A stretch of 64,000 nt of DNA from Pyrinomonadaceae bacterium (GTDB lineage: Bacteria; Acidobacteriota; Blastocatellia; Pyrinomonadales; Pyrinomonadaceae): the NCBI GenBank assembly GCA_014380365.1, contig JACMJZ010000029.1, positions 496,001 through 560,000 of the forward strand, read 5' to 3'. Positions 1 through 64,000 of this stretch are shown one piece after another (the first letter of the stretch is position 1; each line of letters starts with the position of its first letter). The notes beneath the pieces were generated by a model. That model saw only the letters and a program-made list of their open reading frames with translations, ran no database searches and was not told the origin of the DNA. The translations under genes were made by a program, and so were the position numbers.

Positions 1-2
1 GG

Positions 3-1637
3 CTTCGCAACGAAGACATCGGACTAACCTACAAGTTGATGAAGTCCTCATCCAGAATGGAATCGCTTGCGGCGGACGATGCGGAACACCGACTACTCAG
101 CGGATTAAGACTTCTCGATACCGTGCTCTCACCGGTCGAAGCAGTGGTCTTTCGTCGAGACAGCGTGGGACATCTCGTTTCATCGGCGCGGCTGCGTTCA
201 CCCAATTCCAATTCGCCGGAGACTGGGCGCAATTCGGCCTGGCGCGACGGCGTTGGTTTGTGTGAGCGGTCGATGGCCGCGGGCGAAATCCTCGTAGAGA
301 AAGTGGAGAGTGGCGATCTCGAACAGATTTCATCAAACATTGCGCTCCCTCTGCGCCATGAAGAACGCACGGTCGGTGCGTTGCTACTCCGGGTGACCAG
401 AGAATTCGACGCGGACGACCGAGCGCTGCTGACAGCGGTCGGCGGACAGATGGCGCGCAATCTCCAACGAGAAGAGGTTCATACCTCAACCAGCAAGCTC
501 AACCCATTCGCCTTCTTCTCTGCCCGGGCAGCGCGACAGAAACTGCAATCGCTTTACGTGCTCAATGGCGCCATGGTTGAGCAGAGCGTCGGCGTTAACG
601 CTCTCTCCGAATTGGCCGACGGCGTGGCCCTCGCCTATCTGGACGGGCGGATTGCTCATGTGAACAAGCCGCTGTTGGCCCTTGCCGGACTGGCGGAAGA
701 CAAAGCGTCGAGTATTAGTTTTCTTGAGCTGTTAGACCATTTTCGTACCGGTGTGTTCGACGAACCTGCTATCGCCGTGCGAAGAGTTTTGCAAACTGGT
801 GAGACGTATGAACGCGAGCTTCCGCTGGGAGACCGAAACGAAACTTACAGCCTGCGCATCTCCCTCGTGAAGCAAACTAAAGAGGCTGGCGCAGCACAAC
901 CACTTTGCCTGGCTTTGGTGGTTAAGGATCTCACGCAGCTCAAGGAGTATGAGCAGCTGAAGAGTGACATGATTTCCTTGATGTCGCACGAGCTGCGCAC
1001 GCCATTAACCAGCATTAACGGTTTCGCGGAATTGTTGGCGTCGGACGATGAGCTTCCGGAACAAACCAGGGAGTTTGTCACGATCATTGCGAACGAATCG
1101 CAACGCATGTCACGGATGATCAATACATTTCTCACGGTCACCAAACTACAGCGAAAAGACCGGCAGGAGGTTCTGAAGATTCCGCTACGGCTGGATGAGG
1201 TGGTGAAAGAAACGATTGCGGGTATGCAGCCGGTTGCCAAAAAAAGACGAATCCGACTGGTCGAACAACCAACGCAACGACTCCCGCCCGTGGCTGCCGA
1301 CAAGAGCATGATTACGCAAGCGATCAAGAATTTAGTTGGCAATGCCATCAAGTACAGCCCGGAGCGCACCACGGTTACGGTGTCCACAACGCTCGAGGCG
1401 GAGGCCGTAAGGCTTTGTGTAGAAGATCGAGGCTACGGTATTCCAGCCGAGTTGAAAGACCGCGTTTGGGAAAAGTTTTATCGCGTGGTGCGCGAAGGTG
1501 AAGATAAGGACGAAGAGTCTACCGGACTCGGACTTTCATTCGTGCGCGAAGTAGTAGAGCAACACGGCGGTTGCGTCGAGCTTGAAACGGAAGTCGGCCG
1601 CGGATCGAAGTTTAGTTTCACCTTGCCGAGACTCTAG
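3..1637 (+). CDS. Sensor histidine kinase (GAF-PAS-HisKA-HATPase), 5' end outside window
   Basis: Membrane-less sensor kinase of a two-component system. An N-terminal GAF-like region is followed by a PAS-like region (roughly residues 180-300 counted from the ATG at 39), a dimerisation domain with the H-box SHELRTPLTSINGF (phospho-acceptor His about residue 317) and a HATPase domain with N-box NLVGNAIKYSP, G1 DRGYGIP and G2 GLGLSFV. The reading frame is open to the first base of the window, and no Shine-Dalgarno sequence precedes the TTG/ATG at 36/39. The true start, and possibly another sensory or receiver domain, therefore probably lies upstream. No response regulator follows: the 3' end overlaps the convergent SET gene by 20 bp. 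The kinase assignment is firm; the ligand is unknown. Confidence 0.92.
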   Translation, partial: LRNEDIGLTYKLMKSSSRMESLAADDAEHRLLSGLRLLDTVLSPVEAVVFRRDSVGHLVSSARLRSPNSNSPETGRNSAWRDGVGLCERSMAAGEILVEKVESGDLEQISSNIALPLRHEERTVGALLLRVTREFDADDRALLTAVGGQMARNLQREEVHTSTSKLNPFAFFSARAARQKLQSLYVLNGAMVEQSVGVNALSELADGVALAYLDGRIAHVNKPLLALAGLAEDKASSISFLELLDHFRTGVFDEPAIAVRRVLQTGETYERELPLGDRNETYSLRISLVKQTKEAGAAQPLCLALVVKDLTQLKEYEQLKSDMISLMSHELRTPLTSINGFAELLASDDELPEQTREFVTIIANESQRMSRMINTFLTVTKLQRKDRQEVLKIPLRLDEVVKETIAGMQPVAKKRRIRLVEQPTQRLPPVAADKSMITQAIKNLVGNAIKYSPERTTVTVSTTLEAEAVRLCVEDRGYGIPAELKDRVWEKFYRVVREGEDKDEESTGLGLSFVREVVEQHGGCVELETEVGRGSKFSFTLPRL

Positions 1638-2061
1638 GCTTTTTTCTCTTTTTGTTGATTGTGCCCCGGCAGCTGGGGGCTCCACAGATGCACCTCTTCT
1701 TGTTTGAGTGAAGCGTCGATTCGTAGTCGATGGTAATCTCCTCGCCCGGCTCGATGTCGCGTAAAGCGATGAAGAGGATGTGACCAGACGTAATCTTCAT
1801 GAAGGCGTTGGGCTCGCAGGAATGGTTGATGTAATGCGTACCGTTTCCGCCGCGACTGCCATCGAGGCTCCAACGATTATTGATCGCGCAGATGCGCAGC
1901 CTTTCGCGTCCTGCTCGGCGATTTGCTTCGGCATTTGAAATCTTCTCGCCAGCATACTCCGCAATCTTCCGGCGGCGTCTGAACGGGGTCTCGGCAAAAC
2001 AGCCCCTGCCTTCGATCGTCGACTTCTTAATTGATAACCCGGGTGCGAGTTTGAGTTTCAT
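1618..2061 (-). CDS. SET-domain protein (putative lysine methyltransferase)
   Basis: 147-residue bacterial SET protein. Visible motifs are an N-terminal GRGCFA segment, the pseudoknot signature YINHSCEPNA, GEEITIDYE, and a C-terminal post-SET-like CICGAPSCRG cluster whose cysteines could bind zinc. SET domains transfer a methyl group from SAM to protein lysines; the bacterial substrate is unknown here. The start was taken at ATG 2061 (MKLKLAPG), because the upstream in-frame extension runs through a palindromic repeat. The lysine/arginine-rich C-terminus overlaps the end of the convergent histidine kinase gene. Confidence 0.85.
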   Translation of the reverse strand: MKLKLAPGLSIKKSTIEGRGCFAETPFRRRRKIAEYAGEKISNAEANRRAGRERLRICAINNRWSLDGSRGGNGTHYINHSCEPNAFMKITSGHILFIALRDIEPGEEITIDYESTLHSNKKRCICGAPSCRGTINKKRKKPRVSAR

Positions 2062-2076
2062 GCTTTCGTAGCTGTT

Positions 2077-2140
2077 GGGGCGTCCCACCGTGGGCGCCCC
2101 CGACTCGGAGGAAAAGGGGCGCCCGCGGAGGGACGCCCCT
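2077..2140. repeat. Extragenic palindrome (REP-like)
   Basis: Two GC-rich arms (about 2077-2100 and 2116-2140) are inverted copies of a gggcgtccc...gggcgcccc motif around a short AT-richer centre. It sits upstream of the SET gene. It looks like an extragenic repeat rather than a terminator, since no T-tract follows. Confidence 0.6.
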
Positions 2141-2185
2141 ACAGAATTAGGACAAAGTGGCACGGACAACATGCGCGTGCCACGA

Positions 2186-2695
2186 TTACTTCAGTTTGAA
2201 ACTGCGCGCAATAAAATCAGTCTGATTACGAATGCGCGCCAGCTTGTCGCGCAGGCCGGTAAAGCGCAAGGCGAAGATGGTGCGGTTATCAGCTTGAAGA
2301 TAATAGATGCGCCCCATCATCGGTTTCCCGGTTCGGACAAATTCGTAGGAAACCGTAACGCCTTCAAGGCGACCGGAAAAACTCTCCTGTTTTCCTTCTA
2401 CGAACCCCGGGAGAAATCTCAGTTTTTGATCCAGGTCTCGCCGTGCAAGATCCGCAGGCTTTGTCCCGGCATCCACCACTTCTTTGCGAACCTGCAAAAA
2501 TCCCTGGAGGCGATCTCCGTTAATGAATTCCGCGTGCTCGTGGGCTGCATCACCTTCAGAGATCGCGCGCCAGACAGTCGACGGGAGTTCGAGCGAATAA
2601 CCTTCTGAGTTGCTGGTGTACACCTCCTGTGACACGGCCACACAAAAGCTTCCCGTGATCAGGGTGAGAACCAAAAAAGCTATTAGGTGTTTCAT
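2186..2695 (-). CDS. Hypothetical secreted protein
   Basis: 169 residues with a clear Sec signal peptide (MKHLIAFLVLTLITGSFCVAVSQ, cleavage probably near residue 22). The mature part is about 145 residues and contains a segment SYEFVRTGKPMMGRIYYLQ followed by FALRFTG. This layout resembles small secreted PsbP/DUF1795-type domains, but the match is only impressionistic. It is a single gene, with extragenic repeat DNA on both sides. Function unknown. Confidence 0.7.
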   Translation of the reverse strand: MKHLIAFLVLTLITGSFCVAVSQEVYTSNSEGYSLELPSTVWRAISEGDAAHEHAEFINGDRLQGFLQVRKEVVDAGTKPADLARRDLDQKLRFLPGFVEGKQESFSGRLEGVTVSYEFVRTGKPMMGRIYYLQADNRTIFALRFTGLRDKLARIRNQTDFIARSFKLK

Positions 2696-2966
2696 CTTAC
2701 TATCTCAACTCCTCGCAATCGGGCTGTATGTGTCGGTTAAGAGTGGCTCAGGTGATGTAACTTTCGATGTCCTTCTTCTAACACCTGCTCCGATGCCGCT
2801 GGGCGCCAAACTCGTTGTATTCCAAAGCCAAAGCAGGAGACCGCGTGTTAACTAGCGGCCCGCTTTCCTGGGAGCGCAGGCATCCTGCCTGCAATGAGGC
2901 GTGGGCTCTGCCACGCCGAAAAAACTCAGACCTAACAGTTCGACCTTTACCGGGGAGCGCTGCGTG

Positions 2967-3701
2967 TTAGCCACTGGCCCGCGCTATGGCTTCCCTTTGA
3001 GTCGTCACCAAAGACGAAAGACCCTGCCTTGCCAGCGCCAGCAGACTCTCCATCTGCTCGGGCGTGAACGGTTCGCGTTCCGCGGTTCCCTGCACCTCAA
3101 TGAACCGCCCGTCGCCGGTGCAGACAATGTTCATGTCAACCTCGGCTTTGGAATCCTCGTCGTATTTTAAGTCGAGTAGCGGAGTATTCTCCACAATACC
3201 AACGCTGATCGCGGCGACTTCGTTGGTTATTATACTTCGAGAAATCTTTCCCGCCTTGAGCAGCCGGTTGATAGCGAGGACGAACGCGACGTAGGCGCCG
3301 GTGATGGCGGCGGTTCGTGTGCCGCCGTCCGCCTGCAGCACATCGCAATCGAGAGTGATGGTGCGCTCGCCCAGGAGCTTCATTTGGGCCGCCGCTCGCA
3401 GGCTGCGGCCAATCAGCCGCTGGATTTCATGCGTCCGCCCCGAAGGACCGCCACGCCCGATTTCCCGCGGCTTTCTTTGTTGGGTAGCGCGCGGCAACAT
3501 TGAATACTCCGCGGTGATCCAGCCCTGCCCGCTGCTACGCAGAAACGGCGGTACCCTTTCCTCAATCGAGGCGGAACAAACGATGCGCGTTTGGCCCATC
3601 TCAATCAGGACGGAACCCTCCGCGTAAGGAAGGTAACCTGGAGTTATCTTAACTTCCCGCAGCTCGTCAAAAGCGCGCCCGTCAGTACGTACGAAGCTCA
3701 T
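2967..3701 (-). CDS. rph: Ribonuclease PH
   Basis: 244 residues, the normal length for RNase PH, a phosphorolytic 3'-5' exoribonuclease that trims tRNA 3' tails (CCA-proximal). Family motifs seen: N-terminal [24 protein letters not shown], the [22 protein letters not shown] stretch, and the phosphate-binding [11 protein letters not shown] loop. The start codon lies inside the 3' end of murI (20-bp overlap), so the two minus-strand genes are translationally linked, with murI upstream. Confidence 0.97.
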
Positions 3702-4536
3702 CGTGTCCCCACACTTCCACCGCCTCCAATATCGAAGGCGACATCCCTAAAAATCGTTCTGCTACCTTTGCGAAACGCTCGGCAGCATCAGTGACATAAA
3801 AATGATCGAGGTCGTCACACAGCTGACGCTCGCGCAATTCAACTTCGCGCTCAGGAGATAAAAGCTGCCGGGACTCAAGGAGCGATTGTACCTCGCGAGC
3901 GGCCGCCTCCCCTGAATCTATCAGCGGGACGTCTGTCCCCATAACCTCGCTGATCAAATTGCGCAGAATCGGATAGTGTGTGCAGCCCAGCACGAGCGCG
4001 CCAACATCTCTCTTTCTCAAGTCAATCAAGTATTGCTCGGCCACTGCGCGCGCCACCTCAGTTTCTGCCCAACCTTCTTCAGCGAGTGGAACAAACAACG
4101 GACAGGCACGCTCGGTGACTTCAATGTCGGAGTTGATCTTGCTAATGGCGCTGGTATAAGCCGCACTCTGCACTGTCGCTTCGGTGGCAATTACGCCGAT
4201 CTTTTTCCCTGCGGCAACTTCAACCGCCGCTCGTGCGCCCGGCTCGATGACACCTACTACCGTCACACTAACAGCTTTGCGTATTGCCGGTAACGCGAGC
4301 GCCGATGCGGTATTGCAGGCCACGACCAGCAGCTTGATGCCATGCGCTTCCAGAAATTTTGCGTTTTCAATACCGTAGCGTTCGACGGTGGAAAGTGACT
4401 TCGTGCCATAGGGCACGCGCGCGGTGTCGCCGAGATAAACAAAATGTTCGTTAGGAAGACGTTCGTGCAGCGCGCGATAGACAGTCAGTCCGCCAACGCC
4501 GCTGTCAAAGATTCCAATGGGAAGGTTAGAAGGCAA
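3682..4536 (-). CDS. murI: Glutamate racemase
   Basis: Cytoplasmic cofactor-independent racemase making D-glutamate for peptidoglycan. 284 residues. Motifs: [10 protein letters not shown] near the N-terminus, first catalytic Cys in VVACNTAS (C74) and second in LGCTHYP (C185), both present. The start is a TTG at 4536 ([10 protein letters not shown]); no better in-frame ATG precedes the family N-terminus. The gene overlaps the start of rph downstream, forming a two-gene operon. Confidence 0.96.
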
Positions 4537-4538
4537 TT

Positions 4539-4616
4539 ATGAATGCAGAACGATGAATGACGAATGAAGCAGAATCGAACTTGAGAACAGTTCATCGTTC
4601 TGCGTTCATCCTTCAT
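4539..4616. repeat. Inverted repeat between murI and ssrA
   Basis: Left arm 4539-4568 and right arm 4591-4616 are inverted copies of a motif built from gcagaacgatgaa/ttcatcgttctgc. It lies just upstream of murI and just downstream of the tmRNA 3' end. It could act as a processing or termination structure for ssrA, but it lacks a T-run; it may simply be an extragenic repeat. Confidence 0.6.
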
Positions 4617-4628
4617 AGTTCGTAGATT

Positions 4629-5030
4629 TGGTGGAGGCGCCGAGAATTGAACTCGGATCCAAGAGCTGTCGCCGAAAGACTCTACATGCTTATTCGCTTC
4701 TCTTTCCCGCCCGCTCAACTGTTGTCAAGCGACCGGATTTTCGCTGAGCGCCGAGTCAGTGAAGCGACAAGACCTCGGTGCCAGCTAGTCCGACTTTATC
4801 TCGCGCGAACCCACGGACCGAAGGTTCGCGCCAGCTCATCTAAGGTGACATCTCCATCCGCGCGCATGAGCAACTTGCGGCGGAGACGCTCGCTAGCTTA
4901 TTAGGCTGCGAGAGCTAACTCGTTAGAGTTGGCAATTGTTTTTTCCCTAGGCTTTTTAACGAGCTGCTTAGAGAAGCCCGGCATGACATCCGTCGGTCGC
5001 CAGAAACCCCTGTCGAAGCCTGTCGCCCCC
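4629..5030 (-). ncRNA. ssrA: Transfer-messenger RNA (tmRNA)
   Basis: The minus strand starts at 5030 with GGGGGCGACAGGCTTCGACA, the classic tmRNA 5' end. It finishes at 4629 with a T-arm (TCCGAGTTCAATTCTCGG-type) and GGCGCCTCCACCA. The 5' GGGGGCG pairs with 3' CGCCTCC to make the tRNA-like acceptor stem, and CCA is encoded. The mRNA-like part encodes the tag ANSNELALAA followed by two stops. tmRNA with SmpB rescues stalled ribosomes. It is about 402 nt long and one-piece, not permuted. Confidence 0.95.
4901..4933 (-). other. tmRNA proteolysis-tag reading frame (ANSNELALAA, stop)
   Basis: Within ssrA, the frame starting at the resume codon GCC (4933-4931) reads Ala-Asn-Ser-Asn-Glu-Leu-Ala-Leu-Ala-Ala, then TAA at 4901 and a second TAA at 4898. 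The N-terminal AN and the C-terminal LAA match the consensus of bacterial tags recognised by ClpXP-type proteases. Confidence 0.92.
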
Positions 5031-5043
5031 GTTTGCATGGATG

Positions 5044-5072
5044 ATTATAAGGCCTGAACTCCAGAATGGGAA
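5044..5072 (-). promoter_or_regulatory. Sigma70-type promoter of ssrA
   Basis: On the minus strand a perfect -10 TATAAT (5049-5044) lies 13 nt before the mature tmRNA 5' end. A -35 TTCCCA (5072-5067) is 17 bp further upstream. Spacing is canonical; the few extra 5' nucleotides would be removed by RNase P. Confidence 0.7.
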
Positions 5073-5118
5073 AAGGCATGGTGCTTTCGAGACCGATTAG
5101 ACTTAGGTTGAAACCTGC

Positions 5119-5151
5119 GGCTTTGCCGCCGCACAGTGCGGCGGCAAAGCC
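5119..5151. repeat. Perfect 15-bp hairpin upstream of the PBP gene
   Basis: GGCTTTGCCGCCGCA (5119-5133) and its exact complement (5137-5151) flank a 3-nt loop. No T-tract follows on either strand. It lies in the 307-bp gap between divergent ssrA and the PBP gene. The rest of the gap shows only the ssrA promoter and a possible TATAAT at 5233-5238 for the PBP gene. Confidence 0.7.
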
Positions 5152-5337
5152 CCAAAGGACTCGCAGCGATGCCGAGAAAGCACATTTTATTTGGCCGACG
5201 GTTCCCGCATCGAACCAAACATCATCCTGGGCTATAATTCAAGCGTTGCCTCCCGCAAAACCTCCCCACTGTGGCTATCCACGTTGTCGTATTGCTGCGG
5301 TCTGAAGCAACTTTGTATTAGAGAGGGCTGAAATCCA

Positions 5338-7887
5338 ATGGCTGCAAAATCTCCTGGTTCGAAGTTGAAATCATATTCGCCGATGGCAATCGTGAATGCT
5401 CCGCCGGCTCAGCGCGGACATCTGTTGCGCAGGTTCTGGCTGCCCGCGGTTCTGCTTTTGGCGCTGGCCGCCGGGGGCTTGACCGGCATCGTGGCCGCCT
5501 ACCAACTTAATTACTCACGCGCCGCGAATGAAGTCGCAGCCCTGGCCACTTACCGGCCCAGCGTGGTGACGCGCGTTTACGCTGAAGACGGCGCGACAGT
5601 GATTGGCGAGTTTGCGCTCGAGAAACGAATTCCGCTCAAGTACGACGAGATTCCGCCGCTCATGAAAAACGCAATCCTCGCCGTAGAGGACGTGCGCTTC
5701 TACGACCACGTGGGTATCGATCCGGTCCGCATCATCGGCGCCGGCTGGAAAAACCTGACGACTGACAAAGTCGAAGGCGGCTCGACGCTGACACAGCAGC
5801 TTGCAAAGAATCTGTTTCTCTCCAAAGAACAAACTTACAAACGGAAGATGAACGAGTGGGCCCTGGCGCTTCAGATCGAACGCTACTACACCAAGAACCA
5901 GATCATGGAGCTTTATGCGAACCACATCTTTCTTGGCGCCAACGCCTATGGCGTAGAAGCCGGCTCAGAGACATATTTCGGGAAACAAGCGAAGGACATG
6001 ACGATTGGCGAGGCCGCCCTCCTGGCCGGCGTTCCCAAAGCGCCCAGTGAGTATTCGCCCACCGCGAATCCAGCCAAGGCCAAGGAGCGTCGCGACCTCG
6101 TGCTCGACCTGATGGCTCGTCACGGCTTCGCAACTCAGTCAGAAGTTGACACCGCCAAGGCAAAGCCGATTCAACTTGCCGACACCGCCTATTCCCAGTC
6201 ACAACCAAAATCAGGTCCTTTCGACTACCCGGTTGAAGTCATCAGGCAAGACCTTGAGGACAAATACACCACGCGCGTGGCCCAGGGCGGCTTGGCCGTC
6301 TACACCACCATTAATGTCGCGGCGCAGAAGAAGGCTTACGAAGTGGTGCGCGCAGGCTTGCGGCGTTATGACAAGTCTCGCGGCTGGCGTTCGAGCTACA
6401 AACTAATTCCGACAGCAAACGGCGCGCAGCCAACGCCTCAGGAAATCAATAACTACAAGGATCCCGACTGGTATGGAAACGACTACCAGGAAGGTCGATA
6501 TCTCTCCGGTCTAATCACGAAGGTGGATCACGCGAAGAATGAAGCTACAGTGCGCTTTGGCAATTTCACCGCCACCGTTGGTCCCTCGGACATGGGCTGG
6601 TCCGGTCGTCAGCCGAAGGCCGAGCTGGAGCCGGGTTACTTGAGCGAGTTTCACATTACGGAAGTAGACAAAAAGAGCCGGCGGCTCAAAGTTGAACTGT
6701 CGCAAATCCCGGCAGTGGCCGGCGCGATGATGACCCTCAACGCCAAGAACGGCGAAGTAGTCACCATGATTGGCGGCTACGATTTCTACACGGCCAGCAA
6801 GTTTAATAACGCGACGCAGGCGTATCGCCAGACAGGTTCGTGCTTTAAGCCCTTTATTTATACCGCCGCGGTTGAATGGGGCATGACGCCGGAGACGACC
6901 GTCAGCGGCGCGCCCATCAGCATCGGAGGTTGGAATCCCCACAATTACGATGGCTCGCTCGGGAACGGTGACCTGCCGCTCAAAACTGCCCTGGCAAAGT
7001 CGATGAATGTTCCCGCAGTGCACTTGCTGCAAACAGTTGGCATTCAAACCGGCTCGCAAATGGTGCGGCGCTTTGGCATTAAGGTGCCGATGGGGCCTTA
7101 TCTATCCTCGGCGCTGGGCGCAACCGAAGTACCTTTGGACCAGATGGTTTCTGCTTACTCCGCATTCCCCAACAAAGGTATTCGGGTCGAGCCCCACCTC
7201 GTGCGGCGCGTGTTGGATCGCGATGGCGCAGTGCTTGAAGAGTGGGAGAAGACTACTTACAAGGTCATGAATGAGTATGTGGCCCTGACGATGGTGCAGA
7301 TGATGCGCGGGGTTGTCGAAGGCGGTACCGCAACCGGCGCGCGCGCCCTCGGCGTTCCAGTTGCCGGCAAGACCGGCACTGTCAACGATCACACTGACGT
7401 CTGGTTCATTGGTTACACGCCGACTTATGTTACCGGCGTCTGGATGGGGTATCCGGGCAAGAAAAAGGATCTCGGCAGCGGCATGACCGGCGGCGTCGGG
7501 GCCCTTCCTTACTTCGTTGACTTCATGAAGGACTTCTTGAAAGACAAACCGAAGGAGAACTTCGATAAGGCGCCGACGATGCCCGAAGATATGAAGGAAC
7601 TCTTCCGCCAGCGTCAGCGTGAACTGGCCGCCGAACGAGCGCAGTTTAAGACCGATGAAGAGGAAACCGGCGACGAGACCACCACTACCGACACTGATGC
7701 GGAACCAAAGTTGGAGCAGATGACGCTGCCGCCGCCTCCGAAGGTTGACGATGGGCCAGCGAACCCGCAACCAAAGGCAGAGCCGGTAACGCCGCGAGTG
7801 GAGACTGCACCGCCGCCACCGGTCTCGCGCCCGCGCGAAGTGGATCCGGCAAAGAAGAAGGGCAAGAAGGGCGAAGACGAACCGTAA
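5338..7887 (+). CDS. Class A penicillin-binding protein (PBP1A family)
   Basis: Bifunctional peptidoglycan synthase. Short cytoplasmic N-terminus and one TM helix (about 31-58), then the GT51 glycosyltransferase with catalytic Glu in AVEDVRFYDH (E117) and GGSTLTQQLAKNLFLS. The transpeptidase has all three penicillin-binding motifs: SCFK (Ser501), SMN (555-557) and KTGT (678). The last ~110 residues are a charged, proline-rich low-complexity tail (PPPPKVDDG, PPPPVSRPRE, ending in KKKGKKGEDEP), a common variable extension. The start at ATG 5338 follows an AGAGGG ribosome site. Monocistronic. Confidence 0.95.
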   Translation: MAAKSPGSKLKSYSPMAIVNAPPAQRGHLLRRFWLPAVLLLALAAGGLTGIVAAYQLNYSRAANEVAALATYRPSVVTRVYAEDGATVIGEFALEKRIPLKYDEIPPLMKNAILAVEDVRFYDHVGIDPVRIIGAGWKNLTTDKVEGGSTLTQQLAKNLFLSKEQTYKRKMNEWALALQIERYYTKNQIMELYANHIFLGANAYGVEAGSETYFGKQAKDMTIGEAALLAGVPKAPSEYSPTANPAKAKERRDLVLDLMARHGFATQSEVDTAKAKPIQLADTAYSQSQPKSGPFDYPVEVIRQDLEDKYTTRVAQGGLAVYTTINVAAQKKAYEVVRAGLRRYDKSRGWRSSYKLIPTANGAQPTPQEINNYKDPDWYGNDYQEGRYLSGLITKVDHAKNEATVRFGNFTATVGPSDMGWSGRQPKAELEPGYLSEFHITEVDKKSRRLKVELSQIPAVAGAMMTLNAKNGEVVTMIGGYDFYTASKFNNATQAYRQTGSCFKPFIYTAAVEWGMTPETTVSGAPISIGGWNPHNYDGSLGNGDLPLKTALAKSMNVPAVHLLQTVGIQTGSQMVRRFGIKVPMGPYLSSALGATEVPLDQMVSAYSAFPNKGIRVEPHLVRRVLDRDGAVLEEWEKTTYKVMNEYVALTMVQMMRGVVEGGTATGARALGVPVAGKTGTVNDHTDVWFIGYTPTYVTGVWMGYPGKKKDLGSGMTGGVGALPYFVDFMKDFLKDKPKENFDKAPTMPEDMKELFRQRQRELAAERAQFKTDEEETGDETTTTDTDAEPKLEQMTLPPPPKVDDGPANPQPKAEPVTPRVETAPPPPVSRPREVDPAKKKGKKGEDEP

Positions 7888-7889
7888 GT

Positions 7890-7978
7890 GAGTAGGACAG
7901 GCATTCCTGCCTGTCCAGTTCTCTCCACCCTGATCACCTTTCGAAGAACAGGACAGACAGGAATGTCTGTCCTACTGG
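7890..7978. repeat. REP palindrome pair downstream of the RAYT gene
   Basis: Two palindromes, 7891-7918 (gtaggacaggcattcctgcctgtcc type) and 7951-7978 (ggacagacaggaatgtctgtcctac type), lie head to head 33 bp apart. The second contains the RAYT stop codon. They match the pair on the other side of the transposase gene. Confidence 0.85.
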
Positions 7979-8520
7979 TTACTTCTCCCTGCACTAGACC
8001 AAGGCCAGTCTTCCGGGCTCTCTACGAGTCCCGCATTCACTGGATTCCGCTCTATATACCTCTTAATCCGATAAAACTGATCTTCATTCCGCACTGCGTG
8101 ATCAAACGATTCATCCTGCCAGAACTTTTTACCAGCGCGATCTAACAACTTATTACATTCATGCGCAGTGTAGCCCTTAATGGATTTGGTAATTCGATAC
8201 AACAGCGCCTTCGGCCAGATGAGAATGTGTACATGGTTAGACATCACTACATAGGCGCTGAGTCGATAAAGGTCGAGCTGGTCAGCGCCATGAAGCAGAG
8301 CATTCACAACCGCAGTGGCTAAGCGAACATCTTTCAACCAGGTGGGACCATAAGCAGCTCTATCTAATTCTTGATCCAGAAGTAGAAATCTCTTACCGAG
8401 GTTAGACTCTTTGAGGCTAGCTGAGAGCGTTCGGCGCGGTAACGAACCGTGTAATCGCCAGGTAACAAAAAGGGCGCTATCAGCTTTCTGCCAGTGAGGG
8501 AGATGTCGTCGGTAGAACAT
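7972..8520 (-). CDS. REP-associated tyrosine transposase (RAYT, Y1/IS200-like)
   Basis: 182-residue single-domain Y1 transposase of the REP-associated group. The HUH metal-binding motif is visible in MSNHVHILIWP, followed by ITKSIKGYTAHECN with the likely nucleophile Tyr, then FWQDESFDHAVR and the C-terminal YIERNPVNAGLVESPEDWPWSSA, diagnostic of RAYTs. The start is ATG 8520 (MFYRRHLPHW): it directly abuts a REP palindrome, and the longer in-frame extension is REP sequence translated. RAYTs are thought to mobilise the REP palindromes that flank them. Confidence 0.93.
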   Translation of the reverse strand: MFYRRHLPHWQKADSALFVTWRLHGSLPRRTLSASLKESNLGKRFLLLDQELDRAAYGPTWLKDVRLATAVVNALLHGADQLDLYRLSAYVVMSNHVHILIWPKALLYRITKSIKGYTAHECNKLLDRAGKKFWQDESFDHAVRNEDQFYRIKRYIERNPVNAGLVESPEDWPWSSAGRSNQ

Positions 8521-8655
8521 GTAGGACAGGCATTCTTGCCTGTCCTCGGATGGTTCCAAAGCTTTAAGAGGACAAGGGCTATTATCGCTGGATACCAAAG
8601 CTCTGGCATCCTTTGTAATCCGAGCAAGGGACAGACAGGAATGTCTGTCCTACCC
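8521..8655. repeat. REP palindrome pair upstream of the RAYT gene
   Basis: Palindromes at 8521-8549 (gtaggacaggcattcttgcctgtcc) and about 8630-8653 (ggacagacaggaatgtctgtcctac) mirror the pair at 7890-7978. The second provides the stop codon of the neighbouring esterase gene. Confidence 0.85.
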
Positions 8656-9384
8656 CACAATCCTTTCCAGCGAGTACGGCAGCATCTTGCGCCACCAGGG
8701 CCAGTCGTGATCCACGTCGGCGCCCCAGAGATCGAGTTTGTGAGGGATGCCCTTCGAAGTCAGAATGTCGGAGAGATGCTGGCTGCGTTCAGGCGCTTCG
8801 TAGTTTCCCTGGCCCGAAAGAATGTGAATCGCGTCTGCCTGTTTCAGCATCGGGAGGTAGTGATCGTCATTCAAGTTGGGAAGATAATCCGCGGGGTTGT
8901 TGAAGTAGACATTGTCGTCGTAAAAATCTTTAAGATACGAGCGCACGTCGTAGCTTCCGCTCATCGCAATCACGCCACGAAACAAATCGGGGTGCTTGAA
9001 GTAAGCGTTTGCCGCGAGAAACGCTCCCAGGCTCGCGCCGGTGGTTAAGGGTCGCGCGTCTTCGCCAGCTTCATTGCGAATCAGCGGCAACACCTCTTCA
9101 GTGATGTATCGATCGAAACGTGTAAGCAGCTCCGCCTTCAAGTTTGGAGGCATCTTCTCATTAAGAAGGCTGTAACGGTTGACGCTATTGATCGAGTAGG
9201 CGCGCACGCGGCCGCTTTCGATTAACGGCTTTATCGCGTCCACCAGATGAAACCGCTCATACTCGAGATAGTCAGCCGCCGCGGTGGGAAACATCAACAG
9301 CGTCTGGCCAGCGTGTCCGTAAGCCACTAACGGCATTTCGCTCTGTAAGTTTTGACTGAACCACGAAGTTATTCGGCGTTCCAT
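8650..9384 (-). CDS. Esterase-family alpha/beta hydrolase
   Basis: 244 residues, esterase-D/IroE-like fold. The nucleophile elbow is TTGASLGAF (Ser118) and a late WGADVDHDWPWWR supplies the likely catalytic His. There is no signal peptide from the chosen start ATG 9384 (MERRITSWFSQ); the longer upstream reading frame crosses an inverted repeat and looks non-coding. The stop codon is inside a REP element. Substrate unknown. Confidence 0.88.
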   Translation of the reverse strand: MERRITSWFSQNLQSEMPLVAYGHAGQTLLMFPTAAADYLEYERFHLVDAIKPLIESGRVRAYSINSVNRYSLLNEKMPPNLKAELLTRFDRYITEEVLPLIRNEAGEDARPLTTGASLGAFLAANAYFKHPDLFRGVIAMSGSYDVRSYLKDFYDDNVYFNNPADYLPNLNDDHYLPMLKQADAIHILSGQGNYEAPERSQHLSDILTSKGIPHKLDLWGADVDHDWPWWRKMLPYSLERIVG

Positions 9385-9505
9385 GGATACCTTTCGGGGA
9401 AGCGACGTGAATTGGGAAGTCTTTAAGTTTTGATTTTGCGTGCGGAATATTCTCGCAGTTTGTTCCTGAGCGCAAGCTGGGACATATAGCCGCACACAGC
9501 AGAAA

Positions 9506-9678
9506 AATACAGAACCGGGAGCGGTAGCGACCGGGCAAGACGCGCTTCGCGAACCTCCAACCGCGTGTGCAGTTGCAGAGAGCCTATTCCCCCGATCGCC
9601 GCGGTTCAGCATTCTTCGATTAAAGTGGCTCGCTTCGCGGAGCTCATACCCGGCCGCTACTGCTCCCGGTTCGGTATT
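9506..9678. repeat. Imperfect inverted repeat in the esterase upstream region
   Basis: Arms 9506-9536 and 9648-9678 are near-identical inverted copies (core aaccgggagc-gtagcg-ccggg). They account for much of the otherwise empty 426-bp stretch between the esterase start and tRNA-Asn, where I see no gene. Confidence 0.65.
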
Positions 9679-9810
9679 CTTCAACTCACTCTCGGCTGTT
9701 TGCGGAACATCTTGGATGCTACCTTGACGCTCTTTCGCGCCTCTGCTATAAAAATCGTTCGCGCCCCGCGCATAGTTTTTGGCTATTTCGGGCTATGCTG
9801 GGGCGTTTAT

Positions 9811-9885
<75 letters not shown>

Positions 9886-9897
9886 ATCTAATTGACT

Positions 9898-9930
9898 ACG
9901 GCCGCTGATCGACGGTGGCCGTTTTCTTTT
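9898..9930 (+). terminator. Rho-independent terminator after tRNA-Asn
   Basis: ACGGCC (9898-9903) pairs with GGCCGT (9917-9922), immediately followed by TTTCTTTT. Confidence 0.7.
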
Positions 9931-10026
9931 GGGTCGCGTAGACTCACCGAATGTGTGTTAGCGCACAGACCAGTGATTCCAACCTGGTCTAGCCTGCCTA
10001 CTGCCGGGCCTTTTGAACAAATCATT

Positions 10027-12285
10027 ATGAAAAAGCTGTGGATTATCTTCATCGCGATATTTGTATTTTCGTTTGCGATTTTAGGCTGGGTCGGCACCGA
10101 AATTTTCCGACAGGCCCCGCCCATTCCGCGCGAAGTCGTCACCACTGAAGGCGCAGTTCTCATTGCGCCGGAAGAAATCTCCAACGGACAAAACGTCTGG
10201 CAGGCAATGGGCGGAATGGAAAGCGGCTCGATCTGGGGTCACGGCTCTTACGTGGCGCCAGACTGGTCGGCCGATTATCTGCATCGCGAAGCGCTTTTCA
10301 TTCTGGCCGAATGGTCGCAGCAGGATTTCTCAAACGCCTATGACAGTCTGACCTCTGAACAAAAAGCGGTCCTGCGCCAACGCTTACAGGATACAGTTCG
10401 AAAGAATAACTACGACGAAGCAAGCGGCCGGCTCACAATCGAACCGGTGCGCGCCCGCGCCTTTGAGGATAATCTCAAACACTACTCCGACATTTTCCTG
10501 AACGGCAAAGCCGCATACGCCGTGCAGCGAAACGCCCAACCAGACCCCGCAAAACTTCGCCAGTTGAATTCGTTTTTCTTTTGGACTTCGTGGGCGTCGG
10601 CAACCAATCGACCAAACAACACAATTTCCTACACCAGTAACTTTCCCTCCGAACCGCTCGTTGGCAACGTTCCGACGAGTAGTGCAATTGTCTGGACCGG
10701 CGTCAGCGTGATCTTGCTGCTGGCGGGAATCGGCTGGCTGGTTTGGTACTACGCCTCGCGCGAAACAGAGATGGTTTCGGACGATGTGCCGGATGGTGAT
10801 CCTCTGATCGGCGCCCAGATTTCGCCATCGCAAAAAGCCACAGTCAAGTACTTTTTCGTCGTTACGCTGCTGTTCCTTCTGCAAATCGCTATGGGAATGC
10901 TCACTGCACACTACGGAGTGGAAGGCGGCGGCTTCTTCGGAATTCCGCTGGCTGATTATCTGCCATATGTAGTCACGCGATCGTGGCATACACAACTTGG
11001 GATTTTCTGGATAGCGACTGCCTGGCTGGCAGCCGGACTTTTCATCGCTCCATTCATCTGCGGCTACGAGCCCAAGCGTCAAAAGCTCGGCGTAGATGTG
11101 CTATTCGGCGCGTTGCTGATAGTTGTTTTGGGGTCAATGGCGGGGCAATGGATGTCGGTAATGCACATGCTGCCCGGCAGTTTGTGGTTTTGGTTCGGAC
11201 ATCAGGGCTACGAATATGTTGATTTAGGCAGAGTCTGGCAGACCGCGCTGTTCGTTGGTTTGCTCTTGTGGCTCTTCCTGATTGCGCGAGCTGCGATTCC
11301 TGCGCTGAAGAAAAAGGGCACACCGCGATCGCTGATCACACTCTACTTTTTGTCCACTGCTGGAATCGCGTTGTTCTACAGTCCCGGACTCTTTTGGGGA
11401 ATGCGCTCGCACCTTTCCGTTGTCGAGTATTGGCGCTGGTGGGTCGTGCATCTATGGGTCGAAGGTTACTTCGAAGTCTTTGCGACCGTTGTCATTGCGT
11501 TCCTGTTCGCCAAGCTGCGCGTCATTCACGCCGACAGCGCCGCGCAGGCAGCGCTGCTTTCAGGCGCGATCTATTTAAGCGGCGGAATTATCGGCACGCT
11601 TCACCACCTCTATTTTTCCGGAACGCCAACCGTGGCGCTGGCCTTTGGTTCAACGTTTAGCGCGCTCGAGATCGTTCCCCTTTTGCTGGTGGGCCACGAA
11701 GCGGTTGCAAACATTCGCCGCTCCAAAGCACGGCCGTGGCTCATTCAGTACAAGTGGGTCGTTTATTTCTTTGTCGCGGTTGCGTTCTGGAATCTGGTGG
11801 GCGCGGGCATTTTCGGCTTCATGATCAATCCGCCGATCGCGCTTTACTACATGCAGGGTTTGAACACGACGGCGGTGCACGCGCACGGTGCTCTCTACGG
11901 TGTCTACGGCACTCTCGGACTTGGATTGATGCTGTTTTGCCTCCGGGCGATGAAGCCGGAACTGAAGTGGAAGGAACGACCAATTTGGTTTGCGTTCTGG
12001 GCCATAAACATCGGGTTGATGCTGGAAATCCTCTTGAGCCTCCTGCCGGTTGGTTTGATGCAAACGTATCAATCGGTTTCCGTCGGCTACTGGTCGGCGC
12101 GCAGTTCCGAGTTCATGCAGACTGACTTAATGCAGACTCTCCGCTGGATGCGAATGATTGGCGACTCAATATTCGCCCTCGGCGCGATTTCGTTCGTCTA
12201 TTTCGCGCTCGACCTTATGTGGCAAAGCAGGGGGAAAAAGGTAGTCGCCGTCCCGCCGGTCATTGCGCCGGCAAAGGGTGTCTAG
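10027..12285 (+). CDS. norZ: Quinol-dependent nitric oxide reductase (qNOR)
   Basis: 752-residue single-subunit inner-membrane enzyme reducing NO to N2O with electrons from quinol. The N-terminal anchor (MKKLWIIFIAIFVF) is followed by a periplasmic domain with the qNOR signature GQNVWQAMGGMESGSIWGHGSY. A 12-helix NorB-like part follows, with SWHTQLGIFWIATAW, WWVVHLWVEGYFEVFA, GTLHHLYFSGTP and AVHAHGALYGVYG carrying heme/non-heme iron His ligands. The start is ATG 10027 rather than the longer frame reaching back into the tRNA terminator. A cupin gene follows 17 bp downstream. The likely role is NO detoxification, since no other denitrification gene is present. Confidence 0.95.
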   Translation: MKKLWIIFIAIFVFSFAILGWVGTEIFRQAPPIPREVVTTEGAVLIAPEEISNGQNVWQAMGGMESGSIWGHGSYVAPDWSADYLHREALFILAEWSQQDFSNAYDSLTSEQKAVLRQRLQDTVRKNNYDEASGRLTIEPVRARAFEDNLKHYSDIFLNGKAAYAVQRNAQPDPAKLRQLNSFFFWTSWASATNRPNNTISYTSNFPSEPLVGNVPTSSAIVWTGVSVILLLAGIGWLVWYYASRETEMVSDDVPDGDPLIGAQISPSQKATVKYFFVVTLLFLLQIAMGMLTAHYGVEGGGFFGIPLADYLPYVVTRSWHTQLGIFWIATAWLAAGLFIAPFICGYEPKRQKLGVDVLFGALLIVVLGSMAGQWMSVMHMLPGSLWFWFGHQGYEYVDLGRVWQTALFVGLLLWLFLIARAAIPALKKKGTPRSLITLYFLSTAGIALFYSPGLFWGMRSHLSVVEYWRWWVVHLWVEGYFEVFATVVIAFLFAKLRVIHADSAAQAALLSGAIYLSGGIIGTLHHLYFSGTPTVALAFGSTFSALEIVPLLLVGHEAVANIRRSKARPWLIQYKWVVYFFVAVAFWNLVGAGIFGFMINPPIALYYMQGLNTTAVHAHGALYGVYGTLGLGLMLFCLRAMKPELKWKERPIWFAFWAINIGLMLEILLSLLPVGLMQTYQSVSVGYWSARSSEFMQTDLMQTLRWMRMIGDSIFALGAISFVYFALDLMWQSRGKKVVAVPPVIAPAKGV

Positions 12286-12302
12286 CTACTCGATGGGAAA
12301 TT

Positions 12303-12641
12303 ATGAGTGAGACAGCGCAAACCCAGAGGTTGAGCACGGAAGTGAAACCGCTCGCTGAGTTACTTCAATACCAGGACGGCTCAATCGTCAGCCGCGTCTT
12401 GTTAAAGAACAAGGGCGGCACTGTGACACTTTTCGCCTTTGACCATGGTGAAGGCTTAAGCGAACACACTGCGCCCTTCGACGCGTTTGTCTTCGTCGTC
12501 GACGGGGAAGCTGAGGTGGAGATTGCCGGCGATGTTTACCGTGTGAAATCGGGGGAGACGATCACGCTTCCGGCAAACATTTCCCACGCGGTGAGGGCGG
12601 CAACCAGGTTCAAGATGCTATTGACCATGATACGAGCCTAG
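12303..12641 (+). CDS. Small cupin-domain protein
   Basis: 112 residues, single-domain cupin. Two conserved boxes are visible: HGEGLSEHTAPFDAFVFVVDGE (metal-ligand His/Glu-type first motif) and SGETITLPANISHAV (second motif with late His). Cytoplasmic. It sits 17 bp after qNOR, so the two genes are co-transcribed; a metal-dependent or sensing role in the NO response is only a guess. Confidence 0.88.
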   Translation: MSETAQTQRLSTEVKPLAELLQYQDGSIVSRVLLKNKGGTVTLFAFDHGEGLSEHTAPFDAFVFVVDGEAEVEIAGDVYRVKSGETITLPANISHAVRAATRFKMLLTMIRA

Positions 12642-12705
12642 AGGTAACTACCCGGCCGCGAATCGACGCCAATCAATATCGACTAGCCAAGGTCAAGCGT
12701 GGCGT

Positions 12706-12765
12706 CATTCGGCTGTTAACTCCGACGAGTCGGGGGTAATAGGTGCAAGTCCTACCTGCGGACCA
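12706..12765 (+). pseudogene. Decayed 3' fragment of tRNA-Asn
   Basis: Repeats the anticodon-arm and 3' half of the tRNA at 9811: CATTCGGCTGTTAAC, then after a diverged stretch AGTCCTACCTGCGGA and CCAATCT. The anticodon stem no longer closes, the T-loop is altered (GGTGCAAGTCC) and the 5' acceptor strand is missing, so it is not a functional tRNA. It bounds the qNOR/cupin segment on the right. Confidence 0.8.
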
Positions 12766-12778
12766 ATCTTGCCAACCG

Positions 12779-12805
12779 AACGGGCAGCACAGGACTGCCC
12801 GTTTT
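12779..12805 (+). terminator. Terminator-like hairpin after the tRNA fragment
   Basis: AACGGGCAG (12779-12787) pairs perfectly with CTGCCCGTT (12795-12803), with a short T-run. It occupies the same position relative to the tRNA fragment as the terminator at 9898 does to the intact tRNA. Confidence 0.65.
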
Positions 12806-12996
12806 GCTTGCATTTACTCTGTCTAGCCAATTATGTTCTCGTGACCGTGTTGGAACATCAACGAGGCTCGGATAACGACTGCCGACGATTGCTAACGCCG
12901 GAGAAATCCTTGACTTTCTCTGGGAGGCGGAATAGGGTGCGACCGTTCTCGTAGTTGGCTGAATTCTCACAGCCCTCGCTACACCTGCATCCGCAT

Positions 12997-15789
12997 ATGA
13001 GACGTTTCCTTATTTTCATCGGAGTCTGCGCGATCTTCAGCGCCATCGCCAGTGGTCAACCTGGCAGCGCTACGGTTTCGGGAACTATCACAGATCCAAC
13101 CGGGGCGGTCGTGGTTAACGCTGAGGTCCAAATTCTGAATATCGCCAGCGGCCAACTGAGGCAGACGAAGACGGATTCAGCCGGCGGGTATGAATTAGCC
13201 GGCCTGCCAGTTGGTTCCTATCGGCTCGGCGTGATCAGGGAAGGTTTTGCCGTTGCGGCGCGAGGGATCACTTTGCGTGGCAACAAAGCGTATCGAGAAG
13301 ATTTTTCGCTGGTGCCCGGAATCATCGAAAGCAGCATTACGGTGACGGCCGGCAAGGGCAACGCCCGGGTCGCAGACGAGACGCCGCAAACGGTTACCGT
13401 AACTGATCAATCGCAAATCGAAGAACGACGTCCGTCGTCAACATTCAGATCCATCGATCGAGCGCCTAACCTCACGCCGGTGATTGCCAACCCCGCGTTG
13501 GAGCGGCCGCGACTGCGCGGTCTGGCGTCAAACAGGCTCTTGATCATTCTCGATGGTGAGCGGCTCAACAACATGCGCAGCGATCCGACCTCGGGAGTGT
13601 CGCCGAGTGTTGTAGATTTGACGCAGTTAGAGTCGGCAGAGGTACTGAGCGGCGCCGGCTCGAGCATGTATGGTTCAGACGCCATGGCGGGCGTTATTAA
13701 CTTGATAACCGCGAGCCCGGTGCGTAGCGATTCCGATAACCAGCTCGGCGTGCGTTTCAATAGCGACTTCCGCACCAACGGTCGTTTCCGTCGCGGCGCA
13801 GCTACAATCAATTGGAGCAGTCCCAGCTTCGCCTTACGCCTGGGTGGATCACTCTTCCGCGGAACCAACTACCATGCCGGCAATCAATCCATTTCGCTCG
13901 GCGAGGTCGTGCGCCTGGGTAACCTGGCCACAGATTTGGGGAATGTGATCGGCAACAGCGTCGCGCGCACCTATGCGGTCTGGAGCCTGCCCGCGCGCGC
14001 CGAGGTCCCTAACGGTCAAGCACACGGATTTAATGACCACGTCGATCTATGGTTTTTCCCCGGCAAGAATCAAAGCGTACGCTATCGCCAGCTGAACAGC
14101 CAACATAAGAATTTGGGCTTCTCATTTATTGCGCCGCCCTTCGATCAGCGAACTCAGTTCAACGGCTTTCGGCGTCTGGATAAGAATGGCCTCCGTTATG
14201 AAGGCCGTGAACTGAAACCGTGGCTGCCCCGCTTCACGGCGAGTCTGTACCGGCAAAAATATTCCTTCCCGGATGGCACCATTACATCCCCAATCGTCCT
14301 GGGAAGCAGCTGGACATTCGCGCCCGATCCAAATGCGCCGCAAAACGTAGTGGCGGTCCTGACCGGCAATCGGTCCACCTTTACCAATGCCAGTTTTTCC
14401 GACAACAAAAATTCTATTACGACTTACGCCCTGGATGCGCAGGCTACGCTCGCGCCGTTCGTCGGCGCCTTGCTGACCACGGGCATCGGATACTTTCGCG
14501 ATTCGTCGGCGGATGAATTCTCCCGCGCGGATTTTGTCCCACCGTTCAAAATGATCAGCAGCCGCGCCAGCAATCCGGATTCGGTTTATCGTAACTGGGG
14601 CTGGTTCAATCTGCTCGAATACGAGCCGGCGCCCTGGTTGCGGCTAACGGGCGGATTGCGCATCGACAACTGGCGCACCGAAGCGCGCGTGACTCGCGGT
14701 TTCCCTCTGGGCGTGGAATCGACGCTACTCGATCTTTCATTTAACAGCCTGATCCTTAATCCGGGTCCAATCAACACCGCAGGAGCAGCGGGAATAATTG
14801 ATCTAATCAAGGGCGGCGAAGGTATCGACACCAGTCGCACCGTCGTGACGGGTAACGCCGGAGTCGTCTTGCGTCTGCCTCAGGGGATCAACCCATATTT
14901 TCGTTTTGGGAACAGTTATCGCGAGCCGGGGATTACGGAGCGCTACCTGCTGCGCGACTTTGGCGATCCGACATTCAGCGTGCTCGTCATTCCGAATACT
15001 GCCTTGAAGCCCGAGCGGGGCCGGGAGTTTGACGTCGGCGTGAAAGTCAGACGCGCGCGGTGGAGCGCTTCAGCCGGTTACTTTGTCAATACTCTCAAAG
15101 ACTTCATCGGCTCGGTCTTTGCGCCGCCGTTATTTGTGCCTCCCGATCCCAGTCTTGGCATAAATCCCATCTCGCCGTTTTTTCCGTTTCATGGTGTGCT
15201 CTACGTGCAGCGCACCAACACCGCGCGGGCGCGGATTCGAGGCGTTGAGGCCGCTTATGAGGCGAGTTTGTCGCTGGGCCGCGCTGGAACCATTACGCCC
15301 TTTGGCACACTCGGCTGGCTTAAAGGATCAAATCTGACGCCCGACCAAAACACGGTGAAACTTATCGCGCAATTCTATAATCGCGCTGACACGCCGGTGC
15401 CATTGCGTGGTTCGGTGAACGACGTGCCGTTATCAAGCATCACGCCGTTTCGCACGATCGAGGGAGTTCGCTACGACAGTTTGAAGCGACGCTGGTTTGG
15501 TGAGTATGAGGTCCGCTATCAAGCACGAGTCACGCGCGCCGATCCACAGGATCTTACGGCTGCGATCTCGACTCAATATGGCACGCTGGCCAGTCTCAAT
15601 TCGTTTACAGTTCAAGCCGTCCGCGGCGGTTACTCTTACCGTAAAGAAGATCATCGAGTTTCATTTACTCTCGGAGTGGAGAATCTTACCAATCGTTTGT
15701 ACTTCGAACACTTTCAAACAGCTCCCGCGCCCGGCCGTTCCATAGTGTTCGGAACGACAATTGAGTTCTTCAACTTGTTAAGGAAATAG
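12997..15789 (+). CDS. TonB-dependent outer-membrane receptor
   Basis: 930 residues. Signal peptide (MRRFLIFIGVCAIFSAIASG), then a carboxypeptidase-regulatory-like beta-sandwich (about 25-110, SGTITDPTGAVVVNAEV) typical of Acidobacteria/Bacteroidetes receptors. Next come a plug with RLRGLASNRLLIILDGERL and SGAGSSMYGSDAMAGVINL, and a long beta-barrel with the late NPYFRFGNSYREPGITERYL receptor box. Start at ATG 12997, chosen because the signal peptide begins there. It would import a ligand across the outer membrane with TonB/ExbBD energy; none of those is nearby. Its position just before the VioB-like gene (124 bp) may indicate functional linkage. Confidence 0.93.
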   Translation: MRRFLIFIGVCAIFSAIASGQPGSATVSGTITDPTGAVVVNAEVQILNIASGQLRQTKTDSAGGYELAGLPVGSYRLGVIREGFAVAARGITLRGNKAYREDFSLVPGIIESSITVTAGKGNARVADETPQTVTVTDQSQIEERRPSSTFRSIDRAPNLTPVIANPALERPRLRGLASNRLLIILDGERLNNMRSDPTSGVSPSVVDLTQLESAEVLSGAGSSMYGSDAMAGVINLITASPVRSDSDNQLGVRFNSDFRTNGRFRRGAATINWSSPSFALRLGGSLFRGTNYHAGNQSISLGEVVRLGNLATDLGNVIGNSVARTYAVWSLPARAEVPNGQAHGFNDHVDLWFFPGKNQSVRYRQLNSQHKNLGFSFIAPPFDQRTQFNGFRRLDKNGLRYEGRELKPWLPRFTASLYRQKYSFPDGTITSPIVLGSSWTFAPDPNAPQNVVAVLTGNRSTFTNASFSDNKNSITTYALDAQATLAPFVGALLTTGIGYFRDSSADEFSRADFVPPFKMISSRASNPDSVYRNWGWFNLLEYEPAPWLRLTGGLRIDNWRTEARVTRGFPLGVESTLLDLSFNSLILNPGPINTAGAAGIIDLIKGGEGIDTSRTVVTGNAGVVLRLPQGINPYFRFGNSYREPGITERYLLRDFGDPTFSVLVIPNTALKPERGREFDVGVKVRRARWSASAGYFVNTLKDFIGSVFAPPLFVPPDPSLGINPISPFFPFHGVLYVQRTNTARARIRGVEAAYEASLSLGRAGTITPFGTLGWLKGSNLTPDQNTVKLIAQFYNRADTPVPLRGSVNDVPLSSITPFRTIEGVRYDSLKRRWFGEYEVRYQARVTRADPQDLTAAISTQYGTLASLNSFTVQAVRGGYSYRKEDHRVSFTLGVENLTNRLYFEHFQTAPAPGRSIVFGTTIEFFNLLRK

Positions 15790-15913
15790 TCCCGGATGTG
15801 CGGCCCGGACGTGTTGGAAAATCTGAAACTTCAGATTGAACAGCCGCCGCGCCAAACGTCTAACGCTATTCCTCATTGCCTGGTCGACCCGATTCTTGAT
15901 AAGGAGAATAACC

Positions 15914-17623
15914 ATGAGTTACCTGGATGTCCCCAGATTACATTTCGCCGGAACCTTCAGTGCGGATCCCTCAACCGTCAACAACACGCCGCAAAACTTT
16001 GATCCGGCAACTGTCATAACTTCGCAAAACTATGGCTGGAACCCTTACGGCACGGGCCACTGGCAAATCCTGAATTGCCAGGTGCAGAGCGTCGTCTATA
16101 ACGACGGCTCTATCGGCAGCGCTGCCGTTGACGATCCGGTCATTGGCAGTCCGGTGCAGGGAACGGACCAGCCGCAGGTCGCGAAGCTGGTAGACCTGGA
16201 CTCAGAGCAACAGATGGTCTCAGAAATCTACGGCTTTCAAGTTCAGCTTAGCGACTCCGCCGGGTCCGCCGCATTGGTCGGCAACTTTGAGGTCGCGGGT
16301 TTTTACGACATCTGGTTTCGCGCGACCGTGGGCGGCGGCGACGCACCGATGGGCGCGTTCTATCAATCGGTGTTGACTAACCTCCAGTGGGGTGATGTTT
16401 CAAATTCTCGTTTCCTTGAGCAGTTGATGGCCGCCAGCCCGGACCTGCTATCCATCAAGTTCAACCTGGACGGCATCGACATGAATTCGAATAGCCCGAC
16501 TTTCACGCAGGGCAGACTCGTCGGCACCATTGGGCCGGCCACTATCGCAGAGCCAAAGCATTTTGTCGCCGGCAGGCTCTTGCGCAGCGCGCCCGGAACT
16601 GATCCGAATAATCCGCCGATAACGCTTCAAGGCACGCCCCCGGCGTGGCCGATGTTTTTCGCGCCCTTCCGCGTTGATGATCAGCGCCAGGTGGTGTTGG
16701 TTGACTTTGGCAACAGTATCTCGACGACGACGCCGGGAGGGCCGGTCAATCCGGCGCTGGGCAATTTGCAGTTGGCCATACTGCCTGCCTCTGGCAATTC
16801 GCTGATAGGCCAAGTCAACTACCAAGCGCCAAACTGGTATCCGGATACGGCGGGGATTCAAGAGTTTGCCCTGCAGGACTTTCCAGTCGACATCAATCCC
16901 CTGGGCATCGTGCAGTTAAATCCTGACGGAAGCATTAGCGCGCCCCTTCTGCAGGAGGATTCGAACGGGCTGTTTGTCAGAGCTGACACTTTCGTTTTCA
17001 GACTCAATCCGGGTGAGACCGCGGACGTAAATTTCTGGGCGACGCAATTCGGACAGCCGGCTGCGCAACAGCAGATTAATTTGGCCCAGGACGCAGATAT
17101 GGTCAACCAGATGCAGTCTCCGCCCAATCCGACGAACATCCCCGTCGGTACACCGGCCAACGCCCTCGCTGCTGCGTCTGGACCCTTCCCAACCACCGCG
17201 ACAACGAATAACTTGGGTCAGGCCACGCTCACCCTGAGCGCCTCCGATCCGGGCAACCCGAGGGTATTTATCGACGGCCAGGTTTACGGAGTCTCCTATG
17301 TCCTGGCGGCAAGCAATGAAAACCCTGACCCCTCAAACTTCCTTAGCGTCCTGGTCTTCAATAGTTACCCACAGCTGGAAAATCCAATCTGGCAAGACGT
17401 GAAACCAATCTTCGCGCAGTATGCGAAGCTTTATCCCTACATGCGAGGTATCATCGACCTTGCCTGTTACACCGATGTGGTAGCGAATCTCGCGGGAATC
17501 CAGCGCGTGTTCCTTTTGCCGAAGACCGATCCGGGATACATGCAAGTGACCCGCGATATGTCGCGCGACAAAGTGAACATGATTCTAAAATGGCTGGAAC
17601 TGGGTGCACCGTTCGACCTCTAA
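15914..17623 (+). CDS. VioB N-terminal-like protein, copy 1
   Basis: 569 residues, no signal peptide. Starts MSYLDVPRLHFAGTF at an ATG with a good AAGGAG site (15901). From memory of the family, this N-terminus and the C-terminal segment (LYPYMRGIIDL, then DPGYMQVTRDMSRDKVNMILKWL) correspond to the N-terminal and middle regions of VioB, the heme/ferritin-like iminophenylpyruvate dimer synthase of violacein biosynthesis. The ferritin-like C-terminal half of VioB is absent here and occurs as a separate gene at 27278. Paralogue of the gene at 29133. Homology recognised by eye; function inferred. Confidence 0.7.
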   Translation: MSYLDVPRLHFAGTFSADPSTVNNTPQNFDPATVITSQNYGWNPYGTGHWQILNCQVQSVVYNDGSIGSAAVDDPVIGSPVQGTDQPQVAKLVDLDSEQQMVSEIYGFQVQLSDSAGSAALVGNFEVAGFYDIWFRATVGGGDAPMGAFYQSVLTNLQWGDVSNSRFLEQLMAASPDLLSIKFNLDGIDMNSNSPTFTQGRLVGTIGPATIAEPKHFVAGRLLRSAPGTDPNNPPITLQGTPPAWPMFFAPFRVDDQRQVVLVDFGNSISTTTPGGPVNPALGNLQLAILPASGNSLIGQVNYQAPNWYPDTAGIQEFALQDFPVDINPLGIVQLNPDGSISAPLLQEDSNGLFVRADTFVFRLNPGETADVNFWATQFGQPAAQQQINLAQDADMVNQMQSPPNPTNIPVGTPANALAAASGPFPTTATTNNLGQATLTLSASDPGNPRVFIDGQVYGVSYVLAASNENPDPSNFLSVLVFNSYPQLENPIWQDVKPIFAQYAKLYPYMRGIIDLACYTDVVANLAGIQRVFLLPKTDPGYMQVTRDMSRDKVNMILKWLELGAPFDL

Positions 17624-17725
17624 AGCAACCAGCAGACGCTAACCAGCCGGTGCCCGAGCGAATGAAGTTGAGGAATCCCGGGGAGCGCTTGGAAATTTCA
17701 GGTTGAGGAACTGAAACAGGAAAAG

Positions 17726-18421
17726 ATGAAACGCTATTTACTTATCGTGGCGGCAACGATTGCCTTCTTCCTGACGCTGTTCTTTGCGGTCCAGGCATTG
17801 GGCGTCCCGTTGCTGGCAGATCCGACGCCGTGGATGCGACAGGGTGGCATCCTGGCGGGCATCCTGGGCGTAAGCCTTCTGATTGCGGATGTCCTGCTGC
17901 CGGTGCCATCCAGTCTGGTGATGGTGGCCCATGGGGCGCTCTTCGGAGTTCTAAAGGGAACTCTTCTTTCGCTGCTCGGGAGCATGGGCGCGGCACTAGT
18001 CGGATTTGCCATCGGGAGACGCGGTGGCAAATTGCTGGATCGCCTTGTGACGCCGGCAGAACGAGCGCGAGCCGATCAGATGTTGGCTCGCTGGGGAGCT
18101 CTTGCTGTAGCGTTGACGCGCCCGGTTCCGTTGCTGGCCGAGACCACTGCGATCATGGCGGGTGCATCACCTCTAGCGTGGCGACGCATGGCGCTGGCTT
18201 CCCTGGTCGGTTCGCTGCCACCATCTCTAATCTACGCTTTCACCGGAGCGGCAGTCGTAAACTTCCAGAGTACGGCGATGATGTTCGGCGCAGTCCTGCT
18301 GGCCACTGGTTCATTCTGGGTGGTAGGGAGACTACTCGATCGTTACTTAAGCAAAAGAAGAAACCGTCGCGACGCAGAGCAGCCTGACACAAACAGCGAC
18401 CTCAAGTTGGCGCAAGAGTAG
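17726..18421 (+). CDS. VTT/DedA-family membrane protein (TVP38-like)
   Basis: 231-residue polytopic inner-membrane protein with about six hydrophobic segments. Contains the VTT-domain re-entrant style segment ADVLLPVPSSLVMVAHGALFG and the later RPVPLLAETTAIMAGASPL, both with the proline/glycine pattern of the family. DedA/TVP38 proteins are lipid-carrier or scramblase-related transporters. Hydrophilic tail KRRNRRDAEQPD. Follows the VioB-like gene by 102 bp. Confidence 0.88.
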   Translation: MKRYLLIVAATIAFFLTLFFAVQALGVPLLADPTPWMRQGGILAGILGVSLLIADVLLPVPSSLVMVAHGALFGVLKGTLLSLLGSMGAALVGFAIGRRGGKLLDRLVTPAERARADQMLARWGALAVALTRPVPLLAETTAIMAGASPLAWRRMALASLVGSLPPSLIYAFTGAAVVNFQSTAMMFGAVLLATGSFWVVGRLLDRYLSKRRNRRDAEQPDTNSDLKLAQE

Positions 18422-18428
18422 CGACGCT

Positions 18429-18863
18429 TTACTTAACGCGCGTCAGCGTTCGTATGTAGGTGACCTGATCGCCGATGATTAGGGTGTCCCCGTTCAACTC
18501 GTACGGCCTTGCCTGCGGTGACCCGACTTGAGTCGGATCCCATGCGCCTTCCACTTGCACCGTGATATTTGCCGCGTCAACGGTGTACGTGCCGTAGTAG
18601 GCGATGTATCCATTGTAGATGGCGAGCGCTTCCTCCGCCGGCGGAGGGTCTGAAGAGATTGCGACGGGAGGCGTTGTCATGATTTGTATCGACGCATGGC
18701 CCGTCGCGTCGTAAATGAAATAACCCGACGGAGGATTACCAAAGGTATACGGTATCCACGGGTCGTTGGCCGAGGCGCGGTCTTCGGCGGAAATTAATCT
18801 CCATGTGCCGACAAGTTGTTTCTGTAGACTCTTGAGAGATGGCTTCTTAGGTTTTGAGTTCAT
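18429..18863 (-). CDS. Lipocalin-like domain protein
   Basis: 144 residues, no signal peptide. LVGTWRLISAEDR at the start, then GYFIYDATGHASIQIM, YYGTYTVD and the late GDTLIIGDQVTYIRTLTRVK match the small lipocalin-like domain (PF13924) of soil bacteria. Start ATG 18863 (MNSKPKKPSLKSL), preceded by AGGAG. Convergent with the VTT gene, only 7 bp away. Ligand unknown. Confidence 0.8.
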   Translation of the reverse strand: MNSKPKKPSLKSLQKQLVGTWRLISAEDRASANDPWIPYTFGNPPSGYFIYDATGHASIQIMTTPPVAISSDPPPAEEALAIYNGYIAYYGTYTVDAANITVQVEGAWDPTQVGSPQARPYELNGDTLIIGDQVTYIRTLTRVK

Positions 18864-19175
18864 TTCAGTGCTCCTTTGAGGTTGAGGTAATGCGTGCAAC
18901 GCGTTACTCCACTTTCGCGAGCTGGCAATACTCGGTGCGTAAAAACGATTCGATCAGCGCGAATGGCAAGGCCGGCGGGCCGGAAGTTATCAGTTTCCAT
19001 AGGGACGATGCGACAGTCTCCAGGAATGCGTCAAATCCTATTGACACTTCCTTGCAAGCTCGATTATCCTCGCCGCCGACTTCGCTTCCTTTTACGCCAA
19101 GCCATCAAAGTACAGCTGAGTGGCCGACAAAGCAACACTCAGTCAACCTTAGCTTCACGATCAGGAGTCCATACC

Positions 19176-19598
19176 ATGAAAAAGCTTTCTCACTCGATCC
19201 TACAGGCCTTCGTATTGGTCGCAGCGCTGATTTGCCTAACGCAAACTGCCAGAGCGCAAGACCCCGTCAAAGTAGACCCCAGGCACTATAAAGTGATTAT
19301 GGAAAACGACAGCGTGCGCATACTAGAATTCAAGGATGCACCCGGCCACAAAGTTCCCAAGCATTCACACCCACCTTACTTCGTTTACGTATTGAGCGAC
19401 GCCAAGCGTTTATTCACCGATGAATGCGTCACGCCGAAAACAGTGATTCTAAAGACCGGTGAGACGATCGACAGCAAAGTTGGAGTAACGCACTGTGAGG
19501 AGAACGTCGGGTACACAAACACCCACGTTCTGGTGGTTGAATTCAAGACTGCGCCAAAAAAGATGGCGAGATCTCAAAGAAACAGACGAAACCATTAG
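19176..19598 (+). CDS. Secreted cupin-like protein
   Basis: 140 residues with a signal peptide (MKKLSHSILQAFVLVAALICLTQTARAQ). The mature domain has a cupin pattern: RILEFKDAPGHKVPKHSHPPYFVYVLS provides two His near a Glu, and KTGETIDSKVGVTHCEENVG supplies the late His. Start ATG 19176 with AGGAG upstream; the longer frame before it is non-coding. Probable periplasmic metal-dependent or binding protein; not part of an obvious operon. Confidence 0.82.
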   Translation: MKKLSHSILQAFVLVAALICLTQTARAQDPVKVDPRHYKVIMENDSVRILEFKDAPGHKVPKHSHPPYFVYVLSDAKRLFTDECVTPKTVILKTGETIDSKVGVTHCEENVGYTNTHVLVVEFKTAPKKMARSQRNRRNH

Positions 19599-19794
19599 CC
19601 TGTTTCCTCGCAGGGTTCAGCCGCTGCATTACTATTGACTGATTCCGATACTGGGCATAACATGCGCGGCGTCAGCAGAGAATATCAACGAAGAATATTG
19701 GCGTGCTTTTCTCGTCACGCGTCCCTGATCGCACTTAGCGTCTCTCAGCTTTCACTTGGTGCGCCTGCAGTGTTTAAAAACTAAAGGAGTAGTT

Positions 19795-21342
19795 ATGGGC
19801 ACGACTCTTACTCACAGCGGAAGGGCCTCTCTCATTTTCCTTGGCGTCACGTTAATAACTTTCGCGAGCTTCAGTTGTCAACCATCGCCGCCCAGCAATG
19901 CGAACCAGAACGCGAGGGTCGAGACGGCTGCTCCCAGTCCTGCGCAGATCGTGATACCTCCCTGGCCGACAGGATTCCCATCAAACATGCCTTTGGCTGC
20001 CGTGTCAGGCAACATTCCGCAGCAGGTCCTGCTACCCGGACTTGGATTGCCCGGAACCTTTTCGACACCTCTGGAAATTCGACCCTACTTCGATTACTTC
20101 TCATGGGAATCATTCATCGCCCTAAATTGGCCGGCGGCAACCGGCGCTCGCGGTGTTCCCAATCAGCCCAACAACTCCAGCGTGTTTCTCAACGCCGCCG
20201 CCGGCACCCCCGTCGTCTGGGGAACTTACAAAGACTCATTCGATCTCTTTGGACAGAAGGACCAGAGGCCGAGTCCCTGGGAGTCGAACACTAGTCCAAT
20301 CAGTCCGTGCGCGAACGGACAGCCGGGTGCGAAGACACTGATCTTTGTCAGCAAGGGCAATACGCCTTTGATGGAGACCAAGCAGGCGTTCTCGTTCCCG
20401 CTAGTCGACCAGCAGGGCAACTACGTCTATTACGATATTCGCTATGATCAGGCGCAGTACAATTTCATTCGCGGTCAGGAAGGCCAACCCTCAACGTACC
20501 TCTACCTCTTGAAGAATCTGGCGCCCGCGGAGAATGCTCAGTTCGGCGTGCAGATGCCGATGACCACGGCGCCGTCACCGGCGCCAACCCCGTCGGCTAC
20601 CCCGGCCCCGTCGCCCGCGAGCACGCTCGGCTCCATCATGGTGAAAGCTGCCTGGCGCATCAAAACCGACAAGGACGATGCCAGTCGGTTCTACACGACC
20701 GCGGCACAGACTCTCGATCCCCAAACTCAAAAATGTACGCCCGTCACGGTTCTGCTCGTCGGACTTCACATCGCTCACAAGATAGATCCGTTTACAGAAT
20801 GGGTTTGGTCAACCTTTGAGCAGGTAGACAATGTGCCGCCTGATGCCGACATAAAGCCCCAACCACCCGTTCCACCCAACGGCTATTCGTTCAACAACGG
20901 CACGACCAATCCCAGCACCACCGGTGGATACAGCTACAAACCGGCGGTCGCGGCAACACCGTCCCCGTCACCGGTGCAGGTGACGCGGGTGAATCCCATT
21001 CCAAGTACTCCGGCGGGCCAGTCCACGCGTGAAGTCAACGCTTTCTACCAGCAGCTTTTGAAAGGGACGGTCTGGCAGTATTACCAACTGGTGGTCACGC
21101 AGTGGCCTTTCAATCCCGGCATTGGCCAGGGCAACCCCTACATGCTGATGGAAAACGGTGGTGTGTACCCGCAGAACGCCGGCAGTGCGTTCCCCGTCAA
21201 CGGCGCGGTCAACACGACCATGGAAACCTATTTTCAAACCCAGAATGATGCCGCCGGAGCGGGCGGTAATAGCTGCATGAGTTGTCATTACAGGGCCGGG
21301 CAATCTGACTTTAGCTGGGGCCTGAACCGGAGGGCACACTAA
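19795..21342 (+). CDS. Lipoprotein with C-terminal CxxCH heme motif
   Basis: 515 residues. Signal peptide with lipobox-like FASFSC (Cys about 28), then low-complexity linkers (PAPTPSATPAPSPAS and ATPSPSPVQ). The extreme C-terminus contains SCMSCHYRAGQSDFSW, a covalent-heme CxxCH. That C-terminal placement resembles proteins in which a cytochrome-type site is attached to a large binding domain. ATG 19795 has a strong AAAGGAG site. The stop overlaps the next gene's start (TAATG), so translation is coupled to the PQQ-like propeller. Exact family not recognised. Confidence 0.78.
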   Translation: MGTTLTHSGRASLIFLGVTLITFASFSCQPSPPSNANQNARVETAAPSPAQIVIPPWPTGFPSNMPLAAVSGNIPQQVLLPGLGLPGTFSTPLEIRPYFDYFSWESFIALNWPAATGARGVPNQPNNSSVFLNAAAGTPVVWGTYKDSFDLFGQKDQRPSPWESNTSPISPCANGQPGAKTLIFVSKGNTPLMETKQAFSFPLVDQQGNYVYYDIRYDQAQYNFIRGQEGQPSTYLYLLKNLAPAENAQFGVQMPMTTAPSPAPTPSATPAPSPASTLGSIMVKAAWRIKTDKDDASRFYTTAAQTLDPQTQKCTPVTVLLVGLHIAHKIDPFTEWVWSTFEQVDNVPPDADIKPQPPVPPNGYSFNNGTTNPSTTGGYSYKPAVAATPSPSPVQVTRVNPIPSTPAGQSTREVNAFYQQLLKGTVWQYYQLVVTQWPFNPGIGQGNPYMLMENGGVYPQNAGSAFPVNGAVNTTMETYFQTQNDAAGAGGNSCMSCHYRAGQSDFSWGLNRRAH

Positions 21343-23282
21343 TGGATAAGAAAACTGAATTAGCGCGCGCCACAGGTCGCCGGTTAACGGCAACTCCGTC
21401 GATACCCATACCGCCGCCTCTGAACGTCGCTGCTGTTGCTGCTGCACCGGCTCCCACCACCGCGCAGACACCCACCGGTTGGTGGATGTATCACGGCGGT
21501 CCCGACCACACTGGCTTCGTTTCCGATAGCGGCCTGACGAGTGCCAACTTCAAGAGCGGCAGCAGTGCGCCGCAGTTCACTACGCTTTTCACGCTCTCAC
21601 TTGAAGGTCCGGTGCTCTCAGTGCCTGCCGTCACCGACGGTTTCGTCTATGTCGGCCTGGCCAATTCCCAACAGGCCCAGGGCGGTAACGGGGGCGCGCT
21701 ACACAAAATAGACATTCAGACGGGCCAGATTGTTAAGACCTTCAATTGGGACTTAGGCACTGCGGCTCGCGATGCGCATAGCTTCACGGGGATGGGGAGT
21801 ACGCCGGCCGTCGTGAATGGACGTGTCTATTTCGGGGCCTTCAATGGGCAATTCTACTGTCTCGATCAGGAGACGTTGCAGCCCGACTGGGTTACAGATC
21901 TCCGCAACGCCGACCCGGCACACAACCAACCCATCACTAATGACGCGGGAGTCTCGGCCGGCAACCCGCCCGCGGTCGTGTGGTCGTCTCCAGTAATCAC
22001 TGCCGACGGCAAAAGTCTCTATGTGGGTTGCGGTGAAGGTGAGAATCCGGACCTCTTCAGCTTCGTCTTCTGTCTCGACACCGCGACCGGCAAGGTCAAT
22101 TGGATTTACTGCACGAACCAGTTTGACGACGCGCAAAACAACCAGCCGAACGTGTTGCCGGCAGCGGTGGTCGACGCATCAACACTGCCCCCGATGTTCA
22201 GCACTTCGAACGCAACGCCGCACATGGGCTGTTCCGTCTGGGGCGCAATTGCTTACGACAGCGAATTGAATTCTATCTACTGCTGCACGGGTAATCAGCA
22301 GCCCGAACCAAATGACGATTGGCCGGGCGTGGGGACGGCGCCACCGCCGCCGCCCTATTTCCACCCCGAACTACCCAGCAAGGGATACTCAAACGGGATA
22401 CTTTCTCTGGATGCGGGGACGGGTGAGTTTAAGGCTTTCTATCAGGTGCCCCGCGACAGCAACTACCGTCCCTCCGACATCGACATTGATAACGGTGGGG
22501 CGCCGGTGCTTTTCACATTAAACGGGACCAAGGTCGTCAGCTTCGCCTGTAAGAATGGAAGCTGCTTCGTCCTGGACGCCACGACTCTAGAGTGGATCAA
22601 CCAGCGCCAGATGCTTCCCCTTCGTAACGATGGCACCAGGATTGAGACAGTGGATGCGCACCCTGACCCCAATGACACGACGATTAATCCTCATCTGTCC
22701 AATGAGTTTTCCGATGCCGTACCCAACGAAAACTTCTCCGGCGTCTTCAACACCGGCGCGCTCTACCCCGGTTCAGAGGATAATCCGCAAACAATCTCGC
22801 CGCGCATTTTCTTTGGCATGGGCGGGCCAAACTATCATTCGCAACATCCGGGCATCGATCACGAATCCACCCCGTTTATGCGGGCAATCGATCTTAGTTC
22901 CGCCACGCTCGCCGATGCCTGGCCCACGGACACTGGCGACCCGCCCCTGTATCAGCACACCTCGAGCACCGACCCTACGACCGGCCAAACCGTGGGCATG
23001 TATGCCAGCGCCGGCGAGAGCGGTCTGAGTTCGCCAGCCGTAGTGAACGACGTCGTGTTCTGTTCGACGAGCAAAATCTCCATCTACGCCTTCGACGTGC
23101 GCGACGGCACCTTGCTATGGAACGACGACCTAGGCATGCAGACCGACGGTTACAACGGCGGCTATGGTTACTGTCTCGGTCCTGCCATCTGGAAGAATTA
23201 TGTAGTGGCGGGGGCGCTGGTGTTTGGCAGGGAAGGCGGCGGTGTGCTGAGAATTTACGGCTTGCCGCAGTCAACGAAGTAA
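21342..23282 (+). CDS. PQQ-like beta-propeller protein
   Basis: 646 residues with repeated propeller blades such as GFVYVGLANS, GRVYFGAFNGQFYCLDQETL, KSLYVGCGEGENP, FCLDTATGKVNWIY and ISIYAFDVRDGTLLWNDDL, the pattern of alcohol-dehydrogenase-type quinoprotein repeats. No classical signal peptide is seen: the N-terminus is a Pro/Ala-rich stretch. It starts inside the stop codon of the CxxCH lipoprotein, strongly implying a protein pair such as a quinoprotein with its cytochrome-bearing partner. Whether PQQ is bound cannot be read from sequence alone. Confidence 0.85.
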   Translation: MDKKTELARATGRRLTATPSIPIPPPLNVAAVAAAPAPTTAQTPTGWWMYHGGPDHTGFVSDSGLTSANFKSGSSAPQFTTLFTLSLEGPVLSVPAVTDGFVYVGLANSQQAQGGNGGALHKIDIQTGQIVKTFNWDLGTAARDAHSFTGMGSTPAVVNGRVYFGAFNGQFYCLDQETLQPDWVTDLRNADPAHNQPITNDAGVSAGNPPAVVWSSPVITADGKSLYVGCGEGENPDLFSFVFCLDTATGKVNWIYCTNQFDDAQNNQPNVLPAAVVDASTLPPMFSTSNATPHMGCSVWGAIAYDSELNSIYCCTGNQQPEPNDDWPGVGTAPPPPPYFHPELPSKGYSNGILSLDAGTGEFKAFYQVPRDSNYRPSDIDIDNGGAPVLFTLNGTKVVSFACKNGSCFVLDATTLEWINQRQMLPLRNDGTRIETVDAHPDPNDTTINPHLSNEFSDAVPNENFSGVFNTGALYPGSEDNPQTISPRIFFGMGGPNYHSQHPGIDHESTPFMRAIDLSSATLADAWPTDTGDPPLYQHTSSTDPTTGQTVGMYASAGESGLSSPAVVNDVVFCSTSKISIYAFDVRDGTLLWNDDLGMQTDGYNGGYGYCLGPAIWKNYVVAGALVFGREGGGVLRIYGLPQSTK

Positions 23283-23371
23283 GCCCGCAGCGGCAGCCGC
23301 GACGCCGGCCCGTACTCTTGTCTCAAACGGCGGCGCACCCACAAAACACAACAAAATGAGGGAGAACCATA

Positions 23372-23602
23372 ATGGCCGTTTCTTTCAGCAATGACATCCA
23401 GCCCCTTTTCAGTCAATTCAAAGGGCAAATGATGTGGCGCTTTGACCTCACCAATTATGACCACGTGAAGGCCAACGCCGCACTCATCCTTTCGCGCATC
23501 AACGACCCGGGCTATCAGATGCCGCCCCCGCCGATGGACCCATTGACGCCGGACCAAATTCAACTATTCCAACAGTGGATCAACGACGACTTTCCACTAT
23601 AA
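23372..23602 (+). CDS. 76-residue protein resembling the tail of the VioB-N-like proteins
   Basis: Complete small protein with an initiation site gggagaaccATAATG. FSNDIQPLFSQF, VKANAALILSRI, DPGYQMPPPP and PLTPDQIQLFQQWI line up with the last ~80 residues of the VioB-N-like proteins (DVKPIFAQY..., DPGYMQVTRD..., VNMILKWL). The framework (DI-PLF at the start, MPP and a final W-I helix) also recalls planctomycete-type cytochrome c domains, but no CxxCH is present. It follows the propeller gene by 89 bp, likely in the same operon. Function unknown. Confidence 0.72.
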   Translation: MAVSFSNDIQPLFSQFKGQMMWRFDLTNYDHVKANAALILSRINDPGYQMPPPPMDPLTPDQIQLFQQWINDDFPL

Positions 23603-23622
23603 CGATGCTTTGCAAAAAAAGT

Positions 23623-23736
23623 CTGAATCCCACCCACGGAAGTGGGTTGGATGGTTCAGATCCGGCCTACCGAGTTGTAGTAGCCGAACTCCTGAATCCC
23701 CCCAACGGCAGTTGGGGGATTGTTCAGATCCGGCCT
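23623..23736. repeat. Two tandem hairpin repeat units
   Basis: Units 23623-23668 and 23692-23736 share ctgaatcc...ttcagatccggcct ends around different perfect stems (cccacccacggaagtgggt and ccccccaacggcagttggggg). The stems differ but each is self-complementary, showing compensatory change. They sit between the end of the operon and the convergent mntP-like gene. Confidence 0.75.
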
Positions 23737-23823
23737 TCGCATCCCAAGAGACTAACGACGGCGAACAATTCGGAAAGTGGAGAGGCGGCGATGAATGATC
23801 TATTCTCCCCGGCTGCATGAGTC

Positions 23824-24360
23824 TTAGAAATTCTCAATCGCCAGCACTAGCGCGATCAAAACAAGCGCCACGCCGCCGACCAGTTCGGTGTTAATCCTCA
23901 AGAAGTTTACCGCCAGGCTTCCCATCCATAGACCTGCCAGGGACATCAACGCACTCATCGAACCGATGACGGCAACCGAAATCAATAACGGAAAGCCGAC
24001 CATTCCCAGGCTCGCCCCGGCAATCAGGTTGTCCAAACTCAGCGAGAGCGGCAGACCCAGCACAATCCAGCGGCCCGGTTCCCTTTCTTCTTCCCCGGCG
24101 CAGAACTTCGCCCTATAGATCACATAAGCGCCATAGGCGCAGAGTGCGAGCGGGCCAAGGTATTCCGTCCACCCGCCGATGTACGTGACGAGCGACTTAC
24201 CGATCAGTAGCCCGACGAGCGGCGCCAGTCCATCACACAATCCGAAGGCGAAGACGATTTGAACCCGCCGCAGTCGACTCAGCTGCAACGCTCCCAATCC
24301 GAGCGAGACGCGAAAGCTGTCGAGGCTCAGAACGAATCCTAATAGAAGTAGAGTTCCCAT
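23824..24360 (-). CDS. MntP-like manganese efflux pump family protein
   Basis: 178 residues, six hydrophobic helices, no signal peptide. The two family Asp-containing motifs are visible, LSLDSFRVSLGLG near the N-terminus and LSLDNLIAGASLG in the second half, consistent with the MntP/DUF204 inverted-repeat fold that exports Mn2+. It is separate from the operon upstream by a 222-bp repeat-bearing gap. No yybP-ykoY riboswitch was recognised in front. Confidence 0.87.
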   Translation of the reverse strand: MGTLLLLGFVLSLDSFRVSLGLGALQLSRLRRVQIVFAFGLCDGLAPLVGLLIGKSLVTYIGGWTEYLGPLALCAYGAYVIYRAKFCAGEEEREPGRWIVLGLPLSLSLDNLIAGASLGMVGFPLLISVAVIGSMSALMSLAGLWMGSLAVNFLRINTELVGGVALVLIALVLAIENF

Positions 24361-24424
24361 TTCTCGCTGGCTTTTGACAAAGAGTCGAATGCTAACCTCT
24401 CTGAGAAGACTATAGAAAATGAAT

Positions 24425-24511
24425 AACGCTGAAAGCGTTGGTTAATTCCAGCCCAGGGTTGCGGCAACCCTGAGACTCTGCGCCCTCAGAGAATCACAAC
24501 GCTTTCAGCGT
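24425..24511. repeat. Nested inverted repeat
   Basis: Outer arms ACGCTGAAAGCGTTG (24425-24439) and CAACGCTTTCAGCGT (24497-24511), with an inner CAGGGTTGC/GCAACCCTG hairpin. The same acgctgaaagcgt core recurs at 37694, 39280 and 46761. Confidence 0.75.
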
Positions 24512-24582
24512 AACTCGTTTTCGGACGAACCCTTAAACTTTCGACTTTTTGTAAAACAGCAGTCTGCCCTCACACGTGGCTT

Positions 24583-25869
24583 TCACGCGGGCGAGCGGTA
24601 GCGCCAGAGCTTGCCGCTGTTCGCTTTCGCGTTCACCGCACCGTTGTCGAGCATTTCAAAGTGCCCAAAATCCAAAATATAAAGTTCGTTGCCCAAAGAA
24701 TTGAAACGAACATCGATCGGTCGTAGAAGTCCCTCGGGCACGAAGGGGTGAAGACTCCAATCAGATGGATCGACGCGGACCACAGAGCGTCCGACCCTCG
24801 GCCCCGAAGGCGCGGTCATGGGGACCTCATCCCCGAAGAGTGCGACGAACAGGTGACCCGCCCAGCGCGCCGCGCTCTCGGGTGCGACCGCAAACTTGGC
24901 CGCAGCCGTATGTGGCGGAAAGCATAGCCGCGGCCTTTCGGGCGGAGGCAGCTGGTTGTGGTTCGCGAGCAGGAAAGTGGGAGCTGCGCCTCGCTCTGGT
25001 TGATAACGCAAATCGGTGATCGGCACATCACCGATAAAATCCGGCCAGCCATACCACGCTCCTTTGCGTACCTCAAAGAGCATGTCCGGCGCATTGCCCA
25101 CCGGCCGGCTGCCACGATCGTCTGCTCCCTGATCGATTGCCAACAGTCTTCCGTCAGGAAGAAACCCCAGCCCATAAGCGCTCCGCAATCCCCACGCAAC
25201 CAACTCCAGCTCGCTGCCGTCAACGTTGCAACGCATGACGGCGGCGGTGCAGGGTAATTGCGCGGCGATGCGTTGCTCACGATCTGTGCGCTCTCCGAAA
25301 GGCACGAATGCACCCGTCTCCGTTCGCGCATCGTCCTGCGGGCTCAACGGGTCAGGCGTTTCAACGTTTACTCCATTCAGGGTTATGTCGTAGCCAGGCA
25401 AGTCGTGGTTGTGAGGCAGACGGCGCAGCCACCCCAGTTCATACGAGTCGAGGCCGATGATCCCGCTATTGGTCATCGCGCCCTGGCTGAAATAGAGTTT
25501 GCCATCTGCGTCAAAAGTCACCATGTTCGTGTGGTAGTTGCCCGGGCCGGGCAGGTTTTCCAAAATCACCTTCTGTGAGCGGCCGTCCAGGTCGAAGTGG
25601 CTGATGCGTGCCGGATGTCCTCCTTCGGAAACGTAAAGACGGTCATGATGAAGCGTGAGGCCATTGACGGGTGCGCGTAGATTGTCGACCAGCAGTGTGC
25701 GGAGCGGGTTGGATTCAAGACGCCAAACCCGGCCGCCCGGCGAGGGCCCATGGAACGACAGCCCCGACTCCGCGACATAGAAAGTCCCGTCCTCCCCAAT
25801 CGCCAGGCTCGTCGGGAAGGAAAGCTCATCAAACAGCATTTCCAGAATTGGGCTGCCGTGCGCCGCCAT
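24583..25869 (-). CDS. Sorbosone/sugar-dehydrogenase-like beta-propeller protein
   Basis: 428 residues, no signal peptide. NHL/GSDH-type propeller features: FPTSLAIGEDGTFYVAESG, APVNGLTLHHDRLYVSEGG, YHTNMVTFDADGKLYFSQGA, GLRSAYGLGFLPDGRLLAIDQGADDRG and GAWYGWPDF, the last two typical of PQQ-dependent glucose/sorbosone dehydrogenase relatives. Last gene of a four-gene minus-strand run (ferritin-like, 303-residue protein, GAF, this), 43 bp after the GAF gene. Substrate unknown. Confidence 0.85.
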   Translation of the reverse strand: MAAHGSPILEMLFDELSFPTSLAIGEDGTFYVAESGLSFHGPSPGGRVWRLESNPLRTLLVDNLRAPVNGLTLHHDRLYVSEGGHPARISHFDLDGRSQKVILENLPGPGNYHTNMVTFDADGKLYFSQGAMTNSGIIGLDSYELGWLRRLPHNHDLPGYDITLNGVNVETPDPLSPQDDARTETGAFVPFGERTDREQRIAAQLPCTAAVMRCNVDGSELELVAWGLRSAYGLGFLPDGRLLAIDQGADDRGSRPVGNAPDMLFEVRKGAWYGWPDFIGDVPITDLRYQPERGAAPTFLLANHNQLPPPERPRLCFPPHTAAAKFAVAPESAARWAGHLFVALFGDEVPMTAPSGPRVGRSVVRVDPSDWSLHPFVPEGLLRPIDVRFNSLGNELYILDFGHFEMLDNGAVNAKANSGKLWRYRSPA

Positions 25870-25912
25870 ATGCTACCGATTGTTTTATGAGACTAGCGAA
25901 CGAGGTGTAGAT

Positions 25913-26329
25913 CTATTGCGGTAAGGCCGCGGCCATTTCCATCAACGACTGTTGTTCCGCCGCCCCAATTTCAGCTTCATGACTCCACGCGATGCCAACC
26001 ACTGCGCTTACGGCACCCGCCGCATCAAGCACCGGCAACGCGATTGCTGCCTGGGCGTTGACAGCCTTAGCGCCCGGTTTGATGTTACCTGTTTCGTCGG
26101 TCTGCAAGTTGCACGTTTGCACCGGCTCCTTCCTGACCTGGGCCACGCCAGCCATTCCCTTGCCATGGGGCACGTGGGCCACGATGGCCACCACGTTAGG
26201 CGGGATGTTATGCGCAGCAGTCAAATACAGATCCTCGCCGCGCTGCACATGCACGGTGCCGGCAATTCCGTCACGCTCGGCGACGAACGACTCCAGCCAT
26301 TCCTGCTGGGCTTGGTTCTTTTCGTACAT
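25913..26329 (-). CDS. GAF-domain protein
   Basis: 138 residues, essentially one GAF domain. Recognisable pieces are VHVQRGEDLYLTAAHNIP, HVPHGKGMAGVAQVRKEPVQTCNLQTDE and AAIALPVLDAAGAVSAVVGIAWSHE. Start ATG 26329 with GGAGAG upstream. Stand-alone GAF domains bind small molecules or heme, or act as redox sensors (compare fRMsr), but the catalytic Cys pattern of methionine-(R)-sulfoxide reductase is not complete. Located 31 bp after the 303-residue gene, so it is in the operon. Confidence 0.82.
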   Translation of the reverse strand: MYEKNQAQQEWLESFVAERDGIAGTVHVQRGEDLYLTAAHNIPPNVVAIVAHVPHGKGMAGVAQVRKEPVQTCNLQTDETGNIKPGAKAVNAQAAIALPVLDAAGAVSAVVGIAWSHEAEIGAAEQQSLMEMAAALPQ

Positions 26330-26360
26330 CCTGACTCTCCTGACTTTCTTGCTCCTCTGA

Positions 26361-27272
26361 CTACGCCTCGCACGCAATCGGGATTGACAGATACCCGGAG
26401 ATGTAGCCGCAGAGTGCGTCGCCGTCCCAGCCGCCAATCCAGAAGCTGAGCGGCCAGGTCGATTTCGCGTCCGCGCCGATCTTGTTCGCGTGGACCGTGC
26501 CGTTGACGTCCACGCTCCAGCCGTAGCCTTGCAGCGTCAACTGGTGCGCGCGGCGGTCAATAATTTTGCCGCCCTGCGACAATTCCCACCAGCGGCGGAG
26601 GATGTTTAGCTGACTAATGCGCGTTTGCAGCGCGGCGCGCTCGACCGGCTTCTTTGTGTGCCTGAGCAACTCTTCCAGATTCCTCTGCCGGATACGGCGA
26701 TTGATGATACAGGAATCGTTCGAAGCGTCGGGCAGACCCGTTGCCTTGGCGACCTCGACGGAGTTGTCAGTCAAGCCCTGCGGCTGGCGGCGCACAAGCA
26801 TTTCGGAGGTGGCCTGCGTGATGGGCAGGGCGGGGTTGCTCGGATCAAGAAAGTCTTCGCGGTCGAGCACGAGCGCGCCGCTCTTTTTTCGCAACTGCAC
26901 GCGCAATGGATCCAGGGCAAACAGGTCGTTGCGAATGACGATGCCGTTGCGCTCGGTGAGTTGGGCGTTGACGAAGGAGACGCGCGCGTCCAGGTATTCC
27001 GGCGCTTCCTTATAGACGAGCGATTTGTCGTCGAACCACTTCGCCTGCTGCACCGTCACGCCGACGCGAGGGCCAATGTCATTCTTCCCGTAGCCAAAAC
27101 GGCGCTCGCAGACGCCCTCTTCGTCGGGCTGAAGGTGGACAAGGTTGTCAAAGTCCGGCTCGCCGGCAAGCGCGAAGGTGTAGCCGCTGACGCCGCGCGG
27201 CTCGTCCGTCGGGTCTGGATCGGTCGCCATCCGCATCTGAAAATAACCTTCAAACGAGAGATAAAGCCACAT
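26361..27272 (-). CDS. Hypothetical protein co-encoded with the ferritin-like VioB-C protein
   Basis: 303 residues, no signal peptide or TM helix. Opens MWLYLSFEGYFQMRM; contains a basic stretch INRRIRQRNLEELLRHTKKP followed by a Trp-rich segment, and ends GYISGYLSIPIACEA. I do not recognise the family. It begins 5 bp after the ferritin-like gene, so the two are almost certainly co-translated partners. The first ~60 residues and the Gly/Trp-rich C-terminus look like beta structure. Confidence 0.72.
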   Translation of the reverse strand: MWLYLSFEGYFQMRMATDPDPTDEPRGVSGYTFALAGEPDFDNLVHLQPDEEGVCERRFGYGKNDIGPRVGVTVQQAKWFDDKSLVYKEAPEYLDARVSFVNAQLTERNGIVIRNDLFALDPLRVQLRKKSGALVLDREDFLDPSNPALPITQATSEMLVRRQPQGLTDNSVEVAKATGLPDASNDSCIINRRIRQRNLEELLRHTKKPVERAALQTRISQLNILRRWWELSQGGKIIDRRAHQLTLQGYGWSVDVNGTVHANKIGADAKSTWPLSFWIGGWDGDALCGYISGYLSIPIACEA

Positions 27273-27277
27273 GATTC

Positions 27278-28684
27278 TTATTCCCCCCTTCCGACGTTTT
27301 TCCAGTGCGCGCGCCAGTCGTCACCGAGCCGCCGCATGTTCTCCGACATGTAGCGCAGGCGCTTGACGATTGGGTCGTCCGCGGGCCGTAGCTCGTAAAT
27401 CCAGAGGTTGTCGAACTGCCACGCGAGGATGTCGAAATACTTTTGAAACTCGGTCCAAAGATGTGCGGGCTGCGGCAGCACCAGCTTGTCCTGCGAAAGT
27501 TCGAATCCTGGCCCGGCGTTGCCGTTCTTGTCCTTGAAGGCGGGAAGCTGCGTCAGTATCTCGCTCAAGGGGCGGATGAACATCGTCATCAACGGGAAGA
27601 AGATGGCGTTCATCAAATCGACTCTCTGTTTTTGCGTCTTGGCGCTGCCGCCGTAGAGGAACAGCATCATCAGGAGCATCGTCTCGTAGGTCAGGTTGAA
27701 GAGACTTGCTATCTCGCGCGTTTCGGGGCGGGTGATGATGTTGACCTCGCGCGGTGCGGTGATGTCCGGGTGCATCCTCGTCAAAGGATTACGCACGACC
27801 GGCCGCGCGGCGTCGAAGCCGGGCTTCTCGTTGAGCATGTCTCTAAGCATGTTCGTGTAGATGCAATAGTGCGTGTGCTCCACGTAGTCGGGCGGCGCGA
27901 GGATGCCTTCGCCCTGCTCGACGATTTCGACGATCGCGTTAATCGCGCTCTTGAGATCGACGACCTGTATGACGTCCAGGTCGTATTGGCTGAGGTCATC
28001 CATAGAGCCTTCGCTGTAGGGGGTGCCCGGCCCGCCCCAAATCTGCGCCTTCACGTTGCCGATGAACAAATTCCGCTCGCCGATTCTTTCCGCGACAGCG
28101 ACGAAGCCAGCCGCGAGACTCAAGTAGAGGTCTTGCACGGAGGTGAACTCGATCTCGGGCTGTGGTATTTGCGTGGCACTTGCGGCGGCGGTTGCTGCCT
28201 GTGCCTGGCGCTGCGTAAGAACTTGCGGCGCGAGCAACAGCGCGCGGATGTCCTCGCGGGCGACGCCGCGCGTGGCGCAGTATTCGGGGCCGGGTTCCGG
28301 TTGCGGGGCCTCGAAATCCTGAAAGCGTTTGATCGTTTCTTTGTCGAAGCGCGTGAGTTCCGACTTGATGCCCATCTTCCCGTAGCGCTCTTTGCGTTGC
28401 GGGAAGTTGGGGCGCTGGAAGTAGGGTGTGCCGCCGATGGCGTTGAGAAGGTTCAGCACCAACCCCATGTGCTCCATCTCCTGCCGCGCAACCATCGTCA
28501 TGAGCGCGCCCCAGCCGCGCGTCTTCTCCAGTTGCACTTCGCTGAGGCCCTCACTCGTTGAGCGCTTCATGCTGTAGGCGGCAAACAAATACTGGCACAT
28601 CAAGTTGTGCTCGAGTTCAGCCGCGAGGTGCAACGTGTCGATTAAGTCTTCGCGGGTGGTGAGTTCTATTGTCAATGGAGTCAC
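27278..28684 (-). CDS. Ferritin-like protein resembling VioB C-terminal half
   Basis: 468 residues. The first ~110 contain AAELEHNLMCQYLFAAYSMK and, about 45 residues later, MVARQEMEHMGLVLNLL: E...QYL and E-x-x-H pairs that form a ferritin-like di-metal or heme-proximal site, as in the PF12902 ferritin-like domain at the VioB C-terminus. Further on come HTHYCIYTNMLRDML and LTYETMLLMMLFLYG, again VioB-like. The N-terminal half of VioB is missing. Cytoplasmic. First gene of a minus-strand operon, divergent from the second VioB-N-like gene at 29133. Confidence 0.8.
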   Translation of the reverse strand: MTPLTIELTTREDLIDTLHLAAELEHNLMCQYLFAAYSMKRSTSEGLSEVQLEKTRGWGALMTMVARQEMEHMGLVLNLLNAIGGTPYFQRPNFPQRKERYGKMGIKSELTRFDKETIKRFQDFEAPQPEPGPEYCATRGVAREDIRALLLAPQVLTQRQAQAATAAASATQIPQPEIEFTSVQDLYLSLAAGFVAVAERIGERNLFIGNVKAQIWGGPGTPYSEGSMDDLSQYDLDVIQVVDLKSAINAIVEIVEQGEGILAPPDYVEHTHYCIYTNMLRDMLNEKPGFDAARPVVRNPLTRMHPDITAPREVNIITRPETREIASLFNLTYETMLLMMLFLYGGSAKTQKQRVDLMNAIFFPLMTMFIRPLSEILTQLPAFKDKNGNAGPGFELSQDKLVLPQPAHLWTEFQKYFDILAWQFDNLWIYELRPADDPIVKRLRYMSENMRRLGDDWRAHWKNVGRGE

Positions 28685-29132
28685 CTCAAAAGTTTTTGTG
28701 TCGTGAGCAGCAAGTTCGTTTCAATTCAAGAGTGAGGCGCGGAGACTATTACAGTCGATGATTGGTGTCAATCCGTTTGATGTGGCACGCGCATCTTGCG
28801 CGTGATTCACGGGCGGGACGCCCGTGCCACTCTTCAAACTGACCTCAAGCGGCGAGTTTCTATTGACACTTTAGAGAGAGGCGGAGTATGTTTTGCCTGC
28901 TCAACCATCGTCAACGTGCGACTCACAAGCGAAGGCCTCGCGTTGGCGAAAAATCAAGTAAACCAGGGTTTAGTTAGGGCACGGTCTACCGTCGCTGTCA
29001 GGGTTCTTATTCCCTCCCGGCATACCATGCTCCCCGGTGCCCAGACTCAGCAATGGGTTTGTAATTTAGTAGACCGGCTGGGCTCAAGCTTACACGTCTA
29101 ACTGCGATCAACGTTCGACTCGAGGAGACGAT
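28685..29132. promoter_or_regulatory. Divergent intergenic region between VioB-C-like and VioB-N-like genes
   Basis: 448 bp without a supported gene. It must hold the promoters for both divergent genes. The only clear structure is an inverted repeat at 28782-28830 (gtggcacgcgcatcttgcgcgt...gggacgcccgtgccac). I could not identify convincing -10/-35 pairs. Confidence 0.45.
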
Positions 29133-31088
29133 ATGAGTTATCTGGATCTTCCCCGCCTTCACTTCAGCGGTCTGTTTTTCACCAACCCGAATACAATCAA
29201 TAACGTCACTCAAAACTACACTCCGGGTATCAGCTTTGAGAACCCTCCCCCCGCGCCCCCCGATCAATACAACATGAACGCCGGGCCTGACCCCGGTGAT
29301 TCGGGCTGGAATCCGTTGGGGGTCGCGCAATGGTGGCTCGAAGAATGTACCGTGTTGAGCGCAGTGGGAACCGAAGGCGTTGAGGTTGATGCGAGTGATG
29401 CGGTCATTGGCGCGCTGGTGGAAAGTCCCAGCCCGAAAACGCCGATGAGCGACGGCCAGGGCGGCTTCTACGACATCGCTAAGATGGTTGACCTCGATCC
29501 GGATCAGCAAGGCCGTAGCGCTCTCTACGGCTTGCGCATTGCCGTCACTCTGCCCAACGGCGCGGGACTGCAAGGGCTGATGACGGTTCCCGAAATACGC
29601 CAGATGGGGGCCCGGATTGCGATCGCGCAGTCAAGTTGGGGTGCGGTGTGCAACTGGATGGGAACACTTCAGGACGTGCAGTGGAGCGGCGACATCTCCG
29701 GCTCTCCTCTTTTGATCGCGCTACAGGCCGCCAGCGCGCAAGGCCTCGCCGTTAAGCTGACCGTCGATCTCCATCAGAACAATCCCGGAAACAACTTTAC
29801 CTCCGGCGACATGTTCTTTTATGGACGCGTTCTCGGTTCCATCGGGCCTGCTCTTTCGGGTGAATTGGCACAGGTGCTTCCGGGTCGTTGCCTGCAAAAA
29901 GTTACTCCAGCGACGACAGCCGCAGCCCTCGAAAGAGCCATGCCGACCAGTAACCGAGTATTGCAAGGTCGTGACCGTGTGGTAGCGCAGACGATGGCGC
30001 TCGGCGCGTTGAGAGATTCGCTCACCACCGAAGTTGCCGCCGCCGCCGCGCCCGAGCCGTGGAACCCGGCTTTCGCCATCGTGCGGCAGGCCAACGCGCA
30101 AGACCTCCTCAGCATAGACATCGGCGGGTGTATTCTTTTGAACGCGACGCAAGACCCTGACAACCCGAGCGGCCTTGCCTCTGACGGAAAGTTTGAAGTT
30201 GACTCCGGAATCGTAGTCGGCGTGTTCAACCTCGCGACTAAGAAATTCGTTGCTTTCGCCAACGGCGACATCAGCATAGGTCCTCAATATCAACAGTTGT
30301 CGTCCACGCCAAAGAATTGCATGTTGGTAAAGAACAGTTGTGTGTTCACCATCCTGCTTACTGGATCCGATGGTGACAGCTACAAGACGAACCCGCTGGC
30401 AATCCAGGTCAACGGCACGACGGTGGCCCAGGAGTATGGCAGTGGATATTGGATCGACTTTTCCGTCTCCTCGCAGCGGCTCGAATGTGGCAATGGTCAG
30501 ACCGGTCAGTCGCAAATCATGGTGCGGAAATTCGGCAATGCGGTCGTCGACGAAACACCTCCGGTAACTTCGAGTGTTCAGCTCATCGATTGGAGTCAGG
30601 GCGGCAACTTCAGTCCGTCCACCGACGTGGGGATCAGCTTCGGAAAAACTGATGCGAACGGAGTGGCCGACATCACCACCACAGTAAACGTCACCGACAT
30701 TACGCTGCCGCCGACGCGGCAACCCCTCGGCAGCCAGATTTATTACATTCTTATGAGCGATTCGAATCAGCAACCAGTCGGCGACGGCGGACCCCCGCAA
30801 AACCCGCCCGGCCTTTCGCTCCTCCTGTGGTCGGCATTCGAGGCGCCGGCAAATCCATCATGGAGCGACATCAGTCCGACCTTCACCGCCTACGCGCGTC
30901 TCTATCCGGGCATGAAATCCCGTCTGGACATCTCTGACGAAGCGACCGTGGTCGCCTTCGCTCCCGTTGTGCACGCGATGATGAGTGGGGACATCAGTGA
31001 CCCGTCATATATGCCCGTCACGCGCGACCTGTCACCCAGCATGATGGCCATGATCCTTTCGTGGCTGAAACAAGTCTCACAGAAATAG
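29133..31088 (+). CDS. VioB N-terminal-like protein, copy 2
   Basis: 651 residues, paralogue of the 15914 gene. Begins MSYLDLPRLHFSGLFFTNPNTINN and ends with the same module (LYPGMKSRLDI, DPSYMPVTRDLSPSMMAMILSWLKQ). Copy 2 is about 80 residues longer, with an inserted region around 230-330 (ALERAMPTSNRVLQGRD, AAAAPEPWNP). Cytoplasmic by lack of signal. ATG 29133 preceded by GAGGAG. Divergent to the ferritin-like gene and followed after 32 bp by a lipoprotein gene, so it is probably the partner subunit for the ferritin-like protein. Confidence 0.72.
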   Translation: MSYLDLPRLHFSGLFFTNPNTINNVTQNYTPGISFENPPPAPPDQYNMNAGPDPGDSGWNPLGVAQWWLEECTVLSAVGTEGVEVDASDAVIGALVESPSPKTPMSDGQGGFYDIAKMVDLDPDQQGRSALYGLRIAVTLPNGAGLQGLMTVPEIRQMGARIAIAQSSWGAVCNWMGTLQDVQWSGDISGSPLLIALQAASAQGLAVKLTVDLHQNNPGNNFTSGDMFFYGRVLGSIGPALSGELAQVLPGRCLQKVTPATTAAALERAMPTSNRVLQGRDRVVAQTMALGALRDSLTTEVAAAAAPEPWNPAFAIVRQANAQDLLSIDIGGCILLNATQDPDNPSGLASDGKFEVDSGIVVGVFNLATKKFVAFANGDISIGPQYQQLSSTPKNCMLVKNSCVFTILLTGSDGDSYKTNPLAIQVNGTTVAQEYGSGYWIDFSVSSQRLECGNGQTGQSQIMVRKFGNAVVDETPPVTSSVQLIDWSQGGNFSPSTDVGISFGKTDANGVADITTTVNVTDITLPPTRQPLGSQIYYILMSDSNQQPVGDGGPPQNPPGLSLLLWSAFEAPANPSWSDISPTFTAYARLYPGMKSRLDISDEATVVAFAPVVHAMMSGDISDPSYMPVTRDLSPSMMAMILSWLKQVSQK

Positions 31089-31120
31089 TCCGGCAACAGA
31101 TTCGCATTTAAGAGGGAATC

Positions 31121-32722
31121 ATGAACAAACTACTCATTCTCGTGTTACTCATCATCGTGTCACTCCTGCTCGTCGCCGGCTGCACCACCGCGCCGGGACC
31201 GGCTCCGAACGGCAACACCAAGACGACAACCGGATCGCCCACGACAGCAGTGCCTGCAGCGGTTCCCTACAGTCTGACGCTGGCAGGTTTTTCCATCGAC
31301 GGATTTCCCGGCCTCCATTCGGGCGTCGTCGCCGGGAGTCCCGAAAAACTGTTAGTGCTTGGCGGGCGACGCAACGGACTCCACGGATTTCCGGATGGTC
31401 ACGACGCTGCAAAAGGTCCTTCGTTTCCCAAGACGGAAGCGAACGACACTATTTACGTGCTCGATCTGCCGAACAAGAAACTGCTCGGCAGCGCGCAGGT
31501 AGGCTCGTTGCCCGTGAAGGTGGCTAATCAGTTCAAAGCGACTAATCTGCAATACGAGCTGCTGAACGGTTGGCTCTACATCATGGGCGGCTACGGCCCC
31601 GATGCCAAAAAGGGCACGCTGACCACGCTCGGCTACGTGACCGTCGTCAATTTCGACAAGCTGACCGACGCTGTCACTAACAAGAAGCCCCTCGACGCGG
31701 CATTCGCCGCTGCCAACATCGTCCAGTTTGATCATCTGGCGCTGGCGATTACCGGCGGCGATCTCGAGCTGCTACCCGACACTTCCGGCGTCACCAGTTT
31801 CATTCTGGCCTTCGGCCAGCAGTACGACGGCGAGTACACGCCCGGCGGCGGCCTGGTGAATCAAAACTACAGCGACGGTGTGCGCGTGTTTCAGTTTGAT
31901 TACCCGCTGAACAGCCACAAGCCGTCGAAGCTTAATTTCCTGACGGCGGTTCCCAATCCACCCGGTACGCAGATGGATCCGGAGAATCAGTACCACCGTC
32001 GCGACCTTACGATGGAAGCTTCGCTCGATGCTGCCGGCAATCGGCGTCTGGTCGCCTACGGGGGCGTCTTCAAAGGCGGACGTCTGGAGGGATTTCTGAA
32101 TCCTGTGTTTGTCGGCTCCGGCTCAAAAACCGTTACGCTGACGGTTAACAGCAACACAACTCAACTTTTGAGTCAGTACGATACCGGCTCAATCCAGCTG
32201 TTCGACAACTCAGTCGGCTCAGGAACTATCTACACAACTTTCTTCGGCGGCATCAGTCAGTATTATTGGGACGACGCGACGAAGAGCCTGAAACGTGATG
32301 CGCTGAATTTGCCTGCGGTTGATGGTCTTCCCTTCATCAACAGCATCTCCACGTTGAAGATGCCCACCACGAACGATACCGGAATCCAGTACCTGCACAC
32401 CGGCCAGACCTTCCCTCCCGCCTCGGCGGTTCCGATGTGTTTACCTGCGGCGAGTCCCTCGCCAAGTCCCGTGCCGGCCCCCTTGGGCGGGACTGAAACC
32501 AAGTTCGTAATCTCCACCGGCATACAAACGGCAACCGATGGCGTGATACAGCTCAGCGGCATCACCGCCACGTCCATCGTCGGTTACATGGTGGGCGGTA
32601 TCGCGTCCACTGCGCCTTATCCGGCCGGAGCTACCTGCGCCTCCAACATGTTCTATGAGGTGACGCTCAATCCAGCCCAACCAACCATTACGGTGCAACT
32701 TCAAGCACCGTCAACACCGTAA
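31121..32722 (+). CDS. Kelch-like propeller lipoprotein
   Basis: 533 residues. Signal peptide with a textbook lipobox LLVAGC (Cys about 21), then a Thr/Pro/Ala-rich linker. Repeated sheets include EKLLVLGGRRNGLHGF, NGWLYIMGGYGPDAKKG, RRLVAYGGVFKGGRLEGF and YTTFFGGISQYYW: the GG plus aromatic spacing of kelch-type propellers. A Pro/Ser linker (ASPSPSPVPAPLG) precedes a final beta-rich part. Likely anchored in the outer or inner membrane facing the periplasm. 32 bp after the VioB-N-like gene. Function unknown. Confidence 0.75.
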   Translation: MNKLLILVLLIIVSLLLVAGCTTAPGPAPNGNTKTTTGSPTTAVPAAVPYSLTLAGFSIDGFPGLHSGVVAGSPEKLLVLGGRRNGLHGFPDGHDAAKGPSFPKTEANDTIYVLDLPNKKLLGSAQVGSLPVKVANQFKATNLQYELLNGWLYIMGGYGPDAKKGTLTTLGYVTVVNFDKLTDAVTNKKPLDAAFAAANIVQFDHLALAITGGDLELLPDTSGVTSFILAFGQQYDGEYTPGGGLVNQNYSDGVRVFQFDYPLNSHKPSKLNFLTAVPNPPGTQMDPENQYHRRDLTMEASLDAAGNRRLVAYGGVFKGGRLEGFLNPVFVGSGSKTVTLTVNSNTTQLLSQYDTGSIQLFDNSVGSGTIYTTFFGGISQYYWDDATKSLKRDALNLPAVDGLPFINSISTLKMPTTNDTGIQYLHTGQTFPPASAVPMCLPAASPSPSPVPAPLGGTETKFVISTGIQTATDGVIQLSGITATSIVGYMVGGIASTAPYPAGATCASNMFYEVTLNPAQPTITVQLQAPSTP

Positions 32723-32783
32723 CTGCGTTTTGACGCCGCGCTTCCCGAGACAGCTCCGGTTAAGCGAGATGAGGACAAAGAAA

Positions 32784-33254
32784 ATGCAAAGACTAACCTA
32801 TGCTCTTAAATTTTATCGGCCTGCAAGCACAACGCCGGGGGGCGCGCCGATAGTCGCGTCGAGCAACTGTGTTCTCACAATCACGCCTGCCGGCGTCACA
32901 AAGGAAATCGGGACCTTCGCCCAGTACGAGACGGCGGTGTTGCAGACCACCCCGACGTTTGACCCGAAGAACCAGGAAAAAACGTTCACCGAGAAGGGGA
33001 TGGTCACATTCGGCCAGCCTCAAGCAAACAACCGGCTGCACTTCAGTTCCATCGGCCTCGGCCACATGGACGCCTACCCCTGCCCCGAAAAGCCTTTCAC
33101 GGGAGGCACCGTGATGTGGCAGATTGACAAGGGCGAAGGCTTCTTTAAAGGGGCAAAGGGAGCCATCACCTCCAACTTCCTCATTGACCTGACCAAGCCG
33201 CCCGGCCAGGGAGAGTTGATTGCTTATCAATACGGCGTGGTCTATCTCCCGTAA
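32784..33254 (+). CDS. Hypothetical beta-rich protein
   Basis: 156 residues, no signal peptide. Opens MQRLTYALKFYRPASTTPGG; contains ITPAGVTKEIGTFAQYETAV, RLHFSSIGLGHMD and GGTVMWQIDKGEGFFKGAKGAITSNF. The last piece recalls allene-oxide-cyclase/dirigent-like barrels (G-G-G plus ITSNF), a weak impression only. ATG 32784 is preferred over 32769 because GAGG lies at the right distance. 61 bp downstream of the kelch lipoprotein; same operon likely. Confidence 0.65.
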   Translation: MQRLTYALKFYRPASTTPGGAPIVASSNCVLTITPAGVTKEIGTFAQYETAVLQTTPTFDPKNQEKTFTEKGMVTFGQPQANNRLHFSSIGLGHMDAYPCPEKPFTGGTVMWQIDKGEGFFKGAKGAITSNFLIDLTKPPGQGELIAYQYGVVYLP

Positions 33255-33329
33255 CTCAAGCTCAACGCTCACAAAGCTAAAGGTTCCCGAATAATTCTTC
33301 AAAGTGAACTTAAACGCAAAGCGCGCAAA

Positions 33330-33406
33330 GAAGAACCGCAGAGGAGCGCAAAGATTCCTTACTCTCTGCCTTCTTTGCGCAAACTTTGCGGCCTCTGCGG
33401 TTAAGC
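33330..33406. repeat. Inverted repeat of cgcaaag/ctttgcg type
   Basis: aagaaccgcagaggagcgcaaag (33330-33353) is complementary to ctttgcg...cctctgcggtt (33373-33402). The same family recurs at 36429-36471 (ttgcggtg.../...accgcaaa). Sits between convergent genes, with no T-tract. Confidence 0.6.
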
Positions 33407-33416
33407 TCTTTGATCC

Positions 33417-33827
33417 TTACGCGGGCTGCTCGCAGTGAACCATCCACGGAATTCCAAACCGATCCGTGCACATTCCAAAGCCGGTGGAAAAGAACGTCGC
33501 CTGAAAAGGCATCGTCACCTTGCCGCCTTCTGCCAACGCCTCGAAAATCCGTTTGCCCTCCGCGGCGTCTTTGTAGTGGAGCGTTACATGAATGCCCCTT
33601 GGTTCTTCGTAACTCCCCGGAGGTGAGTCGGCGCCCATCAGGATTGACCCGCCAAGGTCAAGCGTCGAGTGCATGATGTTACCCTGCGCTTCCGCCGGCA
33701 TGTGTTCACACGCGGGCGAATCGCCCCAGGTCTGCATAAAGGTGATCTTGCCGTCCAGAAGCTGTGCGTAGAATTTGAACGCAGCTTCGCATTGTCCATT
33801 AAAACCAAGATAAGGATTCGCTTGCAT
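33417..33827 (-). CDS. PhnB-like VOC-family protein
   Basis: 136 residues, glyoxalase/bleomycin-resistance fold. Typical opening ANPYLGFNGQCEAAFKFYAQLLDGKI, then MHSTLDLGGSILMGADSPP and the closing FGMCTDRFGIPWMVHCEQ, all hallmarks of the PhnB/3-demethylubiquinone-like subgroup. Start ATG 33827. Single gene; substrate unknown. Confidence 0.92.
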   Translation of the reverse strand: MQANPYLGFNGQCEAAFKFYAQLLDGKITFMQTWGDSPACEHMPAEAQGNIMHSTLDLGGSILMGADSPPGSYEEPRGIHVTLHYKDAAEGKRIFEALAEGGKVTMPFQATFFSTGFGMCTDRFGIPWMVHCEQPA

Positions 33828-34690
33828 ATTGGCCTCCACTATTTTCCGAAATTGTTTTCGCGTTCCTCCGCCGACATCTATCAAACCGGTGCGGGTTCAG
33901 AAATTCTGTTGTAGGGGCAGCACTCAGTGGCCGCCCCTTTTGCGCGAGTGCTATCTTTAAGTCGAACGAGGGAACGCCAGATCGACAGTCCAGAGAACAA
34001 ATGAACAAAGAAACTACAATCGTCGTAGTTTTACCATACGACTAAACAACCGCGTAACCGCTTCAGATCTTATGGCTCACTCGATTCGCTCTGCCTTCTC
34101 CCTCCTGCCTTCTGCCTCCTGTCTCCTGTCTTCTGTCTTCTGCCTTCCCTGTTTTATCTCAGCTCATTTCATTGACGCACGTTCCCCCACCAACTAGACT
34201 CCCGTGCATAGACTTGACTGTAGCGCGTGGGTACCAACGTGAGACATCGGGTTAAAACGACGGCGCAATGTCGTCAGGGCGATCCCCTGATAGCATTGCG
34301 CCGTAAGTTTTTCTGAGTGACTTACTTTGTGCAAGGCCGGGCGACGAATGAATCAACAGGATGACCAAACCGGAAACGAACGCTTTCGGGTTCGTAGCGC
34401 AAGACTCCTGCGCGACAACAAGCCTCTGATCGTTGCCGTAACTCCGAAGGAGTTGGCTAATTTTAGCCCAGGGTTTCCTACCCTGGGACGAAACACCGTC
34501 CATTACCGATTAACTCTGAAGGAGTTGGCAAACTTGCTGGAGAGAAGACCCGTGAACTCTTTCAGAGCTCCAAGGATGCCCAGCTCATCCAATCCCAGGG
34601 TAGAGAACCACGCTGGGCTAGAATCGCGTTGCGGCTTGCCGCGAGCCCGTTTGAAAACACGAGATTTCGCCAGTGAATCCCTTCGCCGTA
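33828..34690. other. Gene-poor stretch with low-complexity and REP-like DNA
   Basis: No reading frame here looks coding. Contents: a C/T-rich low-complexity run of cctgtctcctgtcttctgt type (34085-34150), an inverted repeat ggcgcaatgtcgtcagg.../...tagcattgcgccgta (34260-34305), and two copies of tctgaaggagttggc-type sequence flanking a tagcccaggg...ccctggga hairpin (34444-34530). Confidence 0.5.
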
Positions 34691-34876
34691 CCCTGTCTTT
34701 TTCACTTGTAATCCCAAAAGCTGGTGCTAGAATCCCCGCCGAACACTCAGGCCAGAACTTTGATAAAGAGCGCTTGGTCCCGCCCAGGGCTCACACCCGC
34801 GAACCGTAACTCACTTTCGATCCTCAGGGACGGAGAAGTGAAACCTTTAACAGCTGGTCCCTTCACTGGAGACGGA
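34691..34876 (+). promoter_or_regulatory. Promoter and leader, copy 1 of a duplicated module
   Basis: A sigma70-like promoter TTGTAA (34706-34711), 16-bp spacer, TAGAAT (34728-34733), is followed by a ~150-nt leader. The whole block is about 80-90% identical to 36541-36716, including promoter, spacer length and the segments cgccgaacactcagg, agggctcac, aaccgtaactcac, tcgatcctca, gagaagtgaaa and ccttcactggag. The latter runs into the ribosome site of the gene at 34884. Confidence 0.7.
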
Positions 34877-34883
34877 GGAAAAC

Positions 34884-35810
34884 GTGTTTACCATCCAACA
34901 TCACCACCTTGAAAAGCTCTGCGAAGTGCACTCTTACCCAGTGCCGTCGGACGGCATGATCTTCTTTGGCATACGCGGTTGCTTGCCGGTGGATGTCTTC
35001 AACCACGATTTTCTAGCGCAGCAAAGCCTCAACCTCACCACAGTCGATTTCACTTCGCCTCGTTGCACGCTCGGGCAATGGCTCCCCTCGAAGCAGATGC
35101 TCGCCGTGTTTCCAGGCAGCACATCTCCTCACAAGAGTTACACGAGTGCGGGCGCCACGAGCGCGAACCAATTGATGACTGGCTATTACAATGATTACCG
35201 AAAAGGCACACATAAGGCAGGTAAGCCCACTGGCCATCTGGCCTTCAGGCAGACTAAGGGTTGCCCCGTGCGCAGAGATCACAATCAGGATATGAACTAT
35301 GACGAACTCGACGACCGTGTGGAGTACAACTTCCCTCTCGATAATCTTCACGCCGGATGGTGCTCGGGCATTAGCGATACCTCGCACGCCAGCGCGGGAT
35401 GTCAGGTTATTGTGGGCTACCCGCAGTGTGAAAAGCGCGGCAGCGAACCGGATGCCGGCCCCTGGCAGGTCTTTAGGACAAACGCCTATGAGCTCCCTCA
35501 GGACAGATTCCCCTACGTCCTGAGCGAAGGCCAAAACATTCAGGAGGTAGCGCAGAAAATGGAAGCCGGGATCAAGATTCCCGCTCGCCTGCGCTTCGGC
35601 TCAGATGGGCCACTGGTGACGGAGTTGCAAAAGGCACTTCAGACCAAAGGCTTCTACGAGGGCGAAGTAGACACCGACTTTGGCAATCGCACATTACGCG
35701 CCGTGCTGGCTTTTCAGGAATCTGCCTTCGGGAAGGATCAGGACAACGGAATCGTCGGCCTCGTCGCAGCCGAGGCTCTGGGCCTAAAGAGCGTGTGGCC
35801 CGAATTCTAA
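34884..35810 (+). CDS. Peptidoglycan-binding-domain protein, possible L,D-transpeptidase-like N-terminus
   Basis: 308 residues, no signal peptide. GTG start with a GGAGGAAAAC site. The C-terminal ~65 residues are a PG_binding_1 domain (GSDGPLVTELQKALQTKGFYEGEVDTDFGNRTLRAVLAFQ). The N-terminal ~220 residues contain LHAGWCSGISDTSHASAGCQVIVG, which resembles the S/T-H...G-C active-site loop of YkuD/L,D-transpeptidases or phage-type lysin proteins, but I cannot confirm the fold. Expressed from the duplicated promoter/leader also found before 36721. Confidence 0.72.
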   Translation: MFTIQHHHLEKLCEVHSYPVPSDGMIFFGIRGCLPVDVFNHDFLAQQSLNLTTVDFTSPRCTLGQWLPSKQMLAVFPGSTSPHKSYTSAGATSANQLMTGYYNDYRKGTHKAGKPTGHLAFRQTKGCPVRRDHNQDMNYDELDDRVEYNFPLDNLHAGWCSGISDTSHASAGCQVIVGYPQCEKRGSEPDAGPWQVFRTNAYELPQDRFPYVLSEGQNIQEVAQKMEAGIKIPARLRFGSDGPLVTELQKALQTKGFYEGEVDTDFGNRTLRAVLAFQESAFGKDQDNGIVGLVAAEALGLKSVWPEF

Positions 35811-35955
35811 GAGACCTTCAATGTGGGCCTTCTTCGTTGGTAGAAAATTACGAAGAAGAATTAAGAAGAGGAGGGAGCGTTTCTCGGCTTGCGGCTTTGC
35901 CGCGAACCCGTTTGTAGTACCGCATTCTGGCAGGCCTTAACCAATCGAAGAATCC

Positions 35956-36249
35956 CTCGCTGCGCGGTGCAACTGACTCGCCGCGCAGCGTTACTACCAA
36001 ATTGCGCAACGTTACTACCTCGCCGCGCAGTTCGATAACATCGCCGCGCATCGTCACCATCTTCTTGCTCAACGTCACTCCACACTTGCGCGGGTGCACT
36101 ATCAACTTGCGCAGCTTCAATACCTACTCGCGCAGCGTTATTATCCACTTGCGCAGCCGCACCAACTCCAAAAATATCGTGTCTATCGCCAAAAACAGCG
36201 GTACGAACTCCTTGCGCAGCGCTTCTACCTCCTTGCGCAGATGCGCGAG
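35956..36249. repeat. 21-bp tandem repeat, 14 diverged units
   Basis: Fourteen consecutive 21-bp units of consensus ctccttgcgcagcgttactac, in phase from 35956 to 36249 without any indel. The + frame over units 2-14 is open and reads as heptads of the form L-L-A-Q-R-Y-Y. The - strand also gives heptads (V-x-x-L-R-x-x) but with a stop. No credible start or ribosome site precedes it, so I treat it as a repeat or gene remnant encoding a coiled coil. It fills most of the 910-bp gap 35811-36720. Confidence 0.8.
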
Positions 36250-36540
36250 TCTCACATTTCCTCAACAAAACACGAGATTTGGCGTGGCACGCGCATCCTG
36301 CGCGTGTTCCATCAGCAGAACGCCGCGGTCGCCGTTCAACCCCCCGTTATCCAGGGCGGGACGCCCACGAGACACTGGCGTTTGGAATTGACCTCCATTC
36401 TCTTTGCGTAACTCTACGTCTTACTTTCGCGAACTTTGCGGTGATTCTTTGTTGTTTACCGCAAAGGTCGCAAAGAACCTGCAAAGGGCCGCAAAGCGCC
36501 CAGCACCAGTACGGCTTGCGGCGGGTTGAAGCCCTTCGCC

Positions 36541-36716
36541 CTGCCCCCGTCTTTTTCTCTTGTAATCCAACCCGCTGGTGCTAGAATCCCCGCCGAACAC
36601 TCAGGCAAGAGCAGCTTAGTCCCGCTAAGGGCTCACTCCCACGAAACCGTAACTCACCCTCGATCCTCACGGACCGAGAAGTGAAAACCTTTAACAGCAG
36701 TCCTTCACTGGAGGTT
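36541..36716 (+). promoter_or_regulatory. Promoter and leader, copy 2 of a duplicated module
   Basis: TTGTAA (36560-36565), 16-bp spacer, TAGAAT (36582-36587), then a ~130-nt leader matching copy 1 at 34691. It ends in ccttcactggagg, which serves as the ribosome-binding site for the ATG at 36721. Confidence 0.7.
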
Positions 36717-36720
36717 TCTT

Positions 36721-37506
<786 letters not shown>

Positions 37507-37629
37507 CGGCTTGCAGGGAGCGCAGGCATCGCTGGGAGCGCAGGCATGCGGGGTCCCCGCTCGGGCAGCCCGAGTGGGGTGCCGTCCTGCCTGCAATCAG
37601 CGCCGACGGCGCGAACAACGCCGAAGGCG

Positions 37630-37675
37630 TTTACTAACTTTAGCCCAGGGTTGCGCGCCTCGCGCTACCCTGGGT
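37630..37675. repeat. tagcccaggg hairpin repeat
   Basis: tttactaactttagcccagggttgcgcgcctcgcgctaccctgggt folds as a hairpin and recurs almost exactly at 39211-39258, with a shorter form at 34461-34486. It precedes copy A of the large multi-hairpin element. Confidence 0.7.
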
Positions 37676-37693
37676 GCAACCATAAATTTATTT

Positions 37694-38040
37694 CCTCACG
37701 CTGAAAGCGTGAAAGACAGTAGCCGGTGGTCCCGAGACCACCGGTCAACATTCGAATAAGCACGCACCCTGAAAGGGTGCACGACATCTGGCACCCCTTC
37801 AGGGTGCGATCACGTCGACTCATTACCGGAGGAGTCGATTCACTACCCGGAGGTCTTCGCTTCGCTCCGACACTCCGGCTACTTTCTCCGCAACCCTCCG
37901 GGTTGCGCTCGATAACGTCAACAGCTTCATGAGCCGGAACGCTCATGATCGGCGGGCGCGTTTCGTTAGCACCGCGAAGACGGCAACGGTTTCTCGAGCC
38001 ATGACCGCTTGCCTAGCAACTCGCCAACGCGACGCGCCTG
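37694..38040. repeat. Multi-hairpin repeat element, copy A
   Basis: 347-bp unit that recurs at 40569 and 41723. From left to right it contains self-complementary segments: cgctgaaagcg, ccggtggtcccgagaccaccgg, gcaccctgaaagggtgc, ccggaggtcttcgc...cactccgg, gcaaccctccgggttgc and tcatgagccggaacgctcatga, then an unpaired-looking tail gttagcaccgcgaagacggcaa...gcctagcaactcgccaacgcgacgcgcctg. No open frame is conserved between copies. Confidence 0.85.
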
Positions 38041-38216
38041 TCTCTCGACTGTCTCAACAACACCGGCACGGTTAACCCGCCTTCTTTCAGAACTAATAAT
38101 CGTGTACCCAGAGAGAAATTGTTAACTAATAGAATTCGTTACCAGAATTCTTGTATTGGCGCGTGGCAAGGTGTATAAGCCAACCGTTCTCACTTCGTTC
38201 CCCGGAGGCTCACACC

Positions 38217-38969
38217 ATGAAAAAGCTATTGATAGCGTTTCTCTTTCTTCTCCTGTCACTTGTTTCAGCTCCCCCCGGAACGTCAACAGTCGCTCCGGTT
38301 CCACCTGACGGGAATACGCCAGCATGTACCCCCGCGATGATGGCTTCAATTCCGGCGTGCCCTCTTACTGGCTGCGGAGAAGGAGGAGATGCCTTCTTGA
38401 ACCAAGCCAAAAACAGAACGGACGCCCCATCAAGCGCAAGCGCAACCACGAAGACCCTGGCTCAAATTCGTGCCATGTCGCAGCCTGCCAGTTGGCCGAC
38501 TGGGACGCCGCGAGAGTCAATTCAAGGGCCCGGCAAAGAAGGCTCTCCGGTGATTGTCAAAGCTTACTTGCTCAAGGCTAGAGCTGAAGGCGCAGAGTCT
38601 TGCAACTGTGGGCTTACCAAGCGGGCCGATACGGACATTCATCTTGTGCTTGTCTCGAAGCTACCAGACCCCGACGATCAGGAAGCGTTCGATGAAGCCG
38701 AAGAAGGCTCGGTGACGGCTGAGATGACCCCGAGAGTAAGGCTTAACGGCCACGCATTCTGGGTACACAAGAACATTAATGATTTCGAGGGCGAGTATAT
38801 TAGAGTCACGGGCCGGCTAATGCTCGACACGAAACACCTGCCACCCAATAGGAGACTTAGGCGAGCCACTAACTGGGAAGTTCACCCTATTACCAGATTT
38901 CAGGTTTGCCAAACAACGAAAACCCAGTGTGATTCCACCACCGGGGCTCCGAACTGGAAAGCTTTCTAA
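38217..38969 (+). CDS. Hypothetical secreted protein
   Basis: 250 residues with a signal peptide (MKKLLIAFLFLLLSLVSAPPG). A Pro/Cys-containing stretch (PACTPAMMASIPACPLTGCGEG) follows. The main domain has SPVIVKAYLLKARAEGAESCNCGL, DTDIHLVLV, VRLNGHAFWVH and EYIRVTGRLMLDTKHLPPNRRLRRATNWEVHPITRFQVC, an OB-like pattern seen in bacterial proteins related to phage/nuclease-inhibitor folds. I do not assign a function. Start ATG 38217 with CGGAGG. Stands alone after repeat copy A. Confidence 0.75.
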   Translation: MKKLLIAFLFLLLSLVSAPPGTSTVAPVPPDGNTPACTPAMMASIPACPLTGCGEGGDAFLNQAKNRTDAPSSASATTKTLAQIRAMSQPASWPTGTPRESIQGPGKEGSPVIVKAYLLKARAEGAESCNCGLTKRADTDIHLVLVSKLPDPDDQEAFDEAEEGSVTAEMTPRVRLNGHAFWVHKNINDFEGEYIRVTGRLMLDTKHLPPNRRLRRATNWEVHPITRFQVCQTTKTQCDSTTGAPNWKAF

Positions 38970-39205
38970 GCTATCTAGCCGTACAAGCCTTCTGGCCGCC
39001 GAAAAACCTCGATCACGGCAACTCAAAACCCGGGATCAGGCCTGCGCTTCTCGGTGCATCCGATGCCAGATGCGGTCTTGTCAGAACCACCTGCGTTAGC
39101 GGGGGGGGCGATCGGGGCACTAGCCCACGCGAAAGCAGGGGCTCCTGTTCACCGGGACCGCGGGCGTCCCGCCCGCAATGAGTGCCGCAAGCGCGAACAA
39201 ACGCC

Positions 39206-39294
39206 GAAGGCGTTTACTAACTTTAGCCCAGGGTTGCGCGCCTCGCGCTACCCTGGGTTCAAGTAACCAATCTGTTTCTCACGCTGAAAGCGTG
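39206..39294. repeat. Partial repeat element upstream of the protease gene
   Basis: Second copy of the tagcccaggg hairpin (39211-39258) followed by ctcacgctgaaagcgtgact (39274-39294), i.e. the beginning of the multi-hairpin element, which then stops. It lies in the 351-bp gap 38970-39320, where I see no gene. Confidence 0.7.
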
Positions 39295-39320
39295 ACTGAG
39301 TGTAGACAGGAGGCGATTGC

Positions 39321-40214
39321 ATGGGCGTGTTCGAATTTGCAGGAATGACCGGCATAGGCGAGAGGGCGCAGTATTTAAGCGACTCGCTCTTCTTTGGACC
39401 GAGCGGTTGGGTCAACGAAGGAAGACGCCCATTTGCGTCGAACTTTGGAATCCGCGGCGTTTCCTTGTGTTACATAAATGAGCAACTGATTGTTGTTCTG
39501 ATTGTGGACAGCTCCCAGGTATCCGAACTCAACACGATACTCCGTGCGGATGAAGTGGGCGGGCCGAAGGATGCGATGTGGCAAGTCTTTGGGGAAGCTT
39601 CCGAACAGTGGCAGGACGTATATGCTCTGGCATTTACGGAACCCGAGCTTCAGGTGGGACCAGGCGACCTTGCCCAGGCTTCAGGAACCGGCACCTTCGG
39701 CGCACCCGTGAGGTGGAATAACCGCAAGGGCCTGCTGACAGCCGGTCACGTTGCGGGTAACGTCGGCCAAATGGTTTCCAGCGGATCAACCATCGTCGGT
39801 TCGGTGGTCGCGTCATTGAATCCCGCATCCGGGCAAACTGGAGCTGATGTCGCCGTAGTCCAACTGCTGCCAGGGATCTCACAGAGCGGGGCTACTTTTA
39901 ATGGCTCGACGAGCCTCACTGGGCCAGGCAATATCTCCATACTAAGAAATTCAGGAACGATTAGCGCAAGCGTTCTGGGAATGTCCCCCTGGTTTTACTT
40001 TCCCTCCGTCAACGCCACCTACAACGACGTGTATTTGACTTCACAGGCCGTTACCCAGAGTGGTGACTCGGGCACCGCAGTAAGCGATCCCGCGAACAGG
40101 TTGGTCGGTCATGTTGTGGGCGCCAGTCCTAATTGCGCCTCATTCATTCAGGATGTTAATTACCAGTTGAACGCAATCAGAACCCTTCCGGGATTCATTT
40201 GGATCTCACTCTGA
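39321..40214 (+). CDS. Trypsin-like serine protease, cytoplasmic
   Basis: 297 residues. The N-terminal ~115 residues are a separate unknown domain. The C-terminal trypsin-like domain has the complete triad pattern: LLTAGHVAG (His143), GADVAVVQL (Asp176) and TQSGDSGTAV (Ser250), with substrate-pocket sequence GHVVGASPN after it. No signal peptide, unusual for this fold and typical of proteases used in intracellular signalling or defence. ATG 39321 has GGAGGCG. Followed after 22 bp by a two-helix membrane protein. Confidence 0.85.
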   Translation: MGVFEFAGMTGIGERAQYLSDSLFFGPSGWVNEGRRPFASNFGIRGVSLCYINEQLIVVLIVDSSQVSELNTILRADEVGGPKDAMWQVFGEASEQWQDVYALAFTEPELQVGPGDLAQASGTGTFGAPVRWNNRKGLLTAGHVAGNVGQMVSSGSTIVGSVVASLNPASGQTGADVAVVQLLPGISQSGATFNGSTSLTGPGNISILRNSGTISASVLGMSPWFYFPSVNATYNDVYLTSQAVTQSGDSGTAVSDPANRLVGHVVGASPNCASFIQDVNYQLNAIRTLPGFIWISL

Positions 40215-40236
40215 CGTATCAATTAAAGGAGGCAGG

Positions 40237-40527
40237 ATGTTTCTACAAATACTAACGATCACGGCGTACGCTTTCTCCGTGGTTTCTTTCCTGCTGTTTG
40301 TCTATTTGCTCCTCAAACAACGCTCGGCCGCGCAGCCGGCGGCCGGTGTAGGAGGCGTAGTGCCACAAGGCGCGTTATCAGATACGGCCAAACTCGTGGA
40401 GGCGCTGGCGAAGCTTTCGGACAGTTTCGCTAAAGGCGGACCGGTGGTAATGACCCTGGTGTCCGCGATTTTCTTTTTTCTGATGGCCCTGTTGGGATCG
40501 GGGTTTGAAGCCGCAGTGAACAAATGA
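40237..40527 (+). CDS. Small two-TM membrane protein
   Basis: 96 residues. TM1 about 5-28 (ILTITAYAFSVVSFLLFVYLLL); an amphipathic linker TAKLVEALAKLSDSFAKGG; TM2 about 70-92 (PVVMTLVSAIFFFLMALLG). AAAGGAGG ribosome site. Same operon as the trypsin-like protease. Size and topology resemble holin-like or pore-type effectors, but no family was recognised. Confidence 0.75.
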   Translation: MFLQILTITAYAFSVVSFLLFVYLLLKQRSAAQPAAGVGGVVPQGALSDTAKLVEALAKLSDSFAKGGPVVMTLVSAIFFFLMALLGSGFEAAVNK

Positions 40528-40568
40528 TGATCGCATCTTACCAGCAGGCTCGCGGCGAAAAATCACAC

Positions 40569-40895
40569 CCTCATGCTGAAAGCGTGAAAGATAGTAGGCG
40601 GTGGTCCTGCGACCACCGGATCAACGACGAAATGCAACGCACCCTGAAAGGGTGCACGACATCTGGCACCCCTTCAGGGTGCGAAACATTAGCGATGTGT
40701 AACCGGAGGTCTTCGCTACGCTTCGACACTCCGGCTACTTTCTCCGCAACCCTCCGGGTTGCGCTTGATGTAAACAGCTTCATGAGCCGCAACGCTCATG
40801 ATCGGCGGGTGCGTTTCGTTAGCACCGCGAAGACGGCAAGCCGCTGTTTCCTATTGGGGCCGCTTGTCTAGCAACTCGCCAACGCGACGCGCCTG
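40569..40895. repeat. Multi-hairpin repeat element, copy B
   Basis: 327-bp copy of the element at 37694. It lacks about 25 bp in the middle (the gtcgactcattaccggaggagtcgattc segment) but keeps all other hairpins and the tagcaactcgccaacgcgacgcgcctg end. Confidence 0.85.
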
Positions 40896-40930
40896 CTCTG
40901 TCATTCAATATAAAAATAGGAGGAGTCTCT

Positions 40931-40969
40931 ATGAACGGAAACGCAAAAAGGGTTAATTGCTTGCAATGA
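40931..40969 (+). CDS. Possible 12-residue minigene
   Basis: ATG AAC GGA ... CAA TGA encodes MNGNAKRVNCLQ, preceded at ideal distance by a very strong AGGAGG (40918-40924). It may be the surviving start of a deleted gene, or a leader peptide. Nothing follows on this strand. Confidence 0.25.
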   Translation: MNGNAKRVNCLQ

Positions 40970-41002
40970 GATCAGTCCTTCACGGTTCGCCTCACTCCGT
41001 CA

Positions 41003-41353
41003 CTATAGTGCTGACGAAATCCTGATCTTGCCGCCTCGCACTGTAATGATTGCCCGTGCCTCAAGCTCTTTCTGAAAGCGCGCAAGCAGATCTTTAATGA
41101 TTGCCACTCGTTCGGTTGAGGACACGTCGGGCAAACGAATCAAGCCGCTGTGTGAGTGACGTTCCAGAAAAACCAATTGTCCAAAGTCTGTGTCGATGGT
41201 GATGAGTATTCTCGACTCTTGAACTGCCCACTCAAGTAACACACGGTCGCCCGGATCCGGACCGCGCTCGCGCGACTCCACCACGTCATGTCCCTCAGTT
41301 CTAAGCCAGTCGGCTATGAGTGTTCCGGCGCAACGGTCAATCAGGAATCGCAT
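41003..41353 (-). CDS. DUF5615 PIN-like toxin
   Basis: 116 residues, Mut7-C/PIN-like. MRFLIDRCAGTLIADWLRTEGHDVVES at the N-terminus supplies the first Asp; LITIDTDFGQLVFLE supplies the later acidic pair, as in DUF5615 proteins. These act as putative RNases paired with DUF433 antitoxins. Lies 15 bp after the DUF433 gene on the minus strand, the usual antitoxin-toxin order. Confidence 0.88.
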   Translation of the reverse strand: MRFLIDRCAGTLIADWLRTEGHDVVESRERGPDPGDRVLLEWAVQESRILITIDTDFGQLVFLERHSHSGLIRLPDVSSTERVAIIKDLLARFQKELEARAIITVRGGKIRISSAL

Positions 41354-41368
41354 CGGGGAGGAATCGTA

Positions 41369-41614
41369 TCAGGCTGGAATGTGCAGTGAGTCTAGTTTGT
41401 CATGCGAGATAGCTGCATGTGCGTAGGCCAAACAGGCGCGCAGGTCGTCGTGCTCCAGATCGGGGTAGTCGGCAAGAATAGTTTCCTCTTTCTCGCCCTG
41501 AGCAAGCAGGCTCAGAATCATCTCGACTGAGATGCGCATCCCGCGAATGATCGGCTTGCCGCCAAAGATTTCCGGATTCGCCGTAATACGTCCCAGCAGT
41601 TTTTCGTTAATCAT
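41369..41614 (-). CDS. DUF433 antitoxin
   Basis: 81 residues. Canonical DUF433 features: RITANPEIFGGKPIIRGMRISVEMILSLLAQGE and ILADYPDLEHDDLRACLAYA, a winged-helix DNA-binding antitoxin. Start ATG 41614; longer in-frame starts are not supported. Pairs with the DUF5615 gene just downstream. Confidence 0.9.
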   Translation of the reverse strand: MINEKLLGRITANPEIFGGKPIIRGMRISVEMILSLLAQGEKEETILADYPDLEHDDLRACLAYAHAAISHDKLDSLHIPA

Positions 41615-41722
41615 GACGCCTGATAATACCCCTGCCCATGTCTGCTGACCACTGCTTTGTCGCAGAATCAGTGAGAATTGGGTGGAAAGACGCGCGCTAC
41701 CCTCCGTTAAAGCAACTATCGT

Positions 41723-42072
41723 CCTCACGCCGAAAGCGTGAAAGATAGTAGCCGGTGGTCACAAGACCACCGGATCAACGTCAACATTGAAATACGCAAC
41801 GCACCCTGAAAGGGTGCAAGACATCTGGCACCCCTTCAGTGCGACACGTCAACTCATTACCGGAGGAGTCGATTCACTACCGGAGGTCTTCGCTACGCTC
41901 CGACACTCCGGCTACTTTCTTCGCAACCCTCCGGGTTGCGCTCGATGACGTCAACAGCTTCATGAGCCGCAACGCTCATGATCGGCGGGCGCGTTTCGTT
42001 AGCACCGCGAAGACGGCAAACGGTTTTCAGGCATGACCGCTTGCCTAGCAACTCGCCAACGCAACGCGCCTG
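41723..42072. repeat. Multi-hairpin repeat element, copy C
   Basis: 350-bp copy of the element at 37694, with all hairpins including ccggtggtcacaagaccaccgg and gcaaccctccgggttgc. It forms most of the gene-free gap 41615-42133. Confidence 0.85.
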
Positions 42073-42133
42073 CTTCACCCAGAATGCGTTCGTGATACGT
42101 GACGCTGTGGGGATGGGCAGACTAAAGCACCGT

Positions 42134-42469
42134 TCATTTCAACGTAACGGTAACTAACTCAGGCGGGTCTGTATCCTGAGAGGACCCTTCGATCATGAAG
42201 CGAATGTCGTTGCGAGTGTATTCCTTGTGATTGCCCGCTTTATCATCGACTGCGAGCATCTGGAGGAAATACTCATCCGGGCGCGCCGTTTCCTCGACCT
42301 TCGTGCCTAAGACAACGGTGGCGGAGGTCTGGCCCCGACCGTTGGCCCGCATCCAGATTTGTCGACCTTCCTGAACGCCCCGGAAGGCGGCAACTACCTT
42401 CGTGATGCCCGAGACGTCAGTCAATGCTACGCTAAGCTCTATGGTGTCCCCGGCCTTATAGGATTTCAT
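42134..42469 (-). CDS. Hypothetical Ig-fold-like small protein
   Basis: 111 residues, no signal peptide. MKSYKAGDTIELSVALTDVSGITKVVAAFRG and PDEYFLQMLAVDDKAGNHKEYTRNDIRFMIEG read like one Ig/FnIII-type beta-sandwich domain, as seen in extracellular multidomain proteins. ATG 42469 has GGGGGA upstream. Divergent from the ATPase gene. Function unknown. Confidence 0.65.
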   Translation of the reverse strand: MKSYKAGDTIELSVALTDVSGITKVVAAFRGVQEGRQIWMRANGRGQTSATVVLGTKVEETARPDEYFLQMLAVDDKAGNHKEYTRNDIRFMIEGSSQDTDPPELVTVTLK

Positions 42470-42547
42470 CAAATTCCCCCTTTTGTTGACACCGCTCATA
42501 CGGGCGGGCCACGATTGGCCTGAGACCCTTAAGATAGGACAAAAAGT

Positions 42548-44158
42548 ATGGCCTTCGATCTTACCATTCCTCAACCTAGCAGTTCGCCGCTTACCGTGAC
42601 AGTGAACATTGGCGAAACGTTGTTTCTTTTAGGTGCCAACGGGGCCGGCAAATCCAATCTGATGCACTTGTTTTATCAACGCCACCGCAATAACGCCAAG
42701 CGGATATCTGCTCATCGTCAGACTTGGTTGTCCACTAACGCCATTACGTTGTCACCTGAACAAAAGCGAAGTACCGATATCAATATCAGAAACGCAGATA
42801 CTGAAGCTTATTCGCGCTGGAGGGATGACTACGCTCCACAGCGCCCGAGCATCGCTATTTACGATCTCATCGATGCCGAAAATGTCCGAGCCCGGACAAT
42901 TGCTGAAGCCGTCGACGCAGCCGACATTGATCTCGCAAAGACCTTAGCGAAAAACGACGCGCCGATAAAGGTGATTAACGAAATCCTTCGTCTTTCCAAT
43001 ATTCCAATAAAGATCTCCGTGGAAGGTAATGACCAAGTAGTCGCTAGTAAATCTGGGAGTTCGCCTTACAGCATTGCCGAACTTTCTGACGGCGAGCGTA
43101 ATGCTTTGCTGGTTGCGGCTGACGTACTGACCGTGCCATCAGAGACATTGATTCTAATCGATGAACCTGAACGCCATCTTCATCGATCGATTATTTCGCC
43201 GTTACTTACTAGCCTCTTTGAAAAGAGACCAGACTGCGCCTTCGTTGTCTCGACGCACGAAGTTATGCTCCCGATTGATAATCAAACTGCTCGGACTCTT
43301 CTGATCAGGGGATGCGTCTACAGCGGTGTTAGCGTAACGGGCTGGGACGTAGATCTTGTTGAGCCGGATTCGGAAATCGACGAGTCACTCCGACGCGACA
43401 TTTTGGGAGCTCGGAGGAAGCTATTGTTTATTGAGGGCACTGAAAATAGTTTAGATAAACCTCTCTATGGCTTAGTGTTTCCGGGTGTCTCAATTGTTCC
43501 TAAGTCCAGCAGCCGCGAAGTAGAGAATGCCGTCGCCGGCATCAGCGCCGCTGCGAGTCTACACTGGCTGCAGCCGTTCGGAGTCATCGACAATGATGGA
43601 CGCACACAGACCGCCATCGACGAGCTTAAGGCTAGCGGCATTTATGCTCTTTCGGTTTACAGCGTCGAGTCCATTTACTACGACCCTGACGTACAGCGCC
43701 TCGTTGCCGAGCGGCAAGCTGCAGTTACGGGTGCCGACTCGGCTGCCTTAATAGCGAACGCTAAGGCTGCTGGTTTTGCTGCAATTATGCCGCATACTGC
43801 GCGTTTGAGCCGACGTGCGGTTGAAAAAACTATTCGAGAAGACATTCTTCACCGCTTGCCAGGTCAACCGGAGATTAAGGCGGGGAACCCCATCAATATT
43901 TCAATTGACCTAGCTGCTGTCGCGAGTGCACAGCGCACTCGTCTCGAGGACAACATCGCGAATGAAAATTTCTCTGAAATTATTAGTGGGTATCCGATTC
44001 GAGAGACACCAGCATTGACAACCATAGCTCGCGCGTTGGGTTTTCAAGATCGGAATCAATACGAAAGCGCGGTTCGAAAGCTCCTGATAGATGACTCGTC
44101 GGCTTTGGCTGCGGTGAGGTCCTTCTTTGGTACGTTGACCGATGACATCGGATTGTAA
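42548..44158 (+). CDS. AAA ATPase fused to TOPRIM/DUF4435-like domain (PARIS-like)
   Basis: 536 residues. N-terminal ABC/AAA_15-type ATPase: Walker A GANGAGKS (29-36), signature LSDGERNALL (179-188), Walker B LILIDEPERHLH (Asp205/Glu206), H-loop FVVSTHEVML. A TOPRIM-like domain follows: FIEGTEN (Glu296) and GVIDNDG (Asp348, Asp350), then SVYSVESIYY. This is the arrangement of AriA plus AriB of the PARIS anti-phage system, fused in one chain. Start ATG 42548 with AGGA. The region looks AT-richer than its neighbours (judged by eye), suggesting transfer. The next gene encodes an FRG protein. Confidence 0.82.
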   Translation: MAFDLTIPQPSSSPLTVTVNIGETLFLLGANGAGKSNLMHLFYQRHRNNAKRISAHRQTWLSTNAITLSPEQKRSTDINIRNADTEAYSRWRDDYAPQRPSIAIYDLIDAENVRARTIAEAVDAADIDLAKTLAKNDAPIKVINEILRLSNIPIKISVEGNDQVVASKSGSSPYSIAELSDGERNALLVAADVLTVPSETLILIDEPERHLHRSIISPLLTSLFEKRPDCAFVVSTHEVMLPIDNQTARTLLIRGCVYSGVSVTGWDVDLVEPDSEIDESLRRDILGARRKLLFIEGTENSLDKPLYGLVFPGVSIVPKSSSREVENAVAGISAAASLHWLQPFGVIDNDGRTQTAIDELKASGIYALSVYSVESIYYDPDVQRLVAERQAAVTGADSAALIANAKAAGFAAIMPHTARLSRRAVEKTIREDILHRLPGQPEIKAGNPINISIDLAAVASAQRTRLEDNIANENFSEIISGYPIRETPALTTIARALGFQDRNQYESAVRKLLIDDSSALAAVRSFFGTLTDDIGL

Positions 44159-44233
44159 AACTTTTCCGGGTTCGGGCCGTGCGTAAGTTTGTGACGACGT
44201 CTCACAAAGAACTACATAGAACTAGTTACGCCT

Positions 44234-45118
44234 ATGGAGACTATTGGAAAACAAGAGGTTTGGTCCTTCTATGATGATACACCCCGTGCTGTTCGAGTGG
44301 CTGACGTAGCTGAGGTTCGCCGGGCACCAGGGCATACTGTTTACTCTTACCTGGACTTGGCTAAGAAAGTGGCTGAACTTCAGTTCAGAAACCGAGAGCA
44401 TGTCTTGCTTTTCCGAGGACAAGCTCAGGACCACAGAGATAGAGGCGGCAATGGAATAACTACGCTTAGGCCTAGTATATTTCGTGGAAACCAACATTCG
44501 CCGAGCACCGTTCCGGGCGAGGTTGAAATCACCCGACGTTTCAAAGCTCTCGACAGAGCTGAGAGAGAACTAGTCGATCGGTATATGAATGAACCGCAGT
44601 TCGTGTCCGACCACGAGGAAACCAATCGACTGAAGCGCCAAAGAATCCTGAGATGGTCAATCTTACAGCACTATGAAGTCTGTCCCACACCGCTACTGGA
44701 CGTCACGCAGTCGCTTCGAATTGCCGCGTCGTTTCCTTCGCATAGGTCTAATGAGACTGTTTTTCTGTTTGTGTTGGGGGTGCCGAATTTGAGTGGAGCC
44801 ATAACAGCGAGCGCAGAGGCTGGGTTACAGATTGTTCGACTCTCCAGCGTGTGCCCACCGAGTGCGGTCCGACCGCATCTCCAAGAAGGTTATCTCTTGG
44901 GCGAGTATCCTGAGATCGATCGTTATGAACAAAAGGCTCACTACCGTGTAAAAGAGATCGATTTTGGCCGACGATTAGTCGCCAAGTTCCGTTTCGACCC
45001 AAAATCATTTTGGAAGGGCGACACGTTTCCACGAATTACACGAAACGCATTCTATCCAACGATGAGCCGTGATCCCCTTTGTGTTATCACTGATGGAGTA
45101 AGGCGGGCGATTGAATAA
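44234..45118 (+). CDS. FRG-domain protein
   Basis: 294 residues, cytoplasmic. The name-giving motif is seen in EHVLLFRGQAQDH (F60-R61-G62), followed by TTLRPSIFRG, and the family segment LRWSILQHYEVCPTPLLDVTQSLRIAASF. FRG domains are frequent in phage-defence and conflict loci, often as putative effectors. 75 bp after the AAA/TOPRIM gene, same strand, same AT-richer look, so I treat the two as one module. Confidence 0.87.
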   Translation: METIGKQEVWSFYDDTPRAVRVADVAEVRRAPGHTVYSYLDLAKKVAELQFRNREHVLLFRGQAQDHRDRGGNGITTLRPSIFRGNQHSPSTVPGEVEITRRFKALDRAERELVDRYMNEPQFVSDHEETNRLKRQRILRWSILQHYEVCPTPLLDVTQSLRIAASFPSHRSNETVFLFVLGVPNLSGAITASAEAGLQIVRLSSVCPPSAVRPHLQEGYLLGEYPEIDRYEQKAHYRVKEIDFGRRLVAKFRFDPKSFWKGDTFPRITRNAFYPTMSRDPLCVITDGVRRAIE

Positions 45119-45222
45119 AGGATCTAACTTAGTTAGATCGGGCTTTCACAGACGAGGTTCAAGCTGGCTACCCTGAGAATTAAGGCTTGCTTCTTCTGAC
45201 TTCTGATTTCTGGATTATTACC

Positions 45223-45825
45223 CTAGGCGCTTGCGGGACGGAAGAATCTGCGGATGCTCTGATAGACCTTGCGGAAGAAACGTATTACTCGAGGCAGGAG
45301 CCAAAAGGAAAAGATCAAGCCCGCGGCTACTATCAGGAAAACAACTACCGGCAAGAAGACTGCTGCGACCACAGTAACCACGGCGAGAATATCTTCGCTC
45401 AGGCTCACAACAATATTTGAAACGGGCTCGGGACTCGTATTGATCAGTGCCCGCGTTGCCGCCTTGGTCCCATGCGAACTGAGCGCCAGCCCGCCGCCCA
45501 GCAACAACGCAATCACCTGCACACTTCTGTCGAAATCGCCGAAAGCGGTCGCGGCCAAAACCGCTCCCGCGGGAATGCGAATGAAAGTATGAATTATGTC
45601 CCAGAGGCTATCGACCAGTTGGATCTTGTCGGCGATGAACTCGATAACGAAGAGGACCAGCGCCACGCCGATCACCCACCAGTTCGTCACGACGTCAAGA
45701 TCGCCGGGTAGTTTCAGATCCGCGAACCGCCCCAACAGGCCCAGCGTGGCTACGCCCGCGTAAAGGTTAATGCCCGATACCCACGAGGCCCCCATGCTGA
45801 CGGCGAGTGTCTCAATGAAGCTCAT
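45223..45825 (-). CDS. DUF4126 membrane protein
   Basis: 200 residues, about five TM helices. Typical DUF4126 opening GASWVSGINLYAGVATLGLLG and DKIQLVDSLWDIIHTFIRIPAGAVLAA, with GLALSSHGTKAATRALINTSPEP in the second half. Basic C-terminus (RKVYQSIRRFFRPA). Family function unknown. Not linked to neighbours. Confidence 0.9.
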   Translation of the reverse strand: MSFIETLAVSMGASWVSGINLYAGVATLGLLGRFADLKLPGDLDVVTNWWVIGVALVLFVIEFIADKIQLVDSLWDIIHTFIRIPAGAVLAATAFGDFDRSVQVIALLLGGGLALSSHGTKAATRALINTSPEPVSNIVVSLSEDILAVVTVVAAVFLPVVVFLIVAAGLIFSFWLLPRVIRFFRKVYQSIRRFFRPASA

Positions 45826-45960
45826 CGCGCAGGATTATACGACAACGCCAATTCCCTCGCCGCCACCCACTATCAAGGTTGATGACTACTGCGGGCCGGC
45901 CGCCCGAACCATCGGAGCAGCACTGCAAGTGATAGCGCCCCATCGAGTCGAGACCCGAGG

Positions 45961-46692
45961 CTAAGTCAGCAGGAAACCAACTCTGTAAACCCCCAGGTAG
46001 CCGCCGGCTTCCTGGCTCAATTGCAGCATCGCGTCGCTGCCACCGCGGCTGAAGATGCCGTCATTGGCATTCGTGGTATCGCGCCGGCCTTTTTGTGAGT
46101 AAGGCGACTGGGCGTGAACCTGATCCGTGATCGCCTCGTCGAAGTAAAGCTGCGAGGTGAATTCGTGGCCGGCTGGCGAACTCGGGTTAGTGCGAATCTT
46201 GTAGTGAACGTGCACATTCCGTCCCTGATACCAGCCGGGATAGACAGTCAGAAACTCGACTTTCCCCTGGCGGTCTGTGATCTGATAGCCGCGCAAGAAT
46301 TTCTTTCCGCGCGTGTCTCGGGAGGAACCACCGGCGTTGTCGCGCACGTCCGAGTAAGAACCGAGCGCATCACAATGCCAAAGATCCACCGTCGCGCCCG
46401 CGAGCGGCGTACACGTATTGTTGGTAACCTGATTCACGTGAAGCACCACACGCAACTGCAAACCGGGACTAATGGAACCATTTGCCGGGTCAACCCGGAT
46501 ATCTGATCGGTTGAGCTTTTCGTCTACAAAGAAAGGGCCCTGAGTGGCTTCGGGACTGACGAGGCAACCGGCAACGGTTTGCTGGCTATAAGGCCCGGAT
46601 GGTCCAGCTGCCCCGCGGGCACATCCCAATAAGGGAGACGCGGCTGCGGTTGCCAGCAAAACGAGAATTTCCCTGCGAGCAAACTGTGCCAT
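45961..46692 (-). CDS. Intradiol ring-cleavage dioxygenase-like protein (Tat/lipoprotein)
   Basis: 243 residues. N-terminus ARREILVLLATAAASPLLGC combines a twin-arginine-like motif with a lipobox. The catalytic domain has the intradiol dioxygenase signature: GPFFVDEKLNRSDIR, LAGATVDLWHCDALGSYSDV (first Tyr ligand) and VYPGWYQGRNVHVHYKI (Tyr, His, His ligands of Fe3+). Closest to the protocatechuate 3,4-dioxygenase-like exported group, whose in vivo substrates are mostly unknown. Start ATG 46692. Single gene. Confidence 0.9.
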   Translation of the reverse strand: MAQFARREILVLLATAAASPLLGCARGAAGPSGPYSQQTVAGCLVSPEATQGPFFVDEKLNRSDIRVDPANGSISPGLQLRVVLHVNQVTNNTCTPLAGATVDLWHCDALGSYSDVRDNAGGSSRDTRGKKFLRGYQITDRQGKVEFLTVYPGWYQGRNVHVHYKIRTNPSSPAGHEFTSQLYFDEAITDQVHAQSPYSQKGRRDTTNANDGIFSRGGSDAMLQLSQEAGGYLGVYRVGFLLT

Positions 46693-46757
46693 GGCGAGGC
46701 ACGTTAGTGATTCGCAGTCACGATAGGTTGTCGAAAGGGTGAAGAAAGCGGTGGGCA

Positions 46758-46816
46758 GGCGAACGCTTTCAGCGTTAGGGTTACGGGCTCGCGAATTGGC
46801 GAACGCTTTCAGCGTT
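46758..46816. repeat. Direct repeat of a ctttcagcg hairpin
   Basis: ggcgaacgctttcagcgtt occurs at 46758-46776 and again at 46798-46816; each copy is a small hairpin (aacgctttcagcgtt). Same core as the 24425 and 37694 repeats. Confidence 0.75.
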
Positions 46817-46975
46817 CTTCCTTGAAACATTATTCCGACTCACTCCATCAATCCCGATCCGAATAGCTATCCCTTTCCGGCGTCCTGACCTAACATGTGC
46901 CGGGGCATGTGCGGGACATGTGCGGAGCGGGGCCCAGATCTCGGGCCCATTTCTGGCGGTGCTTCATGAGAGCAA

Positions 46976-49900
46976 ATGGCTGAAGACCTTCCTGCGGAAC
47001 AAATCCTCAAACAGGTTATCGAACGACTCGATCTATTCGAGCGCGTGCTGGCATCCAACACCGCGCGGTTGCACGGCATTGAGAAGCATCTGGGAATCGG
47101 GAACCAGCAACAACGAATCGCCGAGCTTTTCGCGGCCGAGAAGGGCGAGGTGCATGCACCCGCGGGTCAGACAAAAGCTACCGAGGGCCAAACACATGTA
47201 CCCGCGGGCCAATCCAAACCGCAAGACTTAAACGCTTCCGAAACACCACGATCCACGCCAGAATCCACGCCAGTCCCTCCGCCGACAGACGAACCTCCAC
47301 ACGCGACGCACCCTCCTCCTGGCCATTCGTCGATGAAAGAAGCGTCCATCCCACAGACTGGCATCCCACAGACTGGCATCCCGCACACTGGCGACTCGCA
47401 CACTTACTCGACGAGAGCAGCAGATGCGCCCTTCACCCTGCATGTTCCTGTTGAAGAGCCGGCGGCGGATAATGAGGCATCGCACACCGCTCACGTGCGC
47501 GAAGAGAAGCACCGCGATCTGGAGTCGACTATCGGAGGTAGCTGGTTCAACTGGATCGGCATCATCGCCGTCACGTTCGGCATCGCCTTCTTCCTGAAGT
47601 ACGCTTTCGACAAACAGTGGATCGGCCCAACGGGCCGAGTCAGCATCGCCGCGCTCGTTGGTATCGGTTTGCTCTACCTGGGCGAACGTCTGCGCGGGCG
47701 TGGACTGAAGTCTTACGCCTACGTTCTTTCGGGAGGCGGCATCCTCATCTTGTATCTTTCGGACTTCGCCGCCTACAACTTTTACCACCTGATCAGCCAG
47801 CCCACGGCGTTCGTGTTAATGGCTGCTGTGACGACGACAGCAGTGCTTTTGTCGGTACGCCTGGACGCGCTGCCTGTGGCTCTCCTCGGACTCGTCGGCG
47901 GATTCCTGACGCCACTACTGCTCTCGACCGGCGTGGACAATCAGGTCGGATTGTTCACATACATTGCGCTGCTCGACGCCGGCGTACTCGCCGTCGCCTA
48001 CTTCAAACGCTGGCGCAGCCTCGACTTCGCGTCGTTCGCCGGAACAGTGGCAATTACGTTGGGCTGGGCAGTCAAGTTTTACGAACCCGGCAAGATGTGG
48101 ATCACACTCTTCTTCCTCAGCGTCTTCTTCCTGCTTTACTCGCTGCTGGCGATCTTCCACAACGTACTGCCTCGCCGGCCCACGCGCTGGTTCGACGTGG
48201 CGCTCGCCATGGCAAACGCATCATTCTATTTTGGCTTTAGCTACGTGATGCTGGACGACGCGGGATTCGATCACGCGACGCCCGCCACCCAGGCCTTTCT
48301 CGTCTCGATTTATTTTACGGGGTTGTTCTGCATGGCCTGGCGCTGGAGTCCTCGGGATCTCCTCCTCAGGTACAGTTACGTTTGTGCAGCGGCGACGTTT
48401 CTCACGCTCGCAGTAGCGATTCAGCTGGAACTGCACTGGGTGACAATGGCCTGGGCAGTCGAGGCCCTGATGCTGACGTGGGTCGGTTTGCGGTCAGGCG
48501 AAAAGGCGGCGCGCCATGCCGGGCTCGCCGTTTTCTGTGTAGCCGTCGGCCACTGGTTCCTCCGTGACATGCTCGCGGTCGACTACAGTCTGGACTCTTC
48601 TTTCCTGCCACTGCTAAACCGCCGCGCGTTGTCGGGCGCCGTACTTGTCGGCGCGATAGCAGGCGCATCGAGGCTCTACAGGCGCGCAACATCAGAAGGC
48701 AAACTCGGCGACGACCTCGACGAGGATGAGCCCTCAACAGTGCTGACCTTCTTCGCGCTGACCGGCAACACGGTAGCGCTCACGCTCTTGTCGCTCGATG
48801 TAAGCGACTACTTCCAGAGCCGCGCGGCTAACAGCAACTCGGGCAGCAGCTCCGACTTATACGCGCGCAGCGAAAACGCGAGGCAGTTCTCGATCTCCAT
48901 GCTGTGGACGATCTATGCCGCGACGATCCTGGCTGTAGGACTGTTGCGGCGCTCTCAGTTGTTGCGCTGGGGCGGATTGTTGTTGCTGCTGGTGGCAATC
49001 GGTAAAGTTCTGGCTGTCGACTCCGCTTTCTACGCTGCGTCATGGCACCTGCCACTCGTAAACCAGACCTTCATGGCCTATGCGCTGTTAGTTGCGGCAT
49101 TGGTCTTCGCCGCATGGCTGTACAGGCGGGCCCCAGGCAACGACGAAAGGGATGAAAGCGAGCAGCGTGCGATGGCTCCCATCCTCATCGGCGCGGCCAA
49201 CGTGCTCGCGCTCACCGCCCTGAGCCTTGAAGTCATTGGCTACTACGACCGCTCGCTGGCCAGCCTCGCGCTGGAAACGTCGGGCACTGAAATCTTCCGA
49301 CAGCTTCAGGAAGGGAAGATCTTCACGCTCGCGGTTGTTTGGACCATCTATGCAATCTATGCGTTCATGGTCGGTGTTGGGCGTAGCAACCGAGTCTGCC
49401 GGTGGGGTGGACTGCTGCTCCTGGTGATCACAGCGCCATTAGTCCTAGCGAACCTGAGTTACTACGACGCGCCATGGCATGCATTTATCTTTAACCGGAC
49501 GATGGGCGTGTTCGCGGTTTTCATCGCAGCCCTATGGCTCATAGTGCGTGCCTTTCGCCGTACGAGTGAGGCGTTCGAGGAGGCGGCGGCAGTGCATCAT
49601 GGGGCGATCGTCGCTGCCAACGTGCTTGCGATCATCGCGCTAAGCGCGCAGGCCGCAGGCTACTATGAGGCGAAGATCGCTGAGGAATTTGGCCGCGCGG
49701 GAGCGGCAGCACTTACCGCCGACGCCACTACAACCCTGCAAAATCTTGAGCTGGCGAAGCAGCTTTCACTCTCTGTCTTGTGGGCGGTGTATGCCAGCGG
49801 GCTATTAGTTGCGGGTCATCTTCGTCGCCTGCGACTGCTGCGCGTGATGGGGCTGGCACTACTTTCTGTCACAGCGCTCAAGGTGTTCATCTGGGACTTG

Positions 49901-50011
49901 TCATCGCTCGACCGCGTCTACCGAATCATTTCATTCATCATGCTCGGAGCCATCCTGCTCGTCGTCTCTTACTTCTACCAGCGTAGGCAGCATCCGGTGG
50001 AGGAGACGTAG
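46976..50011 (+). CDS. DUF2339 giant membrane protein
   Basis: 1011 residues. N-terminal coiled-coil start (EQILKQVIERLDLFERVLASNTARLHGIEKHLG), a low-complexity linker with the tandem motif PQTG-I repeated three times, then the DUF2339 core. The core begins GSWFNWIGIIAVTFGIAFFLKYAFDKQWI and continues with more than twenty TM helices and Gly-rich turns (GLRSGEKAARHAG, GLVGGFLTPLLLSTG). Predicted inner-membrane; function unknown. Internal segments repeat: RRSQLLRWGGLLLLLVAIGKVL parallels RSNRVCRWGGLLLLVITAPLVL and RRLRLLRVMGLALLSVTALKVF. Confidence 0.9.
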   Translation: MAEDLPAEQILKQVIERLDLFERVLASNTARLHGIEKHLGIGNQQQRIAELFAAEKGEVHAPAGQTKATEGQTHVPAGQSKPQDLNASETPRSTPESTPVPPPTDEPPHATHPPPGHSSMKEASIPQTGIPQTGIPHTGDSHTYSTRAADAPFTLHVPVEEPAADNEASHTAHVREEKHRDLESTIGGSWFNWIGIIAVTFGIAFFLKYAFDKQWIGPTGRVSIAALVGIGLLYLGERLRGRGLKSYAYVLSGGGILILYLSDFAAYNFYHLISQPTAFVLMAAVTTTAVLLSVRLDALPVALLGLVGGFLTPLLLSTGVDNQVGLFTYIALLDAGVLAVAYFKRWRSLDFASFAGTVAITLGWAVKFYEPGKMWITLFFLSVFFLLYSLLAIFHNVLPRRPTRWFDVALAMANASFYFGFSYVMLDDAGFDHATPATQAFLVSIYFTGLFCMAWRWSPRDLLLRYSYVCAAATFLTLAVAIQLELHWVTMAWAVEALMLTWVGLRSGEKAARHAGLAVFCVAVGHWFLRDMLAVDYSLDSSFLPLLNRRALSGAVLVGAIAGASRLYRRATSEGKLGDDLDEDEPSTVLTFFALTGNTVALTLLSLDVSDYFQSRAANSNSGSSSDLYARSENARQFSISMLWTIYAATILAVGLLRRSQLLRWGGLLLLLVAIGKVLAVDSAFYAASWHLPLVNQTFMAYALLVAALVFAAWLYRRAPGNDERDESEQRAMAPILIGAANVLALTALSLEVIGYYDRSLASLALETSGTEIFRQLQEGKIFTLAVVWTIYAIYAFMVGVGRSNRVCRWGGLLLLVITAPLVLANLSYYDAPWHAFIFNRTMGVFAVFIAALWLIVRAFRRTSEAFEEAAAVHHGAIVAANVLAIIALSAQAAGYYEAKIAEEFGRAGAAALTADATTTLQNLELAKQLSLSVLWAVYASGLLVAGHLRRLRLLRVMGLALLSVTALKVFIWDLSSLDRVYRIISFIMLGAILLVVSYFYQRRQHPVEET

Positions 50012-50253
50012 CAACGCGCGATGGTCGGTGGTCCTTCACCTCGCACGCCGAGGACACGGATCTCTGTTTGGCCGCTAATAGTTCCGTTCCCAACGGCGCT
50101 TCGCGCCTCACGGTCGGCGCGCCTGCGGCGCGAGGAGATTATCTTGTCCTGGGTTCCGGGGGTGGCGCGCGAAACGCGCTGAGCCCCGGCTACTCTCGGT
50201 CACGGCTACGCCGTGAAATCACGCCTTGCGTGTTCTAACCGCGCACATCAAGT

Positions 50254-52275
50254 CTAACTACAGGGGCAGATGAAGGGGTAGTTTGCGTTGTCGATGATGG
50301 GTTCGATGCCGAAGAAATCATTCAAGACGGATTCGGCGGTGCAGTAGGCGCCTTCCACCCAGGCCTGATCGTTGGAATAGGTTTCGCCGACGATGAAAAT
50401 ATTCGCATCGGCTCCGGGAATAAGTTGCGATGGCTTGCGAATCTGCTGCTGCACGTCGCAAACATCATAGTGGTCTGCATAAGCGTGGTAGCCGGCGTTG
50501 AAAGGCGGAAGAGACCAGTCCATATAGCTGGCTTCGAGCGGTGCGGGCACGTCGGTGTAGTCTGACTGCGGACCATAATGCACGGCGGCGAGTTGCTTGC
50601 GCAGCATCTTCACCATCCTGTCAGGCACCGTGCGCGGACCTTCGAGCGGTTGATAGTCTTCCGATATCGGGACGTGGCGTTCGGCGTCAGGCCCGAGTTC
50701 CAGTTCCTGCCAGAAGCTGGTGAACTGTTCGTCGTCGTAACTGGCGAGGATTCCGTAAACTGGCGTGCGGGTTTGGTCAGCCGCATTATTCCCGAAATAA
50801 ACAACCTGCCGAATCGGAGTGTCAGTCACACTTGGCCCAATGGTGTTGCGCTGGGAAAGATTCAGCAACAGCTCTTCCTGTTTTACCGTTAACCGTTCCA
50901 CAATGGCGTCTTCCACTGTTTTGATGAAGACAGCCGCCGGTGTGAATGGCGATTCCACTATTGCGGGTGTGCCGTCGGGATTCTTCGCCGACTTGATCGC
51001 GGCGATGTACTTCTTGGAAAAGCCGTGGACTTTGAGCGCATCAAGCACGTCATCCGTGATTTCCCAGGCGCTAATCTGCGCGGGATATGAGGCGGGAGTG
51101 GCGGCTGAATCGGCCCACCATGGCGAGTCGAAGAACATGCCCACCTTGTAAGAAGGCTGCATGATTGCCGACTCCAGGTACAACTGCACTCTCCGGTTGT
51201 TGAGCACGTCGAGCCCATCGTGCGATTCATAACGCGTAGCCTGGGCCACTAAATCGATCGCATAACGCGGCATCGCCAGCCACGCTGCGTCTGTGGTTCC
51301 CGAACCCGATTTCTTGTTCGGGATTTCGCGCGTGGCGACTGAGTACTCAATTCCTTTGTCGGTTTGCAAAATAGAGTGGAGGCGCGTGTTGGGATAATAC
51401 TTGAAATGCACGCCGTTCTTTTTCGCCAGCTTCACAATTTGGGCGAACAAGGCATTGAACATGCTGGAATAGCCGGTGGACAACGTCTTGTATTCATTGC
51501 CCGGGGTGAATTCATTGTTAGCCTGAACGGCCACGGCGGAGTTCCAGTTAATGATGTTTGAGGTGTAGCCGTTTCCATCCGCGGTATAGGCGAAACCTTC
51601 CGGACCCAACTGATCAAACATCAGATCCCAGTAGCCTATGTCCGTCATCTTGTCGCCCTTCTGGTAAACGGAGGCGTCGGGAAGATCCACGCTGATCGTC
51701 CCGTTCTTGTAAAACTCACACCACTGGGCACGAGTTATCGACTTCGCCGCGGTTGGCGTCATGGTCAGATCCTGGAGAACTGAAAACCCATTGTCGGGAG
51801 AAGTGGCGGCGCCGAAGTGGTCGACATTGTAAGGCGCGGGATTGCTTGAATTAATGTCGTTCAAGTACATGTTCTTCGTGCGCAGGTAGAACAAAGGGTT
51901 GGTGGACTCGTTGAACGGCACAGAGTGTTTTTTGAGATCTAGCTGTTCAATTACGGTGGTGACCAGGCGGTGTCCCTGGCTGGCAGCATCGGATTTCCCG
52001 TCCCAGTCGGAGTAGCGCATCCCGCCCAATTCGAGGTACGAGTTTTTCTTGTCGTTTTTGTAATGCCAGGTGCATACGCGTGCGCCGGCCGCGCGCGTGC
52101 CCGGCTCCTCTTTTGAGAAGTCGTACTTTCCCCAGTCGTACAATTCGAGCGTGTCGCCTTTTGATAATTGTCTTGCCTGATCTTTCTTGGTGGAGGGTTT
52201 GCCGTCGAGCAGACGCCATCCGGTGTAAAGACCAGCAGCGCCGGCGCCGAAGATTGAGTAAGTTTTGTTTTTCAT
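50254..52275 (-). CDS. Flavin-containing amine oxidase-like protein
   Basis: 673 residues, FAD-dependent. N-terminal Rossmann GxGxxG in IFGAGAAGLYTG; ELGGMRYSD, as in L-amino-acid oxidase-type enzymes; C-terminal FAD motif FIVGETYSNDQAWVEGAYCTAESVL. No signal peptide. Start ATG 52275 with GGATCC-type spacing. Relatives oxidise amino acids or amines to imines or oxo-acids with H2O2. Downstream of the Cys-rich lipoprotein and the TPP decarboxylase on the same strand. Interior segment SIVDLPDAS is unremarkable; substrate unknown. Confidence 0.87.
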   Translation of the reverse strand: MKNKTYSIFGAGAAGLYTGWRLLDGKPSTKKDQARQLSKGDTLELYDWGKYDFSKEEPGTRAAGARVCTWHYKNDKKNSYLELGGMRYSDWDGKSDAASQGHRLVTTVIEQLDLKKHSVPFNESTNPLFYLRTKNMYLNDINSSNPAPYNVDHFGAATSPDNGFSVLQDLTMTPTAAKSITRAQWCEFYKNGTISVDLPDASVYQKGDKMTDIGYWDLMFDQLGPEGFAYTADGNGYTSNIINWNSAVAVQANNEFTPGNEYKTLSTGYSSMFNALFAQIVKLAKKNGVHFKYYPNTRLHSILQTDKGIEYSVATREIPNKKSGSGTTDAAWLAMPRYAIDLVAQATRYESHDGLDVLNNRRVQLYLESAIMQPSYKVGMFFDSPWWADSAATPASYPAQISAWEITDDVLDALKVHGFSKKYIAAIKSAKNPDGTPAIVESPFTPAAVFIKTVEDAIVERLTVKQEELLLNLSQRNTIGPSVTDTPIRQVVYFGNNAADQTRTPVYGILASYDDEQFTSFWQELELGPDAERHVPISEDYQPLEGPRTVPDRMVKMLRKQLAAVHYGPQSDYTDVPAPLEASYMDWSLPPFNAGYHAYADHYDVCDVQQQIRKPSQLIPGADANIFIVGETYSNDQAWVEGAYCTAESVLNDFFGIEPIIDNANYPFICPCS

Positions 52276-52349
52276 GAGTTGGATCCTTTGATGGGGTGTT
52301 GTTAGTGGCATGATTTCTTCTCTGTGCGTCAGAGACTGCAACGACGCGA

Positions 52350-52991
52350 TTATCTGGAGAGATCAACACGCACTATGTTAATGGGAAGCGGCTTCAGTAG
52401 CTGTGGATGCTGCGCGTACAAGAACCCGGTGATCTGAAAGAGATCGTCAAGGCTCGCCGAAGACCAGATGTGGCTCCTGCACATCGCGTCAGAGTGCGTT
52501 CCCAAGCCGACCACGTAGCCTCCTGGCGAATCTACTCTAGCGCAACTGCATTTGGCTTTTGATGGATCCTCATCGACCGTACAGGGACTGTCGAGACACT
52601 GAGCGTAGGCTACTCTCGCCGCACATACCGCCGTGCTGTTGATGGGAGAATAGCGCGACAGGATCGCCAGACCCTTCGTCGGCGGATCCTGGGTGATAGC
52701 CGAACACGCTTTCTTGCCTGCGGAATAACCCTGCGCCACTTCGCACAGACAATCGAGCGTTAGCGGTGGTGGATTCGGTCCCTCCGGGTGTTTGCACTTG
52801 GCGGTGGTGCACAGCGCAAAGGTGCCCTGACAGACTGTAAACGGCGGGTTCGCTGCATCGGTCAACGCGACGCTCAAGGTTGGCGATGCGAGCGCTGACG
52901 AATTTGAGGAAACGGGAGCGGGGGTTTCTCTTAAACAGGAAACGAGACATAACGAGCTGAGCATGGCTGCGACCACGGCTGATTTTCTCAT
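52350..52991 (-). CDS. Cysteine-rich lipoprotein
   Basis: 213 residues. Signal peptide with lipobox SLCLVSC (Cys about 19). The mature part carries about 14 further cysteines in pairs (CQGTFALCTTAKCKHP, LDCLCEVA, CLDSPCTVDEDPSKAKCSCA), implying disulfides or metal binding. Family not recognised. Between the amine oxidase (74 bp) and the decarboxylase (189 bp) on the same strand, so possibly an accessory of that pathway. Confidence 0.75.
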   Translation of the reverse strand: MRKSAVVAAMLSSLCLVSCLRETPAPVSSNSSALASPTLSVALTDAANPPFTVCQGTFALCTTAKCKHPEGPNPPPLTLDCLCEVAQGYSAGKKACSAITQDPPTKGLAILSRYSPINSTAVCAARVAYAQCLDSPCTVDEDPSKAKCSCARVDSPGGYVVGLGTHSDAMCRSHIWSSASLDDLFQITGFLYAQHPQLLKPLPINIVRVDLSR

Positions 52992-53180
52992 GAGTATTTT
53001 CTCCTTGCTGTTTTGGGTTGAGAACAGTCTCTTCAGTTCTGACGGGGTGAGTACCATATTTCGCGCCTTCAGCGACCGTCTTGTATTTAACAAGCGCTAA
53101 TAAGAATTCACCACAGAGACACACAGGGCACAGCGGCCGCACAGAAATGTTCAAGTCAAATGCTTTCCAGAGCTTTAGGT

Positions 53181-54899
53181 TTAGGGTTCGATTCCCAACC
53201 GGTACATCTGCAGCGGAAGATCTTTTTGCGGAATCACCACCTCCACCAACGTGGGCTGGTTGGTTATTCTTTTCAATTTGTTCAGCACCGACTTCAGTTC
53301 CTTGACGGTTTCCACGCGATACCCGCGGGCGCCAAACGCCTGCGCCAGGGCCATGTAATCCCATTTTGGCAGAATGTCGAACGCATCGAATTTGTGTTCG
53401 GGGCCGGGTTGAAAAGAAGTGAGGTCAACGTAGACCTGTTCGATGGCGTACACCTGGTTGCTGATCACAAAGATCACCGCGTTGAGCTTGTTGCGGGCGA
53501 GCGTAGACAGCGACTGGCAAACCATCATGAATCCGCCATCGCCGGCCACGGTCCAGGCGCGCTTTCCACTTCCCAGTTGGGCACCCGAAGCAGCACCGGT
53601 TTCAAAACCAATGCATTGCCATGCCGCCGATCCAAGGAAGCTGTTCTGTGAAAGGCCATAGGCGTTCGTGGCCACATATAAAGAGGAGCTCACGCCAAAG
53701 GTCATCACAATCTCATCCAGCATCTGGTTGTCTGCGAGAAACTTCATCGAGTGTTGGAAGAAGCGGTTGTAAGTAATGAGCTGGGGCTCAGCATTGAACT
53801 TCGGATCTGAGTTGGACACCCATGGCTCCGGGTAAGGCGGTGGCGGGGGCGCCACGGTGGCCAGCGGGTAACCTTTCGTTTTCTTGAAACGTTGCAGCAA
53901 GGCTTCCATGAAGTCTTTCATGGTCACGCCTTCATAGGTAAAGTAGCCGACCCGTGTCTCGTCGCTCGTGGCCAGGACCATGTCGCCATATTTACTTTCG
54001 ATGAACACCAGATAATCGTCGGTGATGATCGTGCCGAGTGTGAGGAAGCAATCAGCCTGCGTGACCAGCTCGATCACATTAGGAATCGAGGCGGCATCGG
54101 AATAGGTGCCGATAAACTTGTCGCCTTTTTCGTCCAGCACTGTTTTGCCCAGCGTGGTGGTGGTGTAAAGAAACCCACTCGCATCGATAAGTTGCTGCAA
54201 CAAGCCGGACAAGCCGTAACGAAGCACCTCAACCCCGGCGAATATCATGGGGTTCTTCGCCGCGGTTATCTGTGTCCAGGCTTGTTCCACAGCATTCTCA
54301 AGCGCGAGTGGCTCGCTCTTGATGGACAACGGCTGCAGGACTTTACTGGACGGACGCGGACACGGGTCGCCCCAAACTTCTTTGTAACACGCAATGTACA
54401 CCGGACGTTTGTGCGTGATCGCGGCGATGAGCAGATTGTCGATCTTTTCCGGCGCGCCCACTGAAGTGCTAAGTGTTTCCGCAGCCACGGTCACGTGTTC
54501 AAACACCGCGCGGTCAGCGTCCAGGTTGCCGGTCGAGTGGTGATAGAGCACGTTGTACATGTTGGTGATCTGGCGGGCGTCAGACCCCGGCGCTGCACTG
54601 ATGACCACCATCGGACTGCGTTCGACGTATGCGCCGGCGATGGCATTGAGCGCACTGAACGTGCTGACCCCATATTGGAGAGATACCGCGGCCAACCCGC
54701 GCGTGCGCCCGTAGGCGTCGGCAGCATAAGCAGCGTCGAGCTCGTTAACGCAACCAATAGTTTCTATCCCATCGAAATATTCCAGGGCCTGGGTGAAGTG
54801 CTTCACGTAGTCGCCGGGAATCTGAAAGACTTCCGTCACGTTGAGCTGCTTCAAACGGGTCAAAAGATAATCAGCTACTGTAAAGGTTTTTTTCTGCAT
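53181..54899 (-). CDS. Thiamine-diphosphate 2-oxo-acid decarboxylase
   Basis: 572 residues, pyruvate/indolepyruvate-decarboxylase family. Activating Glu in GCVNELDAAYAADAYGR (E53), the decarboxylase-type His pair YHHSTGN (H120, H121), and the TPP-binding motif AGDGGFMMVCQSL...ISN in the C-terminal domain. Would convert a 2-oxo acid to aldehyde and CO2. Two genes from an amine oxidase that could produce such an oxo acid. Substrate is not predictable; indolepyruvate or a branched-chain/aromatic oxo acid is plausible. Confidence 0.9.
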   Translation of the reverse strand: MQKKTFTVADYLLTRLKQLNVTEVFQIPGDYVKHFTQALEYFDGIETIGCVNELDAAYAADAYGRTRGLAAVSLQYGVSTFSALNAIAGAYVERSPMVVISAAPGSDARQITNMYNVLYHHSTGNLDADRAVFEHVTVAAETLSTSVGAPEKIDNLLIAAITHKRPVYIACYKEVWGDPCPRPSSKVLQPLSIKSEPLALENAVEQAWTQITAAKNPMIFAGVEVLRYGLSGLLQQLIDASGFLYTTTTLGKTVLDEKGDKFIGTYSDAASIPNVIELVTQADCFLTLGTIITDDYLVFIESKYGDMVLATSDETRVGYFTYEGVTMKDFMEALLQRFKKTKGYPLATVAPPPPPYPEPWVSNSDPKFNAEPQLITYNRFFQHSMKFLADNQMLDEIVMTFGVSSSLYVATNAYGLSQNSFLGSAAWQCIGFETGAASGAQLGSGKRAWTVAGDGGFMMVCQSLSTLARNKLNAVIFVISNQVYAIEQVYVDLTSFQPGPEHKFDAFDILPKWDYMALAQAFGARGYRVETVKELKSVLNKLKRITNQPTLVEVVIPQKDLPLQMYRLGIEP

Positions 54900-55355
54900 G
54901 GCTTTAGGTTTGAGAAGCGGGTGCGAAATGTGTCCTCACTTAACTCAGGCAGCTGCTAACGTCAGTTGAGGCAGGCAACATGGCACCCCAGCGGGGCTGC
55001 CCCGCCGGGGACCCCGCGATGCCTGCGCTCCCAGCTGACGCGTTCCTGAAGACTACGGTCCATGGCAAGAGAGTGAGTAATTCTGAAGTCAGTGGCTTTT
55101 TGCGGACAGGACTATAGCACCGTTTTCGTTCGAAGGATATGAAATGGCGAGCAGGGTTTAAGCAGCATCCGCAGATTACGCAGCTTACGCAGCTAAGACA
55201 AAACAGAAAGCAATTGACCCGCATCAAGTTGTCGGCTTTGCGTCTTGTTCTGTGCAATCTGCGGAATCTGCGGAAAGAGCAGCGTTTCCTTTAGGGTTAC
55301 GTTCAACTAGAATCACGCTGCTTTGCCAGCTTCGTTAGGATTGGTGGTTTCATCA
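54900..55355. other. Intergenic repeats, no gene
   Basis: Gap of 456 bp between divergent genes. It contains a GC-rich palindrome ggcacccc-agcggggctgccccgccggggaccccgcgatgcctgcgctccc (about 54970-55033, related to 2871-2900 and 37516-37590). It also has an inverted repeat ccgcagattacgcagcttacgcag (55169-55192) versus ctgtgcaatctgcggaatctgcgg (55250-55275), whose motif recurs at 56900-56925. Confidence 0.55.
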
Positions 55356-56888
55356 ATGTCCAAGTCAAAGAATACGATTTTCGCCTTAGCGATTGCAGCC
55401 CTGATCCTGTTGGGGCCGTTGACCAAAGTTGCCGCCGAAGACTGGCCACAGTTTCGCGGACCCGGCGGCAACGGGGTTTCGGCATCCACCGGGCTGCCGG
55501 AAGAGTTTGGGCCAAACAAGAATGTGGTGTGGAAGACGGCGCTTCCTCCGGGTCACTCATCTCCGGTGCTAACGCGTGATCGAATCTTTGTAACTGCGTA
55601 TAGCAAACAGCAGACAGCAAACGGCACGCGGCAGAACGCGCATACCGTACAAGCAAGTCCTATTGAAAAGGAAAACTACAAACTCCTTGTCATCGCCCTT
55701 GACCGTGCAACCGGCAAGGTGCTTTGGCAGCGCGAGGTTCCGCGAACGCGCGTTGGTCGCTTGCAGAATGTTAATAACCCAGCCTCGCCTTCTCCGGTAA
55801 CTGACGGGAAGAATGTCTACGTCTTCTTTCAGGAGTTTGGATTGGTCTCTTACGACGGCGCCGGCAAGGAGCGTTGGCGGCTTCCGCTCGGCCCGTTCAA
55901 TATGTTCTACGGCTTCGGGGCATCACCGATTCTGGTAGACGACAAAGTGATCCTGCCCGTCGATCAGGATAGCCCGGCGTCATACCTGATCGCGGTTGAT
56001 AAAAACACGGGACGCGTGCGCTGGAAGGTTGACCGCCCCGTAGTCATCTCTGGTTACTCGACACCGACCATTTACCAACCAAAACAAGGGCCGAAACAGA
56101 TCGTTATTCCAGAGTCGTTTCAGCTTTCGGCTTATTCAGTTGCAGATGGGAAACGTGTCTGGTGGGTGCGCGGCCTGGCGTGTGAAATGAAATCCATTGC
56201 CAGCAGCGATGGTCAATATCTCTACATCAACGGCTGGGGCTTTCCGCAGAATCAACCCGGCCAACAGGTCCCCACGATTTCCTGGGAAGAAGCGCTGCCC
56301 AGGTTCGATAAGAATGGGGACCGGCAGATCGCCAAGACGGAAGTCTCTGCCAAAGGTTCAAACGACAAAATGTTGATGATATTGGAAGGGGCGTTCGAAG
56401 CGTTTGACATGGACCGCGATGAGAAGTTGAACACGAAGGATTGGGAAGTGTTTCGCGCGATGCTAGCTTCTGAGAATGGTCTGCTGGCAATCAAGCTGGG
56501 CGGCAAGGGGGATCAAACTTCCACTGCAATTCGTTGGCGCTATACGAAGCCGGTGCCTCAGGTTCCTTCCACGCTTCTCTACAAAGGAGTGCTGTACATG
56601 ATCAACGACAGCGGGATTCTACTCTCGTTTGATCCGGCGACGGGCAAGGTGCTCAAGCAGGGACGCCTGCACGGAGCGATTGATAAATACTTTTCGTCGC
56701 CCGTTGCTGCCGACGGCAAAGTTTTCCTAATTGGCCAGGCCGGGCAGGTATCTGTGTTGAAGGCCGACGGCGATTGGCAGGTGCTGAAGGTGAACGACCT
56801 GGACGATGAAGTTTTCGCTACTCCTGCGATCGCCGATGGCCGGATCTATATCCGGACGCGCAGCGCGCTTTATTCGTTTGGCACGTAG
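55356..56888 (+). CDS. PQQ-like propeller protein with inserted EF-hand loops
   Basis: 510 residues, signal peptide (MSKSKNTIFALAIAALILLGPLTKVAAE). Starts EDWPQFRGPGGNGVSAS, the planctomycete/acidobacterial PQQ-like repeat protein opening. Blades such as LLVIALDRATGKVLWQREV and SYLIAVDKNTGRVRWKV follow. Between blades, residues ~315-370, an insertion carries DKNGDRQIAKTE and, 30 residues on, DMDRDEKLNTKDW: two calcium-binding-loop patterns of EF-hand type. Start ATG 55356 after testing the longer frame. Probable periplasmic serine/threonine-kinase-associated or dehydrogenase-like protein, not determined. Confidence 0.85.
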   Translation: MSKSKNTIFALAIAALILLGPLTKVAAEDWPQFRGPGGNGVSASTGLPEEFGPNKNVVWKTALPPGHSSPVLTRDRIFVTAYSKQQTANGTRQNAHTVQASPIEKENYKLLVIALDRATGKVLWQREVPRTRVGRLQNVNNPASPSPVTDGKNVYVFFQEFGLVSYDGAGKERWRLPLGPFNMFYGFGASPILVDDKVILPVDQDSPASYLIAVDKNTGRVRWKVDRPVVISGYSTPTIYQPKQGPKQIVIPESFQLSAYSVADGKRVWWVRGLACEMKSIASSDGQYLYINGWGFPQNQPGQQVPTISWEEALPRFDKNGDRQIAKTEVSAKGSNDKMLMILEGAFEAFDMDRDEKLNTKDWEVFRAMLASENGLLAIKLGGKGDQTSTAIRWRYTKPVPQVPSTLLYKGVLYMINDSGILLSFDPATGKVLKQGRLHGAIDKYFSSPVAADGKVFLIGQAGQVSVLKADGDWQVLKVNDLDDEVFATPAIADGRIYIRTRSALYSFGT

Positions 56889-57010
56889 GCAATTCAACGA
56901 ACATCCGCAGATTCCGCAGATTACAGATTCAGCCGACGTGAGTTCCGGAAAATGGAGTCAGAGCGCGCGAGACATTTACGCCCTGGCGTCAACTGGACTA
57001 AACTGAGGAT

Positions 57011-57226
57011 ATGAAAACCAGTGACCTCATCACTATCGATCCCGAGATTCTCGGCGGCGCGCCGGTTTTCAAGGGTACTCGGGTGCCGCTCAAGACTCTC
57101 TTCGAATACTTAGAGAACGATTACTCAGTGGAGGAATTCCTGGAGTGCTTTCCTTCGGTAAGCCGCGACTTGGTCCGTCAAGTCCTGGAACGCTCTGAGC
57201 AAGCCTTGCTCTCTCCCGCTGCATGA
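57011..57226 (+). CDS. DUF433 antitoxin
   Basis: 71 residues. DLITIDPEILGGAPVFKGTRVPLKTLFEYLENDYSVEEFLECFPSVSRDLVRQVLE is a standard DUF433. The stop overlaps the start of the toxin-like gene (ATGA), so the pair was translationally coupled. Confidence 0.92.
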   Translation: MKTSDLITIDPEILGGAPVFKGTRVPLKTLFEYLENDYSVEEFLECFPSVSRDLVRQVLERSEQALLSPAA

Positions 57227-57539
57227 GAATTCTGCTAGACGAGTGTGTGCCGTGGCCTATGCACCGGCAGCTCCCTGGGCACACTTGCACGAGCGTGCAA
57301 GCTCAAGGATGGGGCGGGATAAGAAACGGCGATTTCTGACACGAGCTGAAGTGGGATTCGATCTATTCATTACCTCCGACCAGAATATCCGCTATCAACA
57401 AAACTTAGCCGGCCGACACGTCGCAATTCTCGAAGTGTCAACAAACGATCTCCGTCGCATTCTGGCTGCGAGCGCTTTGATTGATGACGCGATAGCAAAA
57501 ATACACCCGGGTGAGTTTAAGCGTCTGACCATCCCGTAA
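57223..57539 (+). pseudogene. DUF5615 toxin, frameshifted
   Basis: Starts at ATG 57223 (MRILLDECVPWPMHRQLPGH, the DUF5615 opening) and runs in frame to a TGA at 57337-57339. In the +1-shifted frame the gene continues perfectly: FLTRAEVGFDLFITSDQNIRYQQNLAGRHVAILEVSTNDLRRI, to the stop at 57539. One T is missing in gatttctg (57331-57338). Either a genuine inactivating deletion or a sequencing error. The cognate antitoxin just upstream is intact. Confidence 0.85.
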
Positions 57540-57750
57540 GGCTAGCGCACACTAGATTTCTCCAGCACGGCGCCGCCATGTCAGTTAGCATGGATCAGTT
57601 TCTCAGCCGTGGCGCACTTGCGTTTCGTAACGGCTTACGATGAAATGAGAAGCCTAAGCAAGTAATCGTCAGTCTCCCAAAAAATCAAGGCTTTTCCGTT
57701 GCAGCGCGCCGTCGGACGCGCCCAAAACAGTTTCCTATACACAAGCTCGA

Positions 57751-60700
57751 ATGATGACCCCCGACCGTTCGCAAAGAGTTGAAGAAATTTTTCAAGCGGC
57801 GGTCGCACTCGCGCCCGACGAACGCGAGCGTTATTTATGCGTGGCCTGCAACGACGATGACACCCTGAAACAAGATGTCGAAATCCGGCTATCGCAGCAC
57901 GATAGTGCGGCCATCACCGGCGAAAGTTCGTTTGACCCCCATGCAGCGACAACTGGGCCGCCGCTTTGGCGAAGCGATCAAAACGAGGATGTAGATCCTC
58001 TGATCGGACGCCGGCTCGGGGCCTACAAAATCGAGCGCCAGGTCGGGCGCGGCGGCATGGGCGCTGTTTATGAGGCTCTGCGCGCTGACAAGGAATTCAC
58101 CAAGCGGGTAGCGATCAAACTCGTCAAGCGCGGCATGGATACCGAGTTCATCCTGCGGCGCTTTCGTAAAGAACGCCAGATCCTCGCCGCCCTCGACCAT
58201 CCCCACATCGCCCTCTTGCTCGACGGCGGCACCACCGACGACGGCCTGCCTTACTTCGTGATGGAGTTTATCGAGGGCCAGCCCCTCTACCGTTATTCCG
58301 ATGATTATCAACTAAACATCTCTGAACGCCTGAAACTCTTCCGTGCGATTTGCGACGCGATTCATTACGCTCACCAGAAGCAGGTGGTGCATCGAGACAT
58401 TAAGCCGTCTAACGTGTTAGTAACTGCCGAAGGCGTTCCGAAGCTACTGGATTTCGGCATCGCCAAACTGCTCAACCCGGATCTTGCCGGCGACATCACT
58501 CACGATCCTACGGCTACCTCAATGCGTTTGATGACCCCGGAATACGCTTCGCCGGAGCAGGTACAGGGCGCTCCGACTACGCCCTCAACCGACGTCTATT
58601 CGCTCGGCGTCTTACTCTACGAATTACTGACGGGTCACCGGCCGTATCGTTTGCGAAATCGTGCGCCGCATGAAATCGCGCGCGTGATCTGCGAGGAGAC
58701 GCCTGCACCGTTAAGTGTCGTGATCACGCGTGCCGACGATCTGTTGGTTCCTGGCGTCGCGGGCGACGAAGCGTCAACGCTGCTGCAACTTTATGCCGTA
58801 CGTCGATCGACGCTGGAATCATTGCGTCGCGAGTTTACCGGCGACCTTGACGAGATAGTGATGCGCGCTCTGCGCAAGGAACCGGAGTGGCGCTACCAAA
58901 CGGTCGAGCAACTACGCGACGACATCACCTGTTTTCTTGAAGGCCGCCCTCTGTCTGTTCTGCCTGATGCGCCTTTTGCCGTTTCACCGCTCAACGCGTC
59001 AACGGGCGAGCAGCGCGTCGCGGAGAATTCGCTTGCAGTCCTGCCGCTGAAGTTGTTGGACGCAAGTCAGATTTCGGATTCGGGGCCTGACTACCTGGGA
59101 ACGGGACTGGCCGATGCGCTCATCACGAGGTTAAGCGCCATCCGCCGTTTTGTGGTGCGACCAACCGGCAGCGTGCTTGGTTACGGGGCTGACTCAGATC
59201 CGCTGGCGGCCGGACGCGAACTTCGCGTGGCCTTCGTGCTCGACGGCAGAATGCGACGCGCGGATGATCGGATTCGTGTGACGGTGCAGTTACTCAATGT
59301 CAGCGACGGCACGGCCGTCTGGGCCGGACAGTTTGATGAACGATTTACTGACGTGCTGACACTGGAAGACGCGATCTCCTCCCAGGTCGCGGAAGCGTTG
59401 GTGCCCCACCTGACGGGCGACGAACGCAAGCAACTGGCTAAACGCGGCACTGACGATCCGCAGGCACACGAAGCTTACCTGCGCGGCCGTTACTACTGGA
59501 ATACATTTTCTGAGGACGGCTTTGCCAAGGCGATTGTCTGCTATCACCAGGCAATCGCGCTCGATCCAAACTATGCCGCTGCCCACGCGGGCGTCGCGGC
59601 TTACTACAACTGGCTCGGCAGCTTTTCGGTCTTGCCGTTTGCCGAGTGTGCCGCTTCGGCTTACGACGCAGCCGCAACCGCGGTGGCGATTGATCCCGGA
59701 CTGGCGGAGGGGCACGCGGCCCTGGGCCAGGCGATCCTCTGCCGGGATTTTGCCTGGGCCACTGCTGAACGAGAGCTCCTGCACGCGATTGAACTCAATC
59801 CGGACTATTCGGTGGCGCGAATTTGGTATGCACTGCAGTTGGCGATGGAGGGCCGGTTTACCGAGTCTCTGCGCGAGGCGCAGATCGCCCGTGACCTGGA
59901 TCCGATGGCCATTATCTCGCGCTTCAGCCTCGTCTGGTGTTCTTACCATGCTCGTCGTTTTGAGCAGGGCTACCAGATGGCTCGCGCCACCCTGGAAGCG
60001 GAACCACGTAACCTGACGATGCTGCACGGCTCCAGCTTCTTATTGAGTCGGCTCGGGCTCCACGATGAAGCGATCGCCGCGGCGCAAAAGTCTGTCGACT
60101 TAATGGGCAAGGCTTCTCATACGCTCAGCCGGCTCGCGTCGGCGCACGCTCATGCAGGGAACCCCGAAGCGGCGGAAGCAATCCTGCTGGAAATGGATGA
60201 GATTACCGCCCGCCGCCACATCTCGCCTTATCACCGTGCCCTCGTCCACTCAGCTTTAGGTCGGACTGAACAGTCGCTTGATCTGCTGGAGTCCGCCTTT
60301 GAAACTAAAGACGCGAAAGTACTGTGGATGGGCGTTGACCCGGAGCTTGATCCGCTGCATGGACATCCGCGGTTCGCTGAATTGCTGCGCAAGCTTAACC
60401 ATCGTCTCGCGGCGTTGCCGCCGCTGCTGGCTCATTCCCAGGCTGAGCAGGAGTCGATCGCGGTGCTGCCTTTCAAGGTACTCGGTTCGTCTCTGGAGAA
60501 CACCGACGCAGAGCATCTGGGCCTGGGGCTCACCGACGCGCTGATCACTCGCCTGAGCAATGTGCAGCGCCTGCTCGTGCGACCCACCAGCAGCGTGCTG
60601 CGTTTCCGCGGCGCCACTCGTGATCCGCTGCTTGCCGGTCGCGATCTCGGAGTTCATTACATTGTCGACGGCAGTTTGCGCCGGGCCGGTAATCGACTGC

Positions 60701-62949
60701 GCGTTACCGCGCAACTGCTGAGCGTGGGCGAAGGCGTCACCCGCTGGGTCGAACAGTTTGATGAAGATTCCACGGATGCTTTGCAGATCGAGGATTCGAT
60801 CTCTGAGCAAGTGGCAAACGCCTTGCTGCCGCGTTTGACCCGCAATGAGCAACGCCAACTCTCGAAGCGCGGCACCGATTCTCCCGAAGCCTTCGAGGCA
60901 TATCTGCATGGCCGCTACCACTGGAACACATATTCGGAAGCCGGCCTCGCGAAGGCGCTGGAGTGTTACACGAAAGCCATCAAACTCGATCCTAAGTATG
61001 CTCTGGCTTATACCGGTATCGCCGACTATTACAACTGGCTCGGTGTCTTTGGCATTCGACCGTTTGCCGAATGCTCGGCCGCCGCGAAAGAAGCCGCCAC
61101 CAAAGCTATTGAACTCGACCCCGGCGCAGCCGAAGCCTACAGCGCGCTTGGTTTCGCCACGGTCTGTCACAACTTTGACTGGGCCGTCGCCGAGGGACTG
61201 CACCGCCGAGCCAATGAGATCAATCCAAACTATGCCACCGGCCATCATTGGTACGGATTTCATCTGATGATGGTTGGTCGCTTTGACGAAGCGCTCAGGG
61301 AACTGTTGCGGGCTCGCGAACTGGATCCGCTTTCTCCCAACATCATGCAGGGACTGGCCTGGTGCTATTACCAATGGCGACGCTTTGACGAATCGATCAC
61401 AACTTCCGAACACATGCTTGAAGCTATGCCCGATATGGCGTACGGACTGCTCACCTTTGCCTGGGCGCTAAGGCAGGTCGGGAGAACTGAGGAGGGGGTA
61501 ACCGTCTCCGAAAAGGCGCTGGCTCTGTCAGGCGGCGGTCAGTTTTTTGTGGCAGGGTTGGGCGCGAGCTATGCTGCGGCAGGTAGAAACTACGATGCCC
61601 GCGCGGTGCTCGACAAGTTAAACGAGATGTCCGCGTATTCCTACGTCTCGCCGTTTCACCGCGCCATCATCCATGTTCATCTGGGAGAACACGACGCGGC
61701 GCTGACCCTCCTGCGCGAGGCCTACGCGGTCAACGATGGTTGGCTGGTTTGGTTGGGAGTGGAGCCGCAGTTTGATCCGCTGCGTGAAGAGCCAGCCTTT
61801 GCTGAGTTGCTGGCGAAGACGAGGAACCCCGCCGGGACGACTCCGTTGATTCCTTCAGTCGTACCTTCACTTCAAGAGCCGGCCCGGAGCCAGGCGGGTC
61901 GCGGCGCGCAGTCTTCCTCTGCGGCGACATCGCCAGTTGTTACTCCGACGCCAGACACCCAACCCGCTGGAAATGAAGAAGCGCAGCAGCTCTACACGGC
62001 GGGCCGCTATTACGCCACCCGGCGCACAGCCGACGGAGTGCGACAGGCAATCGAACGCCTGGAACGAGCAGTGGAACTCGATCCCGGCTTCGCGCTGGCC
62101 CATTCGGAACTCGCCGATTGTTATGCGTTGCTCAACTGGTATGTAGAGCCGCCGCCTGCAGACGCCTGGCAACATGCGAAAGAATCCGCGCTGAGAGCCG
62201 TCGAGGCGGATCCGGAGTTGGCGGAGGCGCATGCCTCGTTGGGTTTTGTGAAACTTCACTACGACCGCGATTGGGAAGGCGCCGAGCGCGAATTACGTGC
62301 GGCGATTCTTTTGAAGCCCGGCGTGCAGGTGGCTCATCGCTGGTACGCCTACAGTCTTTCCGCGATGGGGCGTCACGAAGAAGCTGCCGCGGAGATCGAG
62401 CGCGCGCGGGAAATTTCGCCACAGTCGCCAGTGATTGCTACGGCGCTCGCAAATGTCCTGTTTCTCGCGTGCAGGTTTGACGACACAATCGATCAATGCC
62501 ATAAGGCGCTGGCGCTGGATCCGGGCGCCGTGGCTGCCTACACAATCCTGCGTTGGGCTTACGAGAAGAAAGGTATGCACAGCGAGGCGCTGGCGACGTA
62601 CGAACAGGAGCGTAGCTTTGCAGGAGATACACCGACGACGCGCGCAAAGCGTGCGCATGTTTTGGCGGCCACCGGCAAACGCGATGAAGCGCTGGCGATT
62701 TTAGAAGAAATTCTTGCGCACCGGCAGGAGCAATGGGTGACGGCTTACGAGATTGCCATCATCTATTGTCTGCTCGACGATCGCGACAATGCCTTTCGCT
62801 GGCTCTCGCAAGCCGAACGCGAACATGCCGTGGGCTTCACCTTCGTGCGCGTCGATCCTCATCTGGAGTCGCTGCGTTCGGATCCGCTTTTCGAACAGAT
62901 GCTGCGCCGGACTGACCAGACGATCGTTTACAGTGAACCGAAGAAATAG
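57751..62949 (+). CDS. Ser/Thr protein kinase with repeated TolB-like and TPR modules
   Basis: 1732 residues, cytoplasmic (no TM segment seen). Kinase domain about 90-400: Gly loop VGRGGMGAVYEA, Lys123 in AIKLVK, catalytic VVHRDIKPSNVL (Asp216), DFG as LLDFGIAK (Asp234), APE as PEYASPEQ. Two copies of a FlgO/TolB-like domain follow (about 427-560, 902-1040), each starting with IAVLPFK/LAVLPLK and each followed by a block of TPR repeats (about 570-880, 1040-1360). A third TPR block (1400-1725) has no TolB copy. The two TolB-TPR halves look like an internal tandem duplication. Probable signalling scaffold; substrates unknown. ATG 57751 or 57754. Confidence 0.9.
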   Translation: MMTPDRSQRVEEIFQAAVALAPDERERYLCVACNDDDTLKQDVEIRLSQHDSAAITGESSFDPHAATTGPPLWRSDQNEDVDPLIGRRLGAYKIERQVGRGGMGAVYEALRADKEFTKRVAIKLVKRGMDTEFILRRFRKERQILAALDHPHIALLLDGGTTDDGLPYFVMEFIEGQPLYRYSDDYQLNISERLKLFRAICDAIHYAHQKQVVHRDIKPSNVLVTAEGVPKLLDFGIAKLLNPDLAGDITHDPTATSMRLMTPEYASPEQVQGAPTTPSTDVYSLGVLLYELLTGHRPYRLRNRAPHEIARVICEETPAPLSVVITRADDLLVPGVAGDEASTLLQLYAVRRSTLESLRREFTGDLDEIVMRALRKEPEWRYQTVEQLRDDITCFLEGRPLSVLPDAPFAVSPLNASTGEQRVAENSLAVLPLKLLDASQISDSGPDYLGTGLADALITRLSAIRRFVVRPTGSVLGYGADSDPLAAGRELRVAFVLDGRMRRADDRIRVTVQLLNVSDGTAVWAGQFDERFTDVLTLEDAISSQVAEALVPHLTGDERKQLAKRGTDDPQAHEAYLRGRYYWNTFSEDGFAKAIVCYHQAIALDPNYAAAHAGVAAYYNWLGSFSVLPFAECAASAYDAAATAVAIDPGLAEGHAALGQAILCRDFAWATAERELLHAIELNPDYSVARIWYALQLAMEGRFTESLREAQIARDLDPMAIISRFSLVWCSYHARRFEQGYQMARATLEAEPRNLTMLHGSSFLLSRLGLHDEAIAAAQKSVDLMGKASHTLSRLASAHAHAGNPEAAEAILLEMDEITARRHISPYHRALVHSALGRTEQSLDLLESAFETKDAKVLWMGVDPELDPLHGHPRFAELLRKLNHRLAALPPLLAHSQAEQESIAVLPFKVLGSSLENTDAEHLGLGLTDALITRLSNVQRLLVRPTSSVLRFRGATRDPLLAGRDLGVHYIVDGSLRRAGNRLRVTAQLLSVGEGVTRWVEQFDEDSTDALQIEDSISEQVANALLPRLTRNEQRQLSKRGTDSPEAFEAYLHGRYHWNTYSEAGLAKALECYTKAIKLDPKYALAYTGIADYYNWLGVFGIRPFAECSAAAKEAATKAIELDPGAAEAYSALGFATVCHNFDWAVAEGLHRRANEINPNYATGHHWYGFHLMMVGRFDEALRELLRARELDPLSPNIMQGLAWCYYQWRRFDESITTSEHMLEAMPDMAYGLLTFAWALRQVGRTEEGVTVSEKALALSGGGQFFVAGLGASYAAAGRNYDARAVLDKLNEMSAYSYVSPFHRAIIHVHLGEHDAALTLLREAYAVNDGWLVWLGVEPQFDPLREEPAFAELLAKTRNPAGTTPLIPSVVPSLQEPARSQAGRGAQSSSAATSPVVTPTPDTQPAGNEEAQQLYTAGRYYATRRTADGVRQAIERLERAVELDPGFALAHSELADCYALLNWYVEPPPADAWQHAKESALRAVEADPELAEAHASLGFVKLHYDRDWEGAERELRAAILLKPGVQVAHRWYAYSLSAMGRHEEAAAEIERAREISPQSPVIATALANVLFLACRFDDTIDQCHKALALDPGAVAAYTILRWAYEKKGMHSEALATYEQERSFAGDTPTTRAKRAHVLAATGKRDEALAILEEILAHRQEQWVTAYEIAIIYCLLDDRDNAFRWLSQAEREHAVGFTFVRVDPHLESLRSDPLFEQMLRRTDQTIVYSEPKK

Positions 62950-62961
62950 AGCGGAGCACTT

Positions 62962-63179
62962 AGCGCCAAAGGCGCGGAATGTAATAGCCTAGGGCAACGC
63001 CCTAGGTATGTGGCTGGGGAGTTTGTGAAGCGCTGAAGGCGCGACATCGCAACTGCCGGCCGCAAATAGGAGTGGTTGCGCTGCCTGCAACATGATTTCG
63101 CGCCTTCAGCGCTACGAGCTTTCAACTTGTTCCACCTGGGCCGGTGGCCCAGGCTATTACATTTCGCGCCTTTGGCGCT
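62962..63179. repeat. Large nested palindromic repeat
   Basis: Outer arms agcgccaaaggcgcggaatgtaatagcctagggc (62962-62995) and its complement (63147-63179). Inner arms gcgctgaaggcgcgac (63032-63047) and cgcgccttcagcgct (63099-63113). A ~218-bp cruciform-prone element after the kinase gene; arms are about 90% complementary. Confidence 0.75.
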
Positions 63180-63534
63180 GAGACCCGCCGGGGCGACCAT
63201 CATCCTATCCAGCCGTCTGGCCATTACCGCGGGCCAGTTCATCACAAACTAATTGTCCAAAGCTTCTGCAACTGTAATTGTGATTCTTCGTCAAACTCAG
63301 CCTTCGTCACACTGTTAGAATCGGGGGCGATGGCGCACGGCACAGGTAGAATTTGCTCCAGTCTTTTCACCCCATCGCGAAATTAGGAAAGATAAAGAAA
63401 TAACCAGAATTCTGGAAACCACGGACCCGACGGTGGCGCAGTTTGTCTTTGCGTCTCTTTGCGATGAAGAAAGGCCGGGAATCTCGGTGTAAGCTATCGT
63501 CGTTCTGGACCGTTGGTATCGTCATTTTGTTCGC

Positions 63535-64000
63535 ATGACCGAAGCAGCAAATCAGGATCTGGAAAGCAAAGTTCGTAGCACTTCGCCCTGGCGACGCCGC
63601 TGGGTGGGTGTAGCTCTGATCTGCGGAATCTGGATCTTCATTGGCCTGGTCTTTACTCTGCAGGGCTACTTCACGTCCTTTCGCTCGGAACGGCCGGTTA
63701 AGCTGGTTGATTCGCTTTACCTGCAAATGACGTGGGCAATCGTCTGGGCCTTCGCTACGCCGCTCGTGCTCCTGGCAGCAGCAAAACTCCCTATCGAACG
63801 CAACAACTGGATACGCAGTACCCTGCTCCACATCCCACTTTGCTTAATTCTGAGCGTTCTGGTCACCACCCTTGGACGCGTACTTATCTGGTTAAACTTC
63901 GGTTACCGGGTCGGAAGGCCGCTGACGTTTGAAAGCGTAACCAACTTCGTGATAGCAAATTTTAGCGAGGGAATCGGTATCTACCTGCTGATCGCGGTCA
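63535..64000 (+). CDS. N-terminal part of a LytS-like sensor histidine kinase (truncated by window)
   Basis: Reading frame from ATG 63535 (MTEAANQDLESK) stays open to the window end, at least 155 residues. Four hydrophobic segments are visible: WVGVALICGIWIFIGLVFTL, MTWAIVWAFATPLVLLAAAK, LLHIPLCLILSVLVTTLGRV and a last one entering YLLIAV. This TM layout with charged loops matches the membrane sensor part of LytS/YehU-type kinases; the HisKA/HATPase part would lie beyond the window. Confidence 0.6.
   Translation, partial: MTEAANQDLESKVRSTSPWRRRWVGVALICGIWIFIGLVFTLQGYFTSFRSERPVKLVDSLYLQMTWAIVWAFATPLVLLAAAKLPIERNNWIRSTLLHIPLCLILSVLVTTLGRVLIWLNFGYRVGRPLTFESVTNFVIANFSEGIGIYLLIAV

Follow-up and report, generated by a model that had tools for sequence, protein, structure and literature searches.

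VioB is a single protein in purple-pigment bacteria. A locus in the genome of a soil bacterium of the Pyrinomonadaceae (contig JACMJZ010000029.1) raises the question of whether such an enzyme can be divided among separate genes; the stretch of 64,000 nucleotides analysed is referred to below as the window. The first-pass annotation had read two genes, P1 and P2, as stand-alone copies of the N-terminal part of VioB and a third, P3, as its ferritin-like C-terminal part, and had proposed that they form a two-subunit enzyme.

Genes of the locus

An ORF check found P1, P2, P3, P4 and the ORFs of a GAF-like and a propeller protein all intact at the coordinates first assigned to them. The forward strand carries a TonB-dependent receptor with a carboxypeptidase-regulatory domain (12955–15789; best NCBIfam match TonB-hemin, below its cut-off), followed by P1 (15914–17623, 569 aa), assigned as a stand-alone VioB-N-like protein by profile comparison, structure model and family invariants, and by a conserved neighbour, a VTT-domain membrane protein (17726–18421; PF09335, E = 1e-17). 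Further along this strand lie a protein with a lipoprotein-like start and a C-terminal CxxCH motif, both features seen by eye (19756–21342), and a PQQ-type beta-propeller protein (21342–23282; PF01011, E = 6e-17), each with a homologue in the G083 gene run. The reverse strand encodes a GSDH-related propeller (24583–25869; GSDH, E = 6e-6, with a ScyD/ScyE family match below the NCBIfam cut-off), a GAF-like protein (25913–26329; PF13185, E = 3.5e-5, below cut-off) whose ORF spans 25913–26437 with the start assigned at 26329, the 303-aa P4 (26361–27272), which matches no known family, and the stand-alone ferritin-like P3 (27278–28684, 468 aa). P3 and P4 are separated by 5 bp on the same strand, and 448 bp separate P3 from the divergent P2 (29133–31088, forward strand, 651 aa), a second stand-alone VioB-N-like protein that sequence comparison and the N-type tree place in a divergent lineage. 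The layout first described, with P3 divergent from P2 and with P4, the GAF-like gene and the propeller gene on P3's side, was thus confirmed. Two more forward-strand genes follow: P7 (31121–32722), with a lipoprotein-like start seen by eye, which is directly 3′ of P2 also in G083 and G003, and a small protein (32730–33254) whose homologue adjoins the fused VioB-like gene of G045.

The window gene list comprises 44 proteins. No VioA, VioC, VioD or VioE family was among the matches listed for the 20 of these that were scanned against NCBIfam. Whole-protein scores against the VioB family (TIGR04492) were 9.5 bits for P1, 12 for P2 and 86.4 for P3, all below the cut-off of 1250. The PF12902 ferritin-like region of VioB is represented in the window by P3 only.

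The N-type proteins and their relatives

P1 and P2 were 26% identical over 676 columns of a pairwise alignment (E = 5e-43), in agreement with their earlier reading as paralogues. When an N-type profile of 88 rows was compared with a VioB profile of four rows by hhalign, the two matched with a probability of 99.3 and E = 1.1e-20, the match spanning template columns 1–665 of 1110. Direct scans of the single proteins P1 and P2 against VioB were not significant (E = 0.18 and 0.031), so the predicted match to the N-terminal region of VioB held between profiles but not for single proteins. On this sequence evidence, the P1/P2 family is homologous to the N-terminal part of VioB. Across 55 aligned N-type proteins, 26 residues were invariant; P1, itself one of the 55, keeps all 26 and P2 keeps 25. 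No His or Cys occurred among the columns of this alignment that were invariant or conserved in at least 90% of the rows. The N-type tree was made by a quick method, and VioB and P2 are long branches in it.

The structure model of P1 had a pLDDT of 91.3 and a pTM of 0.92. Foldseek and VIA returned no whole-chain match to it; among the matches listed, TM by query length did not exceed 0.17. The best VIA match (Z = 8.2, 121 residues, rmsd 3.3) covered model residues 353–483, a stretch that we read as an Ig-like region. A search of P2 against PDB sequences gave one chance-level row only. Relatives of the N-type family are encoded at 184 confirmed places in the genome collection, yet neither P1 and P2 nor the N portions of three fused proteins gave a Pfam match above the cut-off.

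We studied the best 79 of these 184 places, a sample that leans toward relatives near P1 (33–46% identity to P1 in the best segment); most relatives are MAGs. Within this sample, a separate ferritin gene followed the N-type gene at 55 loci and the two were fused at 20, showing that separate genes are a common arrangement, not novel in itself, and that a split VioB is not the peculiarity it had been taken for. Four loci appeared to have the N-type gene only; two were cut by a contig end (L091 and L094), one had its ferritin gene upstream (L115) and one was truly alone (L047). What sets the window apart is the presence of N-type genes without a cognate ferritin together with a P3 of another group beside P4: neither P1 nor P2 has a cognate ferritin gene next to it, and in the window's genome no ferritin gene of the paired group lies directly beside an N-type gene. 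All eight plasmid records with an N-type match annotate it as a hypothetical protein, and in the four looked at for the pair the two genes are called 'hypothetical protein' and 'ferritin-like protein'. In four of the genomes that carry N-type genes, PF12902 had no match. Stand-alone N-type proteins in such genomes would let the role of the domain be examined independently of the ferritin.

P3, P4 and their association with N-type genes

The window's genome has a single PF12902 match, P3 (124.4 bits against a gathering cut-off of 22.3; E = 8.3e-36). In the ferritin tree, a branch with support 100/100, and again 100 in a second, quick tree, parts the paired and fused ferritins from the P3-type proteins and the C-terminal part of VioB. 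This phylogeny places P3 apart from the ferritins that pair or fuse with N-type proteins. The Pfam match and the position on VioB's side of the tree support the original view of P3 as a VioB-like C-terminal ferritin part, although sharing one side does not make P3 and VioB sisters. P3-type proteins were not one clade in the main tree and weakly one clade (45) in the quick tree; the tree program warned of long branches meeting. The ligand columns E25, E69, H72, E259 and H272 were kept in 6/6 P3-type, 4/4 VioB and 20/20 fused proteins and in 61–62 of 62 paired ferritin rows, and a fourth carboxylate, E269, is absent from some P3-type proteins. A search of P3 against PDB sequences found nothing. 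P3 could have a cofactor other than a diiron centre, because chromopyrrolic acid synthases are described as heme-containing (PMC10851217).

Matches to P3 occurred in 166 plasmid records, some beside GMC oxidoreductase genes. Against a profile of four acidobacterial P3 proteins, three plasmid proteins (Asticcacaulis, Methylobacterium and Nostoc sp. UHCC 0302) scored 167–175 bits and two cyanobacterial P3-type proteins 184–195 bits. The plasmid stretches taken around those three proteins held no P4- or N-type gene. Because these P3-like proteins score nearly equally without such neighbours, the P3–P4 link can be called firm for the window's class but not beyond it.

P4 was present in 5 of the 162 class genomes, and all five belong to the ten that carry N-type genes. 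A hypergeometric test, which takes no account of kinship, gives p = 2.9e-7, or 7.6e-6 when G017, a weak match, is left out. In the window's genome (G000), G045 and G021, the distance from P3–P4 to an N-type or fused gene is about 6 kb at most. Two cyanobacterial P3–P4 cases also lie near N-type genes, but they were found via those genes and so were not counted. P4 had no match on plasmids; of 388 genomes from the class to which Anabaena azotica belongs, only that of A. azotica itself had one. Since all five P4 genomes lie among the ten N-type genomes, P3–P4 and the N-type genes likely belong to one pathway, together with the TonB receptor and the VTT membrane protein.

The structure model of P4, built with 5 sequences, was unusable (pLDDT 43.3). 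We do not claim P4 as a short N-type domain: profile comparisons gave E = 0.0037–0.021 with probabilities of 2–9%, comparison with VioB gave E = 0.7–1 and the reversed control E = 0.14. The P4-like protein of G017 alone reached E = 1e-4 over 16 columns. The resemblance in sequence is suggestive only.

Conservation of the neighbourhood elsewhere in Blastocatellia is partial, with the receptor, the VTT gene and P4 recurring in several relatives. In G000, G003, G083, G045 and G017 the receptor and VTT genes lie close to N-type or fused genes; in the stretch taken from G021 the receptor alone lies beside the fused gene, and in G154 the N-type gene is on another contig than P3–P4, without receptor or VTT gene. 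The GAF-like gene is 3′ of P3–P4 in G045 and G154 and adjoins an N-type gene in G017.

Competing readings and known systems

The explanation that we prefer, tentatively, is that the locus is a variant of a widespread, poorly annotated VioB-like gene family, with P1 and P2 as stand-alone N-type proteins and P3–P4 as a redox unit, and would not be an obligate two-subunit VioB. Most of the cases seen are in the family of the window itself, which its named relatives identify as Pyrinomonadaceae. P3–P4 is the putative redox unit because His and carboxylate ligands are conserved in the ferritin part, while among N-type proteins no His or Cys is invariant or close to it. A small metabolite, probably an aromatic one, may be bound or held in place by the N-type proteins, and the TonB receptor and VTT protein could move this metabolite or a precursor across the envelope.

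We consider it unlikely that P3 and P1 and/or P2 form one two-subunit VioB-like enzyme in which P3 replaces a lost cognate ferritin. Such an enzyme would accord with P3 being the genome's only PF12902 match, with the pairing or fusion of N-type and ferritin genes in other bacteria, and with the presence of N-type genes in all four class genomes that have a P3-type protein (G000, G154, G045 and G021). However, P3 belongs outside the ferritin group of N-type genes and adjoins P4. It also lies near a fused protein with its own ferritin domain in G021, G045 and Symploca and beside a complete N-ferritin pair in Anabaena, and P2 has orthologues in G003 and G083, both without a PF12902 match. The two-subunit proposal was therefore not sustained.

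Two other explanations concern single components. That P3–P4 is a generic ferritin-like oxidoreductase and no more than a neighbour of the N-type genes appears improbable: stand-alone PF12902 proteins are common elsewhere, as on the plasmids noted above, and G051, G114, G100 and G072 of the same class have P3-related ferritin-like proteins and no N-type match, but N-type genes accompany P4 in all five class genomes that have it, of 162 searched, and lie within about 6 kb in the three named above. It is very improbable that P1 is a decaying remnant of a fused or paired VioB-like gene after ferritin loss. In three fused proteins from the same class the N part shares 46–48% identity with P1, and P1 stops at the point where their ferritin domain starts; the frame of P1 is nevertheless intact, the family invariants are kept and the predicted fold is confident. 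In addition, the lone relative L047 (43%) resides in a genome without a PF12902 match, and the P2 lineage has been kept as a lone gene in two other genomes at 62–67% identity.

At least two ebo genes lie near the N-type gene at 19 of the best 79 of 184 loci, a raw count in which BLAST was the sole basis for naming ebo genes apart from the reference proteins. EboE (NF035939) matched the Anabaena and Symploca genomes, which served as positive controls, and had no match in the window's genome or in eight further genomes of the phylum that carry N-type genes and were searched for it. On plasmids, EboE was found in 47 records, with an N-type gene within 10 kb in 4 of 30 among the matches listed (three Mycetohabitans and one Aureibacter); most listed plasmid ebo clusters are thus without an N-type gene. 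In the literature searched, which included papers on the ebo cluster (PMC6282210, PMC5133447 and PMC9235831), no mention of a link between N-type and ebo genes was found. It is possible, although doubtful, that in several phyla the N-type/ferritin pair is the oxidative coupling enzyme supplying periplasmic metabolites that depend on ebo genes, in the manner of scytonemin-like export. In this reading the window would hold a derivative without ebo genes: the N-type scaffold would have parted from its ferritin and been duplicated, and would now work with a TonB receptor, a VTT protein and a new unit of ferritin and P4. The nearness of N-type genes would give the ebo cluster a candidate core enzyme.

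Compared with known systems, the locus resembles the ebo cluster through the ebo genes beside some N-type relatives and differs from it in that its genome is without an EboE match. The chromopyrrolic acid synthases RebD and StaD stand beside VioB as the closest known systems by name only. P1 is a member of the N-type family of the N-type/ferritin gene pairs, but P1 and P2 have no cognate ferritin following them. VioB itself, iminophenyl-pyruvate dimer synthase, shares with the window an N-terminal region homologous to the N-type family, a C-terminal part on P3's side of the ferritin tree and the core ferritin ligands kept in P3, but is one chain of ~1000 aa, whereas the window has three separate genes.

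Homology of the stand-alone proteins to VioB

The genes that the first-pass annotation placed at 15914, 29133 and 27278 were all present, with intact reading frames for the stand-alone N-type proteins P1 (15914-17623, + strand) and P2 (29133-31088, + strand) and the PF12902 ferritin-like protein P3 (27278-28684, − strand); the frame of P4, the 303-aa neighbor of P3 (26361-27272, − strand), was also intact. P1 and P2 are paralogues with 26% identity. A Pfam scan of both returned no family at its cut-off, and direct HMM scans with TIGR04492 gave E-values of 0.18 (P1) and 0.031 (P2), leaving P3 as the only one of the three with a clear direct match to VioB (E = 1.1e-24). When 88 N-type rows were compared as a profile with four VioB-type rows, the match was strong (probability 99.3, E = 1.1e-20, template columns 1-665 of 1110). 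Two of the four rows (Pseudoduganella violacea and Massilia sp.) were above the VioB cut-off, and the other two, long VioB-like proteins from Anabaena azotica, were under it. Although the direct scans say little, the family profile gives a clear answer and bears out the proposed homology to the VioB N-terminal region, indicating that P1 and P2 belong to a VioB-like family. In the weak TIGR04492 match, the end of P2 maps to VioB positions 518-584, so the N-type proteins correspond roughly to the first 600 VioB residues.

The 55 N-type proteins compared share 26 invariant residues. All 26 are kept by P1, 25 by P2, 18 by the two full VioB proteins and 13 by the two Anabaena proteins, whose rows were trimmed at residue 620, which lowered their count. 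The AlphaFold model of P1 was confident (pLDDT 91.3, pTM 0.92), and no whole-chain match to it was found in the PDB. Loci L137 and L138, both from the A. azotica genome, encode long VioB-like proteins of 1111 and 1112 aa, flanked by frames that by eye resemble FAD-type oxidoreductases.

Separate and fused ferritin-like partners

A scan of named genomes confirmed N-type relatives at 184 places, of which 79 loci spanning nine named phyla were kept for analysis. A separate ferritin-like gene directly followed the N-type gene in 55/79 loci, and both parts formed one protein in 20/79; this fused form was present in three relatives from the window's class. Four loci were classed as N only, and a contig end or an upstream ferritin gene accounts for all of them except L047. 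N-type matches were also found in eight plasmid records; the four inspected all carried the pair, annotated as 'hypothetical protein' and 'ferritin-like protein'. The split is therefore not unusual.

The N-type gene had at least two ebo genes no more than 10 kb away in 19/79 loci (range L043-L121; 13 Pseudomonadota, 4 Cyanobacteriota and 2 Bacteroidota). Among the reference proteins, EboA, EboC and EboE were above NCBIfam cut-offs, and EboB, EboD and EboF were identified by general families. Plasmid pAT1 of Aureibacter tunicatorum carries a run of N-type, ferritin-like, EboA, TatD, EboC, 3-dehydroquinate synthase, EboE and alkaline phosphatase family genes, and P3-P4 genes occur near ebo genes in L116 and L069. 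Within the collection of papers searched, none was found to pair ebo genes with VioB or ferritin-like proteins, and neither VioB nor ferritin turned up in the main texts of three ebo papers. A search of the genome that holds the window gave no EboE match; the ebo link therefore concerns the N-type family rather than the locus.

Other genes were seen at N-type loci. One, at L087:9297-10001, encodes a protein that combines ABM and glyoxalase-like domains and has BLAST relatives in 21/79 loci. In Mycetohabitans (L165:5519-8580), a LodA/GoxA family gene and then a gene annotated as tryptophan 7-halogenase lie ~3.4 kb before the N-type/ferritin/ebo cluster; an excerpt of PMC4417212 describes PF12902 genes adjoining fungal lodA genes.

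Relationships and neighborhood of P3 and P4

P3 is the sole PF12902 match in the window's genome, which carries two N-type genes. A 100/100 branch in a tree of 50 ferritin domains placed the paired (separate-gene) and fused domains with two other proteins on one side; its other side held P3-type proteins, the VioB C-terminal regions and six further stand-alone proteins. With plasmid proteins added, a second tree, built by a quick method, recovered this branch at 100 and resolved little otherwise. Judging from these phylogenies, P3 is not the usual ferritin partner of N-type genes. In a quick N-type tree, paired and fused proteins each formed one side of a branch; the P2 group, P1 and the stand-alone protein of L047 fell outside both.

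P3-type proteins were found in 4/162 genomes of the class (the window's own, G154, G045 and G021), and P4 adjoined P3 in all four. P4 matches occurred in 5/162 and N-type matches in 10/162, the five being all within the ten (P = 2.9e-7 assuming independent genomes, which these are not). The fifth P4 genome, G017, has only distant forms of both P4 and the N-type protein. P3 is not always present where N-type genes are: G003, G083, G017 (rated 100% complete) and G519, the source of L047, have N-type genes and no PF12902 match. P3-P4 pairs also lie beside N-type genes in the cyanobacteria Symploca (L069) and A. azotica (L116), loci retrieved through their N-type genes. Three plasmid proteins whose similarity to P3 almost equals that of the cyanobacterial proteins had neither P4 nor an N-type gene in the stretches taken, which counts against a general link. 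A 1240-aa Symploca protein (L069:2605-6324) has a ferritin-like part followed by a weak P4-like match (E = 2e-5 and 7e-6).

G083 retains the order P2, P7 (31121..32722, + strand, directly after P2 in the window), VTT membrane protein (17726..18421), TonB-dependent receptor (12955..15789), CxxCH protein, PQQ protein and MntP gene at 55-71% identity. Given this conserved run, the window looks like a G083-type island plus P1 and a propeller-GAF-P4-P3 block. In G017, the distant N-type gene adjoins a P4-like protein and homologues of the window's receptor (74%), VTT (68%) and GAF (79%) proteins. G154 has its N-type gene and P3-P4 on different contigs, with no receptor, VTT or GAF gene beside the N-type gene. 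The receptor and VTT protein suggest envelope transport.

Close to the island is an IS200-type (Y1) transposase-like protein (7972-8598). The P3-P2 intergenic region has a promoter-like site on each strand (28863-28914), both consensus matches only; shuffles gave a mean of 0.3. The window also encodes a thiamine-diphosphate enzyme (53181-54899; top match indolepyruvate decarboxylase, E = 2.5e-73, under cut-off) and an intradiol dioxygenase-type protein (45961-46830; PF00775).

Candidate ligands and proposed division of labor

The N-type family alignment contains no invariant or nearly invariant His or Cys. Redox chemistry would be located in the ferritin part, and N-type proteins may bind or position the substrate. 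If so, those in genomes lacking PF12902 would serve as binding or scaffold proteins, or be partners of another oxidase. Chromopyrrolic acid synthases are termed heme-containing in an excerpt of PMC10851217. E269 of P3 was not conserved across the ferritin rows compared. The ferritin-type ligands E25, E69, H72, E259 and H272 of P3 were kept in the paired rows, bar one with a gap, and were conserved in the P3-type, fused and VioB rows.
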